Shown piece by piece: positions 1 through 64,000 of a DNA stretch of 64,000 nt. The DNA is taken from contig NZ_BCAG01000001.1 in assembly GCF_001293685.1 (NCBI RefSeq), positions 930,001 to 994,000 on the forward strand, written 5' to 3'. The position numbers and the translations under genes were made by a program. Position 1 is the first letter of the stretch; each line of letters opens with the position of its first letter. The stretch comes from Desulfatitalea tepidiphila (GTDB lineage: Bacteria > Desulfobacterota > Desulfobacteria > Desulfobacterales > Desulfosarcinaceae). The notes beneath the pieces are model-generated. The model ran no database searches, had not been told where the DNA came from, and was given only the letters and a program-made list of their open reading frames with translations.

Positions 1-349
1 CGAACCCGAAGGGCGGCAGGATCTGCGGGCGCTGGTCATCGGCGGGAAGGTGGCAGGGGCCATGGCGCTGGCGCCCGCTCAAGGGGATTTTCGCGCCAAT
101 GTGCATCTGGGCGGGCAGGGCCGCGTGCTGGAACTTTCCGCTTCATTGGCGGAAACCGCCATTCGTGCCGCGGCCGCCGTTGGATTGGAGATCGCCGGGG
201 TCGACCTGATGGTCGCGGCCGATGGTCGTGTGCTGGTCAACGAGGTGAATTACGCGCCCGGCTTCAAGGGCCTGGAGGCGGCCACGGGCAAGGATATCGC
301 CGGCGCCATGATCGACTATGTGCTGCGCGTGTTGGGTTCCAACATTTGA
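1..349 (+). CDS. RimK-type ATP-grasp ligase, C-terminal part (5' end outside window)
   Basis: The reading frame is open from the left edge and stops at 347-349, giving about 115 C-terminal residues. The segment DLRALVIGG, the GDFRANVHLGG block, the GVDLMV strand and the NEVNYAPGF-KGLE block with the final GKDIAGAMIDYV helix match the C-terminal half of the RimK/LysX/ArgX ATP-grasp fold, where the Asp and the Glu/Asn of VNEVN bind the metal-ATP. The family joins amino acids to a carboxylate, for example glutamate to ribosomal protein S6 or amino-group carrier proteins. The substrate cannot be told from this fragment. A dispersed repeat begins immediately at the stop codon. Confidence 0.85.
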   Translation, partial: EPEGRQDLRALVIGGKVAGAMALAPAQGDFRANVHLGGQGRVLELSASLAETAIRAAAAVGLEIAGVDLMVAADGRVLVNEVNYAPGFKGLEAATGKDIAGAMIDYVLRVLGSNI

Positions 350-520
350 CGTCACCGTAACAAGTCCAATATCTGCGTTGTGCTCATCCCGTGGTCCTTG
401 CGGCGTACGACAAGTACGCCTCAGGACACAGAATTTCGCACGCCTTGATCTTGAACTTCTTACGGCGCCGTCCGAAAACGACTTTTTTCAAGTTCATCAA
501 GATTTGATGAAATCGTAAAA
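349..520 (+). repeat. Dispersed composite repeat, copy 1 (main part)
   Basis: This stretch begins at the stop codon of the ATP-grasp gene and carries blocks such as CTCATCCCGT, TCCTTGCGGCGTA, AGTACGCCTC, GGACAC and GCCTTGATCTTGAACTTCTT. The same blocks recur in the same order on the minus strand at 8985-9128 and on the plus strand at 35271-35435. It has no coding potential of its own. It continues into the hairpin repeat at 541-611, an order also kept in the minus-strand copy. Confidence 0.8.
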
Positions 521-540
521 AGTCCGGAATCAGGTTTTCC

Positions 541-611
541 CGTCATCCCGGCGGAAGCCGGGATCCAGTATTTTTCAATATTTTCTGGATGCCGGCGTTC
601 GCCGGCATGAC
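541..611. repeat. REP-like palindromic repeat (composite repeat, right part)
   Basis: Two imperfect palindromes, CCCGGCGGAAGCCGGG and GCCGGCGTTCGCCGGC, are separated by an AT-rich spacer; the outer ends CGTCAT and ATGAC form a larger inverted repeat. This is the usual layout of REP/BIME-like intergenic elements. A half copy is at 8911-8940. The remainder of the gap (612-704) contains another small piece of the composite repeat (TTTTTACGGCGCCGTC near 622-637) and the region before the next gene. Confidence 0.7.
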
Positions 612-704
612 ACCTCTGCTACTTTTTACGGCGCCGTCAAGATTGTAAACGTTTACAATTTACTATCAACCTTCGGCCAGCTCGACGGATGGGAGATTGA
701 ATCA

Positions 705-1841
705 ATGCGCATTACCGACCTGGAGAAGACGATCGATGGCGATCAGGTGCGGGTGCGGGCCACGGTCCGCTGGGAGGATTGTGATCAGCCGGACAGGGAG
801 ATCTACATCGCCACCGAGAGTACATTCGAGGCAGATATCGAACCGGTTCCTGACGCCTTTCTGGTGGGCGCCATCATCCCGGCCCTGCACTTCGGCGAAC
901 GGCGCATTGCCATGGTCCCGTCCATCTGCCCGGTGCTCAAGGAGGGCCTCTCCAAAGTCATGGGGTTGATGGCGCACTGGTCCAACGGCCAGATGCGGCC
1001 GCTGCGATTGGAGGCCCGAAGCCTGCCGGCGCCACGGTATGAAGACATATCCCGTCGGACCGGATTGTTTCTATCCGGTGGGATCGATTCCCTGGCCACA
1101 CTGCGCCGCAATCATCTGCAATTTCCGTCCGGTCACCCGTATCGAGTGCAGGATGGCCTGATGGTCCACGGATTCGATATCGGCGGTGTGGTCGAGAGGG
1201 GCGCCAAATTGCATGTCTTCGAACGGGCCAGGGCGCACATGGCGCCCGTTGCGGCCGAAGCAAGAGTGACGCTCATTCCGGTGTATACCAATATCCGCCA
1301 CCTGTGTGATGAGCGGGAGTTGTGGCTCAACCGCTTTTTCGGCGCGGTCCTCGGGGCCGTGGCTCACGCGTTTGGGCGGCGCGTGGGAACGATGAACGTG
1401 GCGGCCTCCTACGACATTCCCAATCTGGTCCCCTGCGGTTCGCATCCCCTGTTGGACCCGGCTTACGGCAGCGCCGATGTGCAGATTCGCCATTGCGATC
1501 TCGAGCTGTCACGCATCGACAAACTGCGCCTGATCGCCCAATGGCCGGTCGCTTTGGACAATTTCAGGGTGTGCCTGGCCAATGTCCCCGATCGTCTCAA
1601 TTGCGGCCGTTGCGAAAAGTGCGTGCGCACCATGACCGGGTTGATCGCCATCGGCGCGCTCGAACGGAGCCGCGCCTTCGTGGAAAACGATGTGGATCCT
1701 GCCCTTTTCGAAAATTTCAAAATCACCATCCGCCACCGCGAACCCTTCTACGAAGAGATGCTGCAACCACTTCGGGATCAGGGCCGCGACGATCTGGCCG
1801 AGTTGATCCAAGCCAAGCTGGCCGAGCCGCCCAATGGATAG
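705..1841 (+). CDS. PP-loop (ATP pyrophosphatase-fold) protein, function unknown
   Basis: A 378-residue protein. FLSGGIDSL near residue 122 is the SGGxDS PP-loop of N-type ATP pyrophosphatases (asparagine synthetase, QueC and ThiI relatives), which adenylate a substrate and release pyrophosphate. Near residue 298 LNCGRCEKCVRT has four closely spaced cysteines of the CxxCxxC type, probably a metal site as in QueC. The N-terminal 110 residues match nothing I recognise. The ATG at 705 follows GGGAG at 691-695. The upstream neighbour is an ATP-grasp ligase, which also uses acyl-phosphate chemistry, but 355 bp of repeats lie between them. The substrate is unknown; a peptide- or amino-acid-modifying role is only a guess. 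Confidence 0.7.
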   Translation: MRITDLEKTIDGDQVRVRATVRWEDCDQPDREIYIATESTFEADIEPVPDAFLVGAIIPALHFGERRIAMVPSICPVLKEGLSKVMGLMAHWSNGQMRPLRLEARSLPAPRYEDISRRTGLFLSGGIDSLATLRRNHLQFPSGHPYRVQDGLMVHGFDIGGVVERGAKLHVFERARAHMAPVAAEARVTLIPVYTNIRHLCDERELWLNRFFGAVLGAVAHAFGRRVGTMNVAASYDIPNLVPCGSHPLLDPAYGSADVQIRHCDLELSRIDKLRLIAQWPVALDNFRVCLANVPDRLNCGRCEKCVRTMTGLIAIGALERSRAFVENDVDPALFENFKITIRHREPFYEEMLQPLRDQGRDDLAELIQAKLAEPPNG

Positions 1842-2235
1842 CCGCGCAGCAATTTTAACTGAACGTGATTCACCTTGAAGGGCATGCATTACAGAATCTG
1901 TTTGATAAAATAATCGCATGGCAACGGCGATGGCAGGCCTGGGTGGGGCAGGTGGCCAGGGCCAGGTGCGCCTGCGGTCTCATAGCCAGTTAAATGCAAG
2001 CGGGGGACAAGCGGCCCAGGCTGTTTGAGCGCAGCGAGTTTCTGGGCCGCCCGCCGTGCATCTTACTGGCTCTTGACCGATTGGCGTGTGGGATCGGCCA
2101 CCTGTCTTACTCACGCCGGGTTCAATGAATAACATTCAGTTGGGATAGCTGATAGCCACGCTCACCGGTTGACAGCACCCCACGGTGACTTTATAGTCCA
2201 GACCTCATTGCAAATGCCTTCGGAAAAGGAATGAC
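1842..2235. other. 394-bp intergenic region with two MetR-like boxes
   Basis: No coding sequence is supported here. Two 13-bp dyads of the form TGAA-N5-TTCA lie at 1860-1872 (TGAACGTGATTCA) and 2126-2138 (TGAATAACATTCA), the second about 100 bp before the MFS start. The second box sits in a roughly 60-bp stretch (about 2090-2152) that resembles the sequence upstream of the metF-like gene at about 12513-12570. The rest is featureless by eye. Confidence 0.5.
2126..2138. promoter_or_regulatory. MetR-like operator upstream of MFS gene
   Basis: TGAATAACATTCA is a TGAA-N5-TTCA dyad, the published consensus for MetR in gammaproteobacteria. A second match, TGAACGTGATTCA, is at 1860-1872, and a third, TGAATAGCATTCA, is upstream of the metF-like gene at 12544-12556. 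Binding by MetR in this organism is inference; another LysR-type regulator could use the same dyad. Confidence 0.4.
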
Positions 2236-3531
2236 GTGAACGTGACCACCGCCTCCCCGCCCCCCTTGCGCATCGCCTGGTTCATCTGGAGTCTGGGTGC
2301 CTTTTTCTACCTGCTGGGCTTTTTCCATCGGGTGGCGCCGGCCGTCATGACCGAAGAGCTCATGCGGGAGTTCGATATCAGCGCCGGCGCCCTGGGCCAA
2401 CTGTCGGCCTTCTATTTTTACAGCTATGTGGCCATGCAGATCCCCACCGGGATCATCGCCGATACCTGGGGGCCGAGGCGTCTGCTCAGTACCGGCGCCT
2501 GGGTGGCAACGGTCGGCACCATACTGTTCGCCCTCTCACCGGCCATGTTCTGGGTCGGGATGGGGCGCCTGCTCATCGGCGGCTCCGTGGCCGTGGCCTT
2601 CGTTGGGCTGTTGAAGCTGGCCAACAGCTGGTTCCCACCGCGGTACTACGCCATGGTATCGGGCATGGCGCTTTTCTTCGGCATCATCGGCGCCGTGTTC
2701 GCCGGCAACCCCTTGCGCCTGCTCATGGACCATTACAGTTGGCGGACGGTGATGCTTTTCGTGGCGGTCTTGAGCGTTGCCATCGGCATCGCCATCCGGC
2801 TTTTCGTGCGCGATTACCCGCACGAAAAGGGATATGCCGACCTGGCCACCTGCGGGATCGGCTGCAGCGAAACGAGGCGCACGCCCATTGTGGCCGGCAT
2901 TCTCGAAGTGTGCCGCAATCGCAACACCCTGCTACTATTGGTGATTCCCGGATCCCTGGCCGGCAGCGTGCTCACCTTCTGCGGCCTGTGGGGCGTGCCC
3001 TACCTGGTCACCCATCATGATCTATCCACCTCGCGCGCCGCGGTGGTGACCTCTGCCGTGCTCGTGGCTCTGGCCCTGGCCGGCCCCATCTTCGGGTGGC
3101 TGTCCGACCGCTGGGGCAAGCGCAAGCCGCTTTTCATCATCGGGTGCGCCCTGACCCTGACTGCCTTTACCATCGCCTTTTTTGCAACGGCGCTGCCGCT
3201 TACCGCTTTGGTCGTCCTTCTGCTGATTGCCGGTTTCAGCTCGGGCAGCATGATTCTGACCTTCGCCTTTGCCAAGGAGTCGGTGCCCGGCCGTCTGTCG
3301 GGAACCGTTTCGGGGGTGATCAATATGGGGGTGATGATCGGGCCCATGGTGTTGCAGCCGGCCGTGGGCTGGATGCTGGACCGGCAGTGGCAGGGGCAGA
3401 CGCAGGCCGGTGTCCGGATATACAACCTGGCCGCCTATCAGGCCGGGTTCTCCATGATGCTGGCCTGGATCGCCCTGGCCCTGATCCTGCTCTTCTTCAC
3501 CCGGGAAACCCACTGCCGGCAAACCGTCTGA
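2236..3531 (+). CDS. MFS transporter
   Basis: A 431-residue integral membrane protein with about 12 hydrophobic segments in two halves joined by a hydrophilic loop near residues 195-220. The loop after helix 2 (GIIADTWGPRRLL) and the equivalent in the second half (GWLSDRWGKRKPL) are the MFS signature motif A. Opening segments such as FFHRVAPAV resemble the phosphoglycerate/hexuronate-type symporter branch, but the substrate cannot be assigned. The start is GTG at 2236 with AAAGGA at 2224-2229. A radical SAM gene follows after 12 bp, suggesting an operon. Two MetR-like boxes lie upstream. Confidence 0.85.
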   Translation: MNVTTASPPPLRIAWFIWSLGAFFYLLGFFHRVAPAVMTEELMREFDISAGALGQLSAFYFYSYVAMQIPTGIIADTWGPRRLLSTGAWVATVGTILFALSPAMFWVGMGRLLIGGSVAVAFVGLLKLANSWFPPRYYAMVSGMALFFGIIGAVFAGNPLRLLMDHYSWRTVMLFVAVLSVAIGIAIRLFVRDYPHEKGYADLATCGIGCSETRRTPIVAGILEVCRNRNTLLLLVIPGSLAGSVLTFCGLWGVPYLVTHHDLSTSRAAVVTSAVLVALALAGPIFGWLSDRWGKRKPLFIIGCALTLTAFTIAFFATALPLTALVVLLLIAGFSSGSMILTFAFAKESVPGRLSGTVSGVINMGVMIGPMVLQPAVGWMLDRQWQGQTQAGVRIYNLAAYQAGFSMMLAWIALALILLFFTRETHCRQTV

Positions 3532-3543
3532 CGGCGGTCCATC

Positions 3544-5106
3544 ATGACCGAAACGACGATCGCCTCCCATATCGTTCTGATCCATCCGCCGGTGGTCAAA
3601 CCCAGCGAACCGCCGGCCGGCATCGCCAGGCTGTCCGGAGCCTTGCGCAGCCAGGGTGTCGAATGCACAGCGATCGACGCCAGCATCGAAGGACTCCACC
3701 ACCTGCTGGCCGACAGTCATCCGCCGCCGGCCGATACCTGGTCGCAACGGGCCTGGCGACATGTGCACCGTCACATCAGCGCACTGCGGGACCCGGACAC
3801 CTATCTCCGCCCAGACACTTATCGTCGGGCCGTGGCCGATATCGGTCGCCTGCTCTCCCTGGCCGGGAAGGCGTCGGCCGTGCGGGTCGGGTTGGCGGAT
3901 TACAAGGATGCACATCTTTCGCCGCTGCGCAGCGCCGATTTGATAGCCGCGGCCCGCCGCCCGGAACGCAACCCCTTCTTCGAATATTTCCAGGAGCGGC
4001 TGATCCCGCGCATCCTGGCGTTGCGTCCGGCCGTGGTGGGGATCTCCATCAACTATCTCTCCCAGGCCCTGTGCGCCTTTGCGCTGATCGGGCTGATCAG
4101 GCGGACCGGTGCGGATCTGAAAATCGTCGTCGGGGGTGGATTGATCACCTCCTGGATGCAGCGTCCGGAACGGATCCGTTGCCTGGGCGAATGGGTGGAC
4201 AAGATGATTGCCGGGCCGGGGGAATCGGCCCTGCTCGACGCCATGGGCCGTCCGGCGGCCGGGAAGGGATGGCTGCCCGATTACAGCGACTTTTTATCGC
4301 TTCCCTATTTGAGCCCCGGATTCATTTTGCCGTTCAGCGCATCGGACGGCTGCTGGTGGCGGCGCTGCGCTTTTTGTCCCGAACGGGCCGAGCGCCGGCC
4401 GTTTAGGCCATTGCCTCACCGGACGGCGGCTGAACATCTCTTTCGGTTGAATGCGCAGACCCGGCCCGTTCTGATTCATCTGCTCGACAACGCCATCAGT
4501 CCGGCATTGCTCAAAACCCTGGTCAAGTCCCCCCCCGGTGCCCCGTGGTATGGATTCGTGCGCATCGGTCCACCATTGGACGATCCCGGGTTTTGCCGTC
4601 AATTGGCCGGGGCGGGCTGTTCCATGCTCAAGATCGGACTGGAGTCGGGCAGTCAGACGGTGCTCGACCGGCTGGAAAAGGGCATCCGTCTCGACATGGC
4701 GGCCAAGGTCCTGGACAATCTGCATGCCGCCGGCATCGCCGCCTATGTCTACCTGCTTTTCGGAACACCCGCAGAGGATCGGAAGGCCGCCGACAAAACT
4801 CTTGCCTTCGTCGCCGCGCATCACCCCTGCATCTCGTTTTTGAATCTGGCCGTTTTCAACCTGCCACTGGGCAGCCCAGATGCCGAAGGGTTGGTGCTCA
4901 GGGATTTTTACGAGGGGGATCTGGCCCTGTACAGCGATTTTGAACATCCGGCCGGATGGGAGCGGACCGCGGTTCGGCAGTTCCTTGACAAGACCTTCAA
5001 GCGACATCCATCGATACAGCCGATCTTGAGAAACGACCCGCCTGTTTTCACGTCCAATCACGCCGCGTTTTTCCGCTGCTCGCGAGGCGCCGGCGTACGC
5101 CCTTGA
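3544..5106 (+). CDS. B12-binding-type radical SAM protein with CX4CX2C cluster motif
   Basis: A 520-residue protein. The N-terminus (IVLIHPPVVKPSEPPAGIARLSGAL) is typical of radical SAM proteins with an N-terminal cobalamin-binding-like Rossmann domain, and residues around 155-195 hold the VVGISINY and VVGGG strands. The cluster motif near residue 270 is GCWWRRCAFC, that is CX4CX2C rather than CX3CX2C; Trp/Tyr-rich variants of this kind occur in some B12 radical SAM families. KIGLESGSQ (about residue 364) and the LLFGTPAED segment fit the rest of the TIM-barrel. The reaction is unknown. It lies 12 bp behind an MFS transporter and probably shares its transcript. Confidence 0.8.
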   Translation: MTETTIASHIVLIHPPVVKPSEPPAGIARLSGALRSQGVECTAIDASIEGLHHLLADSHPPPADTWSQRAWRHVHRHISALRDPDTYLRPDTYRRAVADIGRLLSLAGKASAVRVGLADYKDAHLSPLRSADLIAAARRPERNPFFEYFQERLIPRILALRPAVVGISINYLSQALCAFALIGLIRRTGADLKIVVGGGLITSWMQRPERIRCLGEWVDKMIAGPGESALLDAMGRPAAGKGWLPDYSDFLSLPYLSPGFILPFSASDGCWWRRCAFCPERAERRPFRPLPHRTAAEHLFRLNAQTRPVLIHLLDNAISPALLKTLVKSPPGAPWYGFVRIGPPLDDPGFCRQLAGAGCSMLKIGLESGSQTVLDRLEKGIRLDMAAKVLDNLHAAGIAAYVYLLFGTPAEDRKAADKTLAFVAAHHPCISFLNLAVFNLPLGSPDAEGLVLRDFYEGDLALYSDFEHPAGWERTAVRQFLDKTFKRHPSIQPILRNDPPVFTSNHAAFFRCSRGAGVRP

Positions 5107-5161
5107 TCAGGGTCATCCGGGCCAATCGGCCGTGTGAGGACGGGCACCGATCGCCGGGAAT

Positions 5162-5425
5162 TCAGTCGGTGTCCGAATGGGTCTCGCCGTAAGGAATCTT
5201 TTCACCGGGTTTCCAGGTGGAAAAGTCCCTTTCGATCAGCGGATCGCCGGGTTTTATCTTGCGTTGGACCCAGACGACGCGGGTGTTGAATTCCTCGGTG
5301 GTTCGCCCCAACTTTTTTTTTCGCTTTTCCAGGGCCTTTTCGGCGGTTTCGCGGCTTTTGTGAACGGAAATGACAAATTTTTTCGGCTTGTCCAATTTAT
5401 GGGTGTCGTAGATCAGTGCAAACAT
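5162..5425 (-). CDS. Small conserved-looking basic protein, unknown function
   Basis: An 87-residue hydrophilic protein with a Lys/Arg-rich middle (ALEKRKKKLGRTTEEF) and no membrane segment. The ATG at 5425 has an excellent ribosome-binding site on the minus strand (AAGGAGGTGTGAG directly upstream), the main reason for accepting it. I recognise no family. It is divergent from the small membrane protein at 5557. Confidence 0.65.
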   Translation of the reverse strand: MFALIYDTHKLDKPKKFVISVHKSRETAEKALEKRKKKLGRTTEEFNTRVVWVQRKIKPGDPLIERDFSTWKPGEKIPYGETHSDTD

Positions 5426-5556
5426 CTCACACCTCCTTGGTTTGTCAACCGGGTTGGAAAGCTGTTCTCATTTTAACTAAGGTGCTATTGTTGGTAAATG
5501 AAAAAACAGCCGTCCCGCAGGCATCCATCAAAAAATGCAGAGGGAGAACAGTCGCC

Positions 5557-5826
5557 ATGACGTTGCTCGAAGTCGCTTTGATCCTATCGGCCATTATTTT
5601 CATGTACAATCTTCAGCAGATCAAAATTGCATTGAAGGAAAAGGGGCACGCCGTCGAGATGCTCTCGGGCTGGATGAGGGACCTCCGCCAATTCAAGGCA
5701 ATGATCCGGTCCGAAACGGACCAGAAGATCAAAGTCAAATACCAGCAGACCCTCAACGGTCTTTACTTCTCTCTATTCGGGGTGGTGTTGTTCACTGCCA
5801 TGGTCATCCACAATCGATTGGCCTAG
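5557..5826 (+). CDS. Small two-helix membrane protein, unknown function
   Basis: An 89-residue protein with a hydrophobic N-terminal segment (residues 3-19, VALILSAIIFMYNL), a charged middle (about 20-65, rich in Lys/Glu/Arg) and a second hydrophobic segment near residues 69-84 (LYFSLFGVVLFTAMVI). I chose the ATG at 5557 over the longer frame from 5416 because GGGAG lies at 5541-5547 and the protein then begins at the first membrane helix. No family is recognised. Confidence 0.6.
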   Translation: MTLLEVALILSAIIFMYNLQQIKIALKEKGHAVEMLSGWMRDLRQFKAMIRSETDQKIKVKYQQTLNGLYFSLFGVVLFTAMVIHNRLA

Positions 5827-5872
5827 CATGTGGTGGCATTGCATGCGGCTTAAAATCGTTCGTCGTGACGAT

Positions 5873-8801
5873 TTACACAAGCGGCACCTCCCAGGACGCT
5901 ACCTTGGCATAGCGGTGATATTCCGGCTGGCCGTCGTCGGCATACCATTGGAGCATCCCCACGATTCGCGCCTCGACCACCGATGCCAGTCGGCTCCCCC
6001 AGGTGCGGAAACCTTCCTGTGAAAGTCGCGCCACGCAGCAGCGGTGGCGGCCCATATGCTTCAGGTAGATGCTGCCGTGCGAGCCGGCCATTCCGGTGCC
6101 GTCATAGGCCAGCCCTTTGAGCAGGTTGCACAGGGTCACGGGATTGCTTTTATCGCCCGCGTTTTGCAGCCGTTGGTTGGCGCGGCTGATATCCAGGTCC
6201 ATCCAGCCGCCCGCCTCGGCATCGGGCGCCTCTTCCTGCAGCAGTCTTAAAAAGTGCGTTTCCAGATCGCACACCCGGGCCAGCAGTTTACGGGCGCTGT
6301 TCCGGCCTTGGGACCGTATATAAGCCGACAGGATCATGCCTTTGTCCAGAAGGCCGGCGGCCGCCATGTCGTGAATGGCGTAGATGACCATCTGGGCGGG
6401 TTTCAGGCCGTGGTCCAGTTCGAGTTGCCGGAGCTCCGCGGCCGAAGAGTAGAGACGTTCGGCGATATCGTCGGCGCTCAGTCCATGGTCGGCAGGCGCA
6501 TTGAAGATAATGCCCAGGATTCCGCGCCACAGGCGCACCATGGTATCGGAAAGCCCCAGCCTCCGGATCAGGGGGATCGGCTTCGGCCAGGTTCTTGACC
6601 CGCGGTCGCCCCTGGAACACTTGGGTCAGGTTGTGCTCCCGTTTCAGAAAGTCGGCCCGTTCCAGCCACGACACCGCGGTCCGCACGCGGGTGTCGTTGG
6701 CGGGATCGCCCCGCTCGAACACCTCCGACATCTCCTCGTCGCGGATCAGTTCCTGGGTGGTGATGACCACCTCGTCGTCCGGGTTGGTCTTGCTGCGCCG
6801 CAGGCATTTGAGGATGCGCTGGATCTCCTCTTTTTTGATTTCCGAGTGGGCCCCCAGTTTGAATTGGGTTTCGGCATCTTCCGGATCGTAAAGCAGGATG
6901 CAATCCGCCGGTTGACGGTCGCGTCCGGCCCGGCCCCCCTCCTGCAGGTAGTTCTCCAGTGAACCGGAGATGTCGTAGTGCAGCACCAGGCGAATGTTCT
7001 CCTTGTCGATGCCCATGCCGAAGGCGTTGGTGGCACAGATCACCGGGGTTTCTCCGGCCACGAAGGATTCGATGACGCGTCGTTTCTCATTGGCCTCGAG
7101 TCCGGCGTGAAAGGCTTCGGCCACTAACCCGCGTTGGACCAGGTAATCGCGGATCGCTTCCGTGGTCTTGCGTTTGGCCGAATAGACAATCACGCCGGCC
7201 GGGGCGTCCATATCGGTGTATCGCGCGACGATCTCGTACGTCCAGGCCGGCTTTTCCGCTCCGCTGACCGGCCAGATATCGAAGTGCAGGTTCTCGCGTT
7301 CGACGCCGCCTTCGAACAACAGCAGGTCCTGCTTCAGTTCGGCCTGGAAGCAACTGCGGATCTCTTCAATGACATCCAGCTTGGCCGTGGCCGTATAGCA
7401 GGCGATGGGCGGAATGGGCAACTGCTGCTCCTGGGAGAATTCACGGATAAAGCGGGCCGCATAGAGGTAGTCGGGCCGGAAATCGTGACCCCACTTGGAG
7501 AGGCAGTGCGCCTCGTCGAAAACCCAGGCCCCGATTTCGCGCAAGGCCAGCACTTGGCGCACCGATCGGCTGCGCAGCTGTTCGGGCGAGAGGTAGAGAA
7601 TAGCGATATCGCCCAGTCGCACCCGCTCCATCACTTCCCCCCGTTCGGGAGGTGCAAGCAGGCCATAGATGGCCGCGGCATAGGGTGTGCCCGTATGCTT
7701 CACCAGGTTGTCGACCTGGTCTTTCATCAAAGCCTGCAGGGGCGAGATGACCACGGTGAGCAGTCCGCGACGCATCTGACGCACGAGTGCCGGCAGCTGG
7801 TAGCAGATCGATTTGCCGCCGCCGGTGGGCAGGATGGCCAACAGGGGTTGGCCCCGAAGTCCATGCAGCACCACGTCGCGCTGCAGGCTGCTGCCGTTGC
7901 GCCCGGCGGGCGTGGGCCGGAAGCCGTCGAAGCCGAAAAAGCGTTTCAGTTGCTGGTCCGGGTCGTGGTTCTGGCGGCAGTAGTCGCAGGCCGGATCGCC
8001 GCAAGGGATGTCGCGCAGTTGCTTGAGCAGGGGGACCACCCCGGGAAACTGGTGACGCACCCAGGGGGGCAGTACCGAATTGGCACCGGCCACGCGCAGC
8101 CAGGCCAGGGCATACGCCGCCGCGGGATCGACCTCGGCCGGATCGCCGCTTCCGCCGAAACGCCGTTCCAGGGCCATGCGGCAGGCGATGCCCCGGGTCA
8201 ACTGCCCGAAGATGTCGGCGGCCTGGGACGACGTTTGAATCCGAAAAGCGCCGGCGTGATCGAGAACCGTCGCCAGGCCCTGGCCCGTGAATCCGCCGAA
8301 ACGGCCGGCGGCCATGGCGAAACGGTAAAAAGAGACTATCTCGGGGCACGTTTCAGCCTGGGCGGCCAGACTATCCAGTTGATCCTGAAATATGGACAGG
8401 GCCAGGCGCGCGTCCTGCACCGGGTCGCTGAGTCCCGAGCGTACGAGTTTGTAGTCTTTGACCAGACGGTGGTAGGGGTTGCGGGGAAAGGCCAGGGGGG
8501 ACAAATAGAGGGTGTCCACCACGGGCAGGTCCAGCAGGTTCAGGTCTGGGGCGAGGGCCTGCAGGAAGTGGAGATCGTGGTTGAAGATGTTGTGGCCCAG
8601 GACATATTCGGCCCCGCGCCCGAATGCATCCAACGCCGCCAGCGCCGTCGCGATGGTGGTGTCGCCGTGCCATTCGAACGTGCGATCGCCCAAAACAGCA
8701 CCGATGCTGCGCAAGGTCCGGCTCTTGCGGGTGAGTTCCAGATCCAGGGCCAGGCAACGGGGCATCCCTCGTTCGGCAAACTGTTTGATTTCATGCGCCA
8801 T
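5873..8801 (-). CDS. recQ: DnaQ-like exonuclease / RecQ DNA helicase fusion, frameshifted
   Basis: Residues 14-140 look like a DEDD exonuclease: D20-x-E22, N71xxxxD76 and D130. At 126, where DnaQ has His and WRN has Tyr, there is Asp. A Cys cluster (CGDPACDYC) is at 267-275. The helicase follows: Walker A PTGGGKS (325-331), DEAH (429-432), and the RecQ-type GGRAGRDR motif. After VKNLAEAD the frame is lost: the minus-strand frame ending near 6288 becomes nonsense, while a second frame gives LIRRLGLSDTMVRLW and runs 222+ residues to 5873. Removing one base from the five-G run at 6571-6575 (plus strand) restores a single 975-residue protein. The architecture recalls eukaryotic WRN. It is a sequencing error, a pseudogene or a phase-variable gene. 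Confidence 0.8.
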
Positions 8802-9136
8802 TTGGTTTGTCTAAAAGAGATGACGAACAAAATAAACGAAAAACGAGGAGGCATCGCCCTACTTTTCGGTTCAATTTTTCTGGGTCCGATGGTAGGTTGC
8901 CGCTTGAAATGCTGGATCCCGGCTTTCGCCCGGATGACGGTAAAAGCAACATCCGGATGTTTTACGAGACTGACTTGATGACTATGTAAAAAGTCACTAC
9001 CGGACGGCGCCTTAAAAAGTTCAAGATCAAGACGTGCGAAATTCCTTGTCCTGAGGCGTACTTTGCCGTACGCCGCAAGGACGACGGGATGAGCACAACG
9101 CAGATCTTGGGCTTTTTACGGTGACGTCAGACGTGA
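8802..9136. other. 335-bp repeat-filled intergenic region
   Basis: The gap between the recQ-like start (minus strand) and the rhomboid-like gene (plus strand) is largely composite repeat. A partial REP-like hairpin lies at 8911-8940 and the dispersed repeat at 8985-9128. Short open frames here are not supported. Confidence 0.6.
8911..9128 (-). repeat. Dispersed composite repeat, copy 2
   Basis: Read on the minus strand, this has the same order as copy 1 at 349-611: GTCACCGTAA, CTCATCCCGTCGTCCTTGCG, AGTACGCCTC, TTGATCTTGAACTT, the GGCGCCGTCCG block, then CGTCATCCGGGCGAAAGCCG. Only the first hairpin of the REP-like part is present. It stops 8 bp before the start codon of the rhomboid-like gene. 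Confidence 0.8.
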
Positions 9137-9886
9137 ATGGATCGAATGGACATGTTTCCCCAAGGACATCGGACCACCTTTGGCTTCGGCGCTCCGCTGA
9201 CCGCCATCGGCAAAAAAATGCTGATCATCTACGCCGCCATCTATGTCGTGGAGTTGATTTGTGAGCATTGGATGGCCGTACCCGTCTATCGTTGGCTGGC
9301 CCTGTGGCCCATCGGCGGCGGCTTCCATCTCTGGCAGCTGATCACCCATCCCCTTCTCCACGACCCAGGCGCGCCCATCGGCTTTCTGATCAACTGCCTC
9401 GTGTTCTACTTTTTTGCCGGCACCATCGAAGCATCCCTGGGAACCCGGCGTTTCATCACCCTCTATGCGGTGGCTGCATACGGCGGGGCGCTGATCGGCC
9501 TGATCTTCGGTCTGCTCACAGCTTTCGGCGCTCCGTTTGCCGGCATGCTGCCCAGCCTGCTGACCCTCATCGTGGTCTTCGGCCTGTTGAGGCCCGAGGC
9601 GGTCGTGCTGCTCATGTTCGTCCTGCCGGTCAAGGCCAAATACATCAGTTACGGCACGGTGATCATCACGTTTCTCACCTTTTTGGCCAAGGCCAATGTG
9701 CACGGGGCGTTTCATCTGGGGGGGATTCTTTGTGGATTCCTCTATGTCAGGCCGTCCGGTCCTTGGTGGAGCATCAATTACTGGCGCTGGAAGTACTTTG
9801 AATCGAAACAGAAACGGCGCCGATCGCGCTTCACGGTCATCGACGGCAAAAGCAGCGACGACGACAACCCTCCCACCATTCATTGA
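9137..9886 (+). CDS. Rhomboid-like membrane protein, probably not a protease
   Basis: A 249-residue protein with six hydrophobic segments between residues about 28 and 205 and a charged C-terminal tail (KQKRRRSR, then DDDN). The layout FHLWQLITHPLLHD then INCLVFYFFAGTIEASLGTRRFI matches rhomboid helices 1-3 and the L1 region. The expected GxSG serine segment reads GAPFAGMLPS and lacks the serine, although a His is present in NVHGAFHLGG. It therefore looks like an inactive rhomboid, with a chaperone or binding role at most. The start at 9137 has no strong ribosome-binding site; the upstream repeat ends at 9128. Confidence 0.7.
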   Translation: MDRMDMFPQGHRTTFGFGAPLTAIGKKMLIIYAAIYVVELICEHWMAVPVYRWLALWPIGGGFHLWQLITHPLLHDPGAPIGFLINCLVFYFFAGTIEASLGTRRFITLYAVAAYGGALIGLIFGLLTAFGAPFAGMLPSLLTLIVVFGLLRPEAVVLLMFVLPVKAKYISYGTVIITFLTFLAKANVHGAFHLGGILCGFLYVRPSGPWWSINYWRWKYFESKQKRRRSRFTVIDGKSSDDDNPPTIH

Positions 9887-9945
9887 GATCCCGATGACCC
9901 GCCTGAATCGAGGGGTGGTGGCGGTCATGCAGGGAGGAGGGCGCC

Positions 9946-10845
9946 ATGCTTGACGACATCCGCACAAAACTTTTCATCACCCACGGCGATGTCGTGCGGC
10001 TGAATTTCATAAAGAGCGATGGCGGCTATCACTTCAGACGCCATTTCCGGCAGGGCCTGCGTTCGCACGTCATCGAGGTGTTGCGCGGGCCCGACATCGA
10101 TGCGGAGAAATTCGGGATCGATTGCGATGGTATCCGGCGCTATCCCCGAGCCAGACCCCTTCGCATCCTGAGGCTCTTCAGGACCCGATTGGCGGACCTT
10201 CAGGATGCACTCGACGAGATCCGGCGGGTCAAACTGGTGGAACGCTATCTGGCACCCGATTTTTTGGCCCGTTCCAATGAATTCATCGTCGAGTATGTGA
10301 CGGCGGGCGGCAGGGGGATTCTGCTCTGCGGTCTTCAAGAATATGTGAGCGGGGAAATTCTCAATCCATGGGGCATGTTGAGTGGCGACAGGTTGATCGA
10401 AACTCTTTACGACCACCTTTTCCCACCGCAGGAGCAGCCTTCCCATCGATCCCGATGGGCAGAGACGGTGCGTGCCGAGGGCGCCCGGTTCATAGGGCGC
10501 ATCAAGCAGATGATCATCGAAACCGGTCACGTTCCGGATCTGGCAGGCATGGGGAATCTCGTGATCGTCCCCTCGGGGGGCATCAAACTGGTCGACATCA
10601 ACAATATCGCGCAGGTGGCCTTCACAACGGAGATCGATCTGGATGACAAAGGCTACCCGGTGTGCGACAAGTCGATCGAAGCCCTTGCCCATTTGGAAGC
10701 TAAATTGCTCGGAAACACCATCGATCCCACCGAAAAGGTGTATCGCTTTTTCTTAAATCCGGAACGCATGGGGCGCGTCTCGGAAAAAGAGCGGCTCTTT
10801 TATCGGGACTTCAAATTTCGAAACGGTTTGGAATCGGCCCGTTAA
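9946..10845 (+). CDS. Unrecognised cytoplasmic protein
   Basis: A 299-residue soluble protein with no signal peptide or membrane segment. GGAGG at 9930-9934 precedes the ATG at 9946. The segment GNLVIVPSGGIKLVDINNI (about 203-221) resembles the end of a catalytic loop followed by the metal-binding D-x-N/G strand in kinase-like folds such as LPS kinases or YrbL, with a basic, helix-rich N-terminal half. That similarity is weak and I assign no function. It follows the rhomboid-like gene by 60 bp on the same strand and may be co-transcribed. Confidence 0.55.
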   Translation: MLDDIRTKLFITHGDVVRLNFIKSDGGYHFRRHFRQGLRSHVIEVLRGPDIDAEKFGIDCDGIRRYPRARPLRILRLFRTRLADLQDALDEIRRVKLVERYLAPDFLARSNEFIVEYVTAGGRGILLCGLQEYVSGEILNPWGMLSGDRLIETLYDHLFPPQEQPSHRSRWAETVRAEGARFIGRIKQMIIETGHVPDLAGMGNLVIVPSGGIKLVDINNIAQVAFTTEIDLDDKGYPVCDKSIEALAHLEAKLLGNTIDPTEKVYRFFLNPERMGRVSEKERLFYRDFKFRNGLESAR

Positions 10846-10938
10846 GGGTGATGTTGAATAGAAGTGCTTTTTTTCTGAAGGGTGTTCAGTTTCGGCAAAG
10901 AATTCACATCTGTCCATGCCGAAACACTCCCGGTGTAT

Positions 10939-11121
10939 CTACTCCGAAATACCCTGAGCGTCCAGAATCAGACGATCGGGCCTCCCTTTGCGGCGCCGAA
11001 TCACCTGGATACGGCCGCTCACCGGCCGGTTGTCGGTGCGTTCCGACTTGTTTTCGTTCGCCGCTGCGCTGATCAATTGGCGCAGCTGCATTTCGAGTTG
11101 CTTTCTTTTTGACTCATCCAT
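10939..11121 (-). CDS. Small basic protein, unknown function
   Basis: A 60-residue hydrophilic protein, helical at the N-terminus (KRKQLEMQLRQLISAAA) and basic near the C-terminus (IQVIRRRKGRPDRLI). The start has AAAAGGA six bases upstream on the minus strand. It is in a gap that would otherwise be empty. No family is recognised. Confidence 0.45.
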   Translation of the reverse strand: MDESKRKQLEMQLRQLISAAANENKSERTDNRPVSGRIQVIRRRKGRPDRLILDAQGISE

Positions 11122-11475
11122 TGAAAATCCTTTTGAAAATTATTGAATACCCGTTCATCGGGGTGTTCCGGTCGATCATCTCCCCACGCTGGGGATCATA
11201 CCCAACCGGTGGTCGTGCGGTCGTCAAGCATATTATCGGTCTTTTCGTCTCAGCATTAAGCCGTTTTTAATAGCGGCGGCATGATTGATGCGAAAAAAAA
11301 ATCAGGAAAAAAGATCCGGACGGCAAGTTCCCAAGGTGGGAATCCAGATCCCATAGGTTATGACGAACAGCAGTTCGAAATTGGGTCTATATGTTAGCCC
11401 AATTGCTTTTGCAAGAGATTTCGATTCAATTTTCGGCCATTTTGAAAAAAAACCCCATGCGGGTCTTTCCAGATC
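11122..11475. other. 354-bp intergenic region with two hairpins
   Basis: No coding sequence is visible. A 7-bp perfect inverted repeat (AATTGGG / CCCAATT, 11379-11385 and 11398-11404, 12-base loop) and the terminator at 11445-11469 are the only structures. The segment around 11250-11330 is AT-rich with an A9 run and probably carries the promoter for the 60-residue protein. Confidence 0.4.
11445..11469 (-). terminator. Rho-independent terminator of the ycgL-like gene
   Basis: Read on the minus strand, AAGACCC-GCATG-GGGTTTT forms a short stem followed by a run of T (A8 on the plus strand at 11445-11452). It begins only a few bases after the stop codon at 11476. Confidence 0.65.
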
Positions 11476-12435
11476 TTATTGGATGCTGAATCGATAGGTT
11501 TCCACGGTCTTGCAGATAAAATCGTCCCAAAACTGCCGGTCCGGCTGATCGGGGAGGTTGCTGCCTGTGATGAGCCGGGCCACCTCGGCCATCATGTTTT
11601 CCAGGGCAGGGGCTACCTCTTTATAATAGTCGAGCCGGCCGGCTTTGATCTCCTGCAGGTAGGCCGCATCCCGAAGGGGATAGACGATCTCTCCGTTGAC
11701 GATTATTTCCCGGGTCTGAATCGCGGCCCGCATGGCATGTGAGACTGCTTTCCAATCAATGGCCTTGTTGTCGGCCGCAAGCCTGGCCCGTTGCCCGAAA
11801 GTGTCCAGAAATTTTTGCACGACCGGTACCACCTGGCCGATAGCGACCGTTGCCTGAAATGTTTTACCGCACACCTGGTATTGGCGGATGCCGTTGGGGT
11901 CAGGGTCGGCTTCTCCACAATGATCCATGCGCGGCAGGTCGCTCCAGACGTGCGCCAACCTCAGCTTGGGATCTTTTTGTTTCAGCACCTCGAGAAGGGT
12001 GGCCGCCGCATGGAGGCGCGATCCCTGGATGCCGTATTTGGCCGTCTGGCGTCGGGCATACGCTAAAAAGGTCATCAGCTTTTTGGAGTAGAAGCGATGC
12101 CGATGGCGGACGATCTCTTTCCAAACCTCGCTGGCCACGATCCAGGCGTTGGGGGGGGCGTGAAGCATGTCCATGGCCACGATCTCTCCCTGGCAGGCCA
12201 GGTCGATGAAGTGGTGCAGGCTGTAAAGATCCTGGTCGACATCCCCGGGCTTGTTCTTGCAGTGGTTGTCTCCGGTGGCGTAGCGGCGGCATTTGGGAAT
12301 TCGTCCCAGCAGAACCTCCTCACGGGACGGCAGAAAAACGCCCTTGTAATCGATGTCCGATTGGGGGGTGGCCGTCCCGTAAAGCGGCGCGCCGAATATC
12401 ATCTTGACGAGCAGGTCCATGGATCGAAGCATCAC
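11476..12435 (-). CDS. YcgL-type nucleotidyltransferase-superfamily protein
   Basis: A 319-residue protein. The N-terminal GAPLYGTATPQSDIDYKGVF has the layout of the polymerase-beta nucleotidyltransferase fold (usually GS-x3-G...D-x-D), with Ser replaced by Ala and with SDID supplying the metal-binding Asp pair. The segment LYSLHHFIDLACQGE and the later Lys/Arg-rich helices fit the predicted nucleotidyltransferase family COG3541 (B. subtilis YcgL). The substrate is unknown. A terminator follows directly. The ATG is at 12435; an alternative start is at the second codon. Confidence 0.7.
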   Translation of the reverse strand: MMLRSMDLLVKMIFGAPLYGTATPQSDIDYKGVFLPSREEVLLGRIPKCRRYATGDNHCKNKPGDVDQDLYSLHHFIDLACQGEIVAMDMLHAPPNAWIVASEVWKEIVRHRHRFYSKKLMTFLAYARRQTAKYGIQGSRLHAAATLLEVLKQKDPKLRLAHVWSDLPRMDHCGEADPDPNGIRQYQVCGKTFQATVAIGQVVPVVQKFLDTFGQRARLAADNKAIDWKAVSHAMRAAIQTREIIVNGEIVYPLRDAAYLQEIKAGRLDYYKEVAPALENMMAEVARLITGSNLPDQPDRQFWDDFICKTVETYRFSIQ

Positions 12436-12744
12436 CGGTTAAGCGGTTTGCGAAGTATGCTGCCCCTTCTTTGTCATAAATCCCTCCTCAAACCAAGGCC
12501 AAAAAGGTGGCATCGGCCACCTGCTCCACCCAGCCGGGATTAATGAATAGCATTCAGTTAGAATGGCTGCTGTTTTGAAGCTTGACTTCCAACCCCTCTC
12601 CATGGAACGCTCACCTTCAGTCCTTGCGTGGTTGTTTTTTTCTGCTGTGGATCTTCGAATCTCGTTTTTCGTGCGTTCAACGTATGGTTGAACGGTTTGG
12701 CCGTCAATTCCAGCGGCAAGGGTATTTCTTGAAAGGATGGCGTC
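12436..12744. other. 309-bp divergent intergenic region upstream of metF-like gene
   Basis: The gap separates the minus-strand nucleotidyltransferase and the plus-strand metF-like gene. It contains the MetR-like box at 12544-12556 and, around it (about 12513-12570), a stretch similar to 2090-2152. The GAAAGGATGG at 12731-12740 includes the metF ribosome-binding site. I see nothing else. Confidence 0.5.
12544..12556. promoter_or_regulatory. MetR-like operator upstream of metF-like gene
   Basis: TGAATAGCATTCA fits TGAA-N5-TTCA exactly. It lies 189 bp before the start codon of the methylenetetrahydrofolate reductase gene, a classic MetR target in enterobacteria. Regulation by a MetR orthologue here is inference. 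Confidence 0.45.
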
Positions 12745-14289
12745 ATGCTGCGCGTTTTCCAGAACGATCTCTACGAACCCGGTCATTTTGTCGTCACCCT
12801 GGAGTTGGTACCCGGACGCGAGGCCACCGGCCGGGCCGTGGACGCGGTCATGGGCATCGCCCGGGAGGCGTTCGCGGATGGGCGCGTTTCGGCGGTGTCG
12901 ATCACCGACAATCCGGGCGGCAACCCGTCCCTGAGCCCGGACGTCCTGGGGTACGAGATTTTCAACATCGGCATGGATGTGATCGTGCACTTCACCTGCC
13001 GTGACATGAACCGGGTGGGCATGGAGAGCCGGGCCCTGCAGTTGGCCCGCATGGGCATGAAAAATATCCTGGCGCTCAACGGCGATTTTTCGGGCCAGGG
13101 ATTCGGCGGTCAGGGTGCGCCGGTGTTCGACCTCGATTCGGTGCAGTTGCAGATCATGCTCGACATGCTCAGCGACCGGCTCCATGCGGCCGGCGATCCG
13201 GATCCCTTTTTTGCCGGTTGTGCCGTATCGCCGTTCAAACAGACCGAGGCCGAGACATTCGCCCAATATGCCAAGCTGTGCCGCAAGGTGTCGGCCGGCG
13301 CCCGTTTCATCATCACCCAGCTCGGATATGATGCCCGTAAATTCAAGGAACTGGTTCAGATCTGCGACTACATGAACCTGGAAGCGCCCCTGATCGGCTC
13401 GGTCTATGTGCTCAAGCCCAAGGCCGCGGCCATCATGAACGCGGGCCGGGTGCCCGGAGCAGTGGTCACCGATGCGCTCCTCGAGCGGATTCGGACGGAA
13501 TGGCGAGACAAAGCGGCCGGCCGGGCGGCGGCCATCGAGCGCGCCGCCCGTTTGGCGGCAGTGCTCAAGGGGCTGGGGTATGGCGGCATTCATATCGGCG
13601 GTATCCACGGCAGTTTTGACGAGGTGGGGCGCATTCTGGACCGCCTGGAGCAGATCCAGGGGCAGTGGCAGGCGTTCCTCGCCGATTTCGATTATCCCCA
13701 GGCCGGCGGCTTTTATGCCTTCCCCAAGGATCGTGCCGCCAACTGGGGGCCGCCGAAATTCGGCCGGCGCCCCCTGCGCGTGCCGTTGCGCGAACGATTC
13801 GCGTTCAATCTACTCAGCGGCATGCACGACATCGTGTTTAACCGCGAACATCCCTGGGCGCCGATGTTCGAACGGTTGTGCCGGCGCCTGGACGGCCGCA
13901 TCGGACGGCAGCTCTTGACCGAACTGGTGGAAGATCCCGCCAAGCAGCTTCTCCTCGATTGCCAGAAGTGCGGGGACTGCGCCATTCAGCACGTTGGGTT
14001 CCTGTGTCCTGAATCCCAGTGCCCCAAGCATACCCGCAACGGGGCCTGCGGGGGCAGCTGCGACGGCCGGTGCGAAGTCTTCCCGGAGCGCTACTGCGTA
14101 TGGTACCGCGCATACCTGCGTCTTTCCCACGCCGGCGAAACGGTTGAGATGGTCAAAAGATGCGTGCCGCCGAGGATGTGGGAGCTGAACAAGACCTCCT
14201 CGTGGCTCAATTATCATCTGCAGCGCGACCATCAAGGCAGCACCCATACCATCGCCCTGCGTTGCCGAGCGCGAAGCTGCACATTATAG
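12745..14289 (+). CDS. metF: Methylenetetrahydrofolate reductase with C-terminal Cys-rich domain
   Basis: A 514-residue protein. Residues 1-310 are the MetF TIM-barrel: FVVTLELVPGR (the catalytic Glu region), SITDNPGG, the HFTCRDMNR block, NILALNGD, and FIITQLGYD. This enzyme reduces 5,10-methylene-THF to 5-methyl-THF, for methionine synthesis and, in acetyl-CoA-pathway anaerobes, for the methyl branch. Residues 330-514 form the MTHFR C-terminal domain, with paired Cys motifs (CQKCGDC, CPESQCPKH, CGGSCDGRC, YC) suited to zinc or Fe-S binding and to partner-protein contact; E. coli MetF (about 296 residues) lacks it. GAAAGG at 12731-12736 precedes the ATG. A MetR-like box lies upstream. Confidence 0.85.
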   Translation: MLRVFQNDLYEPGHFVVTLELVPGREATGRAVDAVMGIAREAFADGRVSAVSITDNPGGNPSLSPDVLGYEIFNIGMDVIVHFTCRDMNRVGMESRALQLARMGMKNILALNGDFSGQGFGGQGAPVFDLDSVQLQIMLDMLSDRLHAAGDPDPFFAGCAVSPFKQTEAETFAQYAKLCRKVSAGARFIITQLGYDARKFKELVQICDYMNLEAPLIGSVYVLKPKAAAIMNAGRVPGAVVTDALLERIRTEWRDKAAGRAAAIERAARLAAVLKGLGYGGIHIGGIHGSFDEVGRILDRLEQIQGQWQAFLADFDYPQAGGFYAFPKDRAANWGPPKFGRRPLRVPLRERFAFNLLSGMHDIVFNREHPWAPMFERLCRRLDGRIGRQLLTELVEDPAKQLLLDCQKCGDCAIQHVGFLCPESQCPKHTRNGACGGSCDGRCEVFPERYCVWYRAYLRLSHAGETVEMVKRCVPPRMWELNKTSSWLNYHLQRDHQGSTHTIALRCRARSCTL

Positions 14290-14509
14290 AACGCCTTCGA
14301 GCCCGCCTTCTGATACCGCCTTGGTCTGTCATTTTTTTGCCGGCTCAACGGCAAACTTGACCCGCAACGACCGGCCATGCCGCATTGCCTGCTCTATATC
14401 TATCAGATATTCAATGATATTTTAAAAACCGGGATGCTGGAACAGGAATTGCTTGGTTCCTTTCGGGCGGCCGGTGCCGCCATGTATACGCGTCAGGGAG
14501 GGATCGCAA

Positions 14510-15283
14510 ATGGTGGCAGCTGGCCGCCTCACCATACAAGACTATTTCCGGAGGGCGGGTTATGGGGACGGGAAGGCTTCCCGACGGCCGCCCAGAATCG
14601 GCCCGGACGGGCAACAGGACCGTTTCCGGCAGGTGTTGGAGGGTATGGCATCCTCCGGACCGGCAGCCGTATTACCAGCCCCGGCCGGGGGGATGCGCAT
14701 GGCCGATTACTGGAAGTCTCCTGTCGCAGCCAAAGCACCCCTGCAACCTGCCATCGGTCCCATCTCAACTGCCTGGGGAGACGATCTTACATGCGGATCA
14801 GGGTCCCGATCCATGCTTCCGGCCGGTCCGCCCACTTCGTTGGCCGCCGCAGAATCTTCTGCGCCGGTGGGGCCAGGTGAACCGGCATGGCCCTCGACCG
14901 ATTCACGAATCGAGGCGGGCATCCGGTCGGCTGCAGAAAGATACGATCTTCCGGTGGACTTGATTCGCAGCGTGATCCGCGCCGAGTCCAACTTCCAACC
15001 CGATGCCGTCTCTCCGGCAGGGGCTTGCGGGTTGATGCAGCTCATGCCGGCCACGGCCAGGGAATTGGGCGTTGAAGATCCTTTCGATATCGAGCAGAAC
15101 ATCGATGGCGGTGCGCGCTACCTGCGGCAGATGCTCGATATGTTCGACGGCAATCTCCAAACAGCCCTGTCCGCCTACAACGCAGGTCCGGGGACCGTTA
15201 TGCGGTACAACGGCGATGTGCCGTATCGAGAGACCCGAGATTACGTCCGTAAGGTGATGGATTTCATAAGTATGAAAGTATGA
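14510..15283 (+). CDS. Lytic transglycosylase (Slt/MltE-type)
   Basis: A 257-residue protein. A long low-complexity N-terminal half (Pro/Ala/Gly-rich) is followed by a C-terminal SLT domain: IRSVIRAESNFQPDAVSPAGACGLMQL contains the catalytic Glu (RAESNF) and the GLMQLMP signature, then AYNAGPGTV. The enzyme cleaves peptidoglycan to 1,6-anhydro-muropeptides. I chose the ATG at 14510 because CAGGGAGGG lies at 14493-14502; the frame also opens from a TTG at 14453. No clear signal peptide is present with either start, which is odd for this family and hints at flagellar or type-III-type export. The last codons overlap a GAAAG microrepeat. Confidence 0.8.
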   Translation: MVAAGRLTIQDYFRRAGYGDGKASRRPPRIGPDGQQDRFRQVLEGMASSGPAAVLPAPAGGMRMADYWKSPVAAKAPLQPAIGPISTAWGDDLTCGSGSRSMLPAGPPTSLAAAESSAPVGPGEPAWPSTDSRIEAGIRSAAERYDLPVDLIRSVIRAESNFQPDAVSPAGACGLMQLMPATARELGVEDPFDIEQNIDGGARYLRQMLDMFDGNLQTALSAYNAGPGTVMRYNGDVPYRETRDYVRKVMDFISMKV

Positions 15284-15322
15284 AAGCAGAAAGGTTGGAA
15301 AGTAGGAAAGTGTGAAAGTTAA
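15269..15322. repeat. GAAAG-type microrepeat, copy 1
   Basis: GAAAG units spaced by 3-8 bases run through the 3' end of the transglycosylase gene and the gap after it. Similar strings are found at 20515-20546, 25652-25666 and 25715-25749, all in gaps of the neighbouring hdr cluster. The copy at 25715-25749 is nearly the reverse complement of parts of this one. Confidence 0.55.
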
Positions 15323-15344
15323 GGGGTTTCGCCGATTCTAACTG

Positions 15345-16490
15345 CTACGGCTCGACGTCCGGCCGGATCGGCAGTTTGATGGTAAAGCGGCTGCCGCGTC
15401 CGGGTGCCGACGAGACGCTGATCGTTCCGCCATGCTGCTCCACGATGTTTTTGGTGATGAACAACCCGAGACCGGTCCCCTTGCGGCCTTTTGAAGAGAA
15501 GAAGAGGGTGAAGAGCTTCTCCTGGGTCTGGGCATCCATCCCAACACCGCTGTCCGATACGGTGAAGATGATGTTCGCATCGTCGAGGGCCACACCGAAG
15601 GTGATGATGCACTCATGGGGCGTGGCGCTGCGTTGACAGGCGTCGATGGCATTTTCGAACAGGTTCATCAGGGCCGCATGAAGGTAACCGGGATCGATGG
15701 TGCAGGATGCCGGCAGGCCGCTGAACTTTCGTTCGAAGGCAATGCCGGTCTGATCCAGACGATTCTCCATGATGCGCGCCAACTCTTCGGCGAAATTGCT
15801 CAGGTCCACGCGTTCCCAGTTCAAGTCCCGTTTTTTGGCGTAGAAGAGGATATCCATCACCAGTTTGCGGATCCGTTCCACGAGAAGTTTGACGGTTTGC
15901 CAACCCTCCTCGAGGCATTGGGTGTCCTGGTTTTTCAGCCCCTTTTCCAGCAGGTACATGCCCCCGTCCAGTCCGGTCAGAAGACCCTTGATGCCGTGGG
16001 AGATGGAGCCGATCATCAGGCCCAAAGAAGAGAGATGGTCCTGCAGTTCGGTCTTTTCGCGGATGAGCGCTTCCAGATGGGTGGTGTAGTCCTGGAGTTT
16101 GCGGCGCATGATGATCCGTTCCTGGGTGCGCTGCAAGGCGATATCCAGGGCTTCGACGTTGATCGGCTTGGTGATGAAATCGGTGGCCTGGTGCTTGAGG
16201 CTCTTGACGGCCAGGTCCATGTCACCGTGACCTGTGATCATAATCACTTCGGTGTCCGGCGCGTCCCGCTTGATGCGCTGAAGCAATTCGATGCCGTCCA
16301 TTACCGGCATCTTGATATCGGTGATGACGATGGCCGGATGCTTTTCCTGAAAAACGGCCAGGGCCTGTTGCCCATTTTCTGCGGTAAAGACGACGTGGCC
16401 TTCGTCGGCCAGGGCGACTTCGAGAACATCGCGGATGTCCTGCTCGTCATCGACCAACAAGATATCCAGTTGTTCCGCATTCAGCGCCAT
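15345..16490 (-). CDS. Receiver-histidine kinase protein (N-terminal REC)
   Basis: A 381-residue soluble protein. REC spans residues 9-122, with acidic pair D14/D15, phospho-acceptor D58 (VITDIKMP), conserved Thr in MITGH and K108 in TKP. The dimerisation helix has H165 (SISHGIKG), and an ATPase domain follows (NLFENAID, DSGVGMD, GRKGTGLGLF). Such REC-first kinases take phosphate from, or are gated by, another kinase. It lies 50 bp behind the transmembrane kinase and is the last gene of the hdr array; I infer it is part of the same control circuit. Confidence 0.85.
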   Translation of the reverse strand: MALNAEQLDILLVDDEQDIRDVLEVALADEGHVVFTAENGQQALAVFQEKHPAIVITDIKMPVMDGIELLQRIKRDAPDTEVIMITGHGDMDLAVKSLKHQATDFITKPINVEALDIALQRTQERIIMRRKLQDYTTHLEALIREKTELQDHLSSLGLMIGSISHGIKGLLTGLDGGMYLLEKGLKNQDTQCLEEGWQTVKLLVERIRKLVMDILFYAKKRDLNWERVDLSNFAEELARIMENRLDQTGIAFERKFSGLPASCTIDPGYLHAALMNLFENAIDACQRSATPHECIITFGVALDDANIIFTVSDSGVGMDAQTQEKLFTLFFSSKGRKGTGLGLFITKNIVEQHGGTISVSSAPGRGSRFTIKLPIRPDVEP

Positions 16491-16539
16491 ACCGCCAATT
16501 CCTTTCCCTGGTGAAAAAGAAAAACCAATCTGTATCGAT

Positions 16540-18840
16540 TTATGCTGTGCCTGCTTCCCTGCCTTCCCCTTCGCCGGCCAACGGGAAGGTCAGCTCGAAG
16601 CAGGTCCCGTTTTCTCTTCCGGGGAGACACCGGATCGTTCCCCGGCACTCTTGAACGATGCCGTAGCTGATGGAGAGCCCCAGGCCCGTGCCTTTCCCAA
16701 CCTCTTTGGTGGTAAAGAAAGGTTCGAAGATCTTCTCTTCCATTCCCTGGCTGATCCCCACACCGGTGTCACAGATCAGGCAGACCACCCGCTCCCCCTC
16801 CTGCCGGCTCGAGATGGTGATGTGGTCGCCTTCACCCGGTTTCCCCATGCTTTGCCATTTTTCTTCGATGGCATCGCGGGCATTGATCAGCAGATTGATA
16901 AACACCTGTTCGAGGCGTTGGGCATCGGCTTCGATCCGGGGCAGTGTCTCGGCCAGCGTCCAGTTGACGGCGATCCCGCGAACCTTGAGCTGCTGGCTGA
17001 AGATTTCAAATGCACTCTGCAGGACCGCGTTGACGCACACCTTTTGCAGGGCCATGTCCGACTTGCGCGCAAATTGACACATGTGATCGATGATGCGCGT
17101 GGCCCGATCCACGTTGTTGTCCACCTTGATCAACATGGTGGCCAGCGTCTGCGCATCGATCGGTTCGTCCCGCGCTATCTTGCGCATGAAAAAACTCGAA
17201 GTGGTCTTGATTACCGAAAGGGGTTGGTTGAGCTCGTGGGCCACGCCTGTGGCCATCTCGCCGAGGGTGGCCATCTTGCTGGTCTGGATCAATTGCTGCT
17301 CGGCTTCCAGACGCTGGGTGATGTCGTTGGTGGTGACCAGCAGTACCTTTTTTCCTGAATACTCCGACGGAGATACATGCATGTTGACATAAATCGTGCG
17401 TCCGCTTTTGTGGGTCTGCCGCAGTTGGTGCATGGCCAGCGCATCGGCCATGACCGATCCGAGGCGCAGGTGCTCCTGCTCGGCAAACAGGCGAAGAAAA
17501 GAGGTGCCGACAAGTTCGTCGACCGCATAGCCGTATACATCGGCGACATTCATGTTGCAGTCCAGAATCGTGAAGGTGTCGGGCTCGAGCACGAAAACCG
17601 GATTGGGAATGTTGCTGAAGATGGCGTGATACTTATTTTCAGACTTCTCCAGCTCGACCTCGAGTTGGCGTCGTTCCGTGATATCGTGGGAGATCTCCAT
17701 GGCAGCCACGATATTCCCTTCCGCGTCACGGATGGGAGAGGTGCGCACGATCCAATAGGATTGGGTGCCGTCCTTGTTGACCCCTTTTTCCTCGGTATAG
17801 TAAGATTTGCCGTCGAGGAAAGTTTTCTCCACCGGGCAGGGTTCACATTTGCATTCGCGGTTTTTATAGGCACGGTAGCATTTGTCTCCCGGCTGGGGGG
17901 CAAATCTTTTGGCAAATTCCCGGTTGTAGCGCAGCAGGTTGAAATCCCGGTCCTGCACGGTGATCAGGCAAGGCACCCGTTCGAACAACTCTTGGTACTC
18001 GTCGCGCTGCTTGTTCAGGGCGGCCTGCTGCTCGGCGATGGCCTCGCCCATGCGATCGATGGCGCCGGCCAAAAACCCCATTTCGTCTTTTCGCCGCATG
18101 CCGATGCGGGTCGTGTAGTCCCCCCTGGAGATGCGAAGTGTGCCGTCGACCATGCGCCGGATCGGACGGTTGACGAATCGCAGAAGAAACACGAGGATGA
18201 TAGCCGAGGTGACCAGGAAGATCGATGCGGTAAAGGTGATGATGTTGCGCTCGATTGCCGCGATCTCCTTGTCGGTGTCGGCCAGGGAAACGACCAGGTC
18301 CAGTGCGCCGAGGATTTTTTTATCTTCCGGGTGAAAGTGGCAGGCGCTGTTGTTGCACCCCGGTTCATTGGCGATGGGAGTGAGGATGCCAAGCATGCGG
18401 TGCCCTTCAGGGACGCGGTAAATGCGCATGCGCTGGTCCAAGTTCAGGTGGTCCAAGGGGGGATCGGTGCGGTGGCAGACATAGCAGGCTTCGTCCTCGA
18501 TATTGGTGACCTGCTCCACCTCTTCGTTGCGGTTCGAGAATTTGATCTGCCCCTGCTTGTTGTAGATGCGAATGTTCGCGATTCTTTTCTGGCGGCCCAC
18601 ATTGGTGATGATCTGGGTGATGTCGTCACGCGAATTGAGCATCATGGCGTAATGGGTGCCCAGGCGGATGGTGTTGGTCAGTCGATCCGTGCCGGCGACG
18701 ATATGCTCCATGAGCCGGCTTTTCTGATCTTCGATATGCAGGTAGGCCCATACCGAAAGCGAAGCCAGCAGCACGAGACCGACGGTGAGGATGAGTCGCG
18801 TGACCAGACTCTGATGGAGGGGGATGATGGAACGGCCCAT
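16540..18840 (-). CDS. Transmembrane PAS histidine kinase with heme-c-like periplasmic sensor
   Basis: A 766-residue protein. Transmembrane helix 1 is about residues 14-33, the periplasmic domain 34-199, helix 2 200-221, HAMP 222-275, PAS1 about 285-400, PAS2 405-520, HisKA with HELNQPLSV, and an HATPase domain. The periplasmic domain has CYVCH (119-123), an exact CxxCH heme-c motif, and C162-x4-C167-H168, a less common CX4CH variant, so it may bind one or two hemes and sense redox state or a ligand gas. PAS1 carries CYRAYKNRECKCEPCP, a Cys cluster seen in some anaerobe PAS domains. It starts 21 bp after hdrB and is predicted to be in the hdr operon. Confidence 0.85.
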   Translation of the reverse strand: MGRSIIPLHQSLVTRLILTVGLVLLASLSVWAYLHIEDQKSRLMEHIVAGTDRLTNTIRLGTHYAMMLNSRDDITQIITNVGRQKRIANIRIYNKQGQIKFSNRNEEVEQVTNIEDEACYVCHRTDPPLDHLNLDQRMRIYRVPEGHRMLGILTPIANEPGCNNSACHFHPEDKKILGALDLVVSLADTDKEIAAIERNIITFTASIFLVTSAIILVFLLRFVNRPIRRMVDGTLRISRGDYTTRIGMRRKDEMGFLAGAIDRMGEAIAEQQAALNKQRDEYQELFERVPCLITVQDRDFNLLRYNREFAKRFAPQPGDKCYRAYKNRECKCEPCPVEKTFLDGKSYYTEEKGVNKDGTQSYWIVRTSPIRDAEGNIVAAMEISHDITERRQLEVELEKSENKYHAIFSNIPNPVFVLEPDTFTILDCNMNVADVYGYAVDELVGTSFLRLFAEQEHLRLGSVMADALAMHQLRQTHKSGRTIYVNMHVSPSEYSGKKVLLVTTNDITQRLEAEQQLIQTSKMATLGEMATGVAHELNQPLSVIKTTSSFFMRKIARDEPIDAQTLATMLIKVDNNVDRATRIIDHMCQFARKSDMALQKVCVNAVLQSAFEIFSQQLKVRGIAVNWTLAETLPRIEADAQRLEQVFINLLINARDAIEEKWQSMGKPGEGDHITISSRQEGERVVCLICDTGVGISQGMEEKIFEPFFTTKEVGKGTGLGLSISYGIVQECRGTIRCLPGRENGTCFELTFPLAGEGEGREAGTA

Positions 18841-18861
18841 GTGATTTCATTGCTCCCGTCT

Positions 18862-19851
18862 TCAGTGAGAATGTGCGCCCATGGTCCGCCGTTGAGATAT
18901 CGGTTCATCGTCGTTCAAGTTTTCGCATGGTGGTTGCCGGCCGGTCTCAGGACGTTGGACTGCCAACACCGGAAGATCTTCATTCATGGCGATTCGTTTT
19001 TTGAATGCCTCGGTGACGGCCAGGTTCAACGTCAATCCAAGTTCCTTTGGCGGGATACCAAGGGCGATACCCAGCAATTGGGGCAGATAGAGCACGGTTA
19101 TGGCTTCCCCCTGGCCCGTTCGCCTGGAAATCTGCTTTTGAAATCCCTCCAGATTGAGCTGGCACATGGGGCAGACCGTCGCAATGACATCGGCGTCCCG
19201 AGCCGCCGCCAGAATGGCGCCGCTCAGCTGCATCCCCTGATCCATGTGGGTCGTCATATGGGATGCGCCGCAGCAGCGCGGCCCCATGCTCCAGGAGAGC
19301 ACCTCGGCCCCCGTGGCGCGAATCAGACCCTCCATGCTGGTGGGCTTCTGGGGATCGTCGAACATCGGATAGGGCCGCAGGCACTGGCATCCGTAATAGG
19401 GGGCCACCACCAGATCTTTGAGCGGAAAAGCGATCTTGCCGGCGATGGCCGACGGTCCGAGATCGGTGGCCAGTACATCGAGCAGGTGGCGCACCCGGAT
19501 CTTTCCGCTGATGGAAAGTTCCTCCTCGGCCAGGACTTCGTTGGTATCCCGCATCGCCTGCGGATCTGCCCGCAGTGTTTCGGCGGTCTTTTTCAAGTTG
19601 AGATAGCAGGCGCTGCAAGGAACCAGAAGATCCGCCTTGATCTTGGCCCGTTCGGCCATTGCCAGGTTTCGGCCGGCCAGTGCCAGGGCCAGCAGCCGGC
19701 TGATCCCGGGTGCGGCCGATGCGCCGCAACAGGTCCAATCTTCCACCTCGGTCAGGCGGACCTCCAAGCGCTGGAGCAACGCGCGCGTGGCCTGGTCGTA
19801 TTCCTTTGCCGTGCCTTCCAAAGAGCAGCCCGGATAGTAAAGATATTGCAT
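18862..19851 (-). CDS. hdrB: Heterodisulfide reductase subunit B-like (two CCG domains)
   Basis: A 329-residue protein with two complete CCG Cys motifs. The first is YYPGC (residue 9), TCCGA (about 41) and CSACYLN (about 79). The second is YYGCQC (about 155), RCCGA (about 193) and CPMCQLN (about 229). In HdrB each motif holds a noncubane [4Fe-4S] cluster that cleaves disulfides. Both domains are intact, so catalysis is plausible; the disulfide partner in a non-methanogen is not known. The C-terminal 45 residues are polar and extend past the normal end. It is followed after 21 bp by the heme-motif histidine kinase. Confidence 0.88.
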   Translation of the reverse strand: MQYLYYPGCSLEGTAKEYDQATRALLQRLEVRLTEVEDWTCCGASAAPGISRLLALALAGRNLAMAERAKIKADLLVPCSACYLNLKKTAETLRADPQAMRDTNEVLAEEELSISGKIRVRHLLDVLATDLGPSAIAGKIAFPLKDLVVAPYYGCQCLRPYPMFDDPQKPTSMEGLIRATGAEVLSWSMGPRCCGASHMTTHMDQGMQLSGAILAAARDADVIATVCPMCQLNLEGFQKQISRRTGQGEAITVLYLPQLLGIALGIPPKELGLTLNLAVTEAFKKRIAMNEDLPVLAVQRPETGRQPPCENLNDDEPISQRRTMGAHSH

Positions 19852-19871
19852 GATAGTCTCCCTCGGGTCAA

Positions 19872-19900
19872 CCGTTCAATCCGTTCAATCCGTTCAATCC
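19872..19900. repeat. Three tandem CCGTTCAAT units
   Basis: The 9-bp unit CCGTTCAAT is repeated three times, followed by CC, between hdrC and hdrB. It may tune spacing or be a simple-sequence expansion; it is too short for a CRISPR. Confidence 0.7.
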
Positions 19901-19922
19901 ATCTCGACACGGTTTGCAGGCA

Positions 19923-20498
19923 TCAGGTCCCATCGCCCTCCATCTCCTCGACCCTGCGGAAGAGCGCCTCCAGCTTGGGGGCCCCACGGCGCAGCGTTGG
20001 CAACGACACCTTGGCTTTGCTTTGCAGCTTCCATCCCAGGGATGCGAACCGCAGCGGCAGGGTTGGGCGTCTCATATGCATGAAGTAGGCGGCCATCAAC
20101 GTCATCTCCTGCAGCCGGCCGTTACGGCGGACATTGTCGACGAAATCCCGGCAAAAATAGATGGTGTCCCCATATTGCCGTATATGCCCTCGAGCCGCTA
20201 TCTGCTTGAGTTCGGCCATGGCGTCGGACGGATTCAAACCGCGTGGGCAGCGCAGCGAGCAGTAATAGCATGCCGAACACAGGGTGAACGTGTGGCTTTG
20301 GAAGATTTTCTCCATGCGTCCCAGCTGAACGAGGCGCCACAGATGACGAGGGGTCAGGTCCATGGCCGAGGCGTTGGGGCAAGAAGCGCTGCAGGTTCCG
20401 CACTGAATACAGGCCCGCATCATCTCCTGAACGACCGAAAGGGGATTGGCTTCTCGTTCTTCGGTTGTAGAAGCATGGTGTGTCGCTGCGGTGCTCAT
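19923..20498 (-). CDS. hdrC: Heterodisulfide reductase subunit C-like ferredoxin
   Basis: A 191-residue protein with two [4Fe-4S] motifs: CIQCGTCSASCPN near residue 30 and CSACYYCSLRCPRG near residue 72. The C-terminal helical half includes the FVDNVRRNGRLQE and AAYFMHMRRPTLPL segments typical of HdrC. It passes electrons from HdrA to HdrB. I chose the ATG at 20498, seven bases after AAGGAGA on the minus strand; the upstream GTG at 20504 would be too close to that site. A GAAAG microrepeat fills the gap before it. Confidence 0.88.
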   Translation of the reverse strand: MSTAATHHASTTEEREANPLSVVQEMMRACIQCGTCSASCPNASAMDLTPRHLWRLVQLGRMEKIFQSHTFTLCSACYYCSLRCPRGLNPSDAMAELKQIAARGHIRQYGDTIYFCRDFVDNVRRNGRLQEMTLMAAYFMHMRRPTLPLRFASLGWKLQSKAKVSLPTLRRGAPKLEALFRRVEEMEGDGT

Positions 20499-20514
20499 AA
20501 GCACTCTCCTTTTG

Positions 20515-20546
20515 CTTTCATGCTTTCGTACTGTCCGCTTTCCTGC
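20515..20546. repeat. GAAAG-type microrepeat, copy 2
   Basis: Read on the minus strand the 32 bp between the double-hdrA stop and hdrC contain GGAAAG, CGAAAG and TGAAAG units. It resembles the microrepeats at 15269-15322 and 25715-25749. Confidence 0.45.
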
Positions 20547-23500
20547 CTATTCTACCGCCGCATCGATCATCGCCAACATCTGGTGGGCACCATGGTGATT
20601 CAATATCGCCGCCCCATTGAGACACACGGCCGCGCAGGCACCGCAGCCTTGGCACATGGCCGGATCGACGACCAGGCGCCGCTGATCCAGATCGACGCTG
20701 CGTGCGCCGTAGGGGCAGGCATCGATGCAGCGCTGGCACAACACACACAGGCTGTGACGCACCGCGGCCGTGGGATGGCCTGCCGAGAGACTTTCATGGC
20801 ACAGGATGCGCAAGGCCCGCTGGGCCGCGGCCTGACCGGCCGCCGCCGCTTCGGTGATGGTCTGCGGCGCCAGCGCCAGGCCGCAGGCGAAAACGCCTTC
20901 GCGCAGTCCGTCCACGGGCCGCCATTTGCTGTCGGCCTCCTGGAAGAATCCTGCGGAATCCAGCGTGGCGCCGTAAAACGCCGCCAGTTTGGCCGGCAGG
21001 CGGGGCACTACGCCGGTGGCAAGCACCAGCAGGTTGGCTTCGATCTTCAGGTCCACCTCGGCGATGGGATCGTGCACCGAAAGGGTTACGATGCCATCCG
21101 GCGATGTTTCGACGCCGGGAAGTTGCTGGGGACGGTAAGGGATAAAGACCACGCCGGCCCGACGCGCCTCGGTGTAGTAGCTTTCGCTGAAGCCGGTCAT
21201 CATGACATCGCGGTAGAGGATGTAAATTTGAACGCGGGAATTTTTCTCCTTGAGATAGAGCGCATGCTTGATGGCCGTGGGGCAGCAGACCCGGCTGCAA
21301 TAGTCGCGCGATGGTTCGCGGCTGCCCACGCATTGAATCATGGCCACGACATCCCATGCGGCCGCATCCGCTTCGCCCGAACCGATGTTGCGCTCCAGGG
21401 CCTGCTGGGTGACGATGGCCGGATGGGTGCCATAGCCGTAAGCCGTGGCTTCCGCCTCCAAACCGCCGGTGGCCAGGATGGTGACCCCATGGCGCAAGGT
21501 TTCGGTCCGGCCCTGGGCATTTTGCAGCGTGGTGCGGAAATCTCCCACCCGGCCCACGGCGTTGATCACTTCGTGTTCCAAGTGCAGGGTGATCTTGGGG
21601 TGCTGGATCACGCGGTCGTCGAGTTGATCGAGCAACGGCTTCACGGCGTGACCTTCGAGGGTGTGGTGCAACCAGGCGAGATTTCCCCCCAGTCGGTTCT
21701 CTTTTTCGACCAGGTCGACTCCGTAGCCCATGTCCGCTATGGCCAGCGCGGCATGCATGCCGGCCGTGCCACCGCCGATCACCAGCGCCTTTCGTTGCAC
21801 CTGTTCCCGGTCGGGGGCCGTAGGTTCGGTGTGTTTGAGAAACGCCAGACCCATTTGCAACGACGCCGAAAGGACGCGTTCGCCCAAAGCACTCCGCAGC
21901 GACCGCTCAGTCGTGTCGGCCTGTGGCTCCGTCGGTTCGATTTTCATATCGACGATGGTCATCAGGTTTTCCGGCAGACCGGTGCGCTGGGACAGGGTGC
22001 GACGGTGTGTGCTGTGCCGCAGTGGATGACAGGCGGCCACGAGCAGACGGTTGGGGGCCAGATCCTTGATGGCCGCCTCGAGCGGCCCCCAGCCGTCCGC
22101 ACCGCACAACTGATCCACGAATAACACCTGAACCACGGCCGGGTCCCGAGTCAGCTCGGAAATCAGCTTCTCGGTGTTCCGGGCCTCTGCCAGGCAACCA
22201 TGGCAAGTACAAATGGCTGCCAGGATTCTCGGTGGCGCATCGGGGGCGACCCCCTTTGCGGCCGGCCCTTCGGCCAGGGCCAGTTGGCTGCCGCTGCGGC
22301 GCAGCGTGCGTCCTGCCTCAAGGGCCGCGGCCGATGCCTGGATCAAGGCGGCGTTGATTTCCACCGGTTCGGTGCAGGCCCCGGAAAGGAAAATACCCTC
22401 GGCGCTGGAGCATGCCGCTGCGAACGGCTGGGGTTGGAAAAATCCCCAGGCGTTGCGTTCGGCCTGGGTCAATTCGGCCAGGGCTTCGGTTTCGGGAGAC
22501 GGCCGAAAACCGGCGGCCAGGACGACCAGGTCCACCTCCGTCTCGTGCATCCGTCCGTCCAGGCCGGCATAGCGCAACAGCGGATCGCCGCTCTCGGGCG
22601 AGGTGGTCACCGAGTGAACCCTGGCCCGCACCAGGTGGACGCCGCGCTCCTCCTCGGCCTGCCGGCGGTAGGGTTCGAAGCTTTTTCCGAAGGTGCGCAT
22701 GTCGGTGTAAAAAATCGTCGTTTCGACCGCGCCGCTGCTTTTTGTCTTGGCCAGGACCGCTTCCTTGAGGGAGATCATGCAGCAGATGCGCGAGCAGAAG
22801 TCGGCCGAGATTTGGTAATCTCGCGAGCCCACACACTGCAGCCAGGCGATCCGCTGCAGCGGTTTGCCGTCAGCCGGCCGCACCAGACGGCCCTGGCTGG
22901 GACCGCAGCCGCTCAACACGCGTTCGAAAGCCAGACTCGTGATCACGTGGGGATTCGTGCCATACCCGTATGGGTTGACCCCTTCGCTGGGGTCGAAGAG
23001 CGTCATGCCGCCGGCCAGGATCACGGCGCCGGCCGCCACTTGACGCTCCTGCACCGAGACGGTCGCCTGAAATACCCGGTTGACCATGGCCAGCATGGAC
23101 TGGGGGTCGAAGGGTTTGATGAGATAGTCGAGGGCGCCGGATTTCATCGCCTCCACGGCCGTATCCACGGTGGCATAGGCGGTCATCATCACGGCCACCC
23201 GATCGGGGTGATCCGCCTTGGCCCGTTTGAGCAGGTCGACGCCGTCCATGCCGGGCATCTTGACATCGATGAGCAGCAGTTTGACATCCGATTGCTCGAG
23301 CAGCGTCAGGGCCTCGGCGCCGGATTCGGCCGTCTGCACATTCATGAAGCCTTCGGCGAGCAGCCACTCCTTGAGTGAATCGCGCACCGACAGCTCGTCA
23401 TCCACCACCAGGATCGAAAATTCTTTGCGCCGGTCGAAGGCAAGGTCGATGGCGCCCGTGGGGCAGATCGGTACACATGCGCCGCAGCGGGTGCAGGCCG

Positions 23501-23987
23501 CCGCATCGATGACATAGGCGCCGACGACGGCATGGGGCACGACCCGGTGTATGGCCTTGCTGCGGCTCAACCCGCTGTTGAAATCGTCGGGCATGTCCAC
23601 CGGGCAGACCGTCTCACAGGCGCCGCAGCCGATGCACAATTGCGGGTCCACGCCCTGGAGCGTCTGTTTGAGCCGCACGAGGAACCGGCCGGGACCGCCT
23701 TCCACGTTCGACAACTCGGTGGCCGGCAGGAAATCGATGCGTTCATGGAAAAAGCCTTTGCGCAGGCAGGTTGCTTCGGCCGAATCGCGTTCGAGCAGCG
23801 GCAGCATCTTGCACATGCCGCAGCCATCGGTTGGGAATTGGGCGTCCAGGCGGCTCAGCAACCCGCCGGGGTGGGCCGCCCGGTCGATGAGCAGCACATC
23901 GGATCCCGTTTCGGCCAGGTCGAGCGCCGAACGGATGCCGGCGATACCGGCGCCGATAATAACGGCGTGATAGTTTTCTCGCAGCAT
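20547..23987 (-). CDS. hdrA: Double HdrA with inserted response-regulator receiver domain
   Basis: A 1146-residue flavo-iron-sulfur protein made of two HdrA units. Unit 1 has FAD-binding GAGIAG (12-17), CGMC (56-59), ferredoxin motifs from C118 and C165, then a complete receiver domain at 190-307 with D196/D197, phospho-acceptor D241 (LLIDVKMPGMDG), T269 and K291. The flavin fold then resumes (AVILAGG, 321-327) to about 570. Unit 2 begins with a degenerate HdrA N-terminal domain (CTCHGC, 593-598), a second FAD site (GGGTAG, about 738-743) and two C-terminal [4Fe-4S] motifs (CVLCQRCIDACP, CQGCGACAAVC). HdrA splits electron pairs at its flavin; phosphorylation of D241 could gate this. The ATG overlaps the stop of the FrhB-like gene (TGATG), after AAGGAGG. 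Confidence 0.88.
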   Translation of the reverse strand: MLRENYHAVIIGAGIAGIRSALDLAETGSDVLLIDRAAHPGGLLSRLDAQFPTDGCGMCKMLPLLERDSAEATCLRKGFFHERIDFLPATELSNVEGGPGRFLVRLKQTLQGVDPQLCIGCGACETVCPVDMPDDFNSGLSRSKAIHRVVPHAVVGAYVIDAAACTRCGACVPICPTGAIDLAFDRRKEFSILVVDDELSVRDSLKEWLLAEGFMNVQTAESGAEALTLLEQSDVKLLLIDVKMPGMDGVDLLKRAKADHPDRVAVMMTAYATVDTAVEAMKSGALDYLIKPFDPQSMLAMVNRVFQATVSVQERQVAAGAVILAGGMTLFDPSEGVNPYGYGTNPHVITSLAFERVLSGCGPSQGRLVRPADGKPLQRIAWLQCVGSRDYQISADFCSRICCMISLKEAVLAKTKSSGAVETTIFYTDMRTFGKSFEPYRRQAEEERGVHLVRARVHSVTTSPESGDPLLRYAGLDGRMHETEVDLVVLAAGFRPSPETEALAELTQAERNAWGFFQPQPFAAACSSAEGIFLSGACTEPVEINAALIQASAAALEAGRTLRRSGSQLALAEGPAAKGVAPDAPPRILAAICTCHGCLAEARNTEKLISELTRDPAVVQVLFVDQLCGADGWGPLEAAIKDLAPNRLLVAACHPLRHSTHRRTLSQRTGLPENLMTIVDMKIEPTEPQADTTERSLRSALGERVLSASLQMGLAFLKHTEPTAPDREQVQRKALVIGGGTAGMHAALAIADMGYGVDLVEKENRLGGNLAWLHHTLEGHAVKPLLDQLDDRVIQHPKITLHLEHEVINAVGRVGDFRTTLQNAQGRTETLRHGVTILATGGLEAEATAYGYGTHPAIVTQQALERNIGSGEADAAAWDVVAMIQCVGSREPSRDYCSRVCCPTAIKHALYLKEKNSRVQIYILYRDVMMTGFSESYYTEARRAGVVFIPYRPQQLPGVETSPDGIVTLSVHDPIAEVDLKIEANLLVLATGVVPRLPAKLAAFYGATLDSAGFFQEADSKWRPVDGLREGVFACGLALAPQTITEAAAAGQAAAQRALRILCHESLSAGHPTAAVRHSLCVLCQRCIDACPYGARSVDLDQRRLVVDPAMCQGCGACAAVCLNGAAILNHHGAHQMLAMIDAAVE

Positions 23988-25126
23988 CAGGCCTCCTTAC
24001 GCCAATGCAATCCTGCCGTATCCGCGAACTCGTGTTCACGAAATTCGCTCAACGGGGGTCGTTCCGCCGCATCCCGTCCGGCCTGGTAGTCGAAGGCGGC
24101 CTGGGTGCGATGGGCCACGGTGCGGAACAACGACATGACGTCGATGTCGTTGGGGCAGGCATTGCTGCACTGGCCGCATCCCACGCAGGCCGTGCTCATA
24201 TGGGCCAGGCGGGTCAGATGGTAGAAGATGGTGTCGGTGGGCATTTTGATCATGCCCTTGCGCCGCGTCCAGGAGAGATATTGCAGCGGGTCGTGGTCGA
24301 AGAGATTGGTCTCGAAGACGCACTGTCGGCAGTAACAGACCGGGCAGGCCGTGCGGCAGTTGTAGCAATTGACGCAATGGGCGAAATAGTGATCCAGTTT
24401 TTCCAGGCTGTCGGTGGCCGCGGCGGTCTCTGCAAACATGCTGTCCCGGAACCGGGTGCGTTCGGCCACCACCGTTTCCACGGCAGCCGCCCGTTCGTCC
24501 GGCAATGGGGCCGCCTTCAGTCCCAGCCGGTCGAGGATCTCCCGGCCGGCATCGGTCTGGGCGTCCACCATCACCTCCCGGCCGGTGTCAACGCCCCACA
24601 GGCAGACGGCCAGGTCGGCGCCCGTGGGCATGGGATGTTCGCAGGCGCGGCAGGCCTTTGACAGCGAGCCTTCGTCGACTGATGGGCGTTTGATGTAGCC
24701 TTGATCCGCTCCTGATTCGTCTCCCCCGTGCGTAAGGGCATCGAAGACCTTGTTGGGATACGCCCCCGGACAATCGCTGCCGATGATGATCACCTGCTCC
24801 CGCAATCCCTGTTTGAGTTTGACCAATTCGATAAACGCCCGGATTTCGCAGGGGCGCAGGACGGCGGCCACCCGATTGGGGGTCGCGGTGCGCGTCAGGC
24901 GGCACACCTGCTTGGCGGCATTGAGCGCAAACGCCGGCGAGAGGGGATCGGAGTTATCGAGCTGATCCGGATCATGGATCAAAAGGGGCATCACGGCACG
25001 ACTGCCCGGAAGCCGACCGGGCACCATGACAGCGTCGATTTCCTCCAGGGCCAGGATGCGGCCGAGTAACGTCCGGATCGCGTCCGCGACATCTTCGTTT
25101 TTCACTTCCATCGTAACGGTCTGCAT
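23987..25126 (-). CDS. FrhB/FdhB-like flavin iron-sulfur subunit
   Basis: A 379-residue protein. The N-terminal two thirds resemble the F420-hydrogenase/formate-dehydrogenase beta family (VAAVLRPCEIRAFIEL, then VIIIGSDCPGAYP, and CRACEHP). A Cys-rich block NCYNCRTACPVCYC and CVGCGQCSNACPNDIDV near residue 318 bind two Fe-S clusters. FrhB-type subunits bind FAD and pass electrons between F420, formate or NAD(P)H dehydrogenases and ferredoxin-type partners. I start at the ATG at 25126, with GAAGG upstream, not at 25198. The stop overlaps the hdrA start, so the two are translationally coupled. Which donor it uses is not visible. Confidence 0.8.
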   Translation of the reverse strand: MQTVTMEVKNEDVADAIRTLLGRILALEEIDAVMVPGRLPGSRAVMPLLIHDPDQLDNSDPLSPAFALNAAKQVCRLTRTATPNRVAAVLRPCEIRAFIELVKLKQGLREQVIIIGSDCPGAYPNKVFDALTHGGDESGADQGYIKRPSVDEGSLSKACRACEHPMPTGADLAVCLWGVDTGREVMVDAQTDAGREILDRLGLKAAPLPDERAAAVETVVAERTRFRDSMFAETAAATDSLEKLDHYFAHCVNCYNCRTACPVCYCRQCVFETNLFDHDPLQYLSWTRRKGMIKMPTDTIFYHLTRLAHMSTACVGCGQCSNACPNDIDVMSLFRTVAHRTQAAFDYQAGRDAAERPPLSEFREHEFADTAGLHWRKEA

Positions 25127-25160
25127 AGGCTGCCTTCGCAATGCTTCGGGTTTCGAGTTG

Positions 25161-25583
25161 TTAGAGCACCATTTGACTTCTGGAGGCCACCGGCCCAAGT
25201 TCCCTCGTGCGCTCGGTCAGTTCTCGCATGGTCTGGGTGAACTGGATGCCGTCGCTGGCACCGATCCAGGTGAGCTGCAGCCGGTCGGCTTCAAAGCCGA
25301 ACTGGGGCAGGATCTCCTTTAGCAACCGGATGCGGCGCCGGGCCTTGTAGTTGCCGTTGATATAGTGGCAATCGCCCGGGTGGCAGCCGCTGACCAGCAC
25401 CGCGTCGGCCCCCTCCAGAAAGGCCTTGATGATGTACTGGGGGTCCACCATGCCCGTGCACATGACGCGGATCAGCCGCACGTTCGGTGGATAGGTGAGC
25501 CGCGAGGTGCCGGCGAGATCAGCGGCCGTGTAAGTGCACCAGTTGCAGACAAAGGCGATGATCAATGGCTCGAAAGATTGCAT
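25161..25583 (-). CDS. mvhD: MvhD-like [2Fe-2S] electron-transfer subunit
   Basis: A 140-residue protein, full length for MvhD. IIAFVCNWCTYTAADLAG, the VMCTGMVDP segment and GCHPGDCHY give the Cys ligands of the [2Fe-2S] cluster. MvhD normally connects a hydrogenase or dehydrogenase to HdrA. No hydrogenase genes are in the window, so here it most likely joins the GltD-containing HdrA or the FrhB-like subunit to the rest of the complex. It follows HdrA-GltD by 184 bp and precedes the FrhB-like gene by 34 bp. Confidence 0.9.
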   Translation of the reverse strand: MQSFEPLIIAFVCNWCTYTAADLAGTSRLTYPPNVRLIRVMCTGMVDPQYIIKAFLEGADAVLVSGCHPGDCHYINGNYKARRRIRLLKEILPQFGFEADRLQLTWIGASDGIQFTQTMRELTERTRELGPVASRSQMVL

Positions 25584-25651
25584 GAGTTTATCCTTTTAAG
25601 CCGGTTAAGGGTTTAGGCGGTACTGATGTCGATGACTTCAAAAGTAAAAAA

Positions 25652-25749
25652 GCATGAAAGCGAAGGTGTTCCATCAATTTGATTGCTCCTATATATAAGA
25701 TGGCAGAATTCCTTAACTTTCATACTTTCTGACTTTCCTGCTTTCATAC
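25652..25749. repeat. GAAAG-type microrepeats, copies 3 and 4
   Basis: Two short strings occur in the 183-bp gap between the HdrA-GltD gene and mvhD: GCATGAAAGCGAAGG (25652-25666, plus strand) and a TTTC-rich string at 25715-25749 that on the minus strand reads GTATGAAAGCAGGAAAGTC and onward. They face each other, so together they could form a weak hairpin. Confidence 0.5.
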
Positions 25750-25766
25750 GCCTTATCGTTATCAAC

Positions 25767-28700
25767 CTAAGCGGCGGCCGAGGTCGACGTGTCCGAACCC
25801 TCGATCTTCTCCAGATGTTCCAGAACATCGATCGAATCGAAAATGCCGTCGATTTCAGAGAAGATCTGCTGACTCTTGAAGTGCCGGCTGCTGGCGGCGC
25901 CGCTGGGACAGAAACCCGAACAGCTGCCGCACCCTTTGCATATCAAAGGGTTGACCTCGCTGACCTGTTTGAGTTCGTTGAACGAGATGGCGCTGTATGG
26001 ACACAGGCCGATGCAGATCTGGCATCCGGCGCAGATATCCGGATCGATGTAGGAGATGGTGGGGGCGATCTCCACCCGGCCCCGGGCCGCCAGGGCCAGG
26101 GCCTTGGCCGCCGCGCCCGACGCGTGGGACACGGCATCCGGGATGTCCATGGGCTTCTGGCAGCAGCCGGCCAGAAAGAGGCCGTCGGTGGCCGTGTTGA
26201 GCGGCCCCAGCTTGGGATGGGCCTCCAGGAAGAAGCCGTCGGCCCCCTGGTTGACGCCGAAGACCCGGCCGACCTGCAGCGCATCGCTGCGGGCCTCCAT
26301 GGCCGTGCAGAGCACCACCATGTCCACGGGAACACGCAGGTTTTCGCCCAGTAATGTGTCTTCGGCCAGCAGGATCAATTTGCCCTGTTCCGCTTCGGAT
26401 GTCGCTTCGTCGGTGATTTCGGCCACCTTGCCGCGGATGAAGGTGGTGCCTTCCTCCTGGCAGCGCCGGTAGAACTCTTCGTATCCTTCGCCGAAGCAGC
26501 GCATGTCGATGTAAAAATCATACACATCGGTATCATGGCCGACCTTCTCCTTGATCAGGTGGGTGTACTTGAGGGCATACATGCAGCAGACCCGCGAGCA
26601 GTATTCATGATAGTTGACATCGCGGCTGCCGATGCAGTGCAGCAGGGCCACGCTCCGCGGCGGCCGTTCGAAACGACCGCTGTCGCCGCGCATGAGAATC
26701 CGGCCGCCAGTTGGGCCGGTGGCATTGCTCAGTCGCTCGAATTCCAGGGCGGTGAAAACATTCTGGAAACGACCGTAGCCATACTGGGTCATGGGGGTGG
26801 GATCGAGCGTGTCATAACCGGTGGCCAGGATGATACTGCCCACCTGGAGATGGAGATCGGTCGGTTGCATCAGGTGGTCGATGGCATGGGCCTCGCAGGC
26901 GGACACGCACTGCATGCATTCGCAGCAGACGCCGCAGTTGAGACAGCGTTCGGCTTCGGCGCGTGCCTCGGCCTCGGAGAGGGGCTTTTCGACTTCCGCA
27001 AAGGGTTCGGCTCCGGCGATGAACGGTACAAAGGGCGGTTCGACACGCTTTTCAGGGTGGACGTCATCAGGAATCGGGGCCCAGTCGGCCGTCTCCGCAT
27101 CGGGCCGGGGCGGCCTTTCCGGGAGGTCGGTCAAGGGTTCACCGCGCAAGAACAGGTCCATGGCCGCCACCGTCCGATGGGCCGCCCCAACGGCTTCGAT
27201 GGCCGTGGCCGGGCCGCTCACCATGTCGCCGGCGGCAAATACATACGGCAGGCTGGACTGCCCGGTGACCGGGTCGGCCAGGAGCAGGCCGCGGCGGTCC
27301 CATTGCAGTTCCGGCACCGACGCTGCCCAGGCGGTATCGGTGAGTTGCCCGATGGCCGGAATGATCGTGCCACACGGCACGCGGAACTCGGCGCCCTCGA
27401 TGGGTTCCGGGCGGCGTCGGCCGCTGCGGTCGGGCGGTCCCAATCGGTTGCGCACGCAGGTCAGTGCGACCACCCGTCCGTCTTCCCTTTCGACTCGCAG
27501 GGGGGTGGCCAGAAATTCGAACCGGATACCCTCGATCTTGGCCTGCTCGATCTCCTCGCGATAAGCCGGCATCTCCTGCTCGCTGCGGCGATAGACCACG
27601 GTCACCGGCGCATCGCTCAGTCGGCGGGCGGTGCGGGCCGCATCGATGGCCACATTGCCGCCGCCGACCACCGCCACCGGGCCGACCGGCGCGATGGGCG
27701 TTCCCATATTCACCGCGCGCAGGAAACGAACGCCGTCGACGACGCCGTCACCGTCCGATTCGCCCTCGATGTTCAGCTGCATGGCCTTGTGGGCCCCGAT
27801 CCCGAGGAAGATGGCCGCAAACCCCTGTTCCTTCAGGTTGGACAAAGTAAAATCACGCCCCAGGCGACGACCGGTATGCACTTCGACGCCCAATCTCAGG
27901 ATGTGATCGATCTCCCGGTCCAGCACCTCGGGCGGCAGCCGGTAGTCGGGAATGCCGGCCCGCAGCATGCCGCCCAACCGGTCCAGCGCTTCATAAAGAA
28001 CGATCTGGAATCCTTTCAGACGCATGTAGTAGGCGACCGTGAGGCCGGCCGGACCGCTGCCGATCACGGCGATTTTTTCAGGCCGTTCGTCGATGGGCGG
28101 CACGGCCCGCCCCACCAGCGACACCTGGTCGGCCGCAAACCGCTTCAATGCCCGGATCGCCACCGGTGCTTCCACCTGGGCGCGGCGGCACTGGGATTCG
28201 CACGGGTGGGGGCAGATACGGCCCAGGGTGCCGGGCAGGGGCAGCTGTTCCATGATCAGGGATACGGCCTGTTCGTATTTGCCCTGGGCGATGAGCTGGA
28301 CATACCCCTGCACATTGACCCCGGCCGGACAGGTGCGCGTACAGGGAGCGGTGTCGCGCTTTTCGATCTGAAAGGCGATGGGCACCGCCTGGGGAAAAGA
28401 TCGGCCGATGGCCCGGCGCTCGCCCAGGCCCTGGTCCCAGTCATTGGGAATCGACACTGGACACACCTTGGCGCACTCGCCGCAGCCGGTGCAGACCCCC
28501 TCCTTGACATAACGCGCTTGCTGATGGACCGTGACGCTGAAGTTGCCCACGAAACCCGATACATCGGTTACCTGACTGAGGGTGTGCAGCCGGATATTGG
28601 GATGCTGCCCCACGTCGACCATCTTTGGCGTGCCGATGCACGCCGCGCAGTCCAGGGTGGGGAAGGTCTTGTCGAACTGCAGCATGTGGCCGCCGATGGT

Positions 28701-29216
28701 GGATCCGGCCTCGATCAGATGAACCGTGTGGCCGGCGTCGGCCATGTCCAGGGCCGCCTGCATGCCGGCGATGCCGGCACCGACCACCATCATCACCGGG
28801 TGCACGTCGGCCCATCGGCTCTGCAGGGATTCATGGCCCCGCACGCGGTGCACAGCGGCCGCCACCAGGGTCTTGGCCTTGGCCGTGGCGAGGATGGCAT
28901 CCTCGGTGACCCAGGAGACCTGCTCGCGAACCGAGGCCATCTGGAAATAATAGGGATTCAAGCCCGAGCGCCGGCAAACGTTCATAAAGGTGGTGCCGTG
29001 CAGGCGAGGCGAACAGGAGGCCACCACCACGCGGTCGAGATGATACTCGGCGATGTCGGCCTCGATCATGGCCTGTCCGGGATCGGAACACATAAACCGG
29101 TAGTCCCGGGCCGCGACCACTCCCTCGAGCTGTTTGGCAAATTCGGCTACGGCCGCCACATCCACCCGGTGGGAGATGTTGATGCCGCAATGGCAGACAT
29201 ATACACCGATTCGCAT
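25767..29216 (-). CDS. hdrA: HdrA with inserted GltD/NfnL-like NAD(P)H module
   Basis: A 1149-residue protein. Residues 1-132 are the HdrA N-terminal domain (VYVCHCGINIS). FAD-binding GAGIAG is at 146-151, CAAC at 190-193, and a ferredoxin motif CTGCGECAKVCP at 242-253. Residues 288-760 are a GltD/NfnL module: Cys-rich start (CTRTCPAGVN, CPHPCESQC), a first Rossmann site GSGPAG (386-391), a second GGGNVA (518-523), and AAGD (661-664). The HdrA flavin fold resumes at about 790 and ends in two [4Fe-4S] motifs (CAGCQICIGLCP, CKGCGSCSGFCP). The GltD module binds FAD and NAD(P)H, so this subunit probably connects NAD(P)H to bifurcation. The ATG at 29216 lies three bases after the receiver gene's stop; GAAAGGG precedes it. 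Confidence 0.88.
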   Translation of the reverse strand: MRIGVYVCHCGINISHRVDVAAVAEFAKQLEGVVAARDYRFMCSDPGQAMIEADIAEYHLDRVVVASCSPRLHGTTFMNVCRRSGLNPYYFQMASVREQVSWVTEDAILATAKAKTLVAAAVHRVRGHESLQSRWADVHPVMMVVGAGIAGMQAALDMADAGHTVHLIEAGSTIGGHMLQFDKTFPTLDCAACIGTPKMVDVGQHPNIRLHTLSQVTDVSGFVGNFSVTVHQQARYVKEGVCTGCGECAKVCPVSIPNDWDQGLGERRAIGRSFPQAVPIAFQIEKRDTAPCTRTCPAGVNVQGYVQLIAQGKYEQAVSLIMEQLPLPGTLGRICPHPCESQCRRAQVEAPVAIRALKRFAADQVSLVGRAVPPIDERPEKIAVIGSGPAGLTVAYYMRLKGFQIVLYEALDRLGGMLRAGIPDYRLPPEVLDREIDHILRLGVEVHTGRRLGRDFTLSNLKEQGFAAIFLGIGAHKAMQLNIEGESDGDGVVDGVRFLRAVNMGTPIAPVGPVAVVGGGNVAIDAARTARRLSDAPVTVVYRRSEQEMPAYREEIEQAKIEGIRFEFLATPLRVEREDGRVVALTCVRNRLGPPDRSGRRRPEPIEGAEFRVPCGTIIPAIGQLTDTAWAASVPELQWDRRGLLLADPVTGQSSLPYVFAAGDMVSGPATAIEAVGAAHRTVAAMDLFLRGEPLTDLPERPPRPDAETADWAPIPDDVHPEKRVEPPFVPFIAGAEPFAEVEKPLSEAEARAEAERCLNCGVCCECMQCVSACEAHAIDHLMQPTDLHLQVGSIILATGYDTLDPTPMTQYGYGRFQNVFTALEFERLSNATGPTGGRILMRGDSGRFERPPRSVALLHCIGSRDVNYHEYCSRVCCMYALKYTHLIKEKVGHDTDVYDFYIDMRCFGEGYEEFYRRCQEEGTTFIRGKVAEITDEATSEAEQGKLILLAEDTLLGENLRVPVDMVVLCTAMEARSDALQVGRVFGVNQGADGFFLEAHPKLGPLNTATDGLFLAGCCQKPMDIPDAVSHASGAAAKALALAARGRVEIAPTISYIDPDICAGCQICIGLCPYSAISFNELKQVSEVNPLICKGCGSCSGFCPSGAASSRHFKSQQIFSEIDGIFDSIDVLEHLEKIEGSDTSTSAAA

Positions 29217-29218
29217 GG

Positions 29219-29653
29219 TCAGACCCTTTCCGTGTTGCGGCTGTTTTTGGACGTGCCTGTCAGGCGCCGCACCACTGCTATGAAATCCTCGGCTTCGGGG
29301 GGATTGGGCAAGAATGCCTCGGGGGACGGCAGCCGCCCGATGGTAGGAGCATAGGGTTGTGTCTGATAGGGCCCCCCTGTGCGCCGTGTCAGGTTGGAGA
29401 GCATGACCACCGGCAGCCGGCAAAGCGCCGGGTCTGCTTTGAGCCGGCCATATATCGATTGAATCTGCTCCGCCGGCAGCATGGCGTCCAGGACGATGAG
29501 GGAGAGATTGCGCGTGCGTGCCTTTGACAACGCCTCGCTGGAATTGTCGGCGGTCAGTGGATCGAACCCGTGGGCCTTGAGGAGATTGGTAATATAGATC
29601 AGACGATCGGGCTCGTTCTCGATGACGAGAATCTTGAGTTGGGTTGCCGGCAC
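29219..29653 (-). CDS. Stand-alone receiver-domain protein
   Basis: A 144-residue receiver-like protein: LKILVIENEPDRLIYITNLL, DPLTADNSSEAL, and LSLIVLDAMLPAEQIQ (phospho-acceptor Asp in LDAML). The first acidic pair is E-N-E rather than DD, and the Thr position reads MLSNLT. The C-terminal tail contains a short extension (PSPEAFLPNPPEAEDFIAVV). I start at the GTG at 29653, which has AAGGAG five bases upstream on the minus strand; the longer frame to 29767 runs past the sigma54 promoter. It is the first gene behind that promoter and has no DNA-binding domain. Confidence 0.75.
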   Translation of the reverse strand: MPATQLKILVIENEPDRLIYITNLLKAHGFDPLTADNSSEALSKARTRNLSLIVLDAMLPAEQIQSIYGRLKADPALCRLPVVMLSNLTRRTGGPYQTQPYAPTIGRLPSPEAFLPNPPEAEDFIAVVRRLTGTSKNSRNTERV

Positions 29654-29725
29654 GATCTCTCCTTTTCGACCTCTATGGTTAAAAAGGGTGGTGCGTTCGG
29701 CCAATCCGATTGAAGGGAGGTATAC

Positions 29726-29740
29726 GCACAGGATGTGCCA
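29726..29740 (-). promoter_or_regulatory. Sigma54 (-24/-12) promoter of the hdr array
   Basis: Minus-strand sequence TGGCACATCCTGTGC compares with the consensus TGGCAC-N5-TTGC. It has the invariant GG and GC ten bases apart, with one mismatch (first T of TTGC is G). The predicted transcription start near 29714 leaves about 60 bases before the GTG at 29653. A sigma54-dependent activator gene sits directly upstream. Confidence 0.65.
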
Positions 29741-29903
29741 TGACCGTGTGAAGGCATATAACGGCATGAAATTATACGGCTATGCCGAATTTTACGCGGG
29801 AGGTAAAGGGCGATTCTGGAACGGGGATATGTTGCAATAATGGAACAAAAGCGTTGAGTACAACAATAATCTACTAAATTTAAACATTAATATCATAATA
29901 GAA

Positions 29904-29921
29904 TGAAACAAAAATGTTTCA
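29904..29921. promoter_or_regulatory. Candidate enhancer site for the sigma54 activator
   Basis: TGAAACA-AAAA-TGTTTCA is a perfect 7-bp dyad in AT-rich DNA, about 165 bp upstream of the -24 element. Related half sites are at 29968-29987 and 29830-29847. Assignment as the binding site of the adjacent Fis-type HTH activator is inference. Confidence 0.4.
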
Positions 29922-29988
29922 CAAGTCGTCTCCTGCGCCTCACTTTCACGGGTGAGATCCATTTGCATGTTGCACCGGGGTGAAACAC

Positions 29989-31716
29989 TTACGCCAACCC
30001 GTAGCGCTTGATCTTGCGCCAGAGGGTGGTGCGGTCCATGCCCAGGCTCCTGGCGGTTCGGCCCCGGTGGCCGTAATATTTGGCCAGAGTGGCGGCGATC
30101 TGTCCGGCCTCGTCCGCAGGCGGCGCCTTCTGCCCGCTCGGTGGGCATACAGGCGCCGGAAAAGGAGCGAGAAGGTCTTCGGGCAGATGGCATTTACGGA
30201 TAGGGCCCGTGCCGCACAGGATCAGAGCATGTTCGATGATATTCTCCAGTTCGCGCACGTTGCCGGGATACTTGTAATTGAGCAGGATCGCCATGGCTTG
30301 GTCGGATATGGCGGGCGGCGGCGCCCCCTGGGCCGCGCAGAGCTTGCGCATTACGTGGCGGATCAGCAACGGCAGGTCGTCGCGCCGCTCCTCCAGGGCA
30401 GGCAGCTCGATGCGCAGGACTTTCAAGCGGTAAAACAGGTCTTCCCGAAACAGGCCGTCCTTGACCAGTTGCTCCAGCCGGCGGTTGGTGGCCGAGATGA
30501 TGCGCACATTCACCCGCTGGGTGCGCCGGCTGCCCAAGGGGTAGAACTCCTGTTCTTCGAGCACCCGCAGCAGCTTGGCCTGCAGGCTCAGCGGCAGGTC
30601 GCCGATTTCGTCCAGGAAAATGGTGCCGCCGTCCGCCTCCTGGAACCGGCCCGGTTTGTCGCGGTCCGCACCGGTGAAGGCCCCTTTGACATACCCGAAG
30701 ATCTCCGATTCGATCAGGCTGTCGGGGATCGCCGCACAGTTGACCTTGACCCAGGGCTTGGATGCCCGGGGACCGGCGTCATGGAGAATCTTGGCCAGTA
30801 TATCCTTGCCCGTGCCGGTGGCGCCCTGGATCAGGACCGTGGCGTCGCTGGCCGCCACGGCCGGGATCATGGCAAAGATCTTCTGCATGGGCGGGCTCTT
30901 GCCGATCATGTCGCGGCAAGTGTAGCGGCCCCGGATGGCCTGGTTGAGCTGGTGTACCAGTGTCATGTCCTGGAAGGTGACCAGACCGCCCACCACGGCT
31001 TCGCGCTCGTCACGCAGGGCCGCGTAGTTGGCCCGGATGGGAACGATGCCCCCTTCGCTGTCCCGCAGGCGCCCCTCCAATCCCCGGTAGACCGTGTTTT
31101 TCCGGATGGCCGTCTCTATGGGCGAGGGCGCATCGGGTCCCGGTTCGACAAAGATGTCGGTGCTGGGCCGGCCGAGCAGGGTGGTGCGTTCGTAACCGGA
31201 AATACGTTCGGCCGCGGTGTTGAAGAAGGTGATCAGTCCGCCCCGGTTGGTCGTAAAAACACCCACGTCGAGGCTGTCGAGGATGTTTTTCAGGCTGCGT
31301 TCCTCGTAGCGCAGCCGCTCGATGAGATCGCTGATGGGCGAATGGTCCTGGAGGATGGTCAGGCAGCCGATCACCGTGTGGTCTGCGGCGTAAATCGGGA
31401 TGGCCATGCGGCTGATCAGGTGCTGTCGCATCTCCTCGTCGGCGACGTTCACCGTCGACTTCCGGGATTGGCCGTCCCCGCCGCCCACGATGCAGTTGAC
31501 CATGCAGGGCACGCCGGTGAAAACTTCGCGACAATCCTTGCGCAACACTTCGTTGGCGCGCAGCCCGATCAGGGCTTGGGCGCATTGGTTGATGGCCGTG
31601 ATTTCATGGTCGAGGTTGACGGTGAAGGCGCCGATGTTCAGTTCGTCCAGAACGGCCAGCCATTGATCACAGGCCGGATTGGAGGCCAGATTGGAATGTT
31701 TGCGAATCGCGGTCAT
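29989..31716 (-). CDS. Sigma54-dependent PAS activator
   Basis: A 575-residue protein. PAS1 is about residues 15-125 with C62, C71 and C75; PAS2 about 140-255; the AAA+ domain about 268-490, with Walker A GATGTGKD (298-305), GAFTGA (345-350) that contacts sigma54, Walker B FLDEIGD and the arginine-finger region. The C-terminal Fis-type HTH is near 535-575 (GHRGRTARSLGMDRTTLWRKIK). It has no receiver domain, so control is by the PAS domains, and the Cys residues suggest redox sensing. The ATG overlaps the stop of the upstream kinase by 4 bp (31713-31716). It faces the hdr promoter and is its most likely activator. Confidence 0.88.
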   Translation of the reverse strand: MTAIRKHSNLASNPACDQWLAVLDELNIGAFTVNLDHEITAINQCAQALIGLRANEVLRKDCREVFTGVPCMVNCIVGGGDGQSRKSTVNVADEEMRQHLISRMAIPIYAADHTVIGCLTILQDHSPISDLIERLRYEERSLKNILDSLDVGVFTTNRGGLITFFNTAAERISGYERTTLLGRPSTDIFVEPGPDAPSPIETAIRKNTVYRGLEGRLRDSEGGIVPIRANYAALRDEREAVVGGLVTFQDMTLVHQLNQAIRGRYTCRDMIGKSPPMQKIFAMIPAVAASDATVLIQGATGTGKDILAKILHDAGPRASKPWVKVNCAAIPDSLIESEIFGYVKGAFTGADRDKPGRFQEADGGTIFLDEIGDLPLSLQAKLLRVLEEQEFYPLGSRRTQRVNVRIISATNRRLEQLVKDGLFREDLFYRLKVLRIELPALEERRDDLPLLIRHVMRKLCAAQGAPPPAISDQAMAILLNYKYPGNVRELENIIEHALILCGTGPIRKCHLPEDLLAPFPAPVCPPSGQKAPPADEAGQIAATLAKYYGHRGRTARSLGMDRTTLWRKIKRYGLA

Positions 31717-33281
31717 GCGGCGTTATCTCCTTGGGTGCCTGCCGGCAAACGAATCGTGAAGGTCGTTCCCTGGCCCGGGAGACTCTCAAAATCGATCGTT
31801 CCCCTGTGGCGCTCGATGATGCCGTAGGTCGTGGCCAGTCCCAGCCCGGTGCCGCCCCCGTCCTGTTTGGTCGTGAAAAAAGGTTCGAACACGTGGGGTG
31901 CGACTTCCGGGGCGATCCCGCAGCCCGTGTCGCTGACCGCGATCTCCAATGTCGCTCGGCGATGGTCGCCCCGGGCGATGATCTCCAACCGCCCCCCGTT
32001 GGGCATGGCATCGATGGCGTTGAAGATCAGGTTGAGCAGGCACTGTTGCAGCTGGTTCGCATCGCCGATGACCGTGGGCAGCGATTCCGGCCATCGATGG
32101 ATCAGCTCGATGTGTTGGAGGTCGAGCCGGTGGCGGCTCAGATCCACACAGCGCTGCAACAGCGGTGTCATGGCCACCGGTTGAAAATCGGTCGGCGAGC
32201 TGCGGGCGAAGGTGAGCAGGTTGCCCACGATGCGGGCGCAGCGCGCGATCTCCTGTTCGCAGATCGTGGTGTAGCGGCGGAATTGAGCCACGCGATCGGC
32301 GTTGAGCGGCGGCCGCTCGGAAGTGTGCAGCATGAGGCGCAGATAGTTGAGCACGCCGGCCAGCGGGTTGTTTATCTCGTGGGCCACGCTGGCCGCCAGC
32401 CGCCCCAGGGAGATCATCTTGTCCTGGTGCAGGATGCGCGCCTGATCGGCCATCTGCTGTTCGAGTTGGCGGATTTTGCGGAGATCCCGGACAAAACAGA
32501 CCAGGCCCTCGGCATGCTCCCGGTCGCCGATGGGTGCTGCGGACAATTGGACCGGAATGGCTTTTCCGTCGCTCGCGCGTAAGCAGCTTTCGTAAAGATA
32601 GAGGCGGTTGGGACCACCGTGGCAATTTTCTGCCAGTGCCTTCTTGAAGGCGTCGTATTCCGCCGGTGCGAAGAATTGGCTCAGCCGCATGCGCTGCAGG
32701 ACTTCCTGCTTGGGACAGCCCAGCATCGCTTCCAGGCTCGCATTGTAGGTGACCACCCGTTCGTTCCCGTCGCATCCCAGGATGCCATCGATGGAGCTTT
32801 CGATCAGCTTGCGCTGGTAGGCGAAGGTTTCCAGCAGCTGTTGGGTGGTATCGTCCCAGCCCTCTTCGAGGTGGCGGGTGTACGCCTTGAGCTGCCGGCG
32901 GGTCGTGACACGCTGCCGGGCGCGCTCGAGCGACACCATCAGCACATTGCTGTCGATGGGCTTGGTGATGAAATCGGATGCATCCAGATGCAGGGCGCGC
33001 ACCGCCGAGGCGATATCCCCGAAGGCCGTGGCCACGATCACCTCGATATCGGGATGGTGCTGCTTGATTTTTTCCAGCAGCGCGAGGCCGTCCAGGCGCG
33101 GCATGCGAATGTCCGTGAGCACGATGTGTGGATCATACCGTTCGCATTGCTCGAGCGCCGCCTGACCGTCGGAGGCCGTGGCGATCGTGTAGCCCGCGTC
33201 GCTCAGGGTAAGGGCCAACACCTCGCGAACGTCTTTTTCGTCGTCCACGACCAGAATGCGCCAGTCTGCGTTTTGCCCCAT
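31713..33281 (-). CDS. Receiver-PAS-histidine kinase
   Basis: A 522-residue soluble protein. REC is about residues 8-122 with D13/D14, phospho-acceptor D57 (VLTDIRMP) and K108. A PAS domain (about 155-270) follows, then HisKA with AHEINNPLAG and an ATPase domain (NLIFNAIDA, DTGCGI, GGGTGLGLATTYG). It starts the two-gene unit with the sigma54 activator and is read from the sigma70-type promoter at 33340-33368. A REC-first kinase usually works downstream of another kinase or responds to its phosphorylation. Confidence 0.85.
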   Translation of the reverse strand: MGQNADWRILVVDDEKDVREVLALTLSDAGYTIATASDGQAALEQCERYDPHIVLTDIRMPRLDGLALLEKIKQHHPDIEVIVATAFGDIASAVRALHLDASDFITKPIDSNVLMVSLERARQRVTTRRQLKAYTRHLEEGWDDTTQQLLETFAYQRKLIESSIDGILGCDGNERVVTYNASLEAMLGCPKQEVLQRMRLSQFFAPAEYDAFKKALAENCHGGPNRLYLYESCLRASDGKAIPVQLSAAPIGDREHAEGLVCFVRDLRKIRQLEQQMADQARILHQDKMISLGRLAASVAHEINNPLAGVLNYLRLMLHTSERPPLNADRVAQFRRYTTICEQEIARCARIVGNLLTFARSSPTDFQPVAMTPLLQRCVDLSRHRLDLQHIELIHRWPESLPTVIGDANQLQQCLLNLIFNAIDAMPNGGRLEIIARGDHRRATLEIAVSDTGCGIAPEVAPHVFEPFFTTKQDGGGTGLGLATTYGIIERHRGTIDFESLPGQGTTFTIRLPAGTQGDNAA

Positions 33282-33339
33282 GCCGGTCCCCTGTCGATGT
33301 TGGGTGTGGGCGGGTTAAAGAACCAGGATGATTATCCAG

Positions 33340-33368
33340 ATTATAGGTAAACGCGTTGACGGCGTCAA
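33340..33368 (-). promoter_or_regulatory. Sigma70-type promoter of the kinase/activator pair
   Basis: On the minus strand, TTGACG at 33368-33363 and TATAAT at 33345-33340 are separated by exactly 17 bp. The predicted start is about 50 bases before the kinase start codon at 33281. The -35 region overlaps the end of the tpx coding region's downstream flank. Confidence 0.75.
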
Positions 33369-33384
33369 TGCGGCACTCCGGCCT

Positions 33385-33900
33385 TTACACCAGTTCCTTG
33401 ACAGCAGACAGGGCCGTATCGTAATTGGGCTCCTCGCCAACCTCCTTGACCAGCTGGTAGTAGCGTACCACTCCTTCCCGGTCGACCACCAGGACCGCCC
33501 GGGCCAGCAAACGCAGCTCCTTGATCAACAGTCCGGCCGCTTCGCCGAAGGCCGCCGCGCGGTGATCCGATAGGGTGGTGACTCGATCCACGCCGGCCGC
33601 GCCACACCATCGCTTCTGCGCAAAGGGCAGGTCCATGCTGATGGTGAGAATCGTCACGTCCTGGCTGAGGTTGGCGGCCTCGGAGTTGAAGCGGCGCGTT
33701 TGCATGTCGCACACCGGGGTGTCCAAAGAGGGGACCACCGATACCACCACGATTTTGCCCTTGTAATCGGATAATCTCACCGGCTTTAGGTCATTGTTCA
33801 ACAGCTCCGCATCGGGCAGCTTCTGACCGATCTTGATTTCACTGCCCAGCAGGGTCAACGGGTTGCCGTGCAGGGTAACAGCATTGGGTCTCGCGTCCAT
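33385..33900 (-). CDS. tpx: Thiol peroxidase (Tpx, atypical 2-Cys peroxiredoxin)
   Basis: A 171-residue protein, the normal length. SLDTPVCDMQTRRFN carries the peroxidatic Cys in the TPVC motif, and the resolving Cys is in QKRWCGA, about 33 residues later, as in E. coli Tpx. It reduces hydroperoxides with thioredoxin. A good fit for oxygen defence in an anaerobe. Its ATG is preceded by AAAAGGAGGC on the minus strand. Confidence 0.95.
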   Translation of the reverse strand: MDARPNAVTLHGNPLTLLGSEIKIGQKLPDAELLNNDLKPVRLSDYKGKIVVVSVVPSLDTPVCDMQTRRFNSEAANLSQDVTILTISMDLPFAQKRWCGAAGVDRVTTLSDHRAAAFGEAAGLLIKELRLLARAVLVVDREGVVRYYQLVKEVGEEPNYDTALSAVKELV

Positions 33901-34208
33901 GATGCCTCCTTTTGAAATATGTCGCCTCCGGATTGAACCGGCGGGTGTCGAAAGGGTTATCTTTCGGTTACAGGATCATCGTCGGCTGATGATTCCATAA
34001 TTGAACAACGATAATGCCAGGCAGGGCGAATGCAAGCGCTACCGGGCAGAAGGAGGGGGTGAGTCTGGAATTTGCTTCACGCGGCTTTTGAAAATGACCG
34101 ATTTACCTGGTTGTGGATGAACACGAGGCAGGATAATAGCCGCCACGTGTTTGTTTGGCTGATTTACGATCCAATCGTCGATTTGTCAAACCATCCGATG
34201 AATGACGT
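33901..34208. other. 308-bp intergenic region
   Basis: No coding sequence is supported. An imperfect dyad ATCATC-GTCGGCT-GATGAT lies at 33975-33993 upstream of tpx and could be an operator. The rest shows nothing I can name. Confidence 0.4.
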
Positions 34209-35192
34209 TCATGACACCAGGGATCGCCTGCGTGGCAGCCCATCCGCCAAACGTTTGAGCCACACGGCGATACCGGCCAGGATCAGGCGGGGGATGGTGA
34301 TCCACCACACAGAGACGCCGATGGCCACGAAGAGCAGCGTGTCTTCGAGCAGGGAGTGGGAGATGGCGATGTGGTGGTTGAGCAGGTCGGCTTCGGCGCG
34401 GGTCAATTGGCCGCGGCTCACGTGGTCGAGAATGACGCCGGCGCCGTAGGCCAGGCCCAGGGTGTTGGCCACCACCCACAGGAAGGCGGCCCGGGGCGGG
34501 ACCCCGAGAAGGGTGAGGGGATACTTGAGCCAGCGCGAGATCCGACCAGTGATGCCGAAAGCTTCGAGGATGCGCTGCAGGATCATGAGCAGGAGCACCA
34601 GCACCATGATCTTGACGCACAGATAGGCCATGCTCACCGCCCAGGCCTGCAGCTCGGCGAAGAAGCCGGGCGTGGCGAGCACCTTGCCGGCGGCAAGGGC
34701 CGCGGACGGGACGCTGTCCGGCGGCAGCAGCAGATGCAGGGCGAAGCCGCCGGCAAAGCTGGCGGTCAGGCGGACGGCGAGCATGAGCAGCAGCGACGAG
34801 CCGGTCTTCTTCTGCACCGTGCTTTCCACCGGCAGGTTGTGGGAGATCAGGCACATCAGGGCCAGGATAGTGACGGCGCGGCCGGTCATGCCCAGGGTCT
34901 CGATGACGGCGATGCACGAGTAGATGTTGAGAAGGCAGGCCGTGGCGAATACGATGGCGGATTCGCCGGGCAGGCCCAGCAGGGCGAAGATCGGCGCGAA
35001 GAGTTTGGCCAGCAGGGAGAGGGCGCCCGTGGTCTTGAGCAGCAGTACGGCGAAAGAGACCGGGACTGTGATGGAGAGCAGCCAGCGGCCGGTGCGCAGG
35101 GCCGGCGGCACGGCCTCGACCACGCACCGTTTGAGGGTGCCGGGCCAGACCGGGCGGCGGGCGGTCGGATCGGTTTCCAAAGGGTTCTCCAT
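34209..35192 (-). CDS. Gate-domain (nucleoside-recognition-like) membrane protein
   Basis: A 327-residue polytopic membrane protein with about eight hydrophobic segments. Two related halves (GRWLLSITVPVSFAVLLLKTTGAL near residue 35, and AYLCVKIMVLVLLLMILQRILEAF near 188) fit the Gate/nucleoside-recognition fold of SpmA/SpmB and FeoB-like proteins. NHHIAISHSLLEDTLLF near 270 is a conserved segment in this family. Substrate and direction are unknown. It is transcribed alone. Confidence 0.7.
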   Translation of the reverse strand: MENPLETDPTARRPVWPGTLKRCVVEAVPPALRTGRWLLSITVPVSFAVLLLKTTGALSLLAKLFAPIFALLGLPGESAIVFATACLLNIYSCIAVIETLGMTGRAVTILALMCLISHNLPVESTVQKKTGSSLLLMLAVRLTASFAGGFALHLLLPPDSVPSAALAAGKVLATPGFFAELQAWAVSMAYLCVKIMVLVLLLMILQRILEAFGITGRISRWLKYPLTLLGVPPRAAFLWVVANTLGLAYGAGVILDHVSRGQLTRAEADLLNHHIAISHSLLEDTLLFVAIGVSVWWITIPRLILAGIAVWLKRLADGLPRRRSLVS

Positions 35193-35581
35193 CCGTTCAA
35201 CCGGTTTTGAAAGTTTATGACGGTCTGCGGATTGGGATCATATCTGTCTGCTTTTGACAATTAAAATTTTAACGGCGCTGTAAGAAGTCCAAAATCGGCG
35301 TTGCGCTCATCCCGTCGTCCTTGCGGCGTAGGACCAGTACGCCTCCGGACACGGAATTTCGCGCGCCTTGATCTTGAACTTCTTTTGGCACCGTCCGACA
35401 ACGATTTTTTACGAATTCATCGATTTTTACCGGCACTGCCATCGGACGCGAGGGTCATAGTCGGGGTTGTTTTTTTGACAACCCCATTGCGTAAAGTCGC
35501 ATTCTTGCATAGTATGGGGGCGCGATTTTGCAAACCCTCAGAACACCATCTTTCAAAAACCTTATAAATAAGGAGTTGACC
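35193..35581. other. 389-bp intergenic region upstream of the TRAP operon
   Basis: It holds the third dispersed repeat (35271-35435) and a perfect 8-bp hairpin GGGGTTGT-TTTTTTG-ACAACCCC at 35463-35485, close to the TRAP gene. The hairpin may be an operator. The AAGGAG at 35570-35575 is the dctP ribosome-binding site. Confidence 0.5.
35271..35435 (+). repeat. Dispersed repeat, copy 3
   Basis: It shares with copies 1 and 2 the blocks CTCATCCCGTCGTCCTTGCG, AGTACGCCTC, GGAATTTCGC and GCCTTGATCTTGAACTTCTT in the same order. No REP-like hairpin follows, unlike in the other two copies. Confidence 0.75.
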
Positions 35582-36574
35582 ATGAAAAAGCGAATCCTGT
35601 CCTGCCTGGTTTTTGCCATGATTCTCTGTTTTTCGGCGACGTCGTTGCAGGCCAAGACCAAATGGAACGCCAACTCGGTCTGGCCGCCCAACAACCACCA
35701 GACCATCGCGCTCGAAACGTTTGCCAAGAAAGTCAAGGAGATGACCGGCGGCGAACTGGAGATCGTGGTGCTCAGCGGAGGCGCGCTCGGATACAAGGGA
35801 CCGGAGTTGCTCAAGACCGTGCGGGATGGCCTGGTGCCGTTGTCCGACATCCTGATCAGCGGCGTGGCCGGCGACGAAGCCATCTTCCAGGTGGTGACCT
35901 TGCCGTTCCTGTGCCGTAATCTGGAAGAGGCGCGCCTCCTCAACGACATCGCCCGGCCCTACTTCGATAAGGTGGCCGAAAAATGGAAACAAAAAATCCT
36001 GTTTGTTTCGCCATGGCCCGGCGCCGGCTTATGGACCACCAAGAAGGTGCAGAGCGTCGACGATATGAAGGGGCTCAAGACGCGCACCTACGACAAAAAC
36101 GGCGCCCTGGTGGTCGAGGCCACCGGCGGCACGCCCTATGCGCTGCCCTTCAGCGAGGTCTATTCTTCATTGGCCACCGGCCTGATCGATTCGGTCATCA
36201 CGTCGACCCCCACGGCCGTGGATGCCAAATTCTGGGAAGTTCTCAAATTCTATGAGCCCCTGAACATCACCATCGCCGTGGACATGATCAACGTGAACCT
36301 CAAGGCCTTCAACAAGCTGGACGAGAAGAGCCGCAAGGCCGTGCTGGCCGTGGCCAAGGAGATGGAAGCGTCGGTCTGGGCGCAAGTGGCGGCGTTGGAC
36401 AAGGAAAAAGAGAGCCTTTGCAACAGCAACGGCATCGAAACCGTGCCGCCTTCGGATGAGTTGATGAATGCGCTGACCGACGTCACCAAGGGCATCCGCG
36501 AGGACTATTTGAAGAGCGCACCGCCGGAAGCACGCGAGATCGTGGCGGCCTTTCTGAAAAAGGTCGGCCGTTAG
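35582..36574 (+). CDS. dctP: TRAP transporter substrate-binding protein DctP-type
   Basis: A 330-residue secreted protein. MKKRILSCLVFAMILCFSATSLQA is a signal peptide cut after LQA. The mature part has GALGYKGPELLKTVRDG, then LPFSEVYSSLATGLIDSV, the DctP family ligand pocket region. It delivers a small carboxylate-type ligand to the DctQM membrane pair. The start is ATG 35582 with AAGGAG upstream. The five genes after it include pxpABC, so 5-oxoproline is the leading ligand candidate. Confidence 0.9.
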   Translation: MKKRILSCLVFAMILCFSATSLQAKTKWNANSVWPPNNHQTIALETFAKKVKEMTGGELEIVVLSGGALGYKGPELLKTVRDGLVPLSDILISGVAGDEAIFQVVTLPFLCRNLEEARLLNDIARPYFDKVAEKWKQKILFVSPWPGAGLWTTKKVQSVDDMKGLKTRTYDKNGALVVEATGGTPYALPFSEVYSSLATGLIDSVITSTPTAVDAKFWEVLKFYEPLNITIAVDMINVNLKAFNKLDEKSRKAVLAVAKEMEASVWAQVAALDKEKESLCNSNGIETVPPSDELMNALTDVTKGIREDYLKSAPPEAREIVAAFLKKVGR

Positions 36575-36633
36575 AGAGGCTTCCCCCGGGTCTATTTAAC
36601 ACCTGTCCTTAATGCATGTTGAACGATGTAGAA

Positions 36634-36670
36634 GATTGCCGGCGGTCAAGCGCCTTGTCCGCCGGCAATC
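36634..36670 (+). promoter_or_regulatory. Intercistronic hairpin between dctP and dctQ
   Basis: GATTGCCGGCGG (36634-36645) and CCGCCGGCAATC (36659-36670) form a perfect 12-bp stem with a 13-base loop, followed by TGTTCTATT. It may be a partial terminator or RNA-stability element that makes the binding protein more abundant than the membrane subunits. Confidence 0.6.
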
Positions 36671-36724
36671 TGTTCTATTGGGCGTTGCGGATCGATCCGA
36701 CCGGGACGACACCAGGGAGTTTTC

Positions 36725-37273
36725 ATGAACGCATTTTTCAAATGGCTGGTCCGCGCTTTCGACCGGCTTTCCGCAGTCGGCGGGGTCCTTTCGGGCATCA
36801 TGATGTGCCTGGGCGTGGTGATGATCACGTGTGAGATCCTGTTGCGCAGCTTGTTCAGCAAAACCCTTTACGTCACCGAGGAGTATGCGGGCTACCTGAT
36901 GGCCATGCTCACCTTTTGCGCCCTTGGGTTCACCCTGCGCGAGCGCGGCCACATCCGCATGACCTTTCTGCACCGCGCGGTGACCGGAAGGGCGCGGATC
37001 TATCTGGACATGGCCTGCTATCTGATCGCCTTCGGGTTCTGCCTGATCCTGACGTACTACACCTGGATTTTCTTCTGGGATTCGGTGGTCTCCGGATCGC
37101 GCTCCATGCAGATTTCCCAGACCTATCTCGCCATCCCCCAGGCGTTTTTACCGCTCGGGGCATTGATATTCACCTTGCAGTTCGTGGGCGAGTTTCTCAG
37201 AAGCATCCTGATGCTGCGCGGCGATACCACGGGCATCGTATTGAGAGAAGATCTCGGCGACCTGGGGCGTTAG
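36725..37273 (+). CDS. dctQ: TRAP transporter small membrane subunit DctQ-type
   Basis: A 182-residue protein with four hydrophobic segments (about 25-45, 58-78, 100-120 and 135-158), the DctQ layout; TEEYAGYLMAMLTFCALGFTLRERGHIRMTF in the N-terminal half is characteristic. It forms the membrane complex with DctM. The ATG at 36725 follows GGGAG at 36716-36720. Confidence 0.88.
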   Translation: MNAFFKWLVRAFDRLSAVGGVLSGIMMCLGVVMITCEILLRSLFSKTLYVTEEYAGYLMAMLTFCALGFTLRERGHIRMTFLHRAVTGRARIYLDMACYLIAFGFCLILTYYTWIFFWDSVVSGSRSMQISQTYLAIPQAFLPLGALIFTLQFVGEFLRSILMLRGDTTGIVLREDLGDLGR

Positions 37274-37312
37274 ACGGGCCTCGGGTGGCGGCGATAAATA
37301 AGGAGCGCTGTT

Positions 37313-38611
37313 TTGGATCTGGCAACGGTTTCTTTGACTTTATTCATCCTGCTGGTGGTTTTTCTCGGCGGCACGGTCTGGATCGGCATTTCGCTTTTCC
37401 TGATCGGCATGGGCGGTCTGGTGCTGTTTACCGATGTGCCTTTCGGGCTGATTTTGAGCAACACGGTGTGGAACAACACCAGCGGATCGGCCATGCTTGC
37501 ACTGCCCATGTTCGTCTGGATGGGCGAAATCCTGTTCCGCAGCCGTATTTCCCAGAACTTGTTCAACGGGCTGGCGCCGTGGATGGATGCCATCCCCGGC
37601 CGGTTGCTGCATGTCAATATCATCGCCTGCACCTTTTTCGCGGCGGTCAGCGGGTCGTCGGCGGCCACCACGGCCACGGTCGGCCAGATTACGGTACCCG
37701 AGTTGAGGAGCCGCGGTTACAACGGCCCGCTTGCGGTCGGCTCCCTGGCCGGGGCCGGCACCCTGGGGTTTTTGATCCCGCCGAGCATGATGATGCTGGT
37801 CTACGGGATCATCGGGGATGTGAGCATCGGAAAATTGTTCATCGCCGGCATCATACCGGGCATCTTGATCGCCGGGCTGTTCAGCAGTTATATCATGATC
37901 CGTTGCCTGCTGAACAAGCGGCTGGCGCCGGCCGCCGCCGATCGCTACAGCTGGAAGCGTCGCCTGCTGGGGCTCAAGGAGATCGCCCCGGTCGCGTTGC
38001 TGATCCTGGTGGTGCTGGGTAGCCTCTACCAGGGCTGGGCCACGCCCACCGAGGCCGGGGTCGTGGGCGTCGTGGGGGCCTTCTTTTTCGCCTTGCTGAC
38101 GCGCAGCATGAACCGGCAGGTGTTTGTCGACAGTCTCACCGGCGCAGTCCGCACCAGCTGCATGATCATGATGATCGTCATGGGCGCGGGCTATCTTTCC
38201 GTGGCCATCGGCTACCTGGGCATCACCCGCGAACTGACCATGTTCGTTACCCAGCTGGGATTGTCGGCCTACATGCTGGTACTGATCCTGACCCTGCTCT
38301 ACCTGGTGCTGGGATGCCTGCTCGACGGGTTCTCCATGATCGTCATGACCACGCCCATCGTGCTGCCGTTGATCCAGGTGGTGGGGTTCGATCCGATCTG
38401 GTTCGGCATCTACCTGGTGTTGATGATCGAACTGGCCCAGATCACCCCACCGGTGGGTTTCAATTTGTTTGTCATCAGCGGATTGACTGCGGAGGACATT
38501 CTGACCATCGCCAAAGCGGCCTTTCCCTTTTTCATGCTGATGTGCATGACGACGGCCATGGTGACCTTATTTCCCAAGATCGTGCTGGTATTGCCGGAGA
38601 TGATGAAGTAG
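37313..38611 (+). CDS. dctM: TRAP transporter large membrane subunit DctM-type
   Basis: A 432-residue protein with 11-12 hydrophobic segments. SGSSAATTATVGQITVPELRSRGYN, then GTLGFLIPPSMMMLVYGIIG and the PTEAGVVGVVG segment are the DctM signature, and ITPPVGFNLFVISG is near the C-terminus. It is the sodium-coupled translocating subunit. The start is TTG at 37313, eight bases after AAGGAG. pxpA follows 17 bp after the stop. Confidence 0.9.
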   Translation: MDLATVSLTLFILLVVFLGGTVWIGISLFLIGMGGLVLFTDVPFGLILSNTVWNNTSGSAMLALPMFVWMGEILFRSRISQNLFNGLAPWMDAIPGRLLHVNIIACTFFAAVSGSSAATTATVGQITVPELRSRGYNGPLAVGSLAGAGTLGFLIPPSMMMLVYGIIGDVSIGKLFIAGIIPGILIAGLFSSYIMIRCLLNKRLAPAAADRYSWKRRLLGLKEIAPVALLILVVLGSLYQGWATPTEAGVVGVVGAFFFALLTRSMNRQVFVDSLTGAVRTSCMIMMIVMGAGYLSVAIGYLGITRELTMFVTQLGLSAYMLVLILTLLYLVLGCLLDGFSMIVMTTPIVLPLIQVVGFDPIWFGIYLVLMIELAQITPPVGFNLFVISGLTAEDILTIAKAAFPFFMLMCMTTAMVTLFPKIVLVLPEMMK

Positions 38612-38628
38612 AGAAAGAGAAAATGATC

Positions 38629-39420
38629 ATGAAGTACGTGGATATCAACTGCGACATGGGCGAGAGCTTCGGGGCCTACACCGTGGGCCGGGACGACGAC
38701 GTGATCGCCCACATTACTTCGGCCAACATCGCCTGCGGGTTTCACGCGGGCGACCCCATGGTGCTCGGCCGTACGGTGCGTCTGGCCGGTGAAAATCGGG
38801 TGGCGGTGGGCGCCCATCCCGGCTTTCCGGACCTGATGGGCTTCGGCCGGCGCAACCTCGACTGCACCCTGGATGAGATCCGAAGTTACATCATCTACCA
38901 AGTGGGCGCCGTGCGCGCCTTTTGCGATGCGGCCGGGGTCCAGTTGCAGCATGTCAAACCCCATGGCGCCCTCTACAACCTGGCCGTGGGCGACGAGGCC
39001 CTGGCCCGCACCATCGCCGAGGCCGTGGCCGCCATCGACCGGGCGTTGATCCTGGTGGGCCTGGCCGGCCGCAACGGGGTCCGGTTGCGCGAGATCGCCG
39101 CCGAAACGGGGTTGCGGGTGGCGCTGGAAGCCTTTCCGGACCGTGCCTACACAGCCGAGGGCACCCTGGTGTCGCGCCGCAAACCGGGCGCGGTGATCAA
39201 AGACCCGGCACTCGTGGCCGACCGCGCCTTGATGATGGCCGCCGAGGGGCGGATCATCGCCGAGGACGGCTCGGTCCTGGACCTTGCGGCTGACACCCTT
39301 TGCGTGCACGGCGACACGCCGGCGGCCGTGGATCTGGCTGCGCACATCCGGAGGAAACTGGCCGGCGGCGGCGTGGAGGTGGTCTCCATGGCCGAGGTGC
39401 TGCGCCGGCAGGCGGTGTGA
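38629..39420 (+). CDS. pxpA: 5-oxoprolinase subunit A (LamB/YcsF family)
   Basis: A 263-residue protein: YVDINCDMGESFGAYTVG, then ITSANIACGFHAGDPMV, VGAHPGFPDLMGFGRR, VKPHGALYN and the FPDRAYT region, all diagnostic for PxpA. With PxpBC it hydrolyses 5-oxoproline to glutamate using ATP. An ATG at 38623 is also possible; neither has a strong ribosome-binding site, as expected for translational coupling to dctM. Confidence 0.92.
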   Translation: MKYVDINCDMGESFGAYTVGRDDDVIAHITSANIACGFHAGDPMVLGRTVRLAGENRVAVGAHPGFPDLMGFGRRNLDCTLDEIRSYIIYQVGAVRAFCDAAGVQLQHVKPHGALYNLAVGDEALARTIAEAVAAIDRALILVGLAGRNGVRLREIAAETGLRVALEAFPDRAYTAEGTLVSRRKPGAVIKDPALVADRALMMAAEGRIIAEDGSVLDLAADTLCVHGDTPAAVDLAAHIRRKLAGGGVEVVSMAEVLRRQAV

Positions 39421-39450
39421 GGCGTCGATTCCATGGTTGAAGGATTGTTC

Positions 39451-40140
39451 ATGGAGGCGCGTTTTCGGAACAGCGGCGACCGGGTGCTGCTGGTGGAGTA
39501 CGGCGATCGGGTGGATCTGCGCATCAACGAAAAGGTGCGTGCCATGACCGAGCTGCTGCGCCAGGCGCAGCCCGTGGGCGTCGAACTGGTGCTTCCCGCC
39601 TATCGATCGCTGGCCGTGGTCTACGATCCGTTGGTCACGTCGCCGACCGTCCTGCAGGAGAGTTTGAACCGTCTGGAAGAGAAGCTGAACGCGGTGGAGG
39701 TGCCGGCTCCGCGTACCGTAGAGATACCGGTCTGCTACGGCGGCGACTTCGGCCCGGACATCGGCCAGGTGGCCGACCACAACGGCATCGACGTGGCGCA
39801 GGTCATCGCCATCCACACGGCACGGCCTTACCACATCTACACGATCGGCTTCGCGCCGGGATTCTGCTACCTGGGCGGGCTCGACGAGCGGCTGCACACC
39901 CCACGCCTGGCCACCCCGCGCACCGCGGTGCCGGCCGGTTCGGTGGGCATCGCCGAGGCCCAGACCGGCATCTATCCCCTGGAGAGTCCGGGCGGATGGC
40001 GCCTGATCGGGCGCACCCCCCTGAAGATTTTCGACGCCCGCCGGCCGTCGCCTTTTCTCTATCAAACCGGCGACAGCCTGCGGTTTGTGGCCATCTCCGC
40101 GGATGCGTACCACCGGATTCGGGAAAAGGAGGGGGCCTGA
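39451..40140 (+). CDS. pxpB: 5-oxoprolinase subunit B (KipI-like)
   Basis: A 229-residue protein. Family features are RVLLVEYGDRVD, YGGDFGPDIGQVA, GFAPGFCYLGGLDERL and TPRTAVPAGSVGIAEAQTGIYPLESPGGWRLIGRTP. It is part of the ATP-using half of 5-oxoprolinase. I prefer the ATG at 39451, with AAGGA six bases upstream; a start at 39433 adds six residues. Its TGA overlaps the pxpC ATG (TGATG). Confidence 0.92.
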   Translation: MEARFRNSGDRVLLVEYGDRVDLRINEKVRAMTELLRQAQPVGVELVLPAYRSLAVVYDPLVTSPTVLQESLNRLEEKLNAVEVPAPRTVEIPVCYGGDFGPDIGQVADHNGIDVAQVIAIHTARPYHIYTIGFAPGFCYLGGLDERLHTPRLATPRTAVPAGSVGIAEAQTGIYPLESPGGWRLIGRTPLKIFDARRPSPFLYQTGDSLRFVAISADAYHRIREKEGA

Positions 40141-41081
40141 TGGAGATGTTTCGCGTCCATGCGCCTGGTCCCTATACGACCATTCAAGACCTGGGACGAT
40201 TCGGCTTTCAGCACATGGGCGTGCCCCCTTCCGGGGCCCTGGACCCCATGGCGCACACTGCCGCCAACCTGCTGGTGGGCAACGAGCCCGATTGCGCCAC
40301 CCTGGAGATCGCTTTCCTGGGGCCGCTGCTCGAAGCCCTCGGCACGGCCGACATCGCCCTCAGCGGCGCGCAGATGCCCCTGCGCGTGAACGACCGACCG
40401 GTGCCCCAGTGGGCTTCGGTAAGGGTACGGAAGGGGGATCGCATCCAGGTGGGGCAGGCCGAGCGGGGCTGCCGCGCCTATCTGGCGGTCAGCGGCGGCT
40501 TCGATGTGACCCCGGAGATGGGCAGCCGTTCCACTCTGGTCAGCGCCGGGCTGGGCGGAATCGAAGGCCGCGCACTGAAAGCCGGCGACCTGCTACCGCG
40601 CGGACCCGTCCGGCTGCTGGCACGGCCGCGGCGGCTGCCCTGGGTACCGCTCTATGACACCCTGATCCACCTGCGGGCCGTTCCCGGCCCCCAGGACGAT
40701 TGTTTCACCGAAGGTCTGGAGACCTTCTTTTCATCGGTCTACACGGTGAGCGACAAGGCCAACCGCATGGGCTACCGCCTGACCGGGCCGGCGGTGGCGC
40801 GCGATGGCGGCGCGCCCCAGAGCATCATCTCGGAACCGAGCATTCCCGGCAATGTCCAAGTGCCGCCCGACGGCCAGCCGATCATCCTGATGGTCGAACA
40901 GACCATCGGCGGCTACACCAAAATCGCCACGGTGGTCACCGCCGATCTCTTCAAAATCGCCCAGGTCGGTCCGGGCGACCAGATCCGTTTTCACCCGGTC
41001 ACCCTGGAAAGGGCCCACACCCTCTACCGGGAGTGGGCCGCCTACCTGCAAAACATGCGGGACGTTCTGGACGAGCTATAA
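40140..41081 (+). CDS. pxpC: 5-oxoprolinase subunit C (KipA-like)
   Basis: A 313-residue protein: VHAPGPYTTIQDLGRFGFQHMGVPPSGALDP, the CRAYLAVSGG block, GYRLTGPAV, then EPSIPGNVQVPPDGQPIILM, all typical of PxpC. It joins PxpB in the ATP-dependent ring opening of 5-oxoproline. The start overlaps the pxpB stop by one base. It is convergent with livF 37 bp away, and a 15-bp duplication covers its stop codon. Confidence 0.92.
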   Translation: MEMFRVHAPGPYTTIQDLGRFGFQHMGVPPSGALDPMAHTAANLLVGNEPDCATLEIAFLGPLLEALGTADIALSGAQMPLRVNDRPVPQWASVRVRKGDRIQVGQAERGCRAYLAVSGGFDVTPEMGSRSTLVSAGLGGIEGRALKAGDLLPRGPVRLLARPRRLPWVPLYDTLIHLRAVPGPQDDCFTEGLETFFSSVYTVSDKANRMGYRLTGPAVARDGGAPQSIISEPSIPGNVQVPPDGQPIILMVEQTIGGYTKIATVVTADLFKIAQVGPGDQIRFHPVTLERAHTLYREWAAYLQNMRDVLDEL

Positions 41082-41109
41082 GACTTCGATCAGGAAGACT
41101 TCGATCAGC
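41080..41109. repeat. 15-bp tandem duplication between pxpC and livF
   Basis: AAGACTTCGATCAGG and AAGACTTCGATCAGC are adjacent copies (41080-41094, 41095-41109). The first includes the last bases of the pxpC stop codon. It lies in the convergent gap and looks like a recent slippage duplication. Confidence 0.75.
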
Positions 41110-41118
41110 AGTTTCCCA

Positions 41119-41821
<703 letters not shown>

Positions 41822-41829
<8 letters not shown>

Positions 41830-42586
41830 TCGCTTCACCTCCCAGGTAGGCTTCGATCACCGCCGGGTTGGTCTTGATTTCCTCGGGGGTTCCCTCGGCG
41901 ATCTTCTTTCCGAAGTTGAGTACGACGATACGGTCGGCCATGCCCATGATCATCTGCATCTTGTGTTCGATGATGATCACCGTAATGCCGTGCTCGTCGC
42001 GGATGCGATGGATCAACTGGGTGATGCGATCGGTCTCTTCATGGATCAGGCCGCCGGTGGGTTCGTCGAGCAGCAGGAGTCGGGGTTTGCTGACAATGGC
42101 GATGCCGATGGCCAGTCGTTTCTGCTCCTCCTGGGAGAGGGTGGGGATGAAGTGCTCGGCCTTGTCGGTCAGGCCGAGAAATTCGAGGACCTCCATGGCG
42201 CGCAGGAAGGCTTCGGTCTGAAAGTCCTTCCACTTGGGCGTGTGCAGCAAGGTGTTCCAGAAACCGAGCCGGGTGCGCCATTTATAAGCGATCATCAGAT
42301 TGTCGATGACGCGCAGTTGATCGAAGAGACTGGTGGTCTGAAAGGTCCGCGCCACGCCCTTGGTGACGATGCGGTAGGGTTTCATGGCGGTGATGTCCTG
42401 GTCGTCGATGAACACCTTGCCGGAAGTGGGCGGCAGCGTGCCGGTGATCAGGTTGAAGGCAGTGGATTTTCCGGCGCCGTTGGGGCCGATGATGGCCAGG
42501 ATCTGTCCCTGGGCGACCTCGAAGCTCAGGTCCTGGACCGCCGTGAGGCCGGAGAACCGTTTGGTGAGATATTTAACGCTTAACAT
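41822..42586 (-). CDS. livG: Branched-chain amino-acid ABC transporter ATPase LivG
   Basis: A 254-residue ATPase: Walker A GPNGAGKST, KGVARTFQTTSLFDQLRV (LivG-type Q-loop), signature LSQEEQKRLAIGIAIVSKP with SQEEQ in place of SGGxQ, Walker B LLLDEPTGGL and IIIEHKM. The altered signature motif (LSQEE) is common in LivG. It is the partner ATPase of LivF. Confidence 0.92.
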
Positions 42587-43577
42587 GGCCGGCCTCCGTT
42601 GATCTGGATTGACGCCAGGCGGCGATCTTCTGGTTCAGCAAACGCAGGCCGCCGACAAATCCCTGGGGGAAGTAAATGATGACCACCACGAGCAGGAGAC
42701 CGAAAATCAGCATGCGATAATCTCCGAGGAACTGCATGAACTCCATGATGATGGGGATGGCGAAGGCCCCGATGACCGCGCCGGGCAAGGTGGCGATGCC
42801 GCCCAGGATCAGGTAGATCAGGAAGTTGAAGGTGACCATGTGGCTGGCCGCGCTGGGCCCCACCGCGCCGATGATGCTGGCGTAGATGCCGCCCGCCATG
42901 CCGGCGATGAAGTTGGACACCACGAACGAGAGCAGTTTGGTGGCGAAGGTGTTGATCCCGACCGCATCGGCCAGCGGCTCGTTGTTGCGCACGGCCATGA
43001 AGGTGAGGCCCAGGATCGAATAGACGATGCGATTGAGGGCGAACAGGGTGAGCAGCAGAAAGGCCAGGGCCAGGTAGAACTGGGCGGTCTGGCTGTTGAA
43101 TTCGATCTGCCCGACGAACGGTATGGTGATGGGCGATGGGCGCGCGATGCCGAAGATGCCGTTGTGACCGCCGGTCAGCTCGATCCAGTTGCCGGCCACG
43201 ATCCAGAGGATGACCCCAAAGCATAGGGTGACGATGGCGAAATAGTGCCCCCGCGTGCGCAAGGACAGCGCGCCGATCAAAAGCCCGGCAAAGGCGGTGA
43301 TGACGGCGGACAGGGGCAGTGCCAGCCAGAAGGAGAGGCCGGCCTTGGTCATGATGGCCACGCCATAGGCCCCGATGCCGAAAAAGGCGCCGTGGGCAAG
43401 GGACGCCTGGCCGGTATAACCGATGATCAGGTTCATGGAGGCCGTGGCGATGGCGAACAGAATGCTCATGATGACGATCTGGAACAGGTAGCGGTCCGGC
43501 ACATAAAAGGGCAGAAGCAGGGCCGCGACGAGGAGAACCAGGTAGAGTATCTTGGTGTGGATCGGCTTGGTGAACAC
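42573..43577 (-). CDS. livM: Branched-chain amino-acid ABC transporter permease LivM
   Basis: A 334-residue membrane protein with about ten hydrophobic segments. NLIIGYTGQASLAHGAFFGIGAYG near the N-terminus and GGIATLPGAVIGAF near the C-terminus are LivM landmarks. I prefer the GTG at 43577, eight bases after GGGAGGG, although the frame opens at a TTG at 43601. The livH stop is five bases before this GTG. It overlaps livG by 14 bp. Confidence 0.9.
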   Translation of the reverse strand: MFTKPIHTKILYLVLLVAALLLPFYVPDRYLFQIVIMSILFAIATASMNLIIGYTGQASLAHGAFFGIGAYGVAIMTKAGLSFWLALPLSAVITAFAGLLIGALSLRTRGHYFAIVTLCFGVILWIVAGNWIELTGGHNGIFGIARPSPITIPFVGQIEFNSQTAQFYLALAFLLLTLFALNRIVYSILGLTFMAVRNNEPLADAVGINTFATKLLSFVVSNFIAGMAGGIYASIIGAVGPSAASHMVTFNFLIYLILGGIATLPGAVIGAFAIPIIMEFMQFLGDYRMLIFGLLLVVVIIYFPQGFVGGLRLLNQKIAAWRQSRSTEAGHVKR

Positions 43578-43581
43578 GGTC

Positions 43582-44445
43582 TTATCCCTCCCTTTTGCCA
43601 AAGATGCCGGTCGGCTTGATGGATAGAATCACGATCAGGGCGCCGAAGGCGAACACGTCCTTGTATTCCGCCGAGATGTAGCCGCCGCCCAGCGCTTCGA
43701 TCAGGCCGAGGATGTAGCCGCCGAGGATCGCGCCAGGAATGCTGCCCATGCCGCCGAGGATCACGATGATGAAGGCTTTCATGCCCAGGATCGCCCCCAT
43801 GGCTGGCGAGAGCATGAAGATAGGGGAGAGAAAACTGGCCGCCACCGCTGCGGTGGCCGAAGATATGAAAAAGGTGATGGCCGAAACCCGGTTCACATTG
43901 ATGCCGTTGAGCATGGCGCCTTCCCGGTTCTGTGCCACGGCTTCGATGGTGGTGCCCATCAGGGTCTTTTTAAGGAACAGGTGCAGCAGGACGATGAGCG
44001 CCGCGGCGCCGACGATGACGATCAGACGCTGCAACCCCACTGTAATACCCATGACATTGTAGATCTGGGGGTGCGGATTGGCGATGCGCAATCCCTGGGG
44101 GCCCCACACCACCAGGGCCAGAGATTCGAGGAACAGCAGGGCGCCGATGGCCGCGATGAAGGCGTTGATGTGCGGGCCGTCGCTCAAGGGACGGTAGACG
44201 ATTCGCTCCATGACAGCGCCGATCAGGCCCAGGACGATCACCGAGAGCAGCAGCGCGCCCCAGTAGCCGAGGCCGATGTTGCTCATGAAGAAATAGGTGA
44301 TGTATCCCCCCAGCATGTAGAGATGGCCGTGGGCGAAGTTGGGAATGTTCAGGATTCCCATGACCAGGGTCAACCCCAGCGCCACGATGGCATAGGTGCT
44401 GCCGAACATGATGCCGTTGAACACTTGTTGCAGAAAAAGCTCCAT
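43582..44445 (-). CDS. livH: Branched-chain amino-acid ABC transporter permease LivH
   Basis: A 287-residue membrane protein: FNGIMFGSTYAIVALGLTLVMGILNIPNFAHG is the LivH N-terminal signature, and AFIIVILGGMGSIPGAILGGYILG the C-terminal one. It forms the membrane channel with LivM. It follows livK after a gap holding a strong hairpin. Confidence 0.92.
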   Translation of the reverse strand: MELFLQQVFNGIMFGSTYAIVALGLTLVMGILNIPNFAHGHLYMLGGYITYFFMSNIGLGYWGALLLSVIVLGLIGAVMERIVYRPLSDGPHINAFIAAIGALLFLESLALVVWGPQGLRIANPHPQIYNVMGITVGLQRLIVIVGAAALIVLLHLFLKKTLMGTTIEAVAQNREGAMLNGINVNRVSAITFFISSATAAVAASFLSPIFMLSPAMGAILGMKAFIIVILGGMGSIPGAILGGYILGLIEALGGGYISAEYKDVFAFGALIVILSIKPTGIFGKREG

Positions 44446-44477
44446 GTAACGATCACCTCGTTGAAATCAGTGTAATG

Positions 44478-44516
44478 CGCCGGGGAGGCGCGCTGACTGC
44501 GCATGCCTCCCCGGCG
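44478..44516 (-). promoter_or_regulatory. Strong hairpin between livK and livH
   Basis: CGCCGGGGAGGC (44478-44489) and GCCTCCCCGGCG (44505-44516) form a perfect 12-bp GC stem; GCGC-TGACT-GCGC nests inside it and lengthens the stem with a two-base bulge. There is no T-run, so it is more likely an attenuating or mRNA-protecting hairpin than a full terminator, giving more livK than livHMGF. Confidence 0.7.
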
Positions 44517-44548
44517 GTGGGTGTCAGAATGCGAACAGATGGTGAAAA

Positions 44549-45811
44549 CTACTCCTGCAGATACCCCTTGATGGGCATCCAGCGGATTTCGATGCCTTCG
44601 GCCAGCATCTTTTTGGCCTTTTCAAAAGCGGCTTCGTCTTTGGCCCACCAGATGTACTGGTAGGCGTGTTTGTAGGCGCCGTCCTGGATCACGCCCACGG
44701 TGGCCGCGACAAGCAGCTTCTGATTCAGCGTACCGACATAGGGAGTGGGCACTTGAGACTCGCTCTGGGGCAGCACGCTGGGAATGGCGGCCTTGATGGC
44801 CCTGGGATCATCGATGGTGCCGGCCTTTTCCATAGCCGCGAAAATGATGTGCACGGCCGAGTAGTTCAGCATGGCTTCAAAGGTGTTGTGCACCTTGTAT
44901 TTTGTTTCGTATTCGGTGTTGAATTTTTTGATCACGGGGGAGGGCAAATCCAGCACTCGGCATACGCCGATGACGCTGTCCATCTTGGAAAGATCGCCCT
45001 TGAAAACCACGTCGGCGACGTAATCCATCTTGGCCTGGTCGACCAGGACGAAGCCGCCTTTGAAACCGAGGTTGCGCGCCTGCTCGATGACCAGGCCGGT
45101 GGGTTCGGAGGGCCCGCCGATGAGCAGGTATTCGGGATTGGTGGCTAAAACCGCGCTCAACTGGGCCGAAAAATCGGTTTCGGTGTAGTAGTTGGCCGGT
45201 TTGTCGGCCAGGATCTCCCCGCCCTTTTCCGTCCAGTGGTGTTTCCAGGCCTCACGCCACTCGTCGCCGTAGGCGCCCAGGGTGACCATCATGGCACCCT
45301 TGCGCCAACCCATCTGCCAGGCCGTGTCGGCGAACGCTTGCACATAGGCGGTAAACGGCGGCGGGATGGAGGACGCCAGCTTGTTGGGGATCTCCTCGAT
45401 TTTGGGCGTGGAGCTGTATGCCATCATAAGGAATTCGGAGCCGGGCTGCTCGTTGATCTGCATCAACGGCGCGATGGTGTTGAAGACCGGATTGAAGATC
45501 ACGACCGCTCCGGATCGGGCCGCCAGCCGACGGGCATTGTTGACCGCCGCGGTGGGGTCGATCATATCGTCGTAGCTTTCGATTTTGACTTTGTATTTTT
45601 TACCCTTGATCGTCAGACCGCCGGCCTTGTTGATGTCGTCGGCCGCCATGAGCAGTCCGTTGAGATTGTCCCGCCCATAGCCGGCGCCAGGCCCGCTCAA
45701 CGGGCCGGTGAATCCGATGACCACATCCTTGGCATAGGCGCCCGAGCAAAGGATCGCCAGCGCCAGTATGCCCAACCCCAGCCCCACTGAAAACTTCCTC
45801 ATTTTTTTCAT
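44549..45811 (-). CDS. livK: ABC transporter amino-acid-binding protein LivK-like
   Basis: A 420-residue secreted protein, with signal peptide ending in GAYA followed by KDVVIGFTGPLSGPGAGYGRDNLNGLLMAADDINKAGG, the periplasmic-binding-protein type 1 start. The rest follows the Leu/Ile/Val-binding fold but is longer than E. coli LivK (about 369). The ligand could be any hydrophobic or aromatic amino acid, amide or carboxylate. ATG with AGGAGG on the minus strand. Confidence 0.85.
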   Translation of the reverse strand: MKKMRKFSVGLGLGILALAILCSGAYAKDVVIGFTGPLSGPGAGYGRDNLNGLLMAADDINKAGGLTIKGKKYKVKIESYDDMIDPTAAVNNARRLAARSGAVVIFNPVFNTIAPLMQINEQPGSEFLMMAYSSTPKIEEIPNKLASSIPPPFTAYVQAFADTAWQMGWRKGAMMVTLGAYGDEWREAWKHHWTEKGGEILADKPANYYTETDFSAQLSAVLATNPEYLLIGGPSEPTGLVIEQARNLGFKGGFVLVDQAKMDYVADVVFKGDLSKMDSVIGVCRVLDLPSPVIKKFNTEYETKYKVHNTFEAMLNYSAVHIIFAAMEKAGTIDDPRAIKAAIPSVLPQSESQVPTPYVGTLNQKLLVAATVGVIQDGAYKHAYQYIWWAKDEAAFEKAKKMLAEGIEIRWMPIKGYLQE

Positions 45812-46377
45812 AACCTTGCCCTCCTGTTGGTGTGAGATGTGCGGCGACCGGTGATCGCCCCTGCAGTTATCTTCGGCTGCGGCTTGCCATACCAGCGTCG
45901 CACTATTTTTGTCGGGCAGCTCCGATCCAACGGCGCCCCCGGCAATAGCTCGGGTTATGGTACCATGGTACTCAATCTCTTGGATATCAGGTTGTCGCTT
46001 TCAGGCCCGCCTGCAACAGAAAAGGCAGGCGTTATGGCAGGATGTGATCCTTGATGCAGCATTCCTGTGATGTGTCCCATGCAGTTGTCGATTGCCAAGC
46101 AGTGCGTTACTGCAAAATGTTCTATCTTTTTAATCCGGGTTCAGTACTGAACGGTAATTAAAAACTGGAAGCCTGTCAACCCCAAAAACGAGCGTTCGTT
46201 CGCCCTTGAGCGACGGTTGATACAGAGGGGGGAGTTGTCTTAATGGCCGATCCCGGGATAGGGGTTGGGCTAACAGAACAATGCCCCCACCGACTTGCGG
46301 ACTGGGGGCATTGAATCATCAATACGTTGGCCGATGCGATGGAACCGGTCAATTGAACGCCAATAGTCGAGGAGTGG
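45812..46377. other. 566-bp intergenic region between livK and ssb
   Basis: Both neighbours are on the minus strand. It holds the hairpin at 46280-46312 behind ssb and presumably the livK promoter, though I find no convincing -35/-10 pair (TTGACA at 46179-46174 has no good -10). Open frames here are not supported. Confidence 0.4.
46280..46312 (-). terminator. Hairpin downstream of ssb
   Basis: AATGCCCCCA (46280-46289) and TGGGGGCATT (46303-46312) form a perfect 10-bp stem with a 13-base loop, about 65 bp beyond the ssb stop. There is no T-run after it on the minus strand, so it is an imperfect terminator. Confidence 0.5.
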
Positions 46378-46824
46378 CTAGAAGGGGATATCGTCCTCGG
46401 GCACATCCTGCATGGGCGGTTCGGGATAGCCCTGGTCTTCCGCTGGAAAATTTCCGCGGTTGCCGCCTGGTTTGGGCCGCCCGCCCGAATCGCCGCGGCC
46501 GCCGAGAAACTGTACGGTGGAGGCGACGATTTCCGTGGTGTAGCGCGTGACTCCGTCTTTTTCCCACGAACGGGTCTGCAGTTTGCCTTCGACATAGACC
46601 TGGCTGCCTTTGGAGAGATATTCACCGCAGATTTCCCCGAGCCGGCGCCAGGCTTTGATACGGTGCCACTCGGTTTGCTCTTTTTTCTCGCCGGTCTGCT
46701 TGTCCTTCCAGGTTTCCGAGGTGGCGATGGTGAAAGATGCCACGGCCGTGCCGTCGGGCATGTAGCGGATTTCGGGATCTTGTCCCAAATTGCCAACCAG
46801 TATGACTTTGTTAATGCCTGCCAT
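46378..46824 (-). CDS. ssb: Single-stranded DNA-binding protein
   Basis: A 148-residue protein: [23 protein letters not shown] starts the OB fold, then [38 protein letters not shown] Gly/Pro-rich linker leads to the acidic tail DVPEDDIPF, which binds RecQ, PriA and other partners. Full length for the family. GGAAGG precedes the ATG on the minus strand. Confidence 0.95.
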
Positions 46825-47110
46825 GAAATGCCTTCCTTTCCTGTTGATTGAAGATCCTTGGTGTAGCCCGATTTTCGGCCGCAGGGTCTGGGCCGAAGCC
46901 GCGAGTGGCTCTTTCGGGTGCGCCTTGGGTGTTTCGGCAAAGGATGTGGATTGCCGAACCTACTGCTTTTTTTTATAGAATGCAACCGGATGGGATTCGG
47001 GTTGAAATGAAACGGTTCGACCGAATGGTTGTCAGGCCCATGTTTTATTGGATGGGGCCTTTTTGTCAACCCCTAATTGTGGTCGAGCTTGATGTGTTGC
47101 CCTTGAAAAA

Positions 47111-48278
47111 TCAGCGGATCAGGCGCCGCCGCAATCGGCCCAGAACAGGCTCTTTGGCGCGGATCGCGCCGTGCAGGCACACTTCGAGGCAGCAATAACA
47201 ACGGATACAAAGATCGTAATCGAATTGGATGCCCCGGGTGTCGTGACTGATGGCTTTGGCCGGGCAAATCCTCCAGCACTCTCCGCACAATTTGCATTTT
47301 TTTGTTGTCCACCACCGGTTTCTGGAGCATGTAACGCCGCATGAAGCGGCTGAACGACTCGGGGCCCAGGCTCAGCGAGTTGAGTTCGGGAAATTTGAAG
47401 TCCTCGACGATACGCAAATCCCCGTTGACGTGGACGTGGCCGTCGAAGAACCCCATGTCGCGTGCGATGGCATTGGTCAGCAGCTGGCCGGGATTGAGAC
47501 CGAGCAGCGTGCAAATGGTCTTGTCCACCGCATGTGGATCGGTACCGCCTACCAGCAGGTCCAGTTCACGCGGTGTACCGCTCTTGCCCGGCCCCTGGCC
47601 CTCCAGAGCCAATATGCCGTCGACGATGGTAAACGCCGGACGAACCGCCTGGCAGATCTGCACCAGCAGTCGGGCGAACAGCTGGCGGTCGACGCCGGAG
47701 CGCATATGCCATTCGGGCTTGCGCAGGCCGACGATGCAACCGAAAAGGTTTTTGGCGCCCAGGGTAAGATACATCTGGGCATGGGTTTTGAGTTTGGCCA
47801 GGTTGATGACCCGATCGGCCTCGACCGCGTCTCGGGCGATGGGGATGCGACCGAACGGTTCGCCAATGTCCACGTCGATCGATTCCTCGAAAGGTTTCAG
47901 CTCGACATCCAGCCCTTCGAGGGCCGCCTTGTAGCCGGTTTCGGTGATGACCTTGCGGAAGCTGCCGACGCCGGGGCTGTCGGACACCTGGACCTTGGCG
48001 CCCCGGTCGAGCAGGTATTCCACCACGGCCCGGCAGATCATGGGGTGCGTGACGATGCCCTTGTCCGGTGCGGCCGGAAGAAGAAGATTGGGCTTGATCA
48101 GCACGCGGGCGCCTGGAGCGATCCAATCCGCCCCCATGCTGTCGAGCATTTCCGTGACCTGGGATCGAATCCGGGCGGAATCGTAGGCCGATTTTTTGAC
48201 GAAGACTTTGGTCATGTTGTCCGGTGTCGGAACCGAGGCGGCTCTGTTACAGGGTGACGCCTTTTCATTGCGAGCCAT
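47111..48278 (-). CDS. DUF362 protein with C-terminal ferredoxin domain, frameshifted
   Basis: The N-terminal part to residue about 330 is DUF362 (VLIKPNLLLPAAPDKGIVTHP, VQVSDSPGVGSFRKV, INLAKLKTHAQMYLTLGAKNLFG). After VVDNKK the frame given by the sequence reads MQIVRRVLED and continues without sense to a stop at 47073. The alternative frame reads KCKLCGECWRICPAKAIS and then DLCIRCYCCLEVCLHGAI, two [4Fe-4S] motifs, ending in a stop at 47111. Dropping one base of the T7 run at 47297-47303 (A7 in the gene) joins them into 388 residues. Family members are found with Fe-S proteins of anaerobes; the function is unknown. Residue 22 (48215) is an alternative start. Confidence 0.75.
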
Positions 48279-48376
48279 TCAATCCCGTTTACAATTGTTT
48301 GGGCGGCTGATAGAGCTCCGGCGATTTCGGGGCACCTTATTATTGATACCCGTCGTTATCAAGGGCTTTCTGGGAA

Positions 48377-49573
48377 ATGCCAATGGATACGGTACCACCC
48401 GCCAATCTGGAAAAACAGATCAAACGCCATGTGATCGGCCGATCGCACGATTTTTACGCGATGTGCACGCCCGGCCTCGAGGAGATGTGCGCCCGGGAGG
48501 TGGCGCGTTTGTCGGACACGATCGCCGTGCTATCGGTGACCCCGGGCGGCGTCGGATTCAGCGGACGGCTGGAGGACCTGATGCGCGCCAACCTGCATCT
48601 GCGCACGGCGGGCCGGGTGCTGATGCGGTTGGCCACTTTTAATGCCGCCAATTTCAGACAACTGCGGAAAAGGGCGGCGGCCATCGCCTGGGATCGTTAC
48701 TTGCCCGAGGGGTGCTTGCCGTTGTGCAAGGTGAGTGCCCATCGCTCGCGGTTGTACCATTCCGGGGCCGTGTCCGATCAGTTGACCGCAGTCATCGCCG
48801 ACTTCTGGCGGCAACGTCATGCCTCCTACCGCACCGACCCGGGCCAGGTGCTTTATCTGCGGCTGGAAGAGGATACGGCCACCGTCTCTTTGGACAGCAG
48901 CGGCGCCAATCTCTACTTGCGCGGGATAAAGCGTCATGGCGCGCGGGCACCGTTGCGCGAGACGTTGGCAGCCGGCATTCTGCATCTTGCCGGATACGAC
49001 CCGGACCGCCCCCTGTTCGACCCCATGTGCGGGGGAGGCACCTTTTCCCTGGAGGCGGCCCTGATCGCCAAGCGGATAGCGCCGGGCCTTTTTCGGGAAT
49101 TCGCTTTCATGCAATGGCCGGCGTTTCGCCAGCCGCGCTGGCGCCACTTGACCGTATCGGCCAGAGAGGAGGCGCGGTCCCTGGCGCGTCCCATGATCCA
49201 TGCCTCCGACACGGACGCCGATGCCTGCCGGGGATTGGAAGAGACGGTGGACCGGTTCGCGCTCGACGATGCGGTTCGTGTGGCGTGCCGAGATTTTTTT
49301 TCCATCACACCGCCCCTCGACTGGCTGGGCGATGGGCGGCCGGGCCTGGTGGTGCTCAATCCTCCCTATGGACGACGGCTCGTTTCGGACCGCCGGCCGC
49401 CTCGGTATTACAAGCACATCGGCGAAAAGCTGCATGACGATTTCCGAGGGTGGCGGGCGGCAGTCATTTTACCTGAGGCGGCGCTGATCGGCACCCTGCC
49501 GTTGGGTTCCCATGCCACCCGATTATCACATGGCGGCTTGACGATATGGCTGCAGGTGGGCATTGTCGCCTGA
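48377..49573 (+). CDS. RlmL-like THUMP-domain RNA methyltransferase
   Basis: A 398-residue protein. The N-terminal THUMP region (residues 20-170) leads into a class I methyltransferase: DPMCGGGTFSLEAALIAKRIAPGL (SAM-binding motif I) near 215, ASDTDADACRG (motif II), and NPPYGRRL (catalytic NPPY) near 325. This is the N6-/N2-methyltransferase type of RlmL (23S rRNA G2445). The RlmK half present in E. coli RlmL (702 residues) is absent. Start choice between ATG 48377 and 48383 is open. Confidence 0.85.
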   Translation: MPMDTVPPANLEKQIKRHVIGRSHDFYAMCTPGLEEMCAREVARLSDTIAVLSVTPGGVGFSGRLEDLMRANLHLRTAGRVLMRLATFNAANFRQLRKRAAAIAWDRYLPEGCLPLCKVSAHRSRLYHSGAVSDQLTAVIADFWRQRHASYRTDPGQVLYLRLEEDTATVSLDSSGANLYLRGIKRHGARAPLRETLAAGILHLAGYDPDRPLFDPMCGGGTFSLEAALIAKRIAPGLFREFAFMQWPAFRQPRWRHLTVSAREEARSLARPMIHASDTDADACRGLEETVDRFALDDAVRVACRDFFSITPPLDWLGDGRPGLVVLNPPYGRRLVSDRRPPRYYKHIGEKLHDDFRGWRAAVILPEAALIGTLPLGSHATRLSHGGLTIWLQVGIVA

Positions 49574-49598
49574 TGTGATGCAAGGAAGGTTGCTTTAC

Positions 49599-49961
49599 AT
49601 GGAAACAATATCTAAAATTAATGTGTTTGAGGACATACCGGCCGTTTTGCCCGACGAGTGGTCTCAGACCCTGTTTCGCGGCGCACAGGTTAAGATCGAG
49701 CGCATCGTCTCCAAAGGGCACCGTTCACCGCCCGGGTTCTGGTATGATCAGCATTGGGACGAATGGGTGGTGTTGCTCAAAGGCGGTGCCGGATTGTGTT
49801 TTGAGCATGACCCGGTGGAAAGGGTGCTGGCACCTGGGGATGCGGTGCTGATTCCAGCGGGCGTGCGGCATCGCGTGTCCTGGACCGACAACCAGGAAGA
49901 GAGTGTGTGGTTGGCGGTTCATATGACGGCCGCAGCCGTGGGGCGCGACGCGACGTCTTGA
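49599..49961 (+). CDS. Cupin-domain protein
   Basis: A 120-residue single-domain cupin: HWDEWVVLLKGGAGLCF (motif 1 region with His) and LAPGDAVLIPAGVRHRVSWT (motif 2 region with PAGVRHRV). A metal-binding beta-barrel of unknown substrate. The ATG at 49599 follows AAGGAAGG at 49582-49589; the frame opens from 49563, overlapping the methyltransferase end. Confidence 0.8.
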   Translation: METISKINVFEDIPAVLPDEWSQTLFRGAQVKIERIVSKGHRSPPGFWYDQHWDEWVVLLKGGAGLCFEHDPVERVLAPGDAVLIPAGVRHRVSWTDNQEESVWLAVHMTAAAVGRDATS

Positions 49962-50020
49962 ACGGATTCGAGATGGGAAACCATCGAATGAGCCAATAAC
50001 AGCAAAGGAGGGTTCCAGCG

Positions 50021-50479
50021 ATGGATAAAAGTGCATATCAGCAAATCCTCGACGCGGCCATCCAGGGGGAGATCGAGGCCAACCGGTTCTATCAGCAGGT
50101 GGCCGAAAAAGTCGCCGACCGTTTCCTCAAGGAGATGTTCCTCGAATTTGCCAGGGAAGAACAGAAACATCGGCAGATTCTGGAGGGGTTTCGAGAACGG
50201 TCGGATATGGCCATCCATTTTGCGCAGGTGCCCGACTACCACGTGTCCGAAACCGTGGAGGTATCGGAAACCTTGTCCATGGAGATGAAACCGGCCGATG
50301 CCATTGCCCTGGCCATGAAAAAGGAAGAGAGGGCCATGCGGCACTATACCCAGCTGGCCGAGGCCTGTGATGACGAGGCCCAGCAGAAGGTGTTTCTCGA
50401 ACTGGCCGCCATGGAGCGCGGACACAAGGCCAGGATGGAAAACGCCTTCGTGGATATTGGCTACCCCGAAGTGTGGTAG
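50021..50479 (+). CDS. Ferritin-like di-iron protein (rubrerythrin-type, no rubredoxin domain)
   Basis: A 152-residue helical protein with the four iron-binding carboxylate/His segments: IQGEIEANRFY, REEQKHRQ, KKEERAMRHY and LAAMERGHKARM. It is the ferritin-like domain of the rubrerythrin/COG1633 group without the C-terminal rubredoxin. Probably oxidative-stress related. AAGGAGG at 50005-50011 precedes the ATG. Confidence 0.85.
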   Translation: MDKSAYQQILDAAIQGEIEANRFYQQVAEKVADRFLKEMFLEFAREEQKHRQILEGFRERSDMAIHFAQVPDYHVSETVEVSETLSMEMKPADAIALAMKKEERAMRHYTQLAEACDDEAQQKVFLELAAMERGHKARMENAFVDIGYPEVW

Positions 50480-50507
50480 CCGCAACCAAGGATTGTTGCG
50501 CACCGTG

Positions 50508-52319
50508 ATGTGTCGAACCGATTTTCAATTCAAGATGACGGCCCTCGGCGTCCTGTTTGTTCTCGCGGCCGCCCTGTCTGCCGGACGGGCGGCCCGTGCC
50601 GATCGATTTGAAGAAGACGCTACCTGGTCAGATGGTTTCCTGCAGGAAGAGCGGATCGGGCTGACGGAAACCATGAGGCTGATTGCCGGGCAAATAGAAG
50701 TTCTGCTTACCCAAAAAACCGGCGCATCGGCGTTTGTTTGTCGGGGAGAGCCGATTTGTGCGATCCAGCTGCTTCCGGCCTTTTATGCCCAACGCCAATA
50801 TCAACCCTTGTGGCTCGATGAACAGGGGCTCCGCCCCACCGCGCTATCCTTGATCCGCGCCGTCTTCAGTGCCACCGATGACGGGCTCGATCCGTCCGAT
50901 TACCATCTCGACACAATGATCGCCGCCCAGGAAGCCGTCGGTTCGGGCCGCGTCTCCCTGACCGACCATTCGCCGGAACAATGGGCCGAGTTTGACATCG
51001 TGTTCACCGATGCGTTTCTATTGTATTGTTCCCACCTTTCCGGCGGCAGAATAAACCCCCAAACGCTGCATAACGACTGGGTGATATCCGTACCTGCCAT
51101 CGACATGATGGAGGTCCTGAACGAGGTGGTCACCGAGACCCAGCTCGATCGTGCCATCGACCGATTGCGGCCGTCTCACCGGGGCTATGCCGAATTGCGT
51201 GCCCGGCTTATCAAGCTTCGTGAAATCCAGGTTCAAGGCGGATGGCCGCAGGTTCCGGACGGAGACACCTTGGAGCCCGACATTCGCGATGCGCGGGTGT
51301 TGCCGCTGCGGCATCGCTTATTGGCCGATGGCGACCTTCCTGTCACCGAGTTTCCGGAGGCGCCCGATCATTTCGATGAGGAACTCGTGGCCGCGGTCAA
51401 GCGGTTTCAGATGCGCCATGGGCTCAAGGCGGACGGCCGAGTGGGGCGTCGGACCCTGGAGGCCCTGAACACGACGGTGGCCCAGCGCATCCGGCAGATC
51501 GAATTGAATCTCGAACGTTGGCGTTGGGTCCCAGGCGACCTGGGGGATCGTTATATTTATGTCAATACGGCCGATTTCAGGCTGGAGGTGGTGGAGCACA
51601 ATCACGTGTCGCTGGAAATGCCTGTGATCGTGGGTAAACCGGCCCGCCGCACCCCGGTCTTCAGCTCGCAGATGACTTACATGGTCGTCAATCCGGAATG
51701 GACCGTCCCTTTTACCATTGCCGTGGAGGACATGCTGCCGCAAGCGGTCGGCGATCCCGAATTCTTCGATCGCCTGGGCATCCGCGTCTATTTTGGCTGG
51801 GACGAAAAAGCCCCTCCGATCGATCCGAGTTACATCGACTGGCGCGCATACGGGTCGAACAACTTTCCTTTCCGCTTCGTGCAGGCACCGGGTCCGAGCA
51901 ATGCCCTGGGGCGCTTTAAGTTCATGTTTCCCAACCAGTTTGCGGTCTATTTGCACGACACCCCCCATCGGGGTCTGTTCGGCCGGATCGAAAGGGATTT
52001 CAGTTCGGGTTGTATCAGGATTTCAGATCCAGTCGCGCTGGCCGAATATCTGATCAGAGAAGACCCATCCTGGTCGTCCCGGAAGTTGCGGAAGATCCTT
52101 GATCAACGCAAGACCGAAGTGATCCATATCGCCAAACCCATATGGGTTCACCTGCTCTATTTAACCACTTGGGTGGATTCAGACGGCACGCTTCAGTTTC
52201 GTAAGGATATCTACGACCTGGATGCCGAATTGGCCAAGGCCCTCGGCAGGAGGCGGACCCATGCAGTGTACGGCGGCATAGCCGGCAGATTCGGCCGCGT
52301 CTCCGGAAATGTGAATTGA
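50508..52319 (+). CDS. ldtD: L,D-transpeptidase, LdtD/YcbB type
   Basis: A 603-residue secreted protein with a hydrophobic signal peptide after FQFK (VLFVLAAALSAGRAARA). The middle has a peptidoglycan-binding repeat (AVKRFQMRHGLKADGRVGRRTLEALN, about 300-326). The C-terminal YkuD domain has YLHDTPHRGLFG and RDFSSGCIRISDP, with the catalytic Cys in SSGCIR. It makes 3-3 crosslinks in the wall and can bypass PBPs. The ATG at 50508 is one option; 50535 would give a shorter leader. It is convergent with a ycbK-like gene, and in E. coli these two are neighbours too. Confidence 0.9.
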   Translation: MCRTDFQFKMTALGVLFVLAAALSAGRAARADRFEEDATWSDGFLQEERIGLTETMRLIAGQIEVLLTQKTGASAFVCRGEPICAIQLLPAFYAQRQYQPLWLDEQGLRPTALSLIRAVFSATDDGLDPSDYHLDTMIAAQEAVGSGRVSLTDHSPEQWAEFDIVFTDAFLLYCSHLSGGRINPQTLHNDWVISVPAIDMMEVLNEVVTETQLDRAIDRLRPSHRGYAELRARLIKLREIQVQGGWPQVPDGDTLEPDIRDARVLPLRHRLLADGDLPVTEFPEAPDHFDEELVAAVKRFQMRHGLKADGRVGRRTLEALNTTVAQRIRQIELNLERWRWVPGDLGDRYIYVNTADFRLEVVEHNHVSLEMPVIVGKPARRTPVFSSQMTYMVVNPEWTVPFTIAVEDMLPQAVGDPEFFDRLGIRVYFGWDEKAPPIDPSYIDWRAYGSNNFPFRFVQAPGPSNALGRFKFMFPNQFAVYLHDTPHRGLFGRIERDFSSGCIRISDPVALAEYLIREDPSWSSRKLRKILDQRKTEVIHIAKPIWVHLLYLTTWVDSDGTLQFRKDIYDLDAELAKALGRRRTHAVYGGIAGRFGRVSGNVN

Positions 52320-52372
52320 GAATATAGGGTTGTGGGGAAATTCTTCAGGCTGCTGTCATGATGTCGGCCCCA

Positions 52373-52921
52373 TTACCACTTGCGGACGGGGCCGGTATCC
52401 AGATGGACGAAATCAGAACTGGCGTAGTACCCCACGCCCCCGGTTTTCATCTGGACGCATAGATCGCGCAATCTTCTGGTGTTGTAGCCAGGCAGCCGGA
52501 TGTCGATGGCTTGGCCTTTGGTGTGGAAACTGGTTTTGGCGACGCCTCGTGTATTGCGGCGCAGCATTTCATTGGTGGAAGGGCTGCGGTAGCCCGATAT
52601 GACCTCAAAGGGTGTTTTCGGTCGGATTCTGCATCTGACAGCATACAGCATATCCAGCAGGTCGGTGTCGATGGCCGTGATCTCTCCGCTGCGATGGTCC
52701 CGCAAAATATGGTTGATCTCATCCAGTCCATCGGCGCAGTACCCGTCGCGAGTACGGTAACAGACCTTGACCTGCTCCTGCGTGTGGGTATTGTAAAAGG
52801 CCAGGTATCGCGGTGCCTCGAGGGCGTTTACTGTGTTGGCGAAAGCCTCGAGCGGAAGCATGCTGCCGGCCAGGGCGCCGATTCCCATCTGGATGAATTT
52901 TCTTCGATGGCAGGTAAGCAT
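52373..52921 (-). CDS. YcbK-like (DUF882) exported peptidase
   Basis: A 182-residue protein. CHRRKFIQMGIGALAGSML has the RRxF of a twin-arginine signal followed by a hydrophobic stretch. The mature part has VISGYRSPSTNEMLRR, KTSFHTKGQAIDIRLPG and FVHLDTGPVRKW, the metal-binding His/Asp layout of M15-like peptidoglycan D-peptidases. ATG at 52921, with GGAA upstream on the minus strand. Confidence 0.88.
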   Translation of the reverse strand: MLTCHRRKFIQMGIGALAGSMLPLEAFANTVNALEAPRYLAFYNTHTQEQVKVCYRTRDGYCADGLDEINHILRDHRSGEITAIDTDLLDMLYAVRCRIRPKTPFEVISGYRSPSTNEMLRRNTRGVAKTSFHTKGQAIDIRLPGYNTRRLRDLCVQMKTGGVGYYASSDFVHLDTGPVRKW

Positions 52922-53342
52922 CTGGTCAGATTCCAATCCTTATGATTTCTGGATATTTCGACCCACATCTCGATTCACACTCTGACCGAGAAGAACAGCA
53001 AAGAGTGTGCCGTTTGATTGCCCGCCTCTGGTATAGGGGACATATCTACCTGCAAAGTTGTTTTTATAATAATTTAACTTAATGAAAAATCAAGGAAAAG
53101 ATTGTGACAGCCATCCTCGCCGCAGTGGGGGAGGCATATCTGAAAAGATCTCGTGGTTAGACGTCGGGAGGTGACAAAAATCGGCCGGTGCGTCAAAAAT
53201 GTGCAAAAAAGCGTTCGGCTTTGGTCATTTTTTTTGAACACCACCCTGAAGCGCATGCAGGCAAGGGGGAGAGGCCCGATAACCGGTGCTATCGTTCAGC
53301 GGCCTCTCCCAATTTGGCGAGCAATGAATGAAGCGGTCATCA
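52922..53342. other. 421-bp intergenic region with hairpin
   Basis: No gene is supported. A perfect 10-bp inverted repeat GGGAGAGGCC (53267-53276) / GGCCTCTCCC (53301-53310) with a 24-base loop lies just beyond the hsp20 stop. It may end or protect the hsp20 transcript. An AT-rich stretch at 53060-53100 could be a promoter for the ycbK-like gene. Confidence 0.45.
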
Positions 53343-53753
53343 TCAACCTGCCGCGACCTTGATGGTCCGCGGCGCGGCCTTCTCAACCTTGGGCAGGGTC
53401 AGCTGGAGCACACCATCTTTAAGTTGCGCATCGATACGTCCCTGGTCGATGACTTCACTCAGGGTGAATTGACGATAGTACTTTCCGATTTCGTACTCGA
53501 TAAGGATATCCTTTTCGTTCGGTCCTTCAAAAGGTTGTACTTCGCCGCTGATGGTCAGGACGTCGTCCCTGAGGTCAACCGTTAGATCTTCCGGCCTTAC
53601 TCCCGGAAGATCTGCTAACAGCATCAGTTTCTGATCGGTTTCGTAAATATCCACGTTGGGTGAAAAGACGATCCCCGGCCGGGTTTGTTCGGCCGGCGTG
53701 GCGACCTCCTGCTTCTCTTTTACTTTCAATTCTTTTTGGGCGGTATCGGTCAT
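53343..53753 (-). CDS. Hsp20 small heat-shock protein, second of pair
   Basis: A 136-residue protein: DIYETDQKLMLLADLPGVRPEDLTVDLRDDVLTISGEV and ARGL-like end region GVLQLTLPKVE of the alpha-crystallin domain. AAGGAGG precedes the ATG on the minus strand. It is 29 bp behind the first hsp20. Some N-terminal arm residues (EKQEVATPAEQ) differ from typical Hsp20. Confidence 0.9.
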   Translation of the reverse strand: MTDTAQKELKVKEKQEVATPAEQTRPGIVFSPNVDIYETDQKLMLLADLPGVRPEDLTVDLRDDVLTISGEVQPFEGPNEKDILIEYEIGKYYRQFTLSEVIDQGRIDAQLKDGVLQLTLPKVEKAAPRTIKVAAG

Positions 53754-53782
53754 GGCGTTTTCCTCCTTCTCATGCGTGCAGT

Positions 53783-54244
53783 TTAATTGCCGATGGAAAT
53801 GCGCTTGGGTTTTGCCGATTCGGCCTTGGGTAACCGGACGGTGAGGATCCCGTTGGACAATCTGGCCTCGATCCTGTTGGGGTCGATCTCCTTGGGAAGA
53901 GCGAAAGCTCTTGAAAAGCGGCCACCTTCGCGCTCCCGGCGATGATATTTGGCCGATTCATCCACGGCTGCCAGTTTCCGTTCGCCGGAAATGGTCAAAT
54001 TGCTTGCGGTGGCTTGAATGTCCAAGTCTTCGGTCTTGACGCCGGGCAGTTCGGCACGCAGGTTATAATGGTCATCCTCCTCGGTAAAGTTGATGGCCGG
54101 AAACACACCGGCACCCATTGCACCTGGAGCCCGGCCCCCGAATGCATCCATGATGCGATCCATTTGCTGACGCATACGGGTCAGTTCATCGAACGGGGTA
54201 AGGTTGCGTAATGTGGGCATGCCAAAAAATCTCGGGTAAAACAT
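53783..54244 (-). CDS. Hsp20 small heat-shock protein, first of pair
   Basis: A 153-residue protein with FDELTRMRQQMDRIMDAFGG at the N-terminus and the crystallin domain NLRAELPGVKTEDLDIQATASNLTISGERK, then GRFSRAFALPKEID and ILTVRLPKAESAKPKRI. A holdase chaperone. GAGGAGG precedes the ATG on the minus strand. Confidence 0.92.
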   Translation of the reverse strand: MFYPRFFGMPTLRNLTPFDELTRMRQQMDRIMDAFGGRAPGAMGAGVFPAINFTEEDDHYNLRAELPGVKTEDLDIQATASNLTISGERKLAAVDESAKYHRREREGGRFSRAFALPKEIDPNRIEARLSNGILTVRLPKAESAKPKRISIGN

Positions 54245-54670
54245 AGCGACCTCCTCTTATAAGATTTTTTACATTCATCAGTTGCGATTGCCTCATGCAG
54301 GGTGTTGTTGTATCGATTTGTGTGACAAAAAATTAGAAACGAATTGAACCATGTCAATATGTCAATGTCCAAAAATTTACATTATTAAATTGACCGAAAC
54401 CTATATGGTAATGGTATCGGGTCGACAGGATGGCATGGGGTGCCATCCATGTGAACACGCGTTCGATGCGATGCAGTCGACCGTCGGTTCGTTTGTTGAA
54501 GGCCGCCGTTCTGTGGTGTGATGCCGGGTTGTATCGCGTTTGATTTTATCATAAACAAGGATGCAGAAACTTGCGCCACAATGACGGCAGATGGACCGCG
54601 GCGCCCATGAATACCCACACGATGCACTGTTGGACTGAATCCTTTCGACAATCAGTAAAAGGAGGTCGGC
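54245..54670. other. 426-bp divergent region between hsp20 pair and panG-like gene
   Basis: AT-rich DNA near 54290-54390 carries the hsp20 promoter (54330-54365). No HAIR, CIRCE or ROSE-like element is clear. The last 60 bases (including GGAGG just before 54671) hold the panG-like ribosome-binding site. Confidence 0.5.
54330..54357 (-). promoter_or_regulatory. Sigma70-type promoter of the hsp20 pair
   Basis: Minus strand TTGACA (54357-54352) and TAATTT (54335-54330) are 16 bp apart. A second TTGACA lies 8 bp upstream (54365-54360), making a tandem TTGACATA/TTGACATG. Confidence 0.5.
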
Positions 54671-55540
54671 ATGCGGATCGGTTTTGTCGGCGGAGGCAAG
54701 GTGGCCACGGCTTTTGGCCGGTACTTGCATGCGCACGGATTGGCTGTCTCAAATTATTATGATCGGCACGAAGACAAACTATCCCATGCCTGCCGATTGA
54801 CCGGGGCACATCCGTGTCAAAGCGCCGCAGAGGTCGCGAAGATGAGCGATATGGTGTTGATCACCACCCGTGATGATCAAATCGAGGGGGTCTGTCGGGA
54901 TCTTGCGGATCATGGGGTTATCCGAAAGGATCATTTGGTGGGGCACATGAGCGGCGCGCACCCCTCGTTGATCTTACATGATGCGGCCAGGCAGGGTGCA
55001 GCCATATTCAGCCTGCATCCGCTCCAGGCGTTTGCCGAGGAAGAAAAGGCGCTGGCCGATCTGCCTGGCACCTATTTCAGCATCGAAGGGACGGATCCAC
55101 GCCTGGCGTCGGTCGAAGAGATCATGGCGAAGACCGGCAACCGTTTCTTTCGACTGCTTCCGGAGCACAAGCGCCTGTATCACCTGTCGGCATGCATTTT
55201 TTCAAATTATCTGGTCACCCTGATGGCGTGCGGCCTGGAGGCGCTTTCCCACAGCGGTATTCATCCCGAAGATGGATTTCCCGCCATGATGCCCCTGATC
55301 CAGGGCACCATAGACAACATCGCCCGCCTGGGGCCGCCCAAATCCCTCACCGGACCCATTGCCCGTGGCGATGTGACCACCATCGAAGCCCATCTCACTG
55401 CCATGGCGGATCCGTCTCTGGCATCGCTGCGGCAGTTCTACGCCTTTATGGGATTGAAAACTCTGGATTTGGCAATCGAAGACGTGTTACAGGACCCCCT
55501 TAAAGCCAATGCATTGAAAAAAGTATTGGAAATGGGGTAG
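54671..55540 (+). CDS. panG: PanG-like ketopantoate reductase (Rossmann plus DUF2520)
   Basis: A 289-residue protein: N-terminal Rossmann GFVGGGKVATAFGRYL, then VLITTRDDQI, SGAHPS and SLHPLQAF, and a C-terminal helical DUF2520 domain (LSACIFSNYLVTLMACGLEAL, LTGPIARGDVTTIEAHL). Proteins of this architecture include PanG, described as a ketopantoate reductase in Francisella. It is followed 28 bp later by panB, and panC follows, which supports pantoate synthesis strongly. No panE is seen in the window. Confidence 0.75.
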   Translation: MRIGFVGGGKVATAFGRYLHAHGLAVSNYYDRHEDKLSHACRLTGAHPCQSAAEVAKMSDMVLITTRDDQIEGVCRDLADHGVIRKDHLVGHMSGAHPSLILHDAARQGAAIFSLHPLQAFAEEEKALADLPGTYFSIEGTDPRLASVEEIMAKTGNRFFRLLPEHKRLYHLSACIFSNYLVTLMACGLEALSHSGIHPEDGFPAMMPLIQGTIDNIARLGPPKSLTGPIARGDVTTIEAHLTAMADPSLASLRQFYAFMGLKTLDLAIEDVLQDPLKANALKKVLEMG

Positions 55541-55567
55541 GGGCCCTCATCAGAAAAGGAGCGAATC

Positions 55568-56401
55568 ATGGCAACAGAGAAATTCACGATTCAATCGTTC
55601 AAATCCGCGAAAATCGAGAAGCGGCCCATCAGCATGTTGACCGCCTACGATTACGCGACCGCCACGCTGCTCGACGAAGCGGGCGTCGACACCCTACTGG
55701 TGGGAGATTCGCTGGGCATGGTGATGCTGGGGTATGAAAACACTCTGCGGGTTACGATGGACGAGATGATCCACCATACCAAAGCCGTGGCCAGGGGGAC
55801 CCGCAGGGCGCTGCTGATCGCCGATATGCCCTTTCTCTCCTATCACGTGAGCGTGGAGGATGCCATTCGCAATGCAGGTCGCTTCATTCAGGAAGGCCAT
55901 GCGGAGGGGGTGAAGTTGGAAGGCGGCCAGGACGTCATCGAAAAAGTTCGCGGCATCGTCAAGGCCCAGATCCCGGTGCTCGGTCATTTGGGGTTGACCC
56001 CCCAGTCGTTGAATGTCTTCGGAGGATTCAAGGTCCAGGGCAAGGATCTGGAAGCGGCGCGACGCCTGATCGACGATGCATTGCTGCTCCAGGACGCCGG
56101 GGTTTTCGGTATCGTCCTCGAATGTGTCCCCGACCAGCTGGCGCGGGTGATCAGCGAGAAACTGGAGATTCCCACGATCGGTATCGGCGCAGGTCCTCAC
56201 TGCGATGGCCAGGTGCTGGTCATTCAGGACCTTCTCGGGACTTTCCGTAGGATGCGTCCCAAGTTCGTTAAGACTTACGCCGAAATGGGGGACAGCACCG
56301 TGAATGCCGTTAAAAATTATATCGAAGATGTGCAGCAGAAGCGTTTCCCGGCGAAAGAGCACAGCTTTCAAATGGAACCGAGTCTGGTTGAAAAATTGTA
56401 A
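55568..56401 (+). CDS. panB: 3-methyl-2-oxobutanoate hydroxymethyltransferase
   Basis: A 277-residue protein of normal length: MLTAYDYATATLLDEAGVDTLLVGDSLGMV, VKLEGG, GHLGLTPQSLNVFGGF, ECVPDQLARVI and IGIGAGPHCDGQVLV are diagnostic for PanB. It transfers a hydroxymethyl group from methylene-THF to make ketopantoate. AAAAGGAG precedes the ATG. It lies between panG-like and panC. Confidence 0.95.
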   Translation: MATEKFTIQSFKSAKIEKRPISMLTAYDYATATLLDEAGVDTLLVGDSLGMVMLGYENTLRVTMDEMIHHTKAVARGTRRALLIADMPFLSYHVSVEDAIRNAGRFIQEGHAEGVKLEGGQDVIEKVRGIVKAQIPVLGHLGLTPQSLNVFGGFKVQGKDLEAARRLIDDALLLQDAGVFGIVLECVPDQLARVISEKLEIPTIGIGAGPHCDGQVLVIQDLLGTFRRMRPKFVKTYAEMGDSTVNAVKNYIEDVQQKRFPAKEHSFQMEPSLVEKL

Positions 56402-56465
56402 TCGGCCGGTTTAACGCCGGCAGCGGCGTCACCGGCGCCATCAAAGAACAACTCAATTTTATCAC

Positions 56466-57323
56466 ATGGGTATCATGCAGATCGTACAGACCATTGCGCA
56501 GCTGCGCGCCGAGTTGAAAACCATGCGCGCCGGAGGAAAGACGGTGGGCTTCGTGCCCACCATGGGATATCTTCACGACGGCCACCTCTCGCTGGTTCAA
56601 AAGGCCCGCCAGGAAAACGACATCGTTGTGGTGAGCGTGTTCGTCAACCCCACCCAATTCGGCCCCAACGAAGATCTGGATGCCTATCCCCGCGACGCCG
56701 AACGAGACCTGAGCCTGCTTCGCGCCGGCGGAACGGACATCGCCTTCTTCCCCGCCGTCGATGAGCTTTACCCCCCAGGCTTCACCACTTATATCACCGT
56801 CGAAGGCCCAATGACCCAAACGCTTTGCGGTCGGTCGCGTCCCACACATTTCCGCGGCGTGGCGACCGTGGTTTCCAAGCTTTTCAATATGGTCGGACCG
56901 GATCGTGCCTATTTCGGTCAAAAGGACGCCCAGCAGGTGGCGGTGATCGAGCAGATGGTTCGGGATCTGAATTTTGACATCGAGATCGTGGCCTGTCCCA
57001 CGGTGCGTGAACCGGATGGCCTGGCGATGAGCTCGCGCAACACCTACCTGAGCCAAACGCATCGGGCCCAGGCCCCTTTGATTTCCCAGGCACTGTTCGG
57101 TGCAAGGGATCTGGTCGAAAAAGGGGAAAGGCATTCGGCGGTCGTGGTGGATTACCTGAAAACCAATATCCAGCGGATCGACGGTGCGGAAATCGACTAT
57201 GTCTCGATTGCCGACTCCCGATCTCTGTCAGATCTCGATATCTTGAAGGGCGATGTCCTGATCGCCGTGGCCGTGAAGCTGGGGCGTACGCGTCTGATCG
57301 ACAATATCCGCATCAAAGTTTAA
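56466..57323 (+). CDS. panC: Pantothenate synthetase
   Basis: A 285-residue protein: VGFVPTMGYLHDGHLSLVQKAR, VSVFVNPTQFGPNEDLDAYPR, YFGQKDAQQV and MSSRNTYL are the PanC signature. It joins pantoate and beta-alanine with ATP. A start at 56475 (second Met) is also possible. No panD is seen in the window. Confidence 0.95.
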   Translation: MGIMQIVQTIAQLRAELKTMRAGGKTVGFVPTMGYLHDGHLSLVQKARQENDIVVVSVFVNPTQFGPNEDLDAYPRDAERDLSLLRAGGTDIAFFPAVDELYPPGFTTYITVEGPMTQTLCGRSRPTHFRGVATVVSKLFNMVGPDRAYFGQKDAQQVAVIEQMVRDLNFDIEIVACPTVREPDGLAMSSRNTYLSQTHRAQAPLISQALFGARDLVEKGERHSAVVVDYLKTNIQRIDGAEIDYVSIADSRSLSDLDILKGDVLIAVAVKLGRTRLIDNIRIKV

Positions 57324-57338
57324 TCTGGAATGGTGGAT

Positions 57339-58016
57339 CTATCTTGGGTCTGATGAGACATGCGGAACCGTCAATCTGGGCATGATCGGTTCCATCCCGT
57401 GGATCCGAACATCCTCGATCATCAACCTCACCAGCGCTTCGTCGAGGCATCTGCCGGCCATTTCATCCAGAAGGGCAAATGCATGTCGTCGTGATTTTCG
57501 CCGTTGGTAGGGACGGTCCGTTGTAATGGCATCGAAGCAATCGGCGATGCTGACGATTTTGGCGGCAAGGGGGATCTCGTTTCCGTGCAATCCAAACGGA
57601 TATCCACTGCCGTCAATGCGCTCATGGTGAAATAATACGGCATGGTAAATATTGGCATTGCAATGGATATGTTGCAGCAAAGCTGCGCCGATCAGGGGGT
57701 GGCTGCGAACCTCGCCGATCATTTCCGTTGAGAGGGCGGCCTGTTTGTTGCTGAAGATTGTGTCGCTCAAGGCCAGCTTGCCCAAATCGTGAAGCATACC
57801 GCCCATCGTAATGTCGCGTGACATATCCACGCTCAGTTTGGCCTTGATAGCCAAGCGCCGGCTATAGGCAGCCACCCTTTGAGCATGCGCGTGGGTATAG
57901 CTGTCTCTTCGACCCAAGGCAGAGGCCATCATAAAGAGCGTGCGGGTGTCGTTTGTTTCTTGTCTGTCAGCGACAATCGGTTTTTTTACGGCAATACCCA
58001 AAATCATATCCTGCAC
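57339..58016 (-). CDS. HD-GYP domain protein
   Basis: A 225-residue protein: YTHAHAQRVAAYSRRLAI, GGMLHDLGKLALSD (metal-binding HD), then HPLIGAALLQ, FHHERIDGSGYPFGL (HHERIDGSGYP, GYP motif) and ADCFDAITTDRPYQ. The HD and GYP motifs are intact, so it may be a c-di-GMP phosphodiesterase. No sensor or receiver domain is present. Starts at GTG 58016 or ATG 58007. Confidence 0.88.
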   Translation of the reverse strand: MQDMILGIAVKKPIVADRQETNDTRTLFMMASALGRRDSYTHAHAQRVAAYSRRLAIKAKLSVDMSRDITMGGMLHDLGKLALSDTIFSNKQAALSTEMIGEVRSHPLIGAALLQHIHCNANIYHAVLFHHERIDGSGYPFGLHGNEIPLAAKIVSIADCFDAITTDRPYQRRKSRRHAFALLDEMAGRCLDEALVRLMIEDVRIHGMEPIMPRLTVPHVSSDPR

Positions 58017-58200
58017 AGGAGCCGATCATGCGTGGATCCTCTCACGAGATCGAGCGGAACGGCGACTCAAGCGAACTGATTATTTTCTTTAGCCAATTTT
58101 TATTATGGTGTCAACGAAACTCTATGGTGTGCCGGGGTTCGCTTCGGACGCGGCGGTGGGTTCAAATCGGGTCCCAAAGCAAGTTGTCGGCAGGAACGCA

Positions 58201-58809
58201 TCATTGCCGTGCCTTGCGGGCTAGCCTGCGATAAACAGCGAGGGTCTGCCTTTCCGTTTCGGCCAGGGTGCCACTGTTGTCGATAACCATGGTGGCCCGG
58301 GCGACCTTTTCTTTCAAGGGCATTTGCGATGCCATGCGCGCCTTGGCTTCTGCAGGACTCAGCCCGTTGCGCCGGGTCAGGCGTTCGAGTTGAATCGGTT
58401 CGGGGGTATAGACCACGATGATATCGGTCAAGCCTTCGGTACGGCCGGTTTCGAACAACAACGGAATATCCATGATCACGACAGCGTCCGGGTGATTCTC
58501 GGCAATACGCGCCATCTGGCGATCGATTTCCGCGCTCACCCGGGGATGAACGATGGCCTCGAGTCGACGACGCGCATCTGGATCCTCAAAAACCATTCGG
58601 CCCAATTTTTCACGGTTGAGCAATCCTTCAGGTGTCAGCATATCATCGCCGAAATGGCGGCGGATCTCCTCCAAAGCGGGCTGGCCGGGAGCGACCACGT
58701 CATGCGCAATCTGATCGGCGTCGATGATCAATGCCCCTGATCGGCGTAAAAACGTCGCAACCGTCGATTTCCCCGATGCAATGTTGCCTGTCAGTCCTGC
58801 AACTATCAA
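58201..58809 (-). CDS. coaE: Dephospho-CoA kinase
   Basis: A 202-residue protein: GLTGNIASGKSTVATFLRRSGALIIDADQIAHD (P-loop) and later VVIMDIPLLFE and the C-terminal RLARKARQ tail. It does the last step of CoA synthesis. I prefer the TTG at 58809, which is preceded by GGGAGAGGG; the frame opens at an ATG at 58830 with no good site. The panG-B-C group is 0.9-3.5 kb away on the other strand. Confidence 0.92.
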   Translation of the reverse strand: MIVAGLTGNIASGKSTVATFLRRSGALIIDADQIAHDVVAPGQPALEEIRRHFGDDMLTPEGLLNREKLGRMVFEDPDARRRLEAIVHPRVSAEIDRQMARIAENHPDAVVIMDIPLLFETGRTEGLTDIIVVYTPEPIQLERLTRRNGLSPAEAKARMASQMPLKEKVARATMVIDNSGTLAETERQTLAVYRRLARKARQ

Positions 58810-58946
58810 AATACCCTCTCCCTTGTACATTCGTTAAAGATAACGGTCGCTAAGGCCGATGTATGCTTGAGAAACAACCAACGGCATTTTAAGGACTTGG
58901 AATTTAGATGCAATATAAAAGTTGAACGCCCGGGACACATCGGACA

Positions 58947-60182
58947 ATGCCGACACCATTCTCTGCCAAATCCATCCTGTTCGTCGACGAGGAGCTCTAT
59001 GTGCGCAAGGCGCTGCAGCGCAGCTTCCGGGATGTGAGCGATGAATGGGAGCTGCGTTTTGCCAACGACCCGGCCGAAGCGTTGCAAGTCATGGCGCAGG
59101 CAGAGGTGGATGTCCTGGTGACCGAGATGGTGTTTGCAAGCGGTCCGAGCGGCCTGGATTTCCTCGAGACCGTCCGCAACAGTCATCCCCAAACCGTCAG
59201 GATCATCCTCTCCGGATACGTAGACCGCGACATTACATTGAAAACCGTCGATCTGGCCCACCAATTCCTCTCCAAGCCGTGCGACGACAGTGATCTGAAA
59301 GCCACGATTGCCAAGGCCTTTTTGATGTGGGATCTTTTGGCGCAGGACTCGCTGAAAAAGGTGGTGACCCGCATCGATGCGCTTCCCAGTCTGCCTTCCC
59401 TGTATGTCGAATTGGTCGAAGCGCTCAAAGCCGAAAACAGCTCGGTGCAGCAGGTCGCCGATATCGTTTCCAGGGATCTTGAACTCACGGCTAAGCTCCT
59501 TAAGCTGGTCAACTCTTCGTTCTTCGGCTTGCCCCAAAGGGTTGCTCACCCCGCCAAGGCCGTCAGTCTGCTGGGGTTGGATCTGGTCCAATCCATCGTG
59601 CTGGCGTCGAGCGCTTTTGAAAAATTTAACCACTTGGCACTGCAGGGGTTTTCGGTTGCCCAGCTATGGGACCACGCCATTCAAACGGCTGCCCTGGCCA
59701 AAGCCATCGCCCAGGAGGCGGATATGCCACGGGCGGATGTGGATACCGCTTTCATGGCTGGTTTGCTTCATGATATTGGTAAGTTGTTGATTGCGTCCAA
59801 TTTGCCCGAGGAATTTCGTGCCATTATCGAACAGATGCGTGTGCGTGACTGTGGCATGGCATTGGCCGAAAAGCATCTCCTCGGGACCACGCATGCCGCC
59901 ATTGGGGCTTATTTACTGGGTTTATGGGGGCTGCCCGATGCCATCATCGATGCCGTCGCCTACCATCATCAACCCGGCGCTAAGTCAGGCGACACGCTGG
60001 GGATCACCGGTATCGTGCATGTTGCCGATGGATTCGATCAAGTGATCGGCGGCGCTCGCGACCGGGCCGGGGCGATCCCCACTGGCTTGGACTGGGCCTA
60101 TTTGGACCGGATCGGTTGCGCTGCCAAGATCACACAATGGCAACGACTTTGTTCGAAAAGCCTGGCTCACGATCTCCATTGA
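58947..60182 (+). CDS. Receiver-HDOD protein with Glu at the phospho-acceptor site
   Basis: A 411-residue protein. The receiver (residues 8-122) has the D14/E15 acidic pocket and Lys in LSKPC, but the phospho-acceptor site reads LVTEMVF, with E60 for Asp. HDOD (about 140-345) has LPSLPSLYVELVEAL, DLELTAKLLKLVNSSFFGLPQRV, and AGLLHDIGKLLI, an HD pair that many HDOD domains lack. A Glu there can mimic phosphorylation, so the protein may be permanently active. Confidence 0.85.
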   Translation: MPTPFSAKSILFVDEELYVRKALQRSFRDVSDEWELRFANDPAEALQVMAQAEVDVLVTEMVFASGPSGLDFLETVRNSHPQTVRIILSGYVDRDITLKTVDLAHQFLSKPCDDSDLKATIAKAFLMWDLLAQDSLKKVVTRIDALPSLPSLYVELVEALKAENSSVQQVADIVSRDLELTAKLLKLVNSSFFGLPQRVAHPAKAVSLLGLDLVQSIVLASSAFEKFNHLALQGFSVAQLWDHAIQTAALAKAIAQEADMPRADVDTAFMAGLLHDIGKLLIASNLPEEFRAIIEQMRVRDCGMALAEKHLLGTTHAAIGAYLLGLWGLPDAIIDAVAYHHQPGAKSGDTLGITGIVHVADGFDQVIGGARDRAGAIPTGLDWAYLDRIGCAAKITQWQRLCSKSLAHDLH

Positions 60183-60390
60183 GACGTTGACGGAGGCATT
60201 GCCGGTGATTTTTGCGACCGCTTCATGTCCACTCTACAAAGGCCCGAACAGCGATGGCACCGACGGGTTTTGACTTTACACGCCTACGTTCATGGTCTAT
60301 AGAGGTAGCCCGTATCAAGCATTGAATCTTTCCTGGTAGTTGATTGAAAATATTTGCCTTGTCCCCCAAGGCAGCATTGAAGAGGTGGTT

Positions 60391-61029
60391 GTGCAACCCC
60401 TTGTTCAAATCGTTTTGGCGACCCGCAACGCCGGAAAAACCAAAGAGATTATTGACCTTCTGGAAGACTATCCCGTTCGAATAAAAAACCTGAATGATTT
60501 CGGACCGATCCCACCCATCGAGGAAGACGGGGCCACCTTCGATGAAAATGCTTACAAAAAGGCCAGCTTAACCGCTCGCTATTTAGGTCTTCCCGCCCTT
60601 GCGGATGACTCCGGTCTCACGGTGGCGGCCTTGAATGGCGCGCCCGGCGTCTATTCGGCGCGCTACGGCGGTGAAAATGCCACGGACATGGATCGGTGTC
60701 AAAAATTGCTTGCTGAAATGTTGGATCATGAGGATCGCCGGGCCGCTTTCGAGTGCGTCCTCTCTTTGGCCGTACCCACCGGACCCGCTTTGACTTACGA
60801 AGGCCGCTGCGAGGGGTTGATCGCCCGATCTCCTTCAGGAGAGAATGGCTTTGGATATGATCCCATATTCTTTTATCCGCCGCTGGGTAAGACCTTCGCC
60901 CAGCTCACCATGGCCGAAAAAAGCCATGTCAGTCATCGTGGAAAGGCATTGCGGGAGTTGCGTGAGGAATTCGACAAAGTGATCGTTTGGCTTCGGCAGC
61001 AGATGCCCCAACTCGACAGGCAAGGTTGA
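60391..61029 (+). CDS. rdgB: XTP/dITP diphosphatase (RdgB/HAM1)
   Basis: A 212-residue protein: IVLATRNAGKTKEI at the N-terminus, EDGATFDENAYKKA, LPALADDSGLTVAALNGAPGVYSARYGG and SGENGFGYDPIF are the Ham1 signature. It hydrolyses noncanonical purine nucleotides. I start at GTG 60391, with AGAGG at 60381-60385; the frame opens at a TTG at 60340. Confidence 0.9.
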   Translation: MQPLVQIVLATRNAGKTKEIIDLLEDYPVRIKNLNDFGPIPPIEEDGATFDENAYKKASLTARYLGLPALADDSGLTVAALNGAPGVYSARYGGENATDMDRCQKLLAEMLDHEDRRAAFECVLSLAVPTGPALTYEGRCEGLIARSPSGENGFGYDPIFFYPPLGKTFAQLTMAEKSHVSHRGKALRELREEFDKVIVWLRQQMPQLDRQG

Positions 61030-61113
61030 TTCGATCTGCAAACGGGGCGGTATATGGCTTTTGGGCCGATTTGGAAATTTTTCTGACCGATACATTCAGT
61101 AAAGGAGTGGTAC

Positions 61114-63084
61114 ATGCTCAAATTCTACGAAGGCATAGATATTGTTAAGGAAATCGGTGGAGTAAAAACTGCCGAAGCAGCTCGTACACTGCTCGAAGAG
61201 CGCATGTCGGCCGAGCAGTATGCACGCATCGCGGGTTTTGAGGATCCAGAGATCATATTGAAAATCGCCAATGCCGCCGTGATGTGCGAGCCGGACCAGA
61301 TCTTCATCAATACCGGAACCGAAGCCGACAAACAATTCATCCGGGACATGGCCCTGCAAAAAGGGGAAGAAGATATATTGCCGATGAAGGGCCACACCAT
61401 CCATTATGACCTCAAGGAGGAGCAGGGACGAATCATCGATCGAACCTATTATATCTCCAATCCCGGGGAGTCGGTGAGTTCGCTGGCCAATCGCATGCCG
61501 CGCGCCGAGGCCATCGAAACCGTCCGAAAGGGCATGGTCGGCATCATGCGCGGCAAAACCATGGTGGTGGGGTTCTACTCCAGAGGGCCGGTGGGGTCGC
61601 CGGTATCCAATCCGGCCATTGAAATGACCAGCTCCGCGTATGTGTCCCACAGCGCCGAAATCCTCTACCGGAATGCCTACAACGATTTTGAAAGGGAAGC
61701 CCGCAAGCTCGGGCACTTTTATACCAATATCCACAGCGAGGGGCTCAATCGACCGGAAGATCTGCCCAATGCCCGGGTCTTCATGGATCGTGCCTATCGC
61801 ACCACCTATGCCTATAACTGCACCTACGCCGGCAATACGCTGCTATTGAAAAAGGGCAACCATCGTTTTTCCGTCGATCGTTCGGTCTATGAAAAGCGCG
61901 GTTACGAGCTGGCCGAGCATATGTTCATCACCTGCATGCGAGGCCAGAATGGTCGCATCACCGGCATTACCGGCGCTGCGCCCAGCGGTTGCGGCAAGAC
62001 GACCACGGCCATGGCCGGCGACGAATTCGTCGGCGATGATCTGGCCCAGATGTGGATCGCCGAAGACGGCACCATTCGTTCGGTCAACCCGGAATGCGGC
62101 ATCTTCGGCATCGTGGAAGATGTCAACGAAGAGGGCGACCCGGTGCTGATGCGGTGCCTGCGTCATCCGGGGACCGAAGTGATCTGGTCCAATGTGCTCA
62201 TCGATGAAAACGGCGTGCCCCAATGGGTCGGCAACGGCGAGCCCACCCCGCTCAAAGGCCGCAATTTCCAGGGCGACTGGGAAAAAGGGATGAAGGATGC
62301 CAAGGGGAAAGAGATCCCCATCTCGCATCCCAATGCGCGGTGCACGCTGGCGTCGAGCGCCCTGAGCAACTATTCCACCCTGGCCGAGGACCCGACGGGC
62401 GTCGAAACACGTGTCGTGACCTACAGCGGTCGCGACAGCGACACCATGCCGCCGGTCTGGACGGCCCGCAATTCGGATGAGGGCGTGGTCATCGGCGCCT
62501 GTATCGTTTCGGCGGCCACGGCCACGGAAGTCGGCGCCACCGGGGTCAAGCGCGCTCCATGGGCCAATGCCCCGTTTATTCCCGGCCCCCTGGGCGACTA
62601 CATGGACGCGCAGTTCAAGTTCTTCGGCAGTGGTCAGATCGGCAAAGGCAAGCGACCGGTCATGGCGGGGTTGAACTACTTTTTGACCCACGAAGCCCGC
62701 GGGGGCACAGGCAAAAAGTTGCTCGGCGAAAAACGCGACGTCAAGGTGTGGCTCTCCTGGCTGGAAAGACGCGCCCACGACGAGGTGCAGGCCATCGAGA
62801 CGCCCATCGGCTTTATTCCCAAGTATGAAGACTTGAAGCGCCTTTTCAAGGCCCGCATCGACAAAGACTACCCGCGCGACCTCTACGACAAGCAGTTTTC
62901 ACTTTACATCGACAATATCGTCAAGCGCATCGATCTGCAGTTGGACGCCTATGGTAAAGAAGACAACCTGCCGGCGCGGCTTTTCGAAGTACTCAAGGTG
63001 CAGCGCGAAGGGTTAATGGCGCTCAAGGAAACATACGGGTCCATCGTCACCCCGGCGCAGCTGGAAGCCGCATCTGGAAACTGA
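61114..63084 (+). CDS. pckG: Phosphoenolpyruvate carboxykinase (GTP)
   Basis: A 656-residue protein. ITGAAPSGCGKTTTAMAGDEF contains the kinase-type P-loop of GTP-PEPCK, with further conserved parts NPECGIFGIVEDVNEEGDP and RDSDTMPPVWTARNSDEGVV. It decarboxylates oxaloacetate for gluconeogenesis, or runs in reverse for anaplerosis. AAAGGAG precedes the ATG. A strong terminator follows. Confidence 0.92.
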   Translation: MLKFYEGIDIVKEIGGVKTAEAARTLLEERMSAEQYARIAGFEDPEIILKIANAAVMCEPDQIFINTGTEADKQFIRDMALQKGEEDILPMKGHTIHYDLKEEQGRIIDRTYYISNPGESVSSLANRMPRAEAIETVRKGMVGIMRGKTMVVGFYSRGPVGSPVSNPAIEMTSSAYVSHSAEILYRNAYNDFEREARKLGHFYTNIHSEGLNRPEDLPNARVFMDRAYRTTYAYNCTYAGNTLLLKKGNHRFSVDRSVYEKRGYELAEHMFITCMRGQNGRITGITGAAPSGCGKTTTAMAGDEFVGDDLAQMWIAEDGTIRSVNPECGIFGIVEDVNEEGDPVLMRCLRHPGTEVIWSNVLIDENGVPQWVGNGEPTPLKGRNFQGDWEKGMKDAKGKEIPISHPNARCTLASSALSNYSTLAEDPTGVETRVVTYSGRDSDTMPPVWTARNSDEGVVIGACIVSAATATEVGATGVKRAPWANAPFIPGPLGDYMDAQFKFFGSGQIGKGKRPVMAGLNYFLTHEARGGTGKKLLGEKRDVKVWLSWLERRAHDEVQAIETPIGFIPKYEDLKRLFKARIDKDYPRDLYDKQFSLYIDNIVKRIDLQLDAYGKEDNLPARLFEVLKVQREGLMALKETYGSIVTPAQLEAASGN

Positions 63085-63128
63085 TCGACGATTGCACCTG
63101 GCCGACGGCAATTGAGAAAATTGTGCGA

Positions 63129-63160
63129 ACGGGCGCCGGACAAAGTTCGGCGCCCGTTTT
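63129..63160 (+). terminator. Rho-independent terminator of pckG
   Basis: ACGGGCGCCG (63129-63138) pairs with CGGCGCCCGT (63148-63157), a 10-bp stem with a nine-base loop, then TTTT. It starts 45 bp after the pckG stop. Confidence 0.9.
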
Positions 63161-63242
63161 GCCGTTATAAAGAAGCTGCGCGATCATCGGCATCGGGTAT
63201 TGTGGTGTCGGATGGTGCAACAGGCTCGAGAAAGAAAAGCAA

Positions 63243-64000
63243 ATGCCCGAAAGCAGCATCCTCAAGGTCGTCTTCAGCCGCCGCATGTTCACGGCCGCGA
63301 TCATGGGATTCAGCAGCGGATTGCCGCTGCTGCTCACCCTGTCGCTGCTTCAGGCCTGGATGACCAAGGAAGGCATCGATCTTACCGTCATCGGCTTGAT
63401 GGCGCTCGTGGGGCTGCCCTATACCTTGAAGTTCTTGTGGGCACCGATCCTCGACCGGTTCAACGTCCCCTATTTCGGACGACGAAGAGGCTGGTTGCTC
63501 GCCAGTCAATCGTTCTTGATGCTTGCCATCATCGGGCTGGGAGCGGTCGACCCGGCCCGGAATCCCTGGATGGTGGCTTTGGCGGCCCTGTGGGTGACCT
63601 ATTTCAGCGCCTCCCAGGACATCGTCATCGATGCCTACCGGCGTGAGGACCTCGCCGATACCGAACTGGGATTGGGGTCTTCTCTCTATGTCACCGGCTA
63701 CCGGGTGGGGATGTGGGTCGCCGGGGGCGGGGGCTTCATCCTCGCCGACCTCATGCCGTTCTCGATGGTCTATCTCATCATGGCCTGCTGCATGCTCCCC
63801 GGCATCCTGACCACCCTGGTTTCACCCGAACCCACGACGCCCCACGGCATTCCTCGAAGTATCAAGGAGGCGGTCGTCGATCCGTTTGTCGAATACTTCA
63901 GCCGCAAAGGGGCCGTGTGGGTGCTGGCCTTCATCCTTCTATACAAGATCGGCGATACCATGGCCAGCGCCATGACCACCCCCTTTTATCTCGACCTGGG
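63243..64000 (+). CDS. AmpG-like MFS permease (3' end outside window)
   Basis: An open frame from the ATG at 63243 to the window edge gives 252 residues. MGFSSGLPLLLTLSLLQAWMTKEGIDL, YTLKFLWAPILDRFNVP and GRRRGWLLASQS are AmpG-family features, with SQDIVIDAYRREDL following. AmpG imports anhydro-muropeptides. The lytic transglycosylase at 14510 and ldtD fit wall recycling, though they are not adjacent. The ribosome-binding site is weak (GAAAG). Confidence 0.8.
   Translation, partial: MPESSILKVVFSRRMFTAAIMGFSSGLPLLLTLSLLQAWMTKEGIDLTVIGLMALVGLPYTLKFLWAPILDRFNVPYFGRRRGWLLASQSFLMLAIIGLGAVDPARNPWMVALAALWVTYFSASQDIVIDAYRREDLADTELGLGSSLYVTGYRVGMWVAGGGGFILADLMPFSMVYLIMACCMLPGILTTLVSPEPTTPHGIPRSIKEAVVDPFVEYFSRKGAVWVLAFILLYKIGDTMASAMTTPFYLDL

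Follow-up and report, generated by a model that had tools for sequence, protein, structure and literature searches.

The window, a 64,000-nucleotide stretch of the Desulfatitalea tepidiphila genome, carries a cluster of Hdr-type genes that includes a fusion, here called HdrA-REC, in which a response-regulator receiver is inserted into a tandem HdrA (20547..23987, 1146 aa; identified from its open reading frame, translation, Pfam matches and orthologs). The reading frame begins with ATG and has no internal stops. HdrA-REC and all Hdr-type genes, regulatory genes and domains described here are encoded on the minus strand. On one side lie an hdrC-like gene (19923..20504; Fer4 dicluster, TIGR03290 at E 9e-19, under its cut-off) and an hdrB-like gene with two CCG stretches (18862..19851; Pfam, TIGR03288 under its cut-off), and on the other lie genes for an FrhB/FdhB-like Fe-S protein (23987..25198; Pfam), an MvhD of the FlpD family (25161..25583; Pfam E 4e-54) and an HdrL-like protein, an HdrA whose ferredoxin region carries an NAD(P)-binding, glutamate-synthase-small-subunit-like module (25767..29423). 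The true start of the HdrL-like gene, judged by eye, is likely near 29216. The cluster holds Hdr-type partner genes for putative flavin-based electron bifurcation, and HdrL, MvhD, the FdhB-like protein, HdrA, HdrC and HdrB are probable members of one complex.

Regulatory genes accompany this set. The first-pass annotation had placed a heme-motif kinase and a REC-kinase a few genes downstream of HdrA-REC, and we located both. The former is a membrane histidine kinase (16540..18840) whose outer domain bears CYVCH and CX4CH (CxxCH and CX4CH motifs, by eye), followed by HAMP, PAS, PAS, HisKA and HATPase domains, and its gene begins 21 nt after hdrB; the latter is a REC-HATPase kinase (15345..16490). 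Further genes encode RECx, a small divergent receiver (29219..29767; E 7e-7, just under the Pfam cut-off), a sigma-54 activator with PAS domains (29989..31716; Pfam) and a REC-PAS-HisKA-HATPase kinase (31713..33281). Two candidates were rejected as parts of the system: a MetF-like gene (12745-14289), found in 1 of 80, 0 of 16 and 0 of 19 related loci, and a USP-REC-USP protein, which a search of 32 genomes (E <= 1e-60) recovered from the query's own genome and from 0 of the 31 others, the window's genome included. For Moorella, MetFV-HdrABC-MvhD is mentioned in PMC9012536.

HdrA-REC contains two thioredoxin reductase (TrxR)-like flavin halves in one chain. The first half opens with residues 1-100 (23688..23987; chain alignment and row conservation), which include C56/C59 (CGMC), present in 95 of 97 ortholog rows with the remaining two gapped there. 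Next come the inserted ferredoxin (residues 101-186, 23430..23687; Pfam and chain alignment), with [4Fe-4S] motifs at C118/121/124/128 (95 of 97 rows, two gapped) and C165/168/171/175 (96 of 97, one gapped), and the receiver (residues 191-307, 23067..23417; Pfam, conservation and model), after which the first half continues (residues 312-565, 22293..23054; C385, C398, C402, C403 and K408). An HdrA N-terminal-type domain follows (residues 586-725, 21813..22232; C593, C595, C628 and C653), assigned by alignment to solved HdrA, in which residues 586-774 align to chain 12-194. The second half lacks an inserted ferredoxin (residues 731-1065, 20793..21797; C886, C897, C901, C902 and K907), and the protein ends in a C-terminal ferredoxin with two [4Fe-4S] motifs (residues 1074-1146, 20550..20768; Pfam and chain alignment). 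Pyr_redox_2 and related Pfam matches mark a TrxR-like FAD domain with its Rossmann glycine motif, and Foldseek against HdrA chains gave a best E of 1.1e-44. The cysteines beside the flavin, C-x12-C-x3-CC in the first half (C385/398/402/403) and C-x10-C-x3-CC in the second (C886/897/901/902), are kept in 97 of 97 rows, and we take the extra cysteines of both halves to be cluster ligands. HdrA-REC is HdrA-like and lies outside the CoB-CoM heterodisulfide reductase HdrA equivalog, missing the NCBIfam cut-offs (NF040770, 619.9 versus 1100 bits; NF041778, 497.2 versus 1400; NF041891, 441.8 versus 1300). It is probably the flavin subunit, a fused tandem HdrA, of a soluble Hdr-type electron-transfer complex.

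The receiver proposed in the first-pass annotation as complete, with D196/D197, D241, T269 and K291, is borne out by both the translation and Pfam: Response_reg (PF00072) matches residues 192-302 over profile positions 1-110 of 111 (98.5 bits, E 3.4e-28), well beyond what chance would give. Acid pair, phosphoacceptor aspartate, threonine and lysine are all present (codons at 23400-23402 for D196, 23397-23399 for D197, 23265-23267 for D241, 23181-23183 for T269 and 23115-23117 for K291), and the window's protein shows none of the loss of catalytic residues that defines a pseudo-receiver. In the structure model the receiver is a (beta-alpha)5 domain (block pLDDT 79-94) whose alpha-5 spans residues 295-310, with the next flavin-fold strand beginning at 312. 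Fused receivers cluster with NtrC-type receivers in a receiver tree.

The 8rvu chain aligns to residues 42-181 (chain 188-317) and 313-505 (chain 323-513) of HdrA-REC, so that five residues of an ordinary HdrA (318-322) correspond to 131 in HdrA-REC (182-312). The idea that the receiver breaks the flavin fold thus stands as regards its position, between the ferredoxin motifs and the remainder of the fold, but no new break is made, since in ordinary HdrA a ferredoxin domain is already inserted in the thioredoxin-reductase domain (PMC9012536). By these alignments, the receiver is placed at the exit of the ferredoxin insertion and lengthens that interruption. In a methanogen Hdr, MvhB docks on the inserted ferredoxin domain (PMC12350162).

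A search for such fusions in related genomes, suggested beforehand, found HdrA-REC orthologs in 73 of the 194 genomes that were sampled from the order; in 71 the match runs through the receiver without a break. The fusion is also present, with each of the five catalytic residues, in the named isolates Desulfosarcina alkanivorans, D. widdelii and Desulfospira joergensenii (L090, L092, L094). Among 120 aligned rows, 91 lie outside one family, f50, and show the receiver, with D196, D197, D241, T269 and K291 in 91 of 91, in a collection of which 80 rows lean towards intact receivers because they are the best 80 of 430 from a scan with two peptide patterns, one containing T269. Once 7 duplicates or near-copies were set aside, the five catalytic residues and Y288 were present in 84 of 84 receiver-bearing orthologs outside f50. 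The five residues are likewise invariant in the window's own family (12 of 12 rows, found without any receiver motif). Within the intact group (1500 sampled pairs) the receiver has been conserved to much the same degree as the enzyme core: its mean pairwise identity is 0.68, while the flavin and ferredoxin parts range over 0.56-0.73 and the N-terminal-type domain stands at 0.37.

Two f31 genomes encode a receiver-less HdrA ortholog in a similar operon. It branches below the receiver-bearing rows (SH-aLRT 96; bootstrap 87 and SH-aLRT 98 in a second tree), making a single insertion the simplest history, and on these trees an NtrC-type receiver probably entered HdrA a single time, at the junction of the inserted ferredoxin with the flavin fold. 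We also considered whether two stand-alone receivers beside the f31 HdrA are the fused receiver set free, and found this unsupported: they cluster with RECx (97, with a very long RECx branch) and share just 24-39% identity with three fused-receiver queries.

At 47 of 63 assessable loci with an intact receiver, the heme-motif kinase follows downstream on the same strand, no more than 8.5 kb away. Receivers are still intact at the other 16, where the kinase is farther downstream or on the opposite strand in five, a homolog lies upstream in one (L052), and no homolog was seen across the examined stretch in ten. At f50 loci the corresponding count is 0 of 19 assessable; f50 forms a single branch in the trees, so the kinase correlation amounts to one evolutionary event. 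The window's fused receiver is 43-49% identical to three same-genome receivers outside the cluster versus 36-39% to the receivers of the neighbouring REC-kinases, and its sequence therefore does not point to a kinase.

With moderate confidence, we favor a reading in which the receiver was inserted, probably once, and the operon kinases phosphorylate D241, thereby gating the low-potential ferredoxin branch. The membrane kinase, whose predicted outer domain bears heme-binding motifs, would be among those acting on D241; the T269/Y288 switch and alpha-5, which leads almost directly into a flavin-fold strand, would transmit the signal; the inserted ferredoxin would shift relative to the flavin or to a docking ferredoxin; and this shift would open or close the low-potential branch. 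The redox state outside the membrane would then exert rapid post-translational control over ferredoxin-linked bifurcation or confurcation. More tentatively, a c-type-heme kinase may sense outside redox and set the receiver so that the HdrA ferredoxin port switches within seconds, one lineage having locked the port in one state through loss of the kinase link together with the chemistry of the receiver.

In f50, the receiver is degenerate in 23 of 23 orthologs, all of which qualify as pseudo-receivers: D197 and T269 are lost in every one, Y288 is retained in 4, and pairwise identity is 0.39 in the receiver versus 0.52-0.77 in the rest of the protein. The HdrL of these loci is without the NAD(P) module (22 of 22), many loci have other kinase and receiver genes upstream and divergently transcribed, and kinase homologs occur elsewhere in the genome in 14 of 22 f50 genomes searched. 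Despite the broken catalytic set, the whole domain is retained in 23 of 23, and an intact fold is predicted for the single f50 protein that was modelled, hinting at a phosphate-independent role. Such retention favors an alternative that we consider unlikely overall, in which the receiver serves chiefly for structure or docking, holding the inserted ferredoxin in position or binding a partner such as another subunit, with phosphorylation minor or absent, as it must be in most of f50. There is a precedent in the receiver-derived 'wings' of basic amino acid decarboxylases (PMC8503589). However, a purely structural role needs none of the phosphorylation and switch residues that are invariant in the 84 non-duplicate orthologs outside f50.

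Still less probable is a signal running in reverse, in which HdrA uses the receiver to inform the kinases of its own redox state or occupancy, serving the operon regulators as a sensor or phosphate sink. Besides the membrane kinase, the operon does encode two REC-kinases, the small receiver RECx and a sigma-54 activator, and homologs of these regulators surround the cluster in many of 80 named loci, but that activator, which has PAS domains, lacks a receiver, and sigma-54-like promoters show no excess in the window (7 matches versus 6.1 expected by chance). An origin of the fusion in faulty assembly or annotation, or in the decay of a pseudogene, is refuted by the orthologs (an assembly artefact had been a concern of the first-pass annotation): the same fusion occurs in many independent assemblies, complete chromosomes among them, the catalytic residues are conserved, and no sign supporting such an origin was found in the window.

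Cells near the thermodynamic limit must choose the destination of strongly reducing electrons, and to our knowledge the regulation of Hdr complexes is largely unknown. The conserved receiver in a sulfate-reducer HdrA suggests that cells may steer such electrons directly and fast, beyond gene control alone. If D241 phosphorylation does gate the low-potential branch, flavin-based bifurcation or confurcation in sulfate reducers would be gated by protein phosphorylation. Orthologs with an intact, a dead or no receiver in similar operons form a natural comparison, and with this series, together with the isolates that carry the fusion, post-translational control of electron bifurcation can be put to a direct test.

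HdrA-REC shares with methanogen HdrA (Mvh-Hdr, Elp-Hdr and Fdh-Hdr-Fmd; 5odc, 8rvu, 7bkb) the TrxR-like flavin fold with its inserted ferredoxin, the N-terminal-type and C-terminal ferredoxin domains, the extra cysteines beside the flavin and HdrB-, HdrC- and MvhD-like partner genes, and differs in its two flavin halves per chain, its inserted receiver and its scores under the NCBIfam HdrA cut-offs. The tandem HdrA of ANME archaea and Moorella, as described in PMC9012536, likewise has two halves per chain, which have lost the N-terminal domain and the partner cysteine in a complementary way, but is without a receiver, and the words 'receiver' and 'response regulator' are absent from that paper's main text. 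Modules added to HdrA are known from ANME-1 HdrA9-11 (PMC9012536) and Desulfobacterium autotrophicum HdrL (PMC2702500), both with a pyridine-nucleotide module; the NfnB-like insert of ANME-1 sits in the ferredoxin domain (PMC9012536), as does, by eye, the module of the window's HdrL. Those modules are redox-active, whereas the HdrA-REC insert is a signalling domain just past the second cluster motif.

Calling the arrangement a new mode of regulation overstated it, since receivers on metabolic enzymes are an acknowledged class among response regulators with enzymatic output (PMC5847659, which names thioredoxin reductase among predicted outputs in metagenomic archaea); the novelty lies in which enzyme carries the receiver and in its internal position, within a flavoprotein that has Fe-S motifs and is encoded in an Hdr-type cluster. 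The decarboxylase wings are also receiver-derived domains kept on a metabolic enzyme, but as described in PMC8503589 they are N-terminal, and they are closer to f50 than to the window's HdrA-REC. In the open-licence papers examined on HdrA and two-component links (including the main text of PMC10972369, PMC4053972, PMC5109826, PMC2702500, PMC8503589 and PMC4046663), we found no description of a receiver inside HdrA; foreign modules in its ferredoxin domain are already known, and their combination with a receiver was not encountered in these papers. The account of D. autotrophicum HRM2 locus VIII (HdrA4) in PMC2702500 names no receiver, and lists tandem hdrL/hdrA, fdhB, hdrB and hdrC with, by its text, mvhD after hdrL. 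This is apparently the same gene set, and HdrA4, compared by description only, is a possible ortholog of HdrA-REC.

HdrA-REC is encoded by a single minus-strand open reading frame of 1146 aa (20547-23987), in which Pfam matched a full receiver at residues 192-302 (98.5 bits, E 3.4e-28). Its further matches there are a Rossmann part for FAD, a set of ferredoxin motifs, another Rossmann half beginning near residue 731, and a ferredoxin at the C terminus. The first-pass annotation had proposed a complete receiver inside an HdrA flavoprotein, and the full Pfam domain and the alignment on both its sides to 8rvu, the HdrA of Methanothermobacter marburgensis, bear this out: residues 188-317 of the solved chain correspond to HdrA-REC 42-181 and residues 323-513 to HdrA-REC 313-505, so the receiver occupies the five-residue link of an ordinary HdrA. 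The receiver does lie within the flavin fold, as that annotation held, but the break it credited to the receiver is already made by the inserted ferredoxin in ordinary HdrA; the exit of this ferredoxin insertion is about 126 residues longer in HdrA-REC owing to the receiver. Residues 586-774 align with the N-terminal part of solved HdrA and, judged by its domain matches, HdrA-REC is a tandem HdrA, with the inserted ferredoxin in the first half and an N-terminal-type domain and the C-terminal ferredoxin in the second, like the fused tandem HdrA with complementary halves of ANME archaea and Moorella (PMC9012536, in excerpt). Four cysteines beside the flavin are kept in both halves in 97 of 97 aligned rows, and each half has an invariant lysine (K408 and K907). 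The offsets of the alignment to solved HdrA put K408 level with residue 409 or 410, approximately, of the chain in 5odc, where a lysine lies near the flavin; any roles for these cysteines and lysines in HdrA-REC are putative.

HdrA proteins with inserted modules are already known. ANME-1 HdrA9-11 carry an NfnB-like insert within the ferredoxin domain (PMC9012536, in excerpt), and in HdrL of the window (25767-29423, minus strand) the region of the inserted ferredoxin holds a module that is NAD(P)-binding and glutamate-synthase-small-subunit/NfnB-like and that, by eye, precedes the second cluster motif. Together with the receiver in HdrA-REC, these mark the inserted ferredoxin of HdrA proteins as a place where new modules are taken up.

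The whole-protein model of HdrA-REC (pLDDT 88.4, pTM 0.87, 56 sequences) predicted a regular (beta-alpha)5 receiver with block pLDDT of 79-94; after the final receiver helix (295-310) the chain re-enters the flavin fold with a strand at 312. HdrA chains were the closest solved structures in a structure search. The fit of the model was 3.7 A for 7bkd (no state named), 4.0 A for 8rvy (titled state 1), 4.3-4.4 A for the shorter 8rvu and 8rwn chains, 7.7 A for chain A of 8rvu (titled state 2) and 9.8 A for 5odc; these fits compare a single-chain prediction and say little on function. The part of PMC12350162 available relates the methanogen Hdr states to where a mobile arm lies, an arm proposed to gate the transfer of electrons, and has MvhB docking onto the inserted ferredoxin with the MvhB cluster 9.8 A from HA6; a receiver at the exit of the inserted ferredoxin would be well placed for acting on docking.

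The first-pass annotation had allowed for an assembly artefact, and this can be set aside, since the same fusion occurs across family, order and phylum samples and in named isolates. Desulfatitalea sp. UBA4791 has a near-copy with 96% identity over the full HdrA-REC length. Under E-value limits that exclude distant relatives, matches were found in 16 of 30 genomes of the window's family (E <= 1e-200; 14 rows run through the receiver, while two begin inside it, at residues 237 and 261), 73 of 194 genomes of the order (E <= 1e-185; 71, as we read the rows, unbroken across the receiver, the other two beginning at residues 235 and 321) and 18 of 395 genomes of the phylum sample (15 spanning the receiver), the window's own genome included each time and an unbroken match being by itself no test of catalytic residues. 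The Desulfosarcina alkanivorans PL12 and D. widdelii PP31 chromosomes and a Desulfospira joergensenii scaffold are among the best 80 of 430 loci in a named-collection scan; as one of its two peptide patterns was a receiver pattern that includes T269, the scan is biased towards intact fusions and cannot be read as a rate.

The five catalytic places hold D, D, D, T and K in 91 of 120 aligned rows. The remaining 29 comprise 26 from the genome family f50 and three without a visible receiver, so all receiver-bearing rows outside f50 are intact. With six doubly fetched contigs and a near-copy of the window left out, Y288, at the position of the aromatic switch in CheY-like receivers, is also kept in 84 of 84 such rows. 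Without the motif-led scan, the catalytic residues are intact in 12 of 12 own-family rows, and likewise in the ten phylum-sample genomes outside f50 and the family f31 whose stretch contains the receiver (L107-L115, L122). Mean identity within this intact group is 0.68 for the receiver, 0.73 and 0.56 for the first and second parts of the flavin fold, and 0.60 for the inserted ferredoxin.

In f50, where 23 of 79 sampled genomes have the ortholog, D197 and T269 are absent from all 23 receivers (one has Glu at 197), while 16 retain D241, 14 retain K291 and four retain Y288; receiver identity is 0.39, against 0.52-0.77 for other parts of the protein. A modelled f50 protein (L125) nonetheless has the receiver fold whole, with beta and alpha elements across 191-310 and block pLDDT of 86-92. 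The f50 clade has 100/100 tree support; a tree without receiver columns places it neither inside nor outside the intact group, and in a receiver tree, with weakly supported inner forks, its receivers group among the fused ones. Loss of receiver catalysis would be the natural reading of these sequences. The f50 HdrL also has no NAD(P) module at 22 of 22 loci, so more than one change occurred on this branch, and many f50 loci have divergent kinase, receiver and sigma-54 genes upstream.

Two of three sampled f31 genomes have an ortholog in which four residues replace the receiver; it stands after HdrL, MvhD and FdhB-like genes, and at one locus (L120) is followed by HdrC-like and HdrB-like genes, two stand-alone receivers, a kinase and a sigma-54 activator. 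Trees without receiver columns, rooted on three receiver-less own-genome paralogs, put f31 below the receiver-bearing rows, whose clade has SH-aLRT 96 in one tree and bootstrap 87, SH-aLRT 98 in another. A single receiver insertion would be the simplest history, the bootstrap not being decisive. The small divergent receiver gene RECx of the window (29219-29767, minus strand) looks degenerate by eye, with E-N for the acid pair and no clear Lys, and at many loci a homolog of it precedes HdrL; the stand-alone f31 receivers after the HdrB-like gene (L120:7187-8038, L121:6895-7750) are of the RECx type, not the fused type.

Across the 84 intact-group loci, with assessable loci as denominators, neighbours are FdhB-like (72/73), MvhD (67/68), HdrL (64/65), HdrC (61/78), HdrB (59/74) and the REC-kinase (41/58). 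The heme-motif kinase, counted at >=150 bits to the window's kinase and no more than 8.5 kb downstream on the same strand, is present at 47 of 63, and 36 of the 47 match from the N-terminal, heme-motif part on. Among the 16 negative loci, five have the kinase beyond that downstream limit or on the opposite strand (L035, L041, L078, L094, L101), L052 has a homolog upstream, and ten have none in the fetched stretch, several of the ten having another REC-kinase. At f50 loci FdhB-like, MvhD, HdrL, HdrC and HdrB are each found at 22/22, the heme-motif kinase (same strand, within 8.5 kb downstream) at 0/19 and the REC-kinase at 0/3 assessable loci; at E <= 1e-120, kinase homologs occur somewhere in the genome of 14 of 22 f50 carriers searched, versus 24 of 24 searched carriers that belong to neither f50 nor f31. 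A paralogous pair of heme-motif kinase and REC-kinase is also present in the window's genome (L169, C1:345001-360000, at 5627-14673), upstream of what by eye look like an Rrf2-like gene and an Hmc-like cytochrome complex, so the pairing of these two kinases recurs at electron-transfer operons in this genome. By eye, one of the two motifs in the outer domain of the window's kinase (16540-18840) is a canonical CxxCH (CYVCH), whereas the other is CX4CH. A MetF-like gene with a C-terminal DUF5981 (12745-14289, opposite strand) is not conserved beside the cluster.

The fusion and its site are established, and so are its conservation over long times, the clade with degenerate receivers, the relative that has no receiver and the kinase neighbourhood; beside these we set a reading that we think somewhat probable, phospho-control of the HdrA enzyme: D241 would be phosphorylated, the operon's kinases would do the phosphorylating, a step we infer and of which sequence is no proof, and the effect would fall on the ferredoxin branch. 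A mainly structural role for the receiver seems to us unlikely, and signalling outwards from HdrA more doubtful again.

Receivers on metabolic enzymes are an acknowledged class, with thioredoxin reductase among the predicted ones (PMC5847659, in excerpt). Full-text literature searches aimed at a receiver inside an HdrA found none in the portions of text returned. The D. autotrophicum HdrA4 locus has apparently the same gene set as the window operon, and the genome paper, in the portion available, sets Hdr proteins side by side in a supplementary figure of Pfam scans and does not use the word 'receiver' in its main text (PMC2702500); the HdrA-receiver architecture may therefore have been drawn before without comment.

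Beyond the cluster's hdrB, four loci among the best 80 of 430 encode USP-REC-USP proteins (L043 near 15583, minus strand; L070:14983-16305; L071:14959-16296; L091:14795-16306); a search of 32 genomes matched only the query's own genome. The receivers of the L070, L071 and L091 proteins are 56-66% identical to three fused HdrA receivers, and that of L043 about 53%; by this likeness, one type of receiver appears to have been built into two unrelated proteins.
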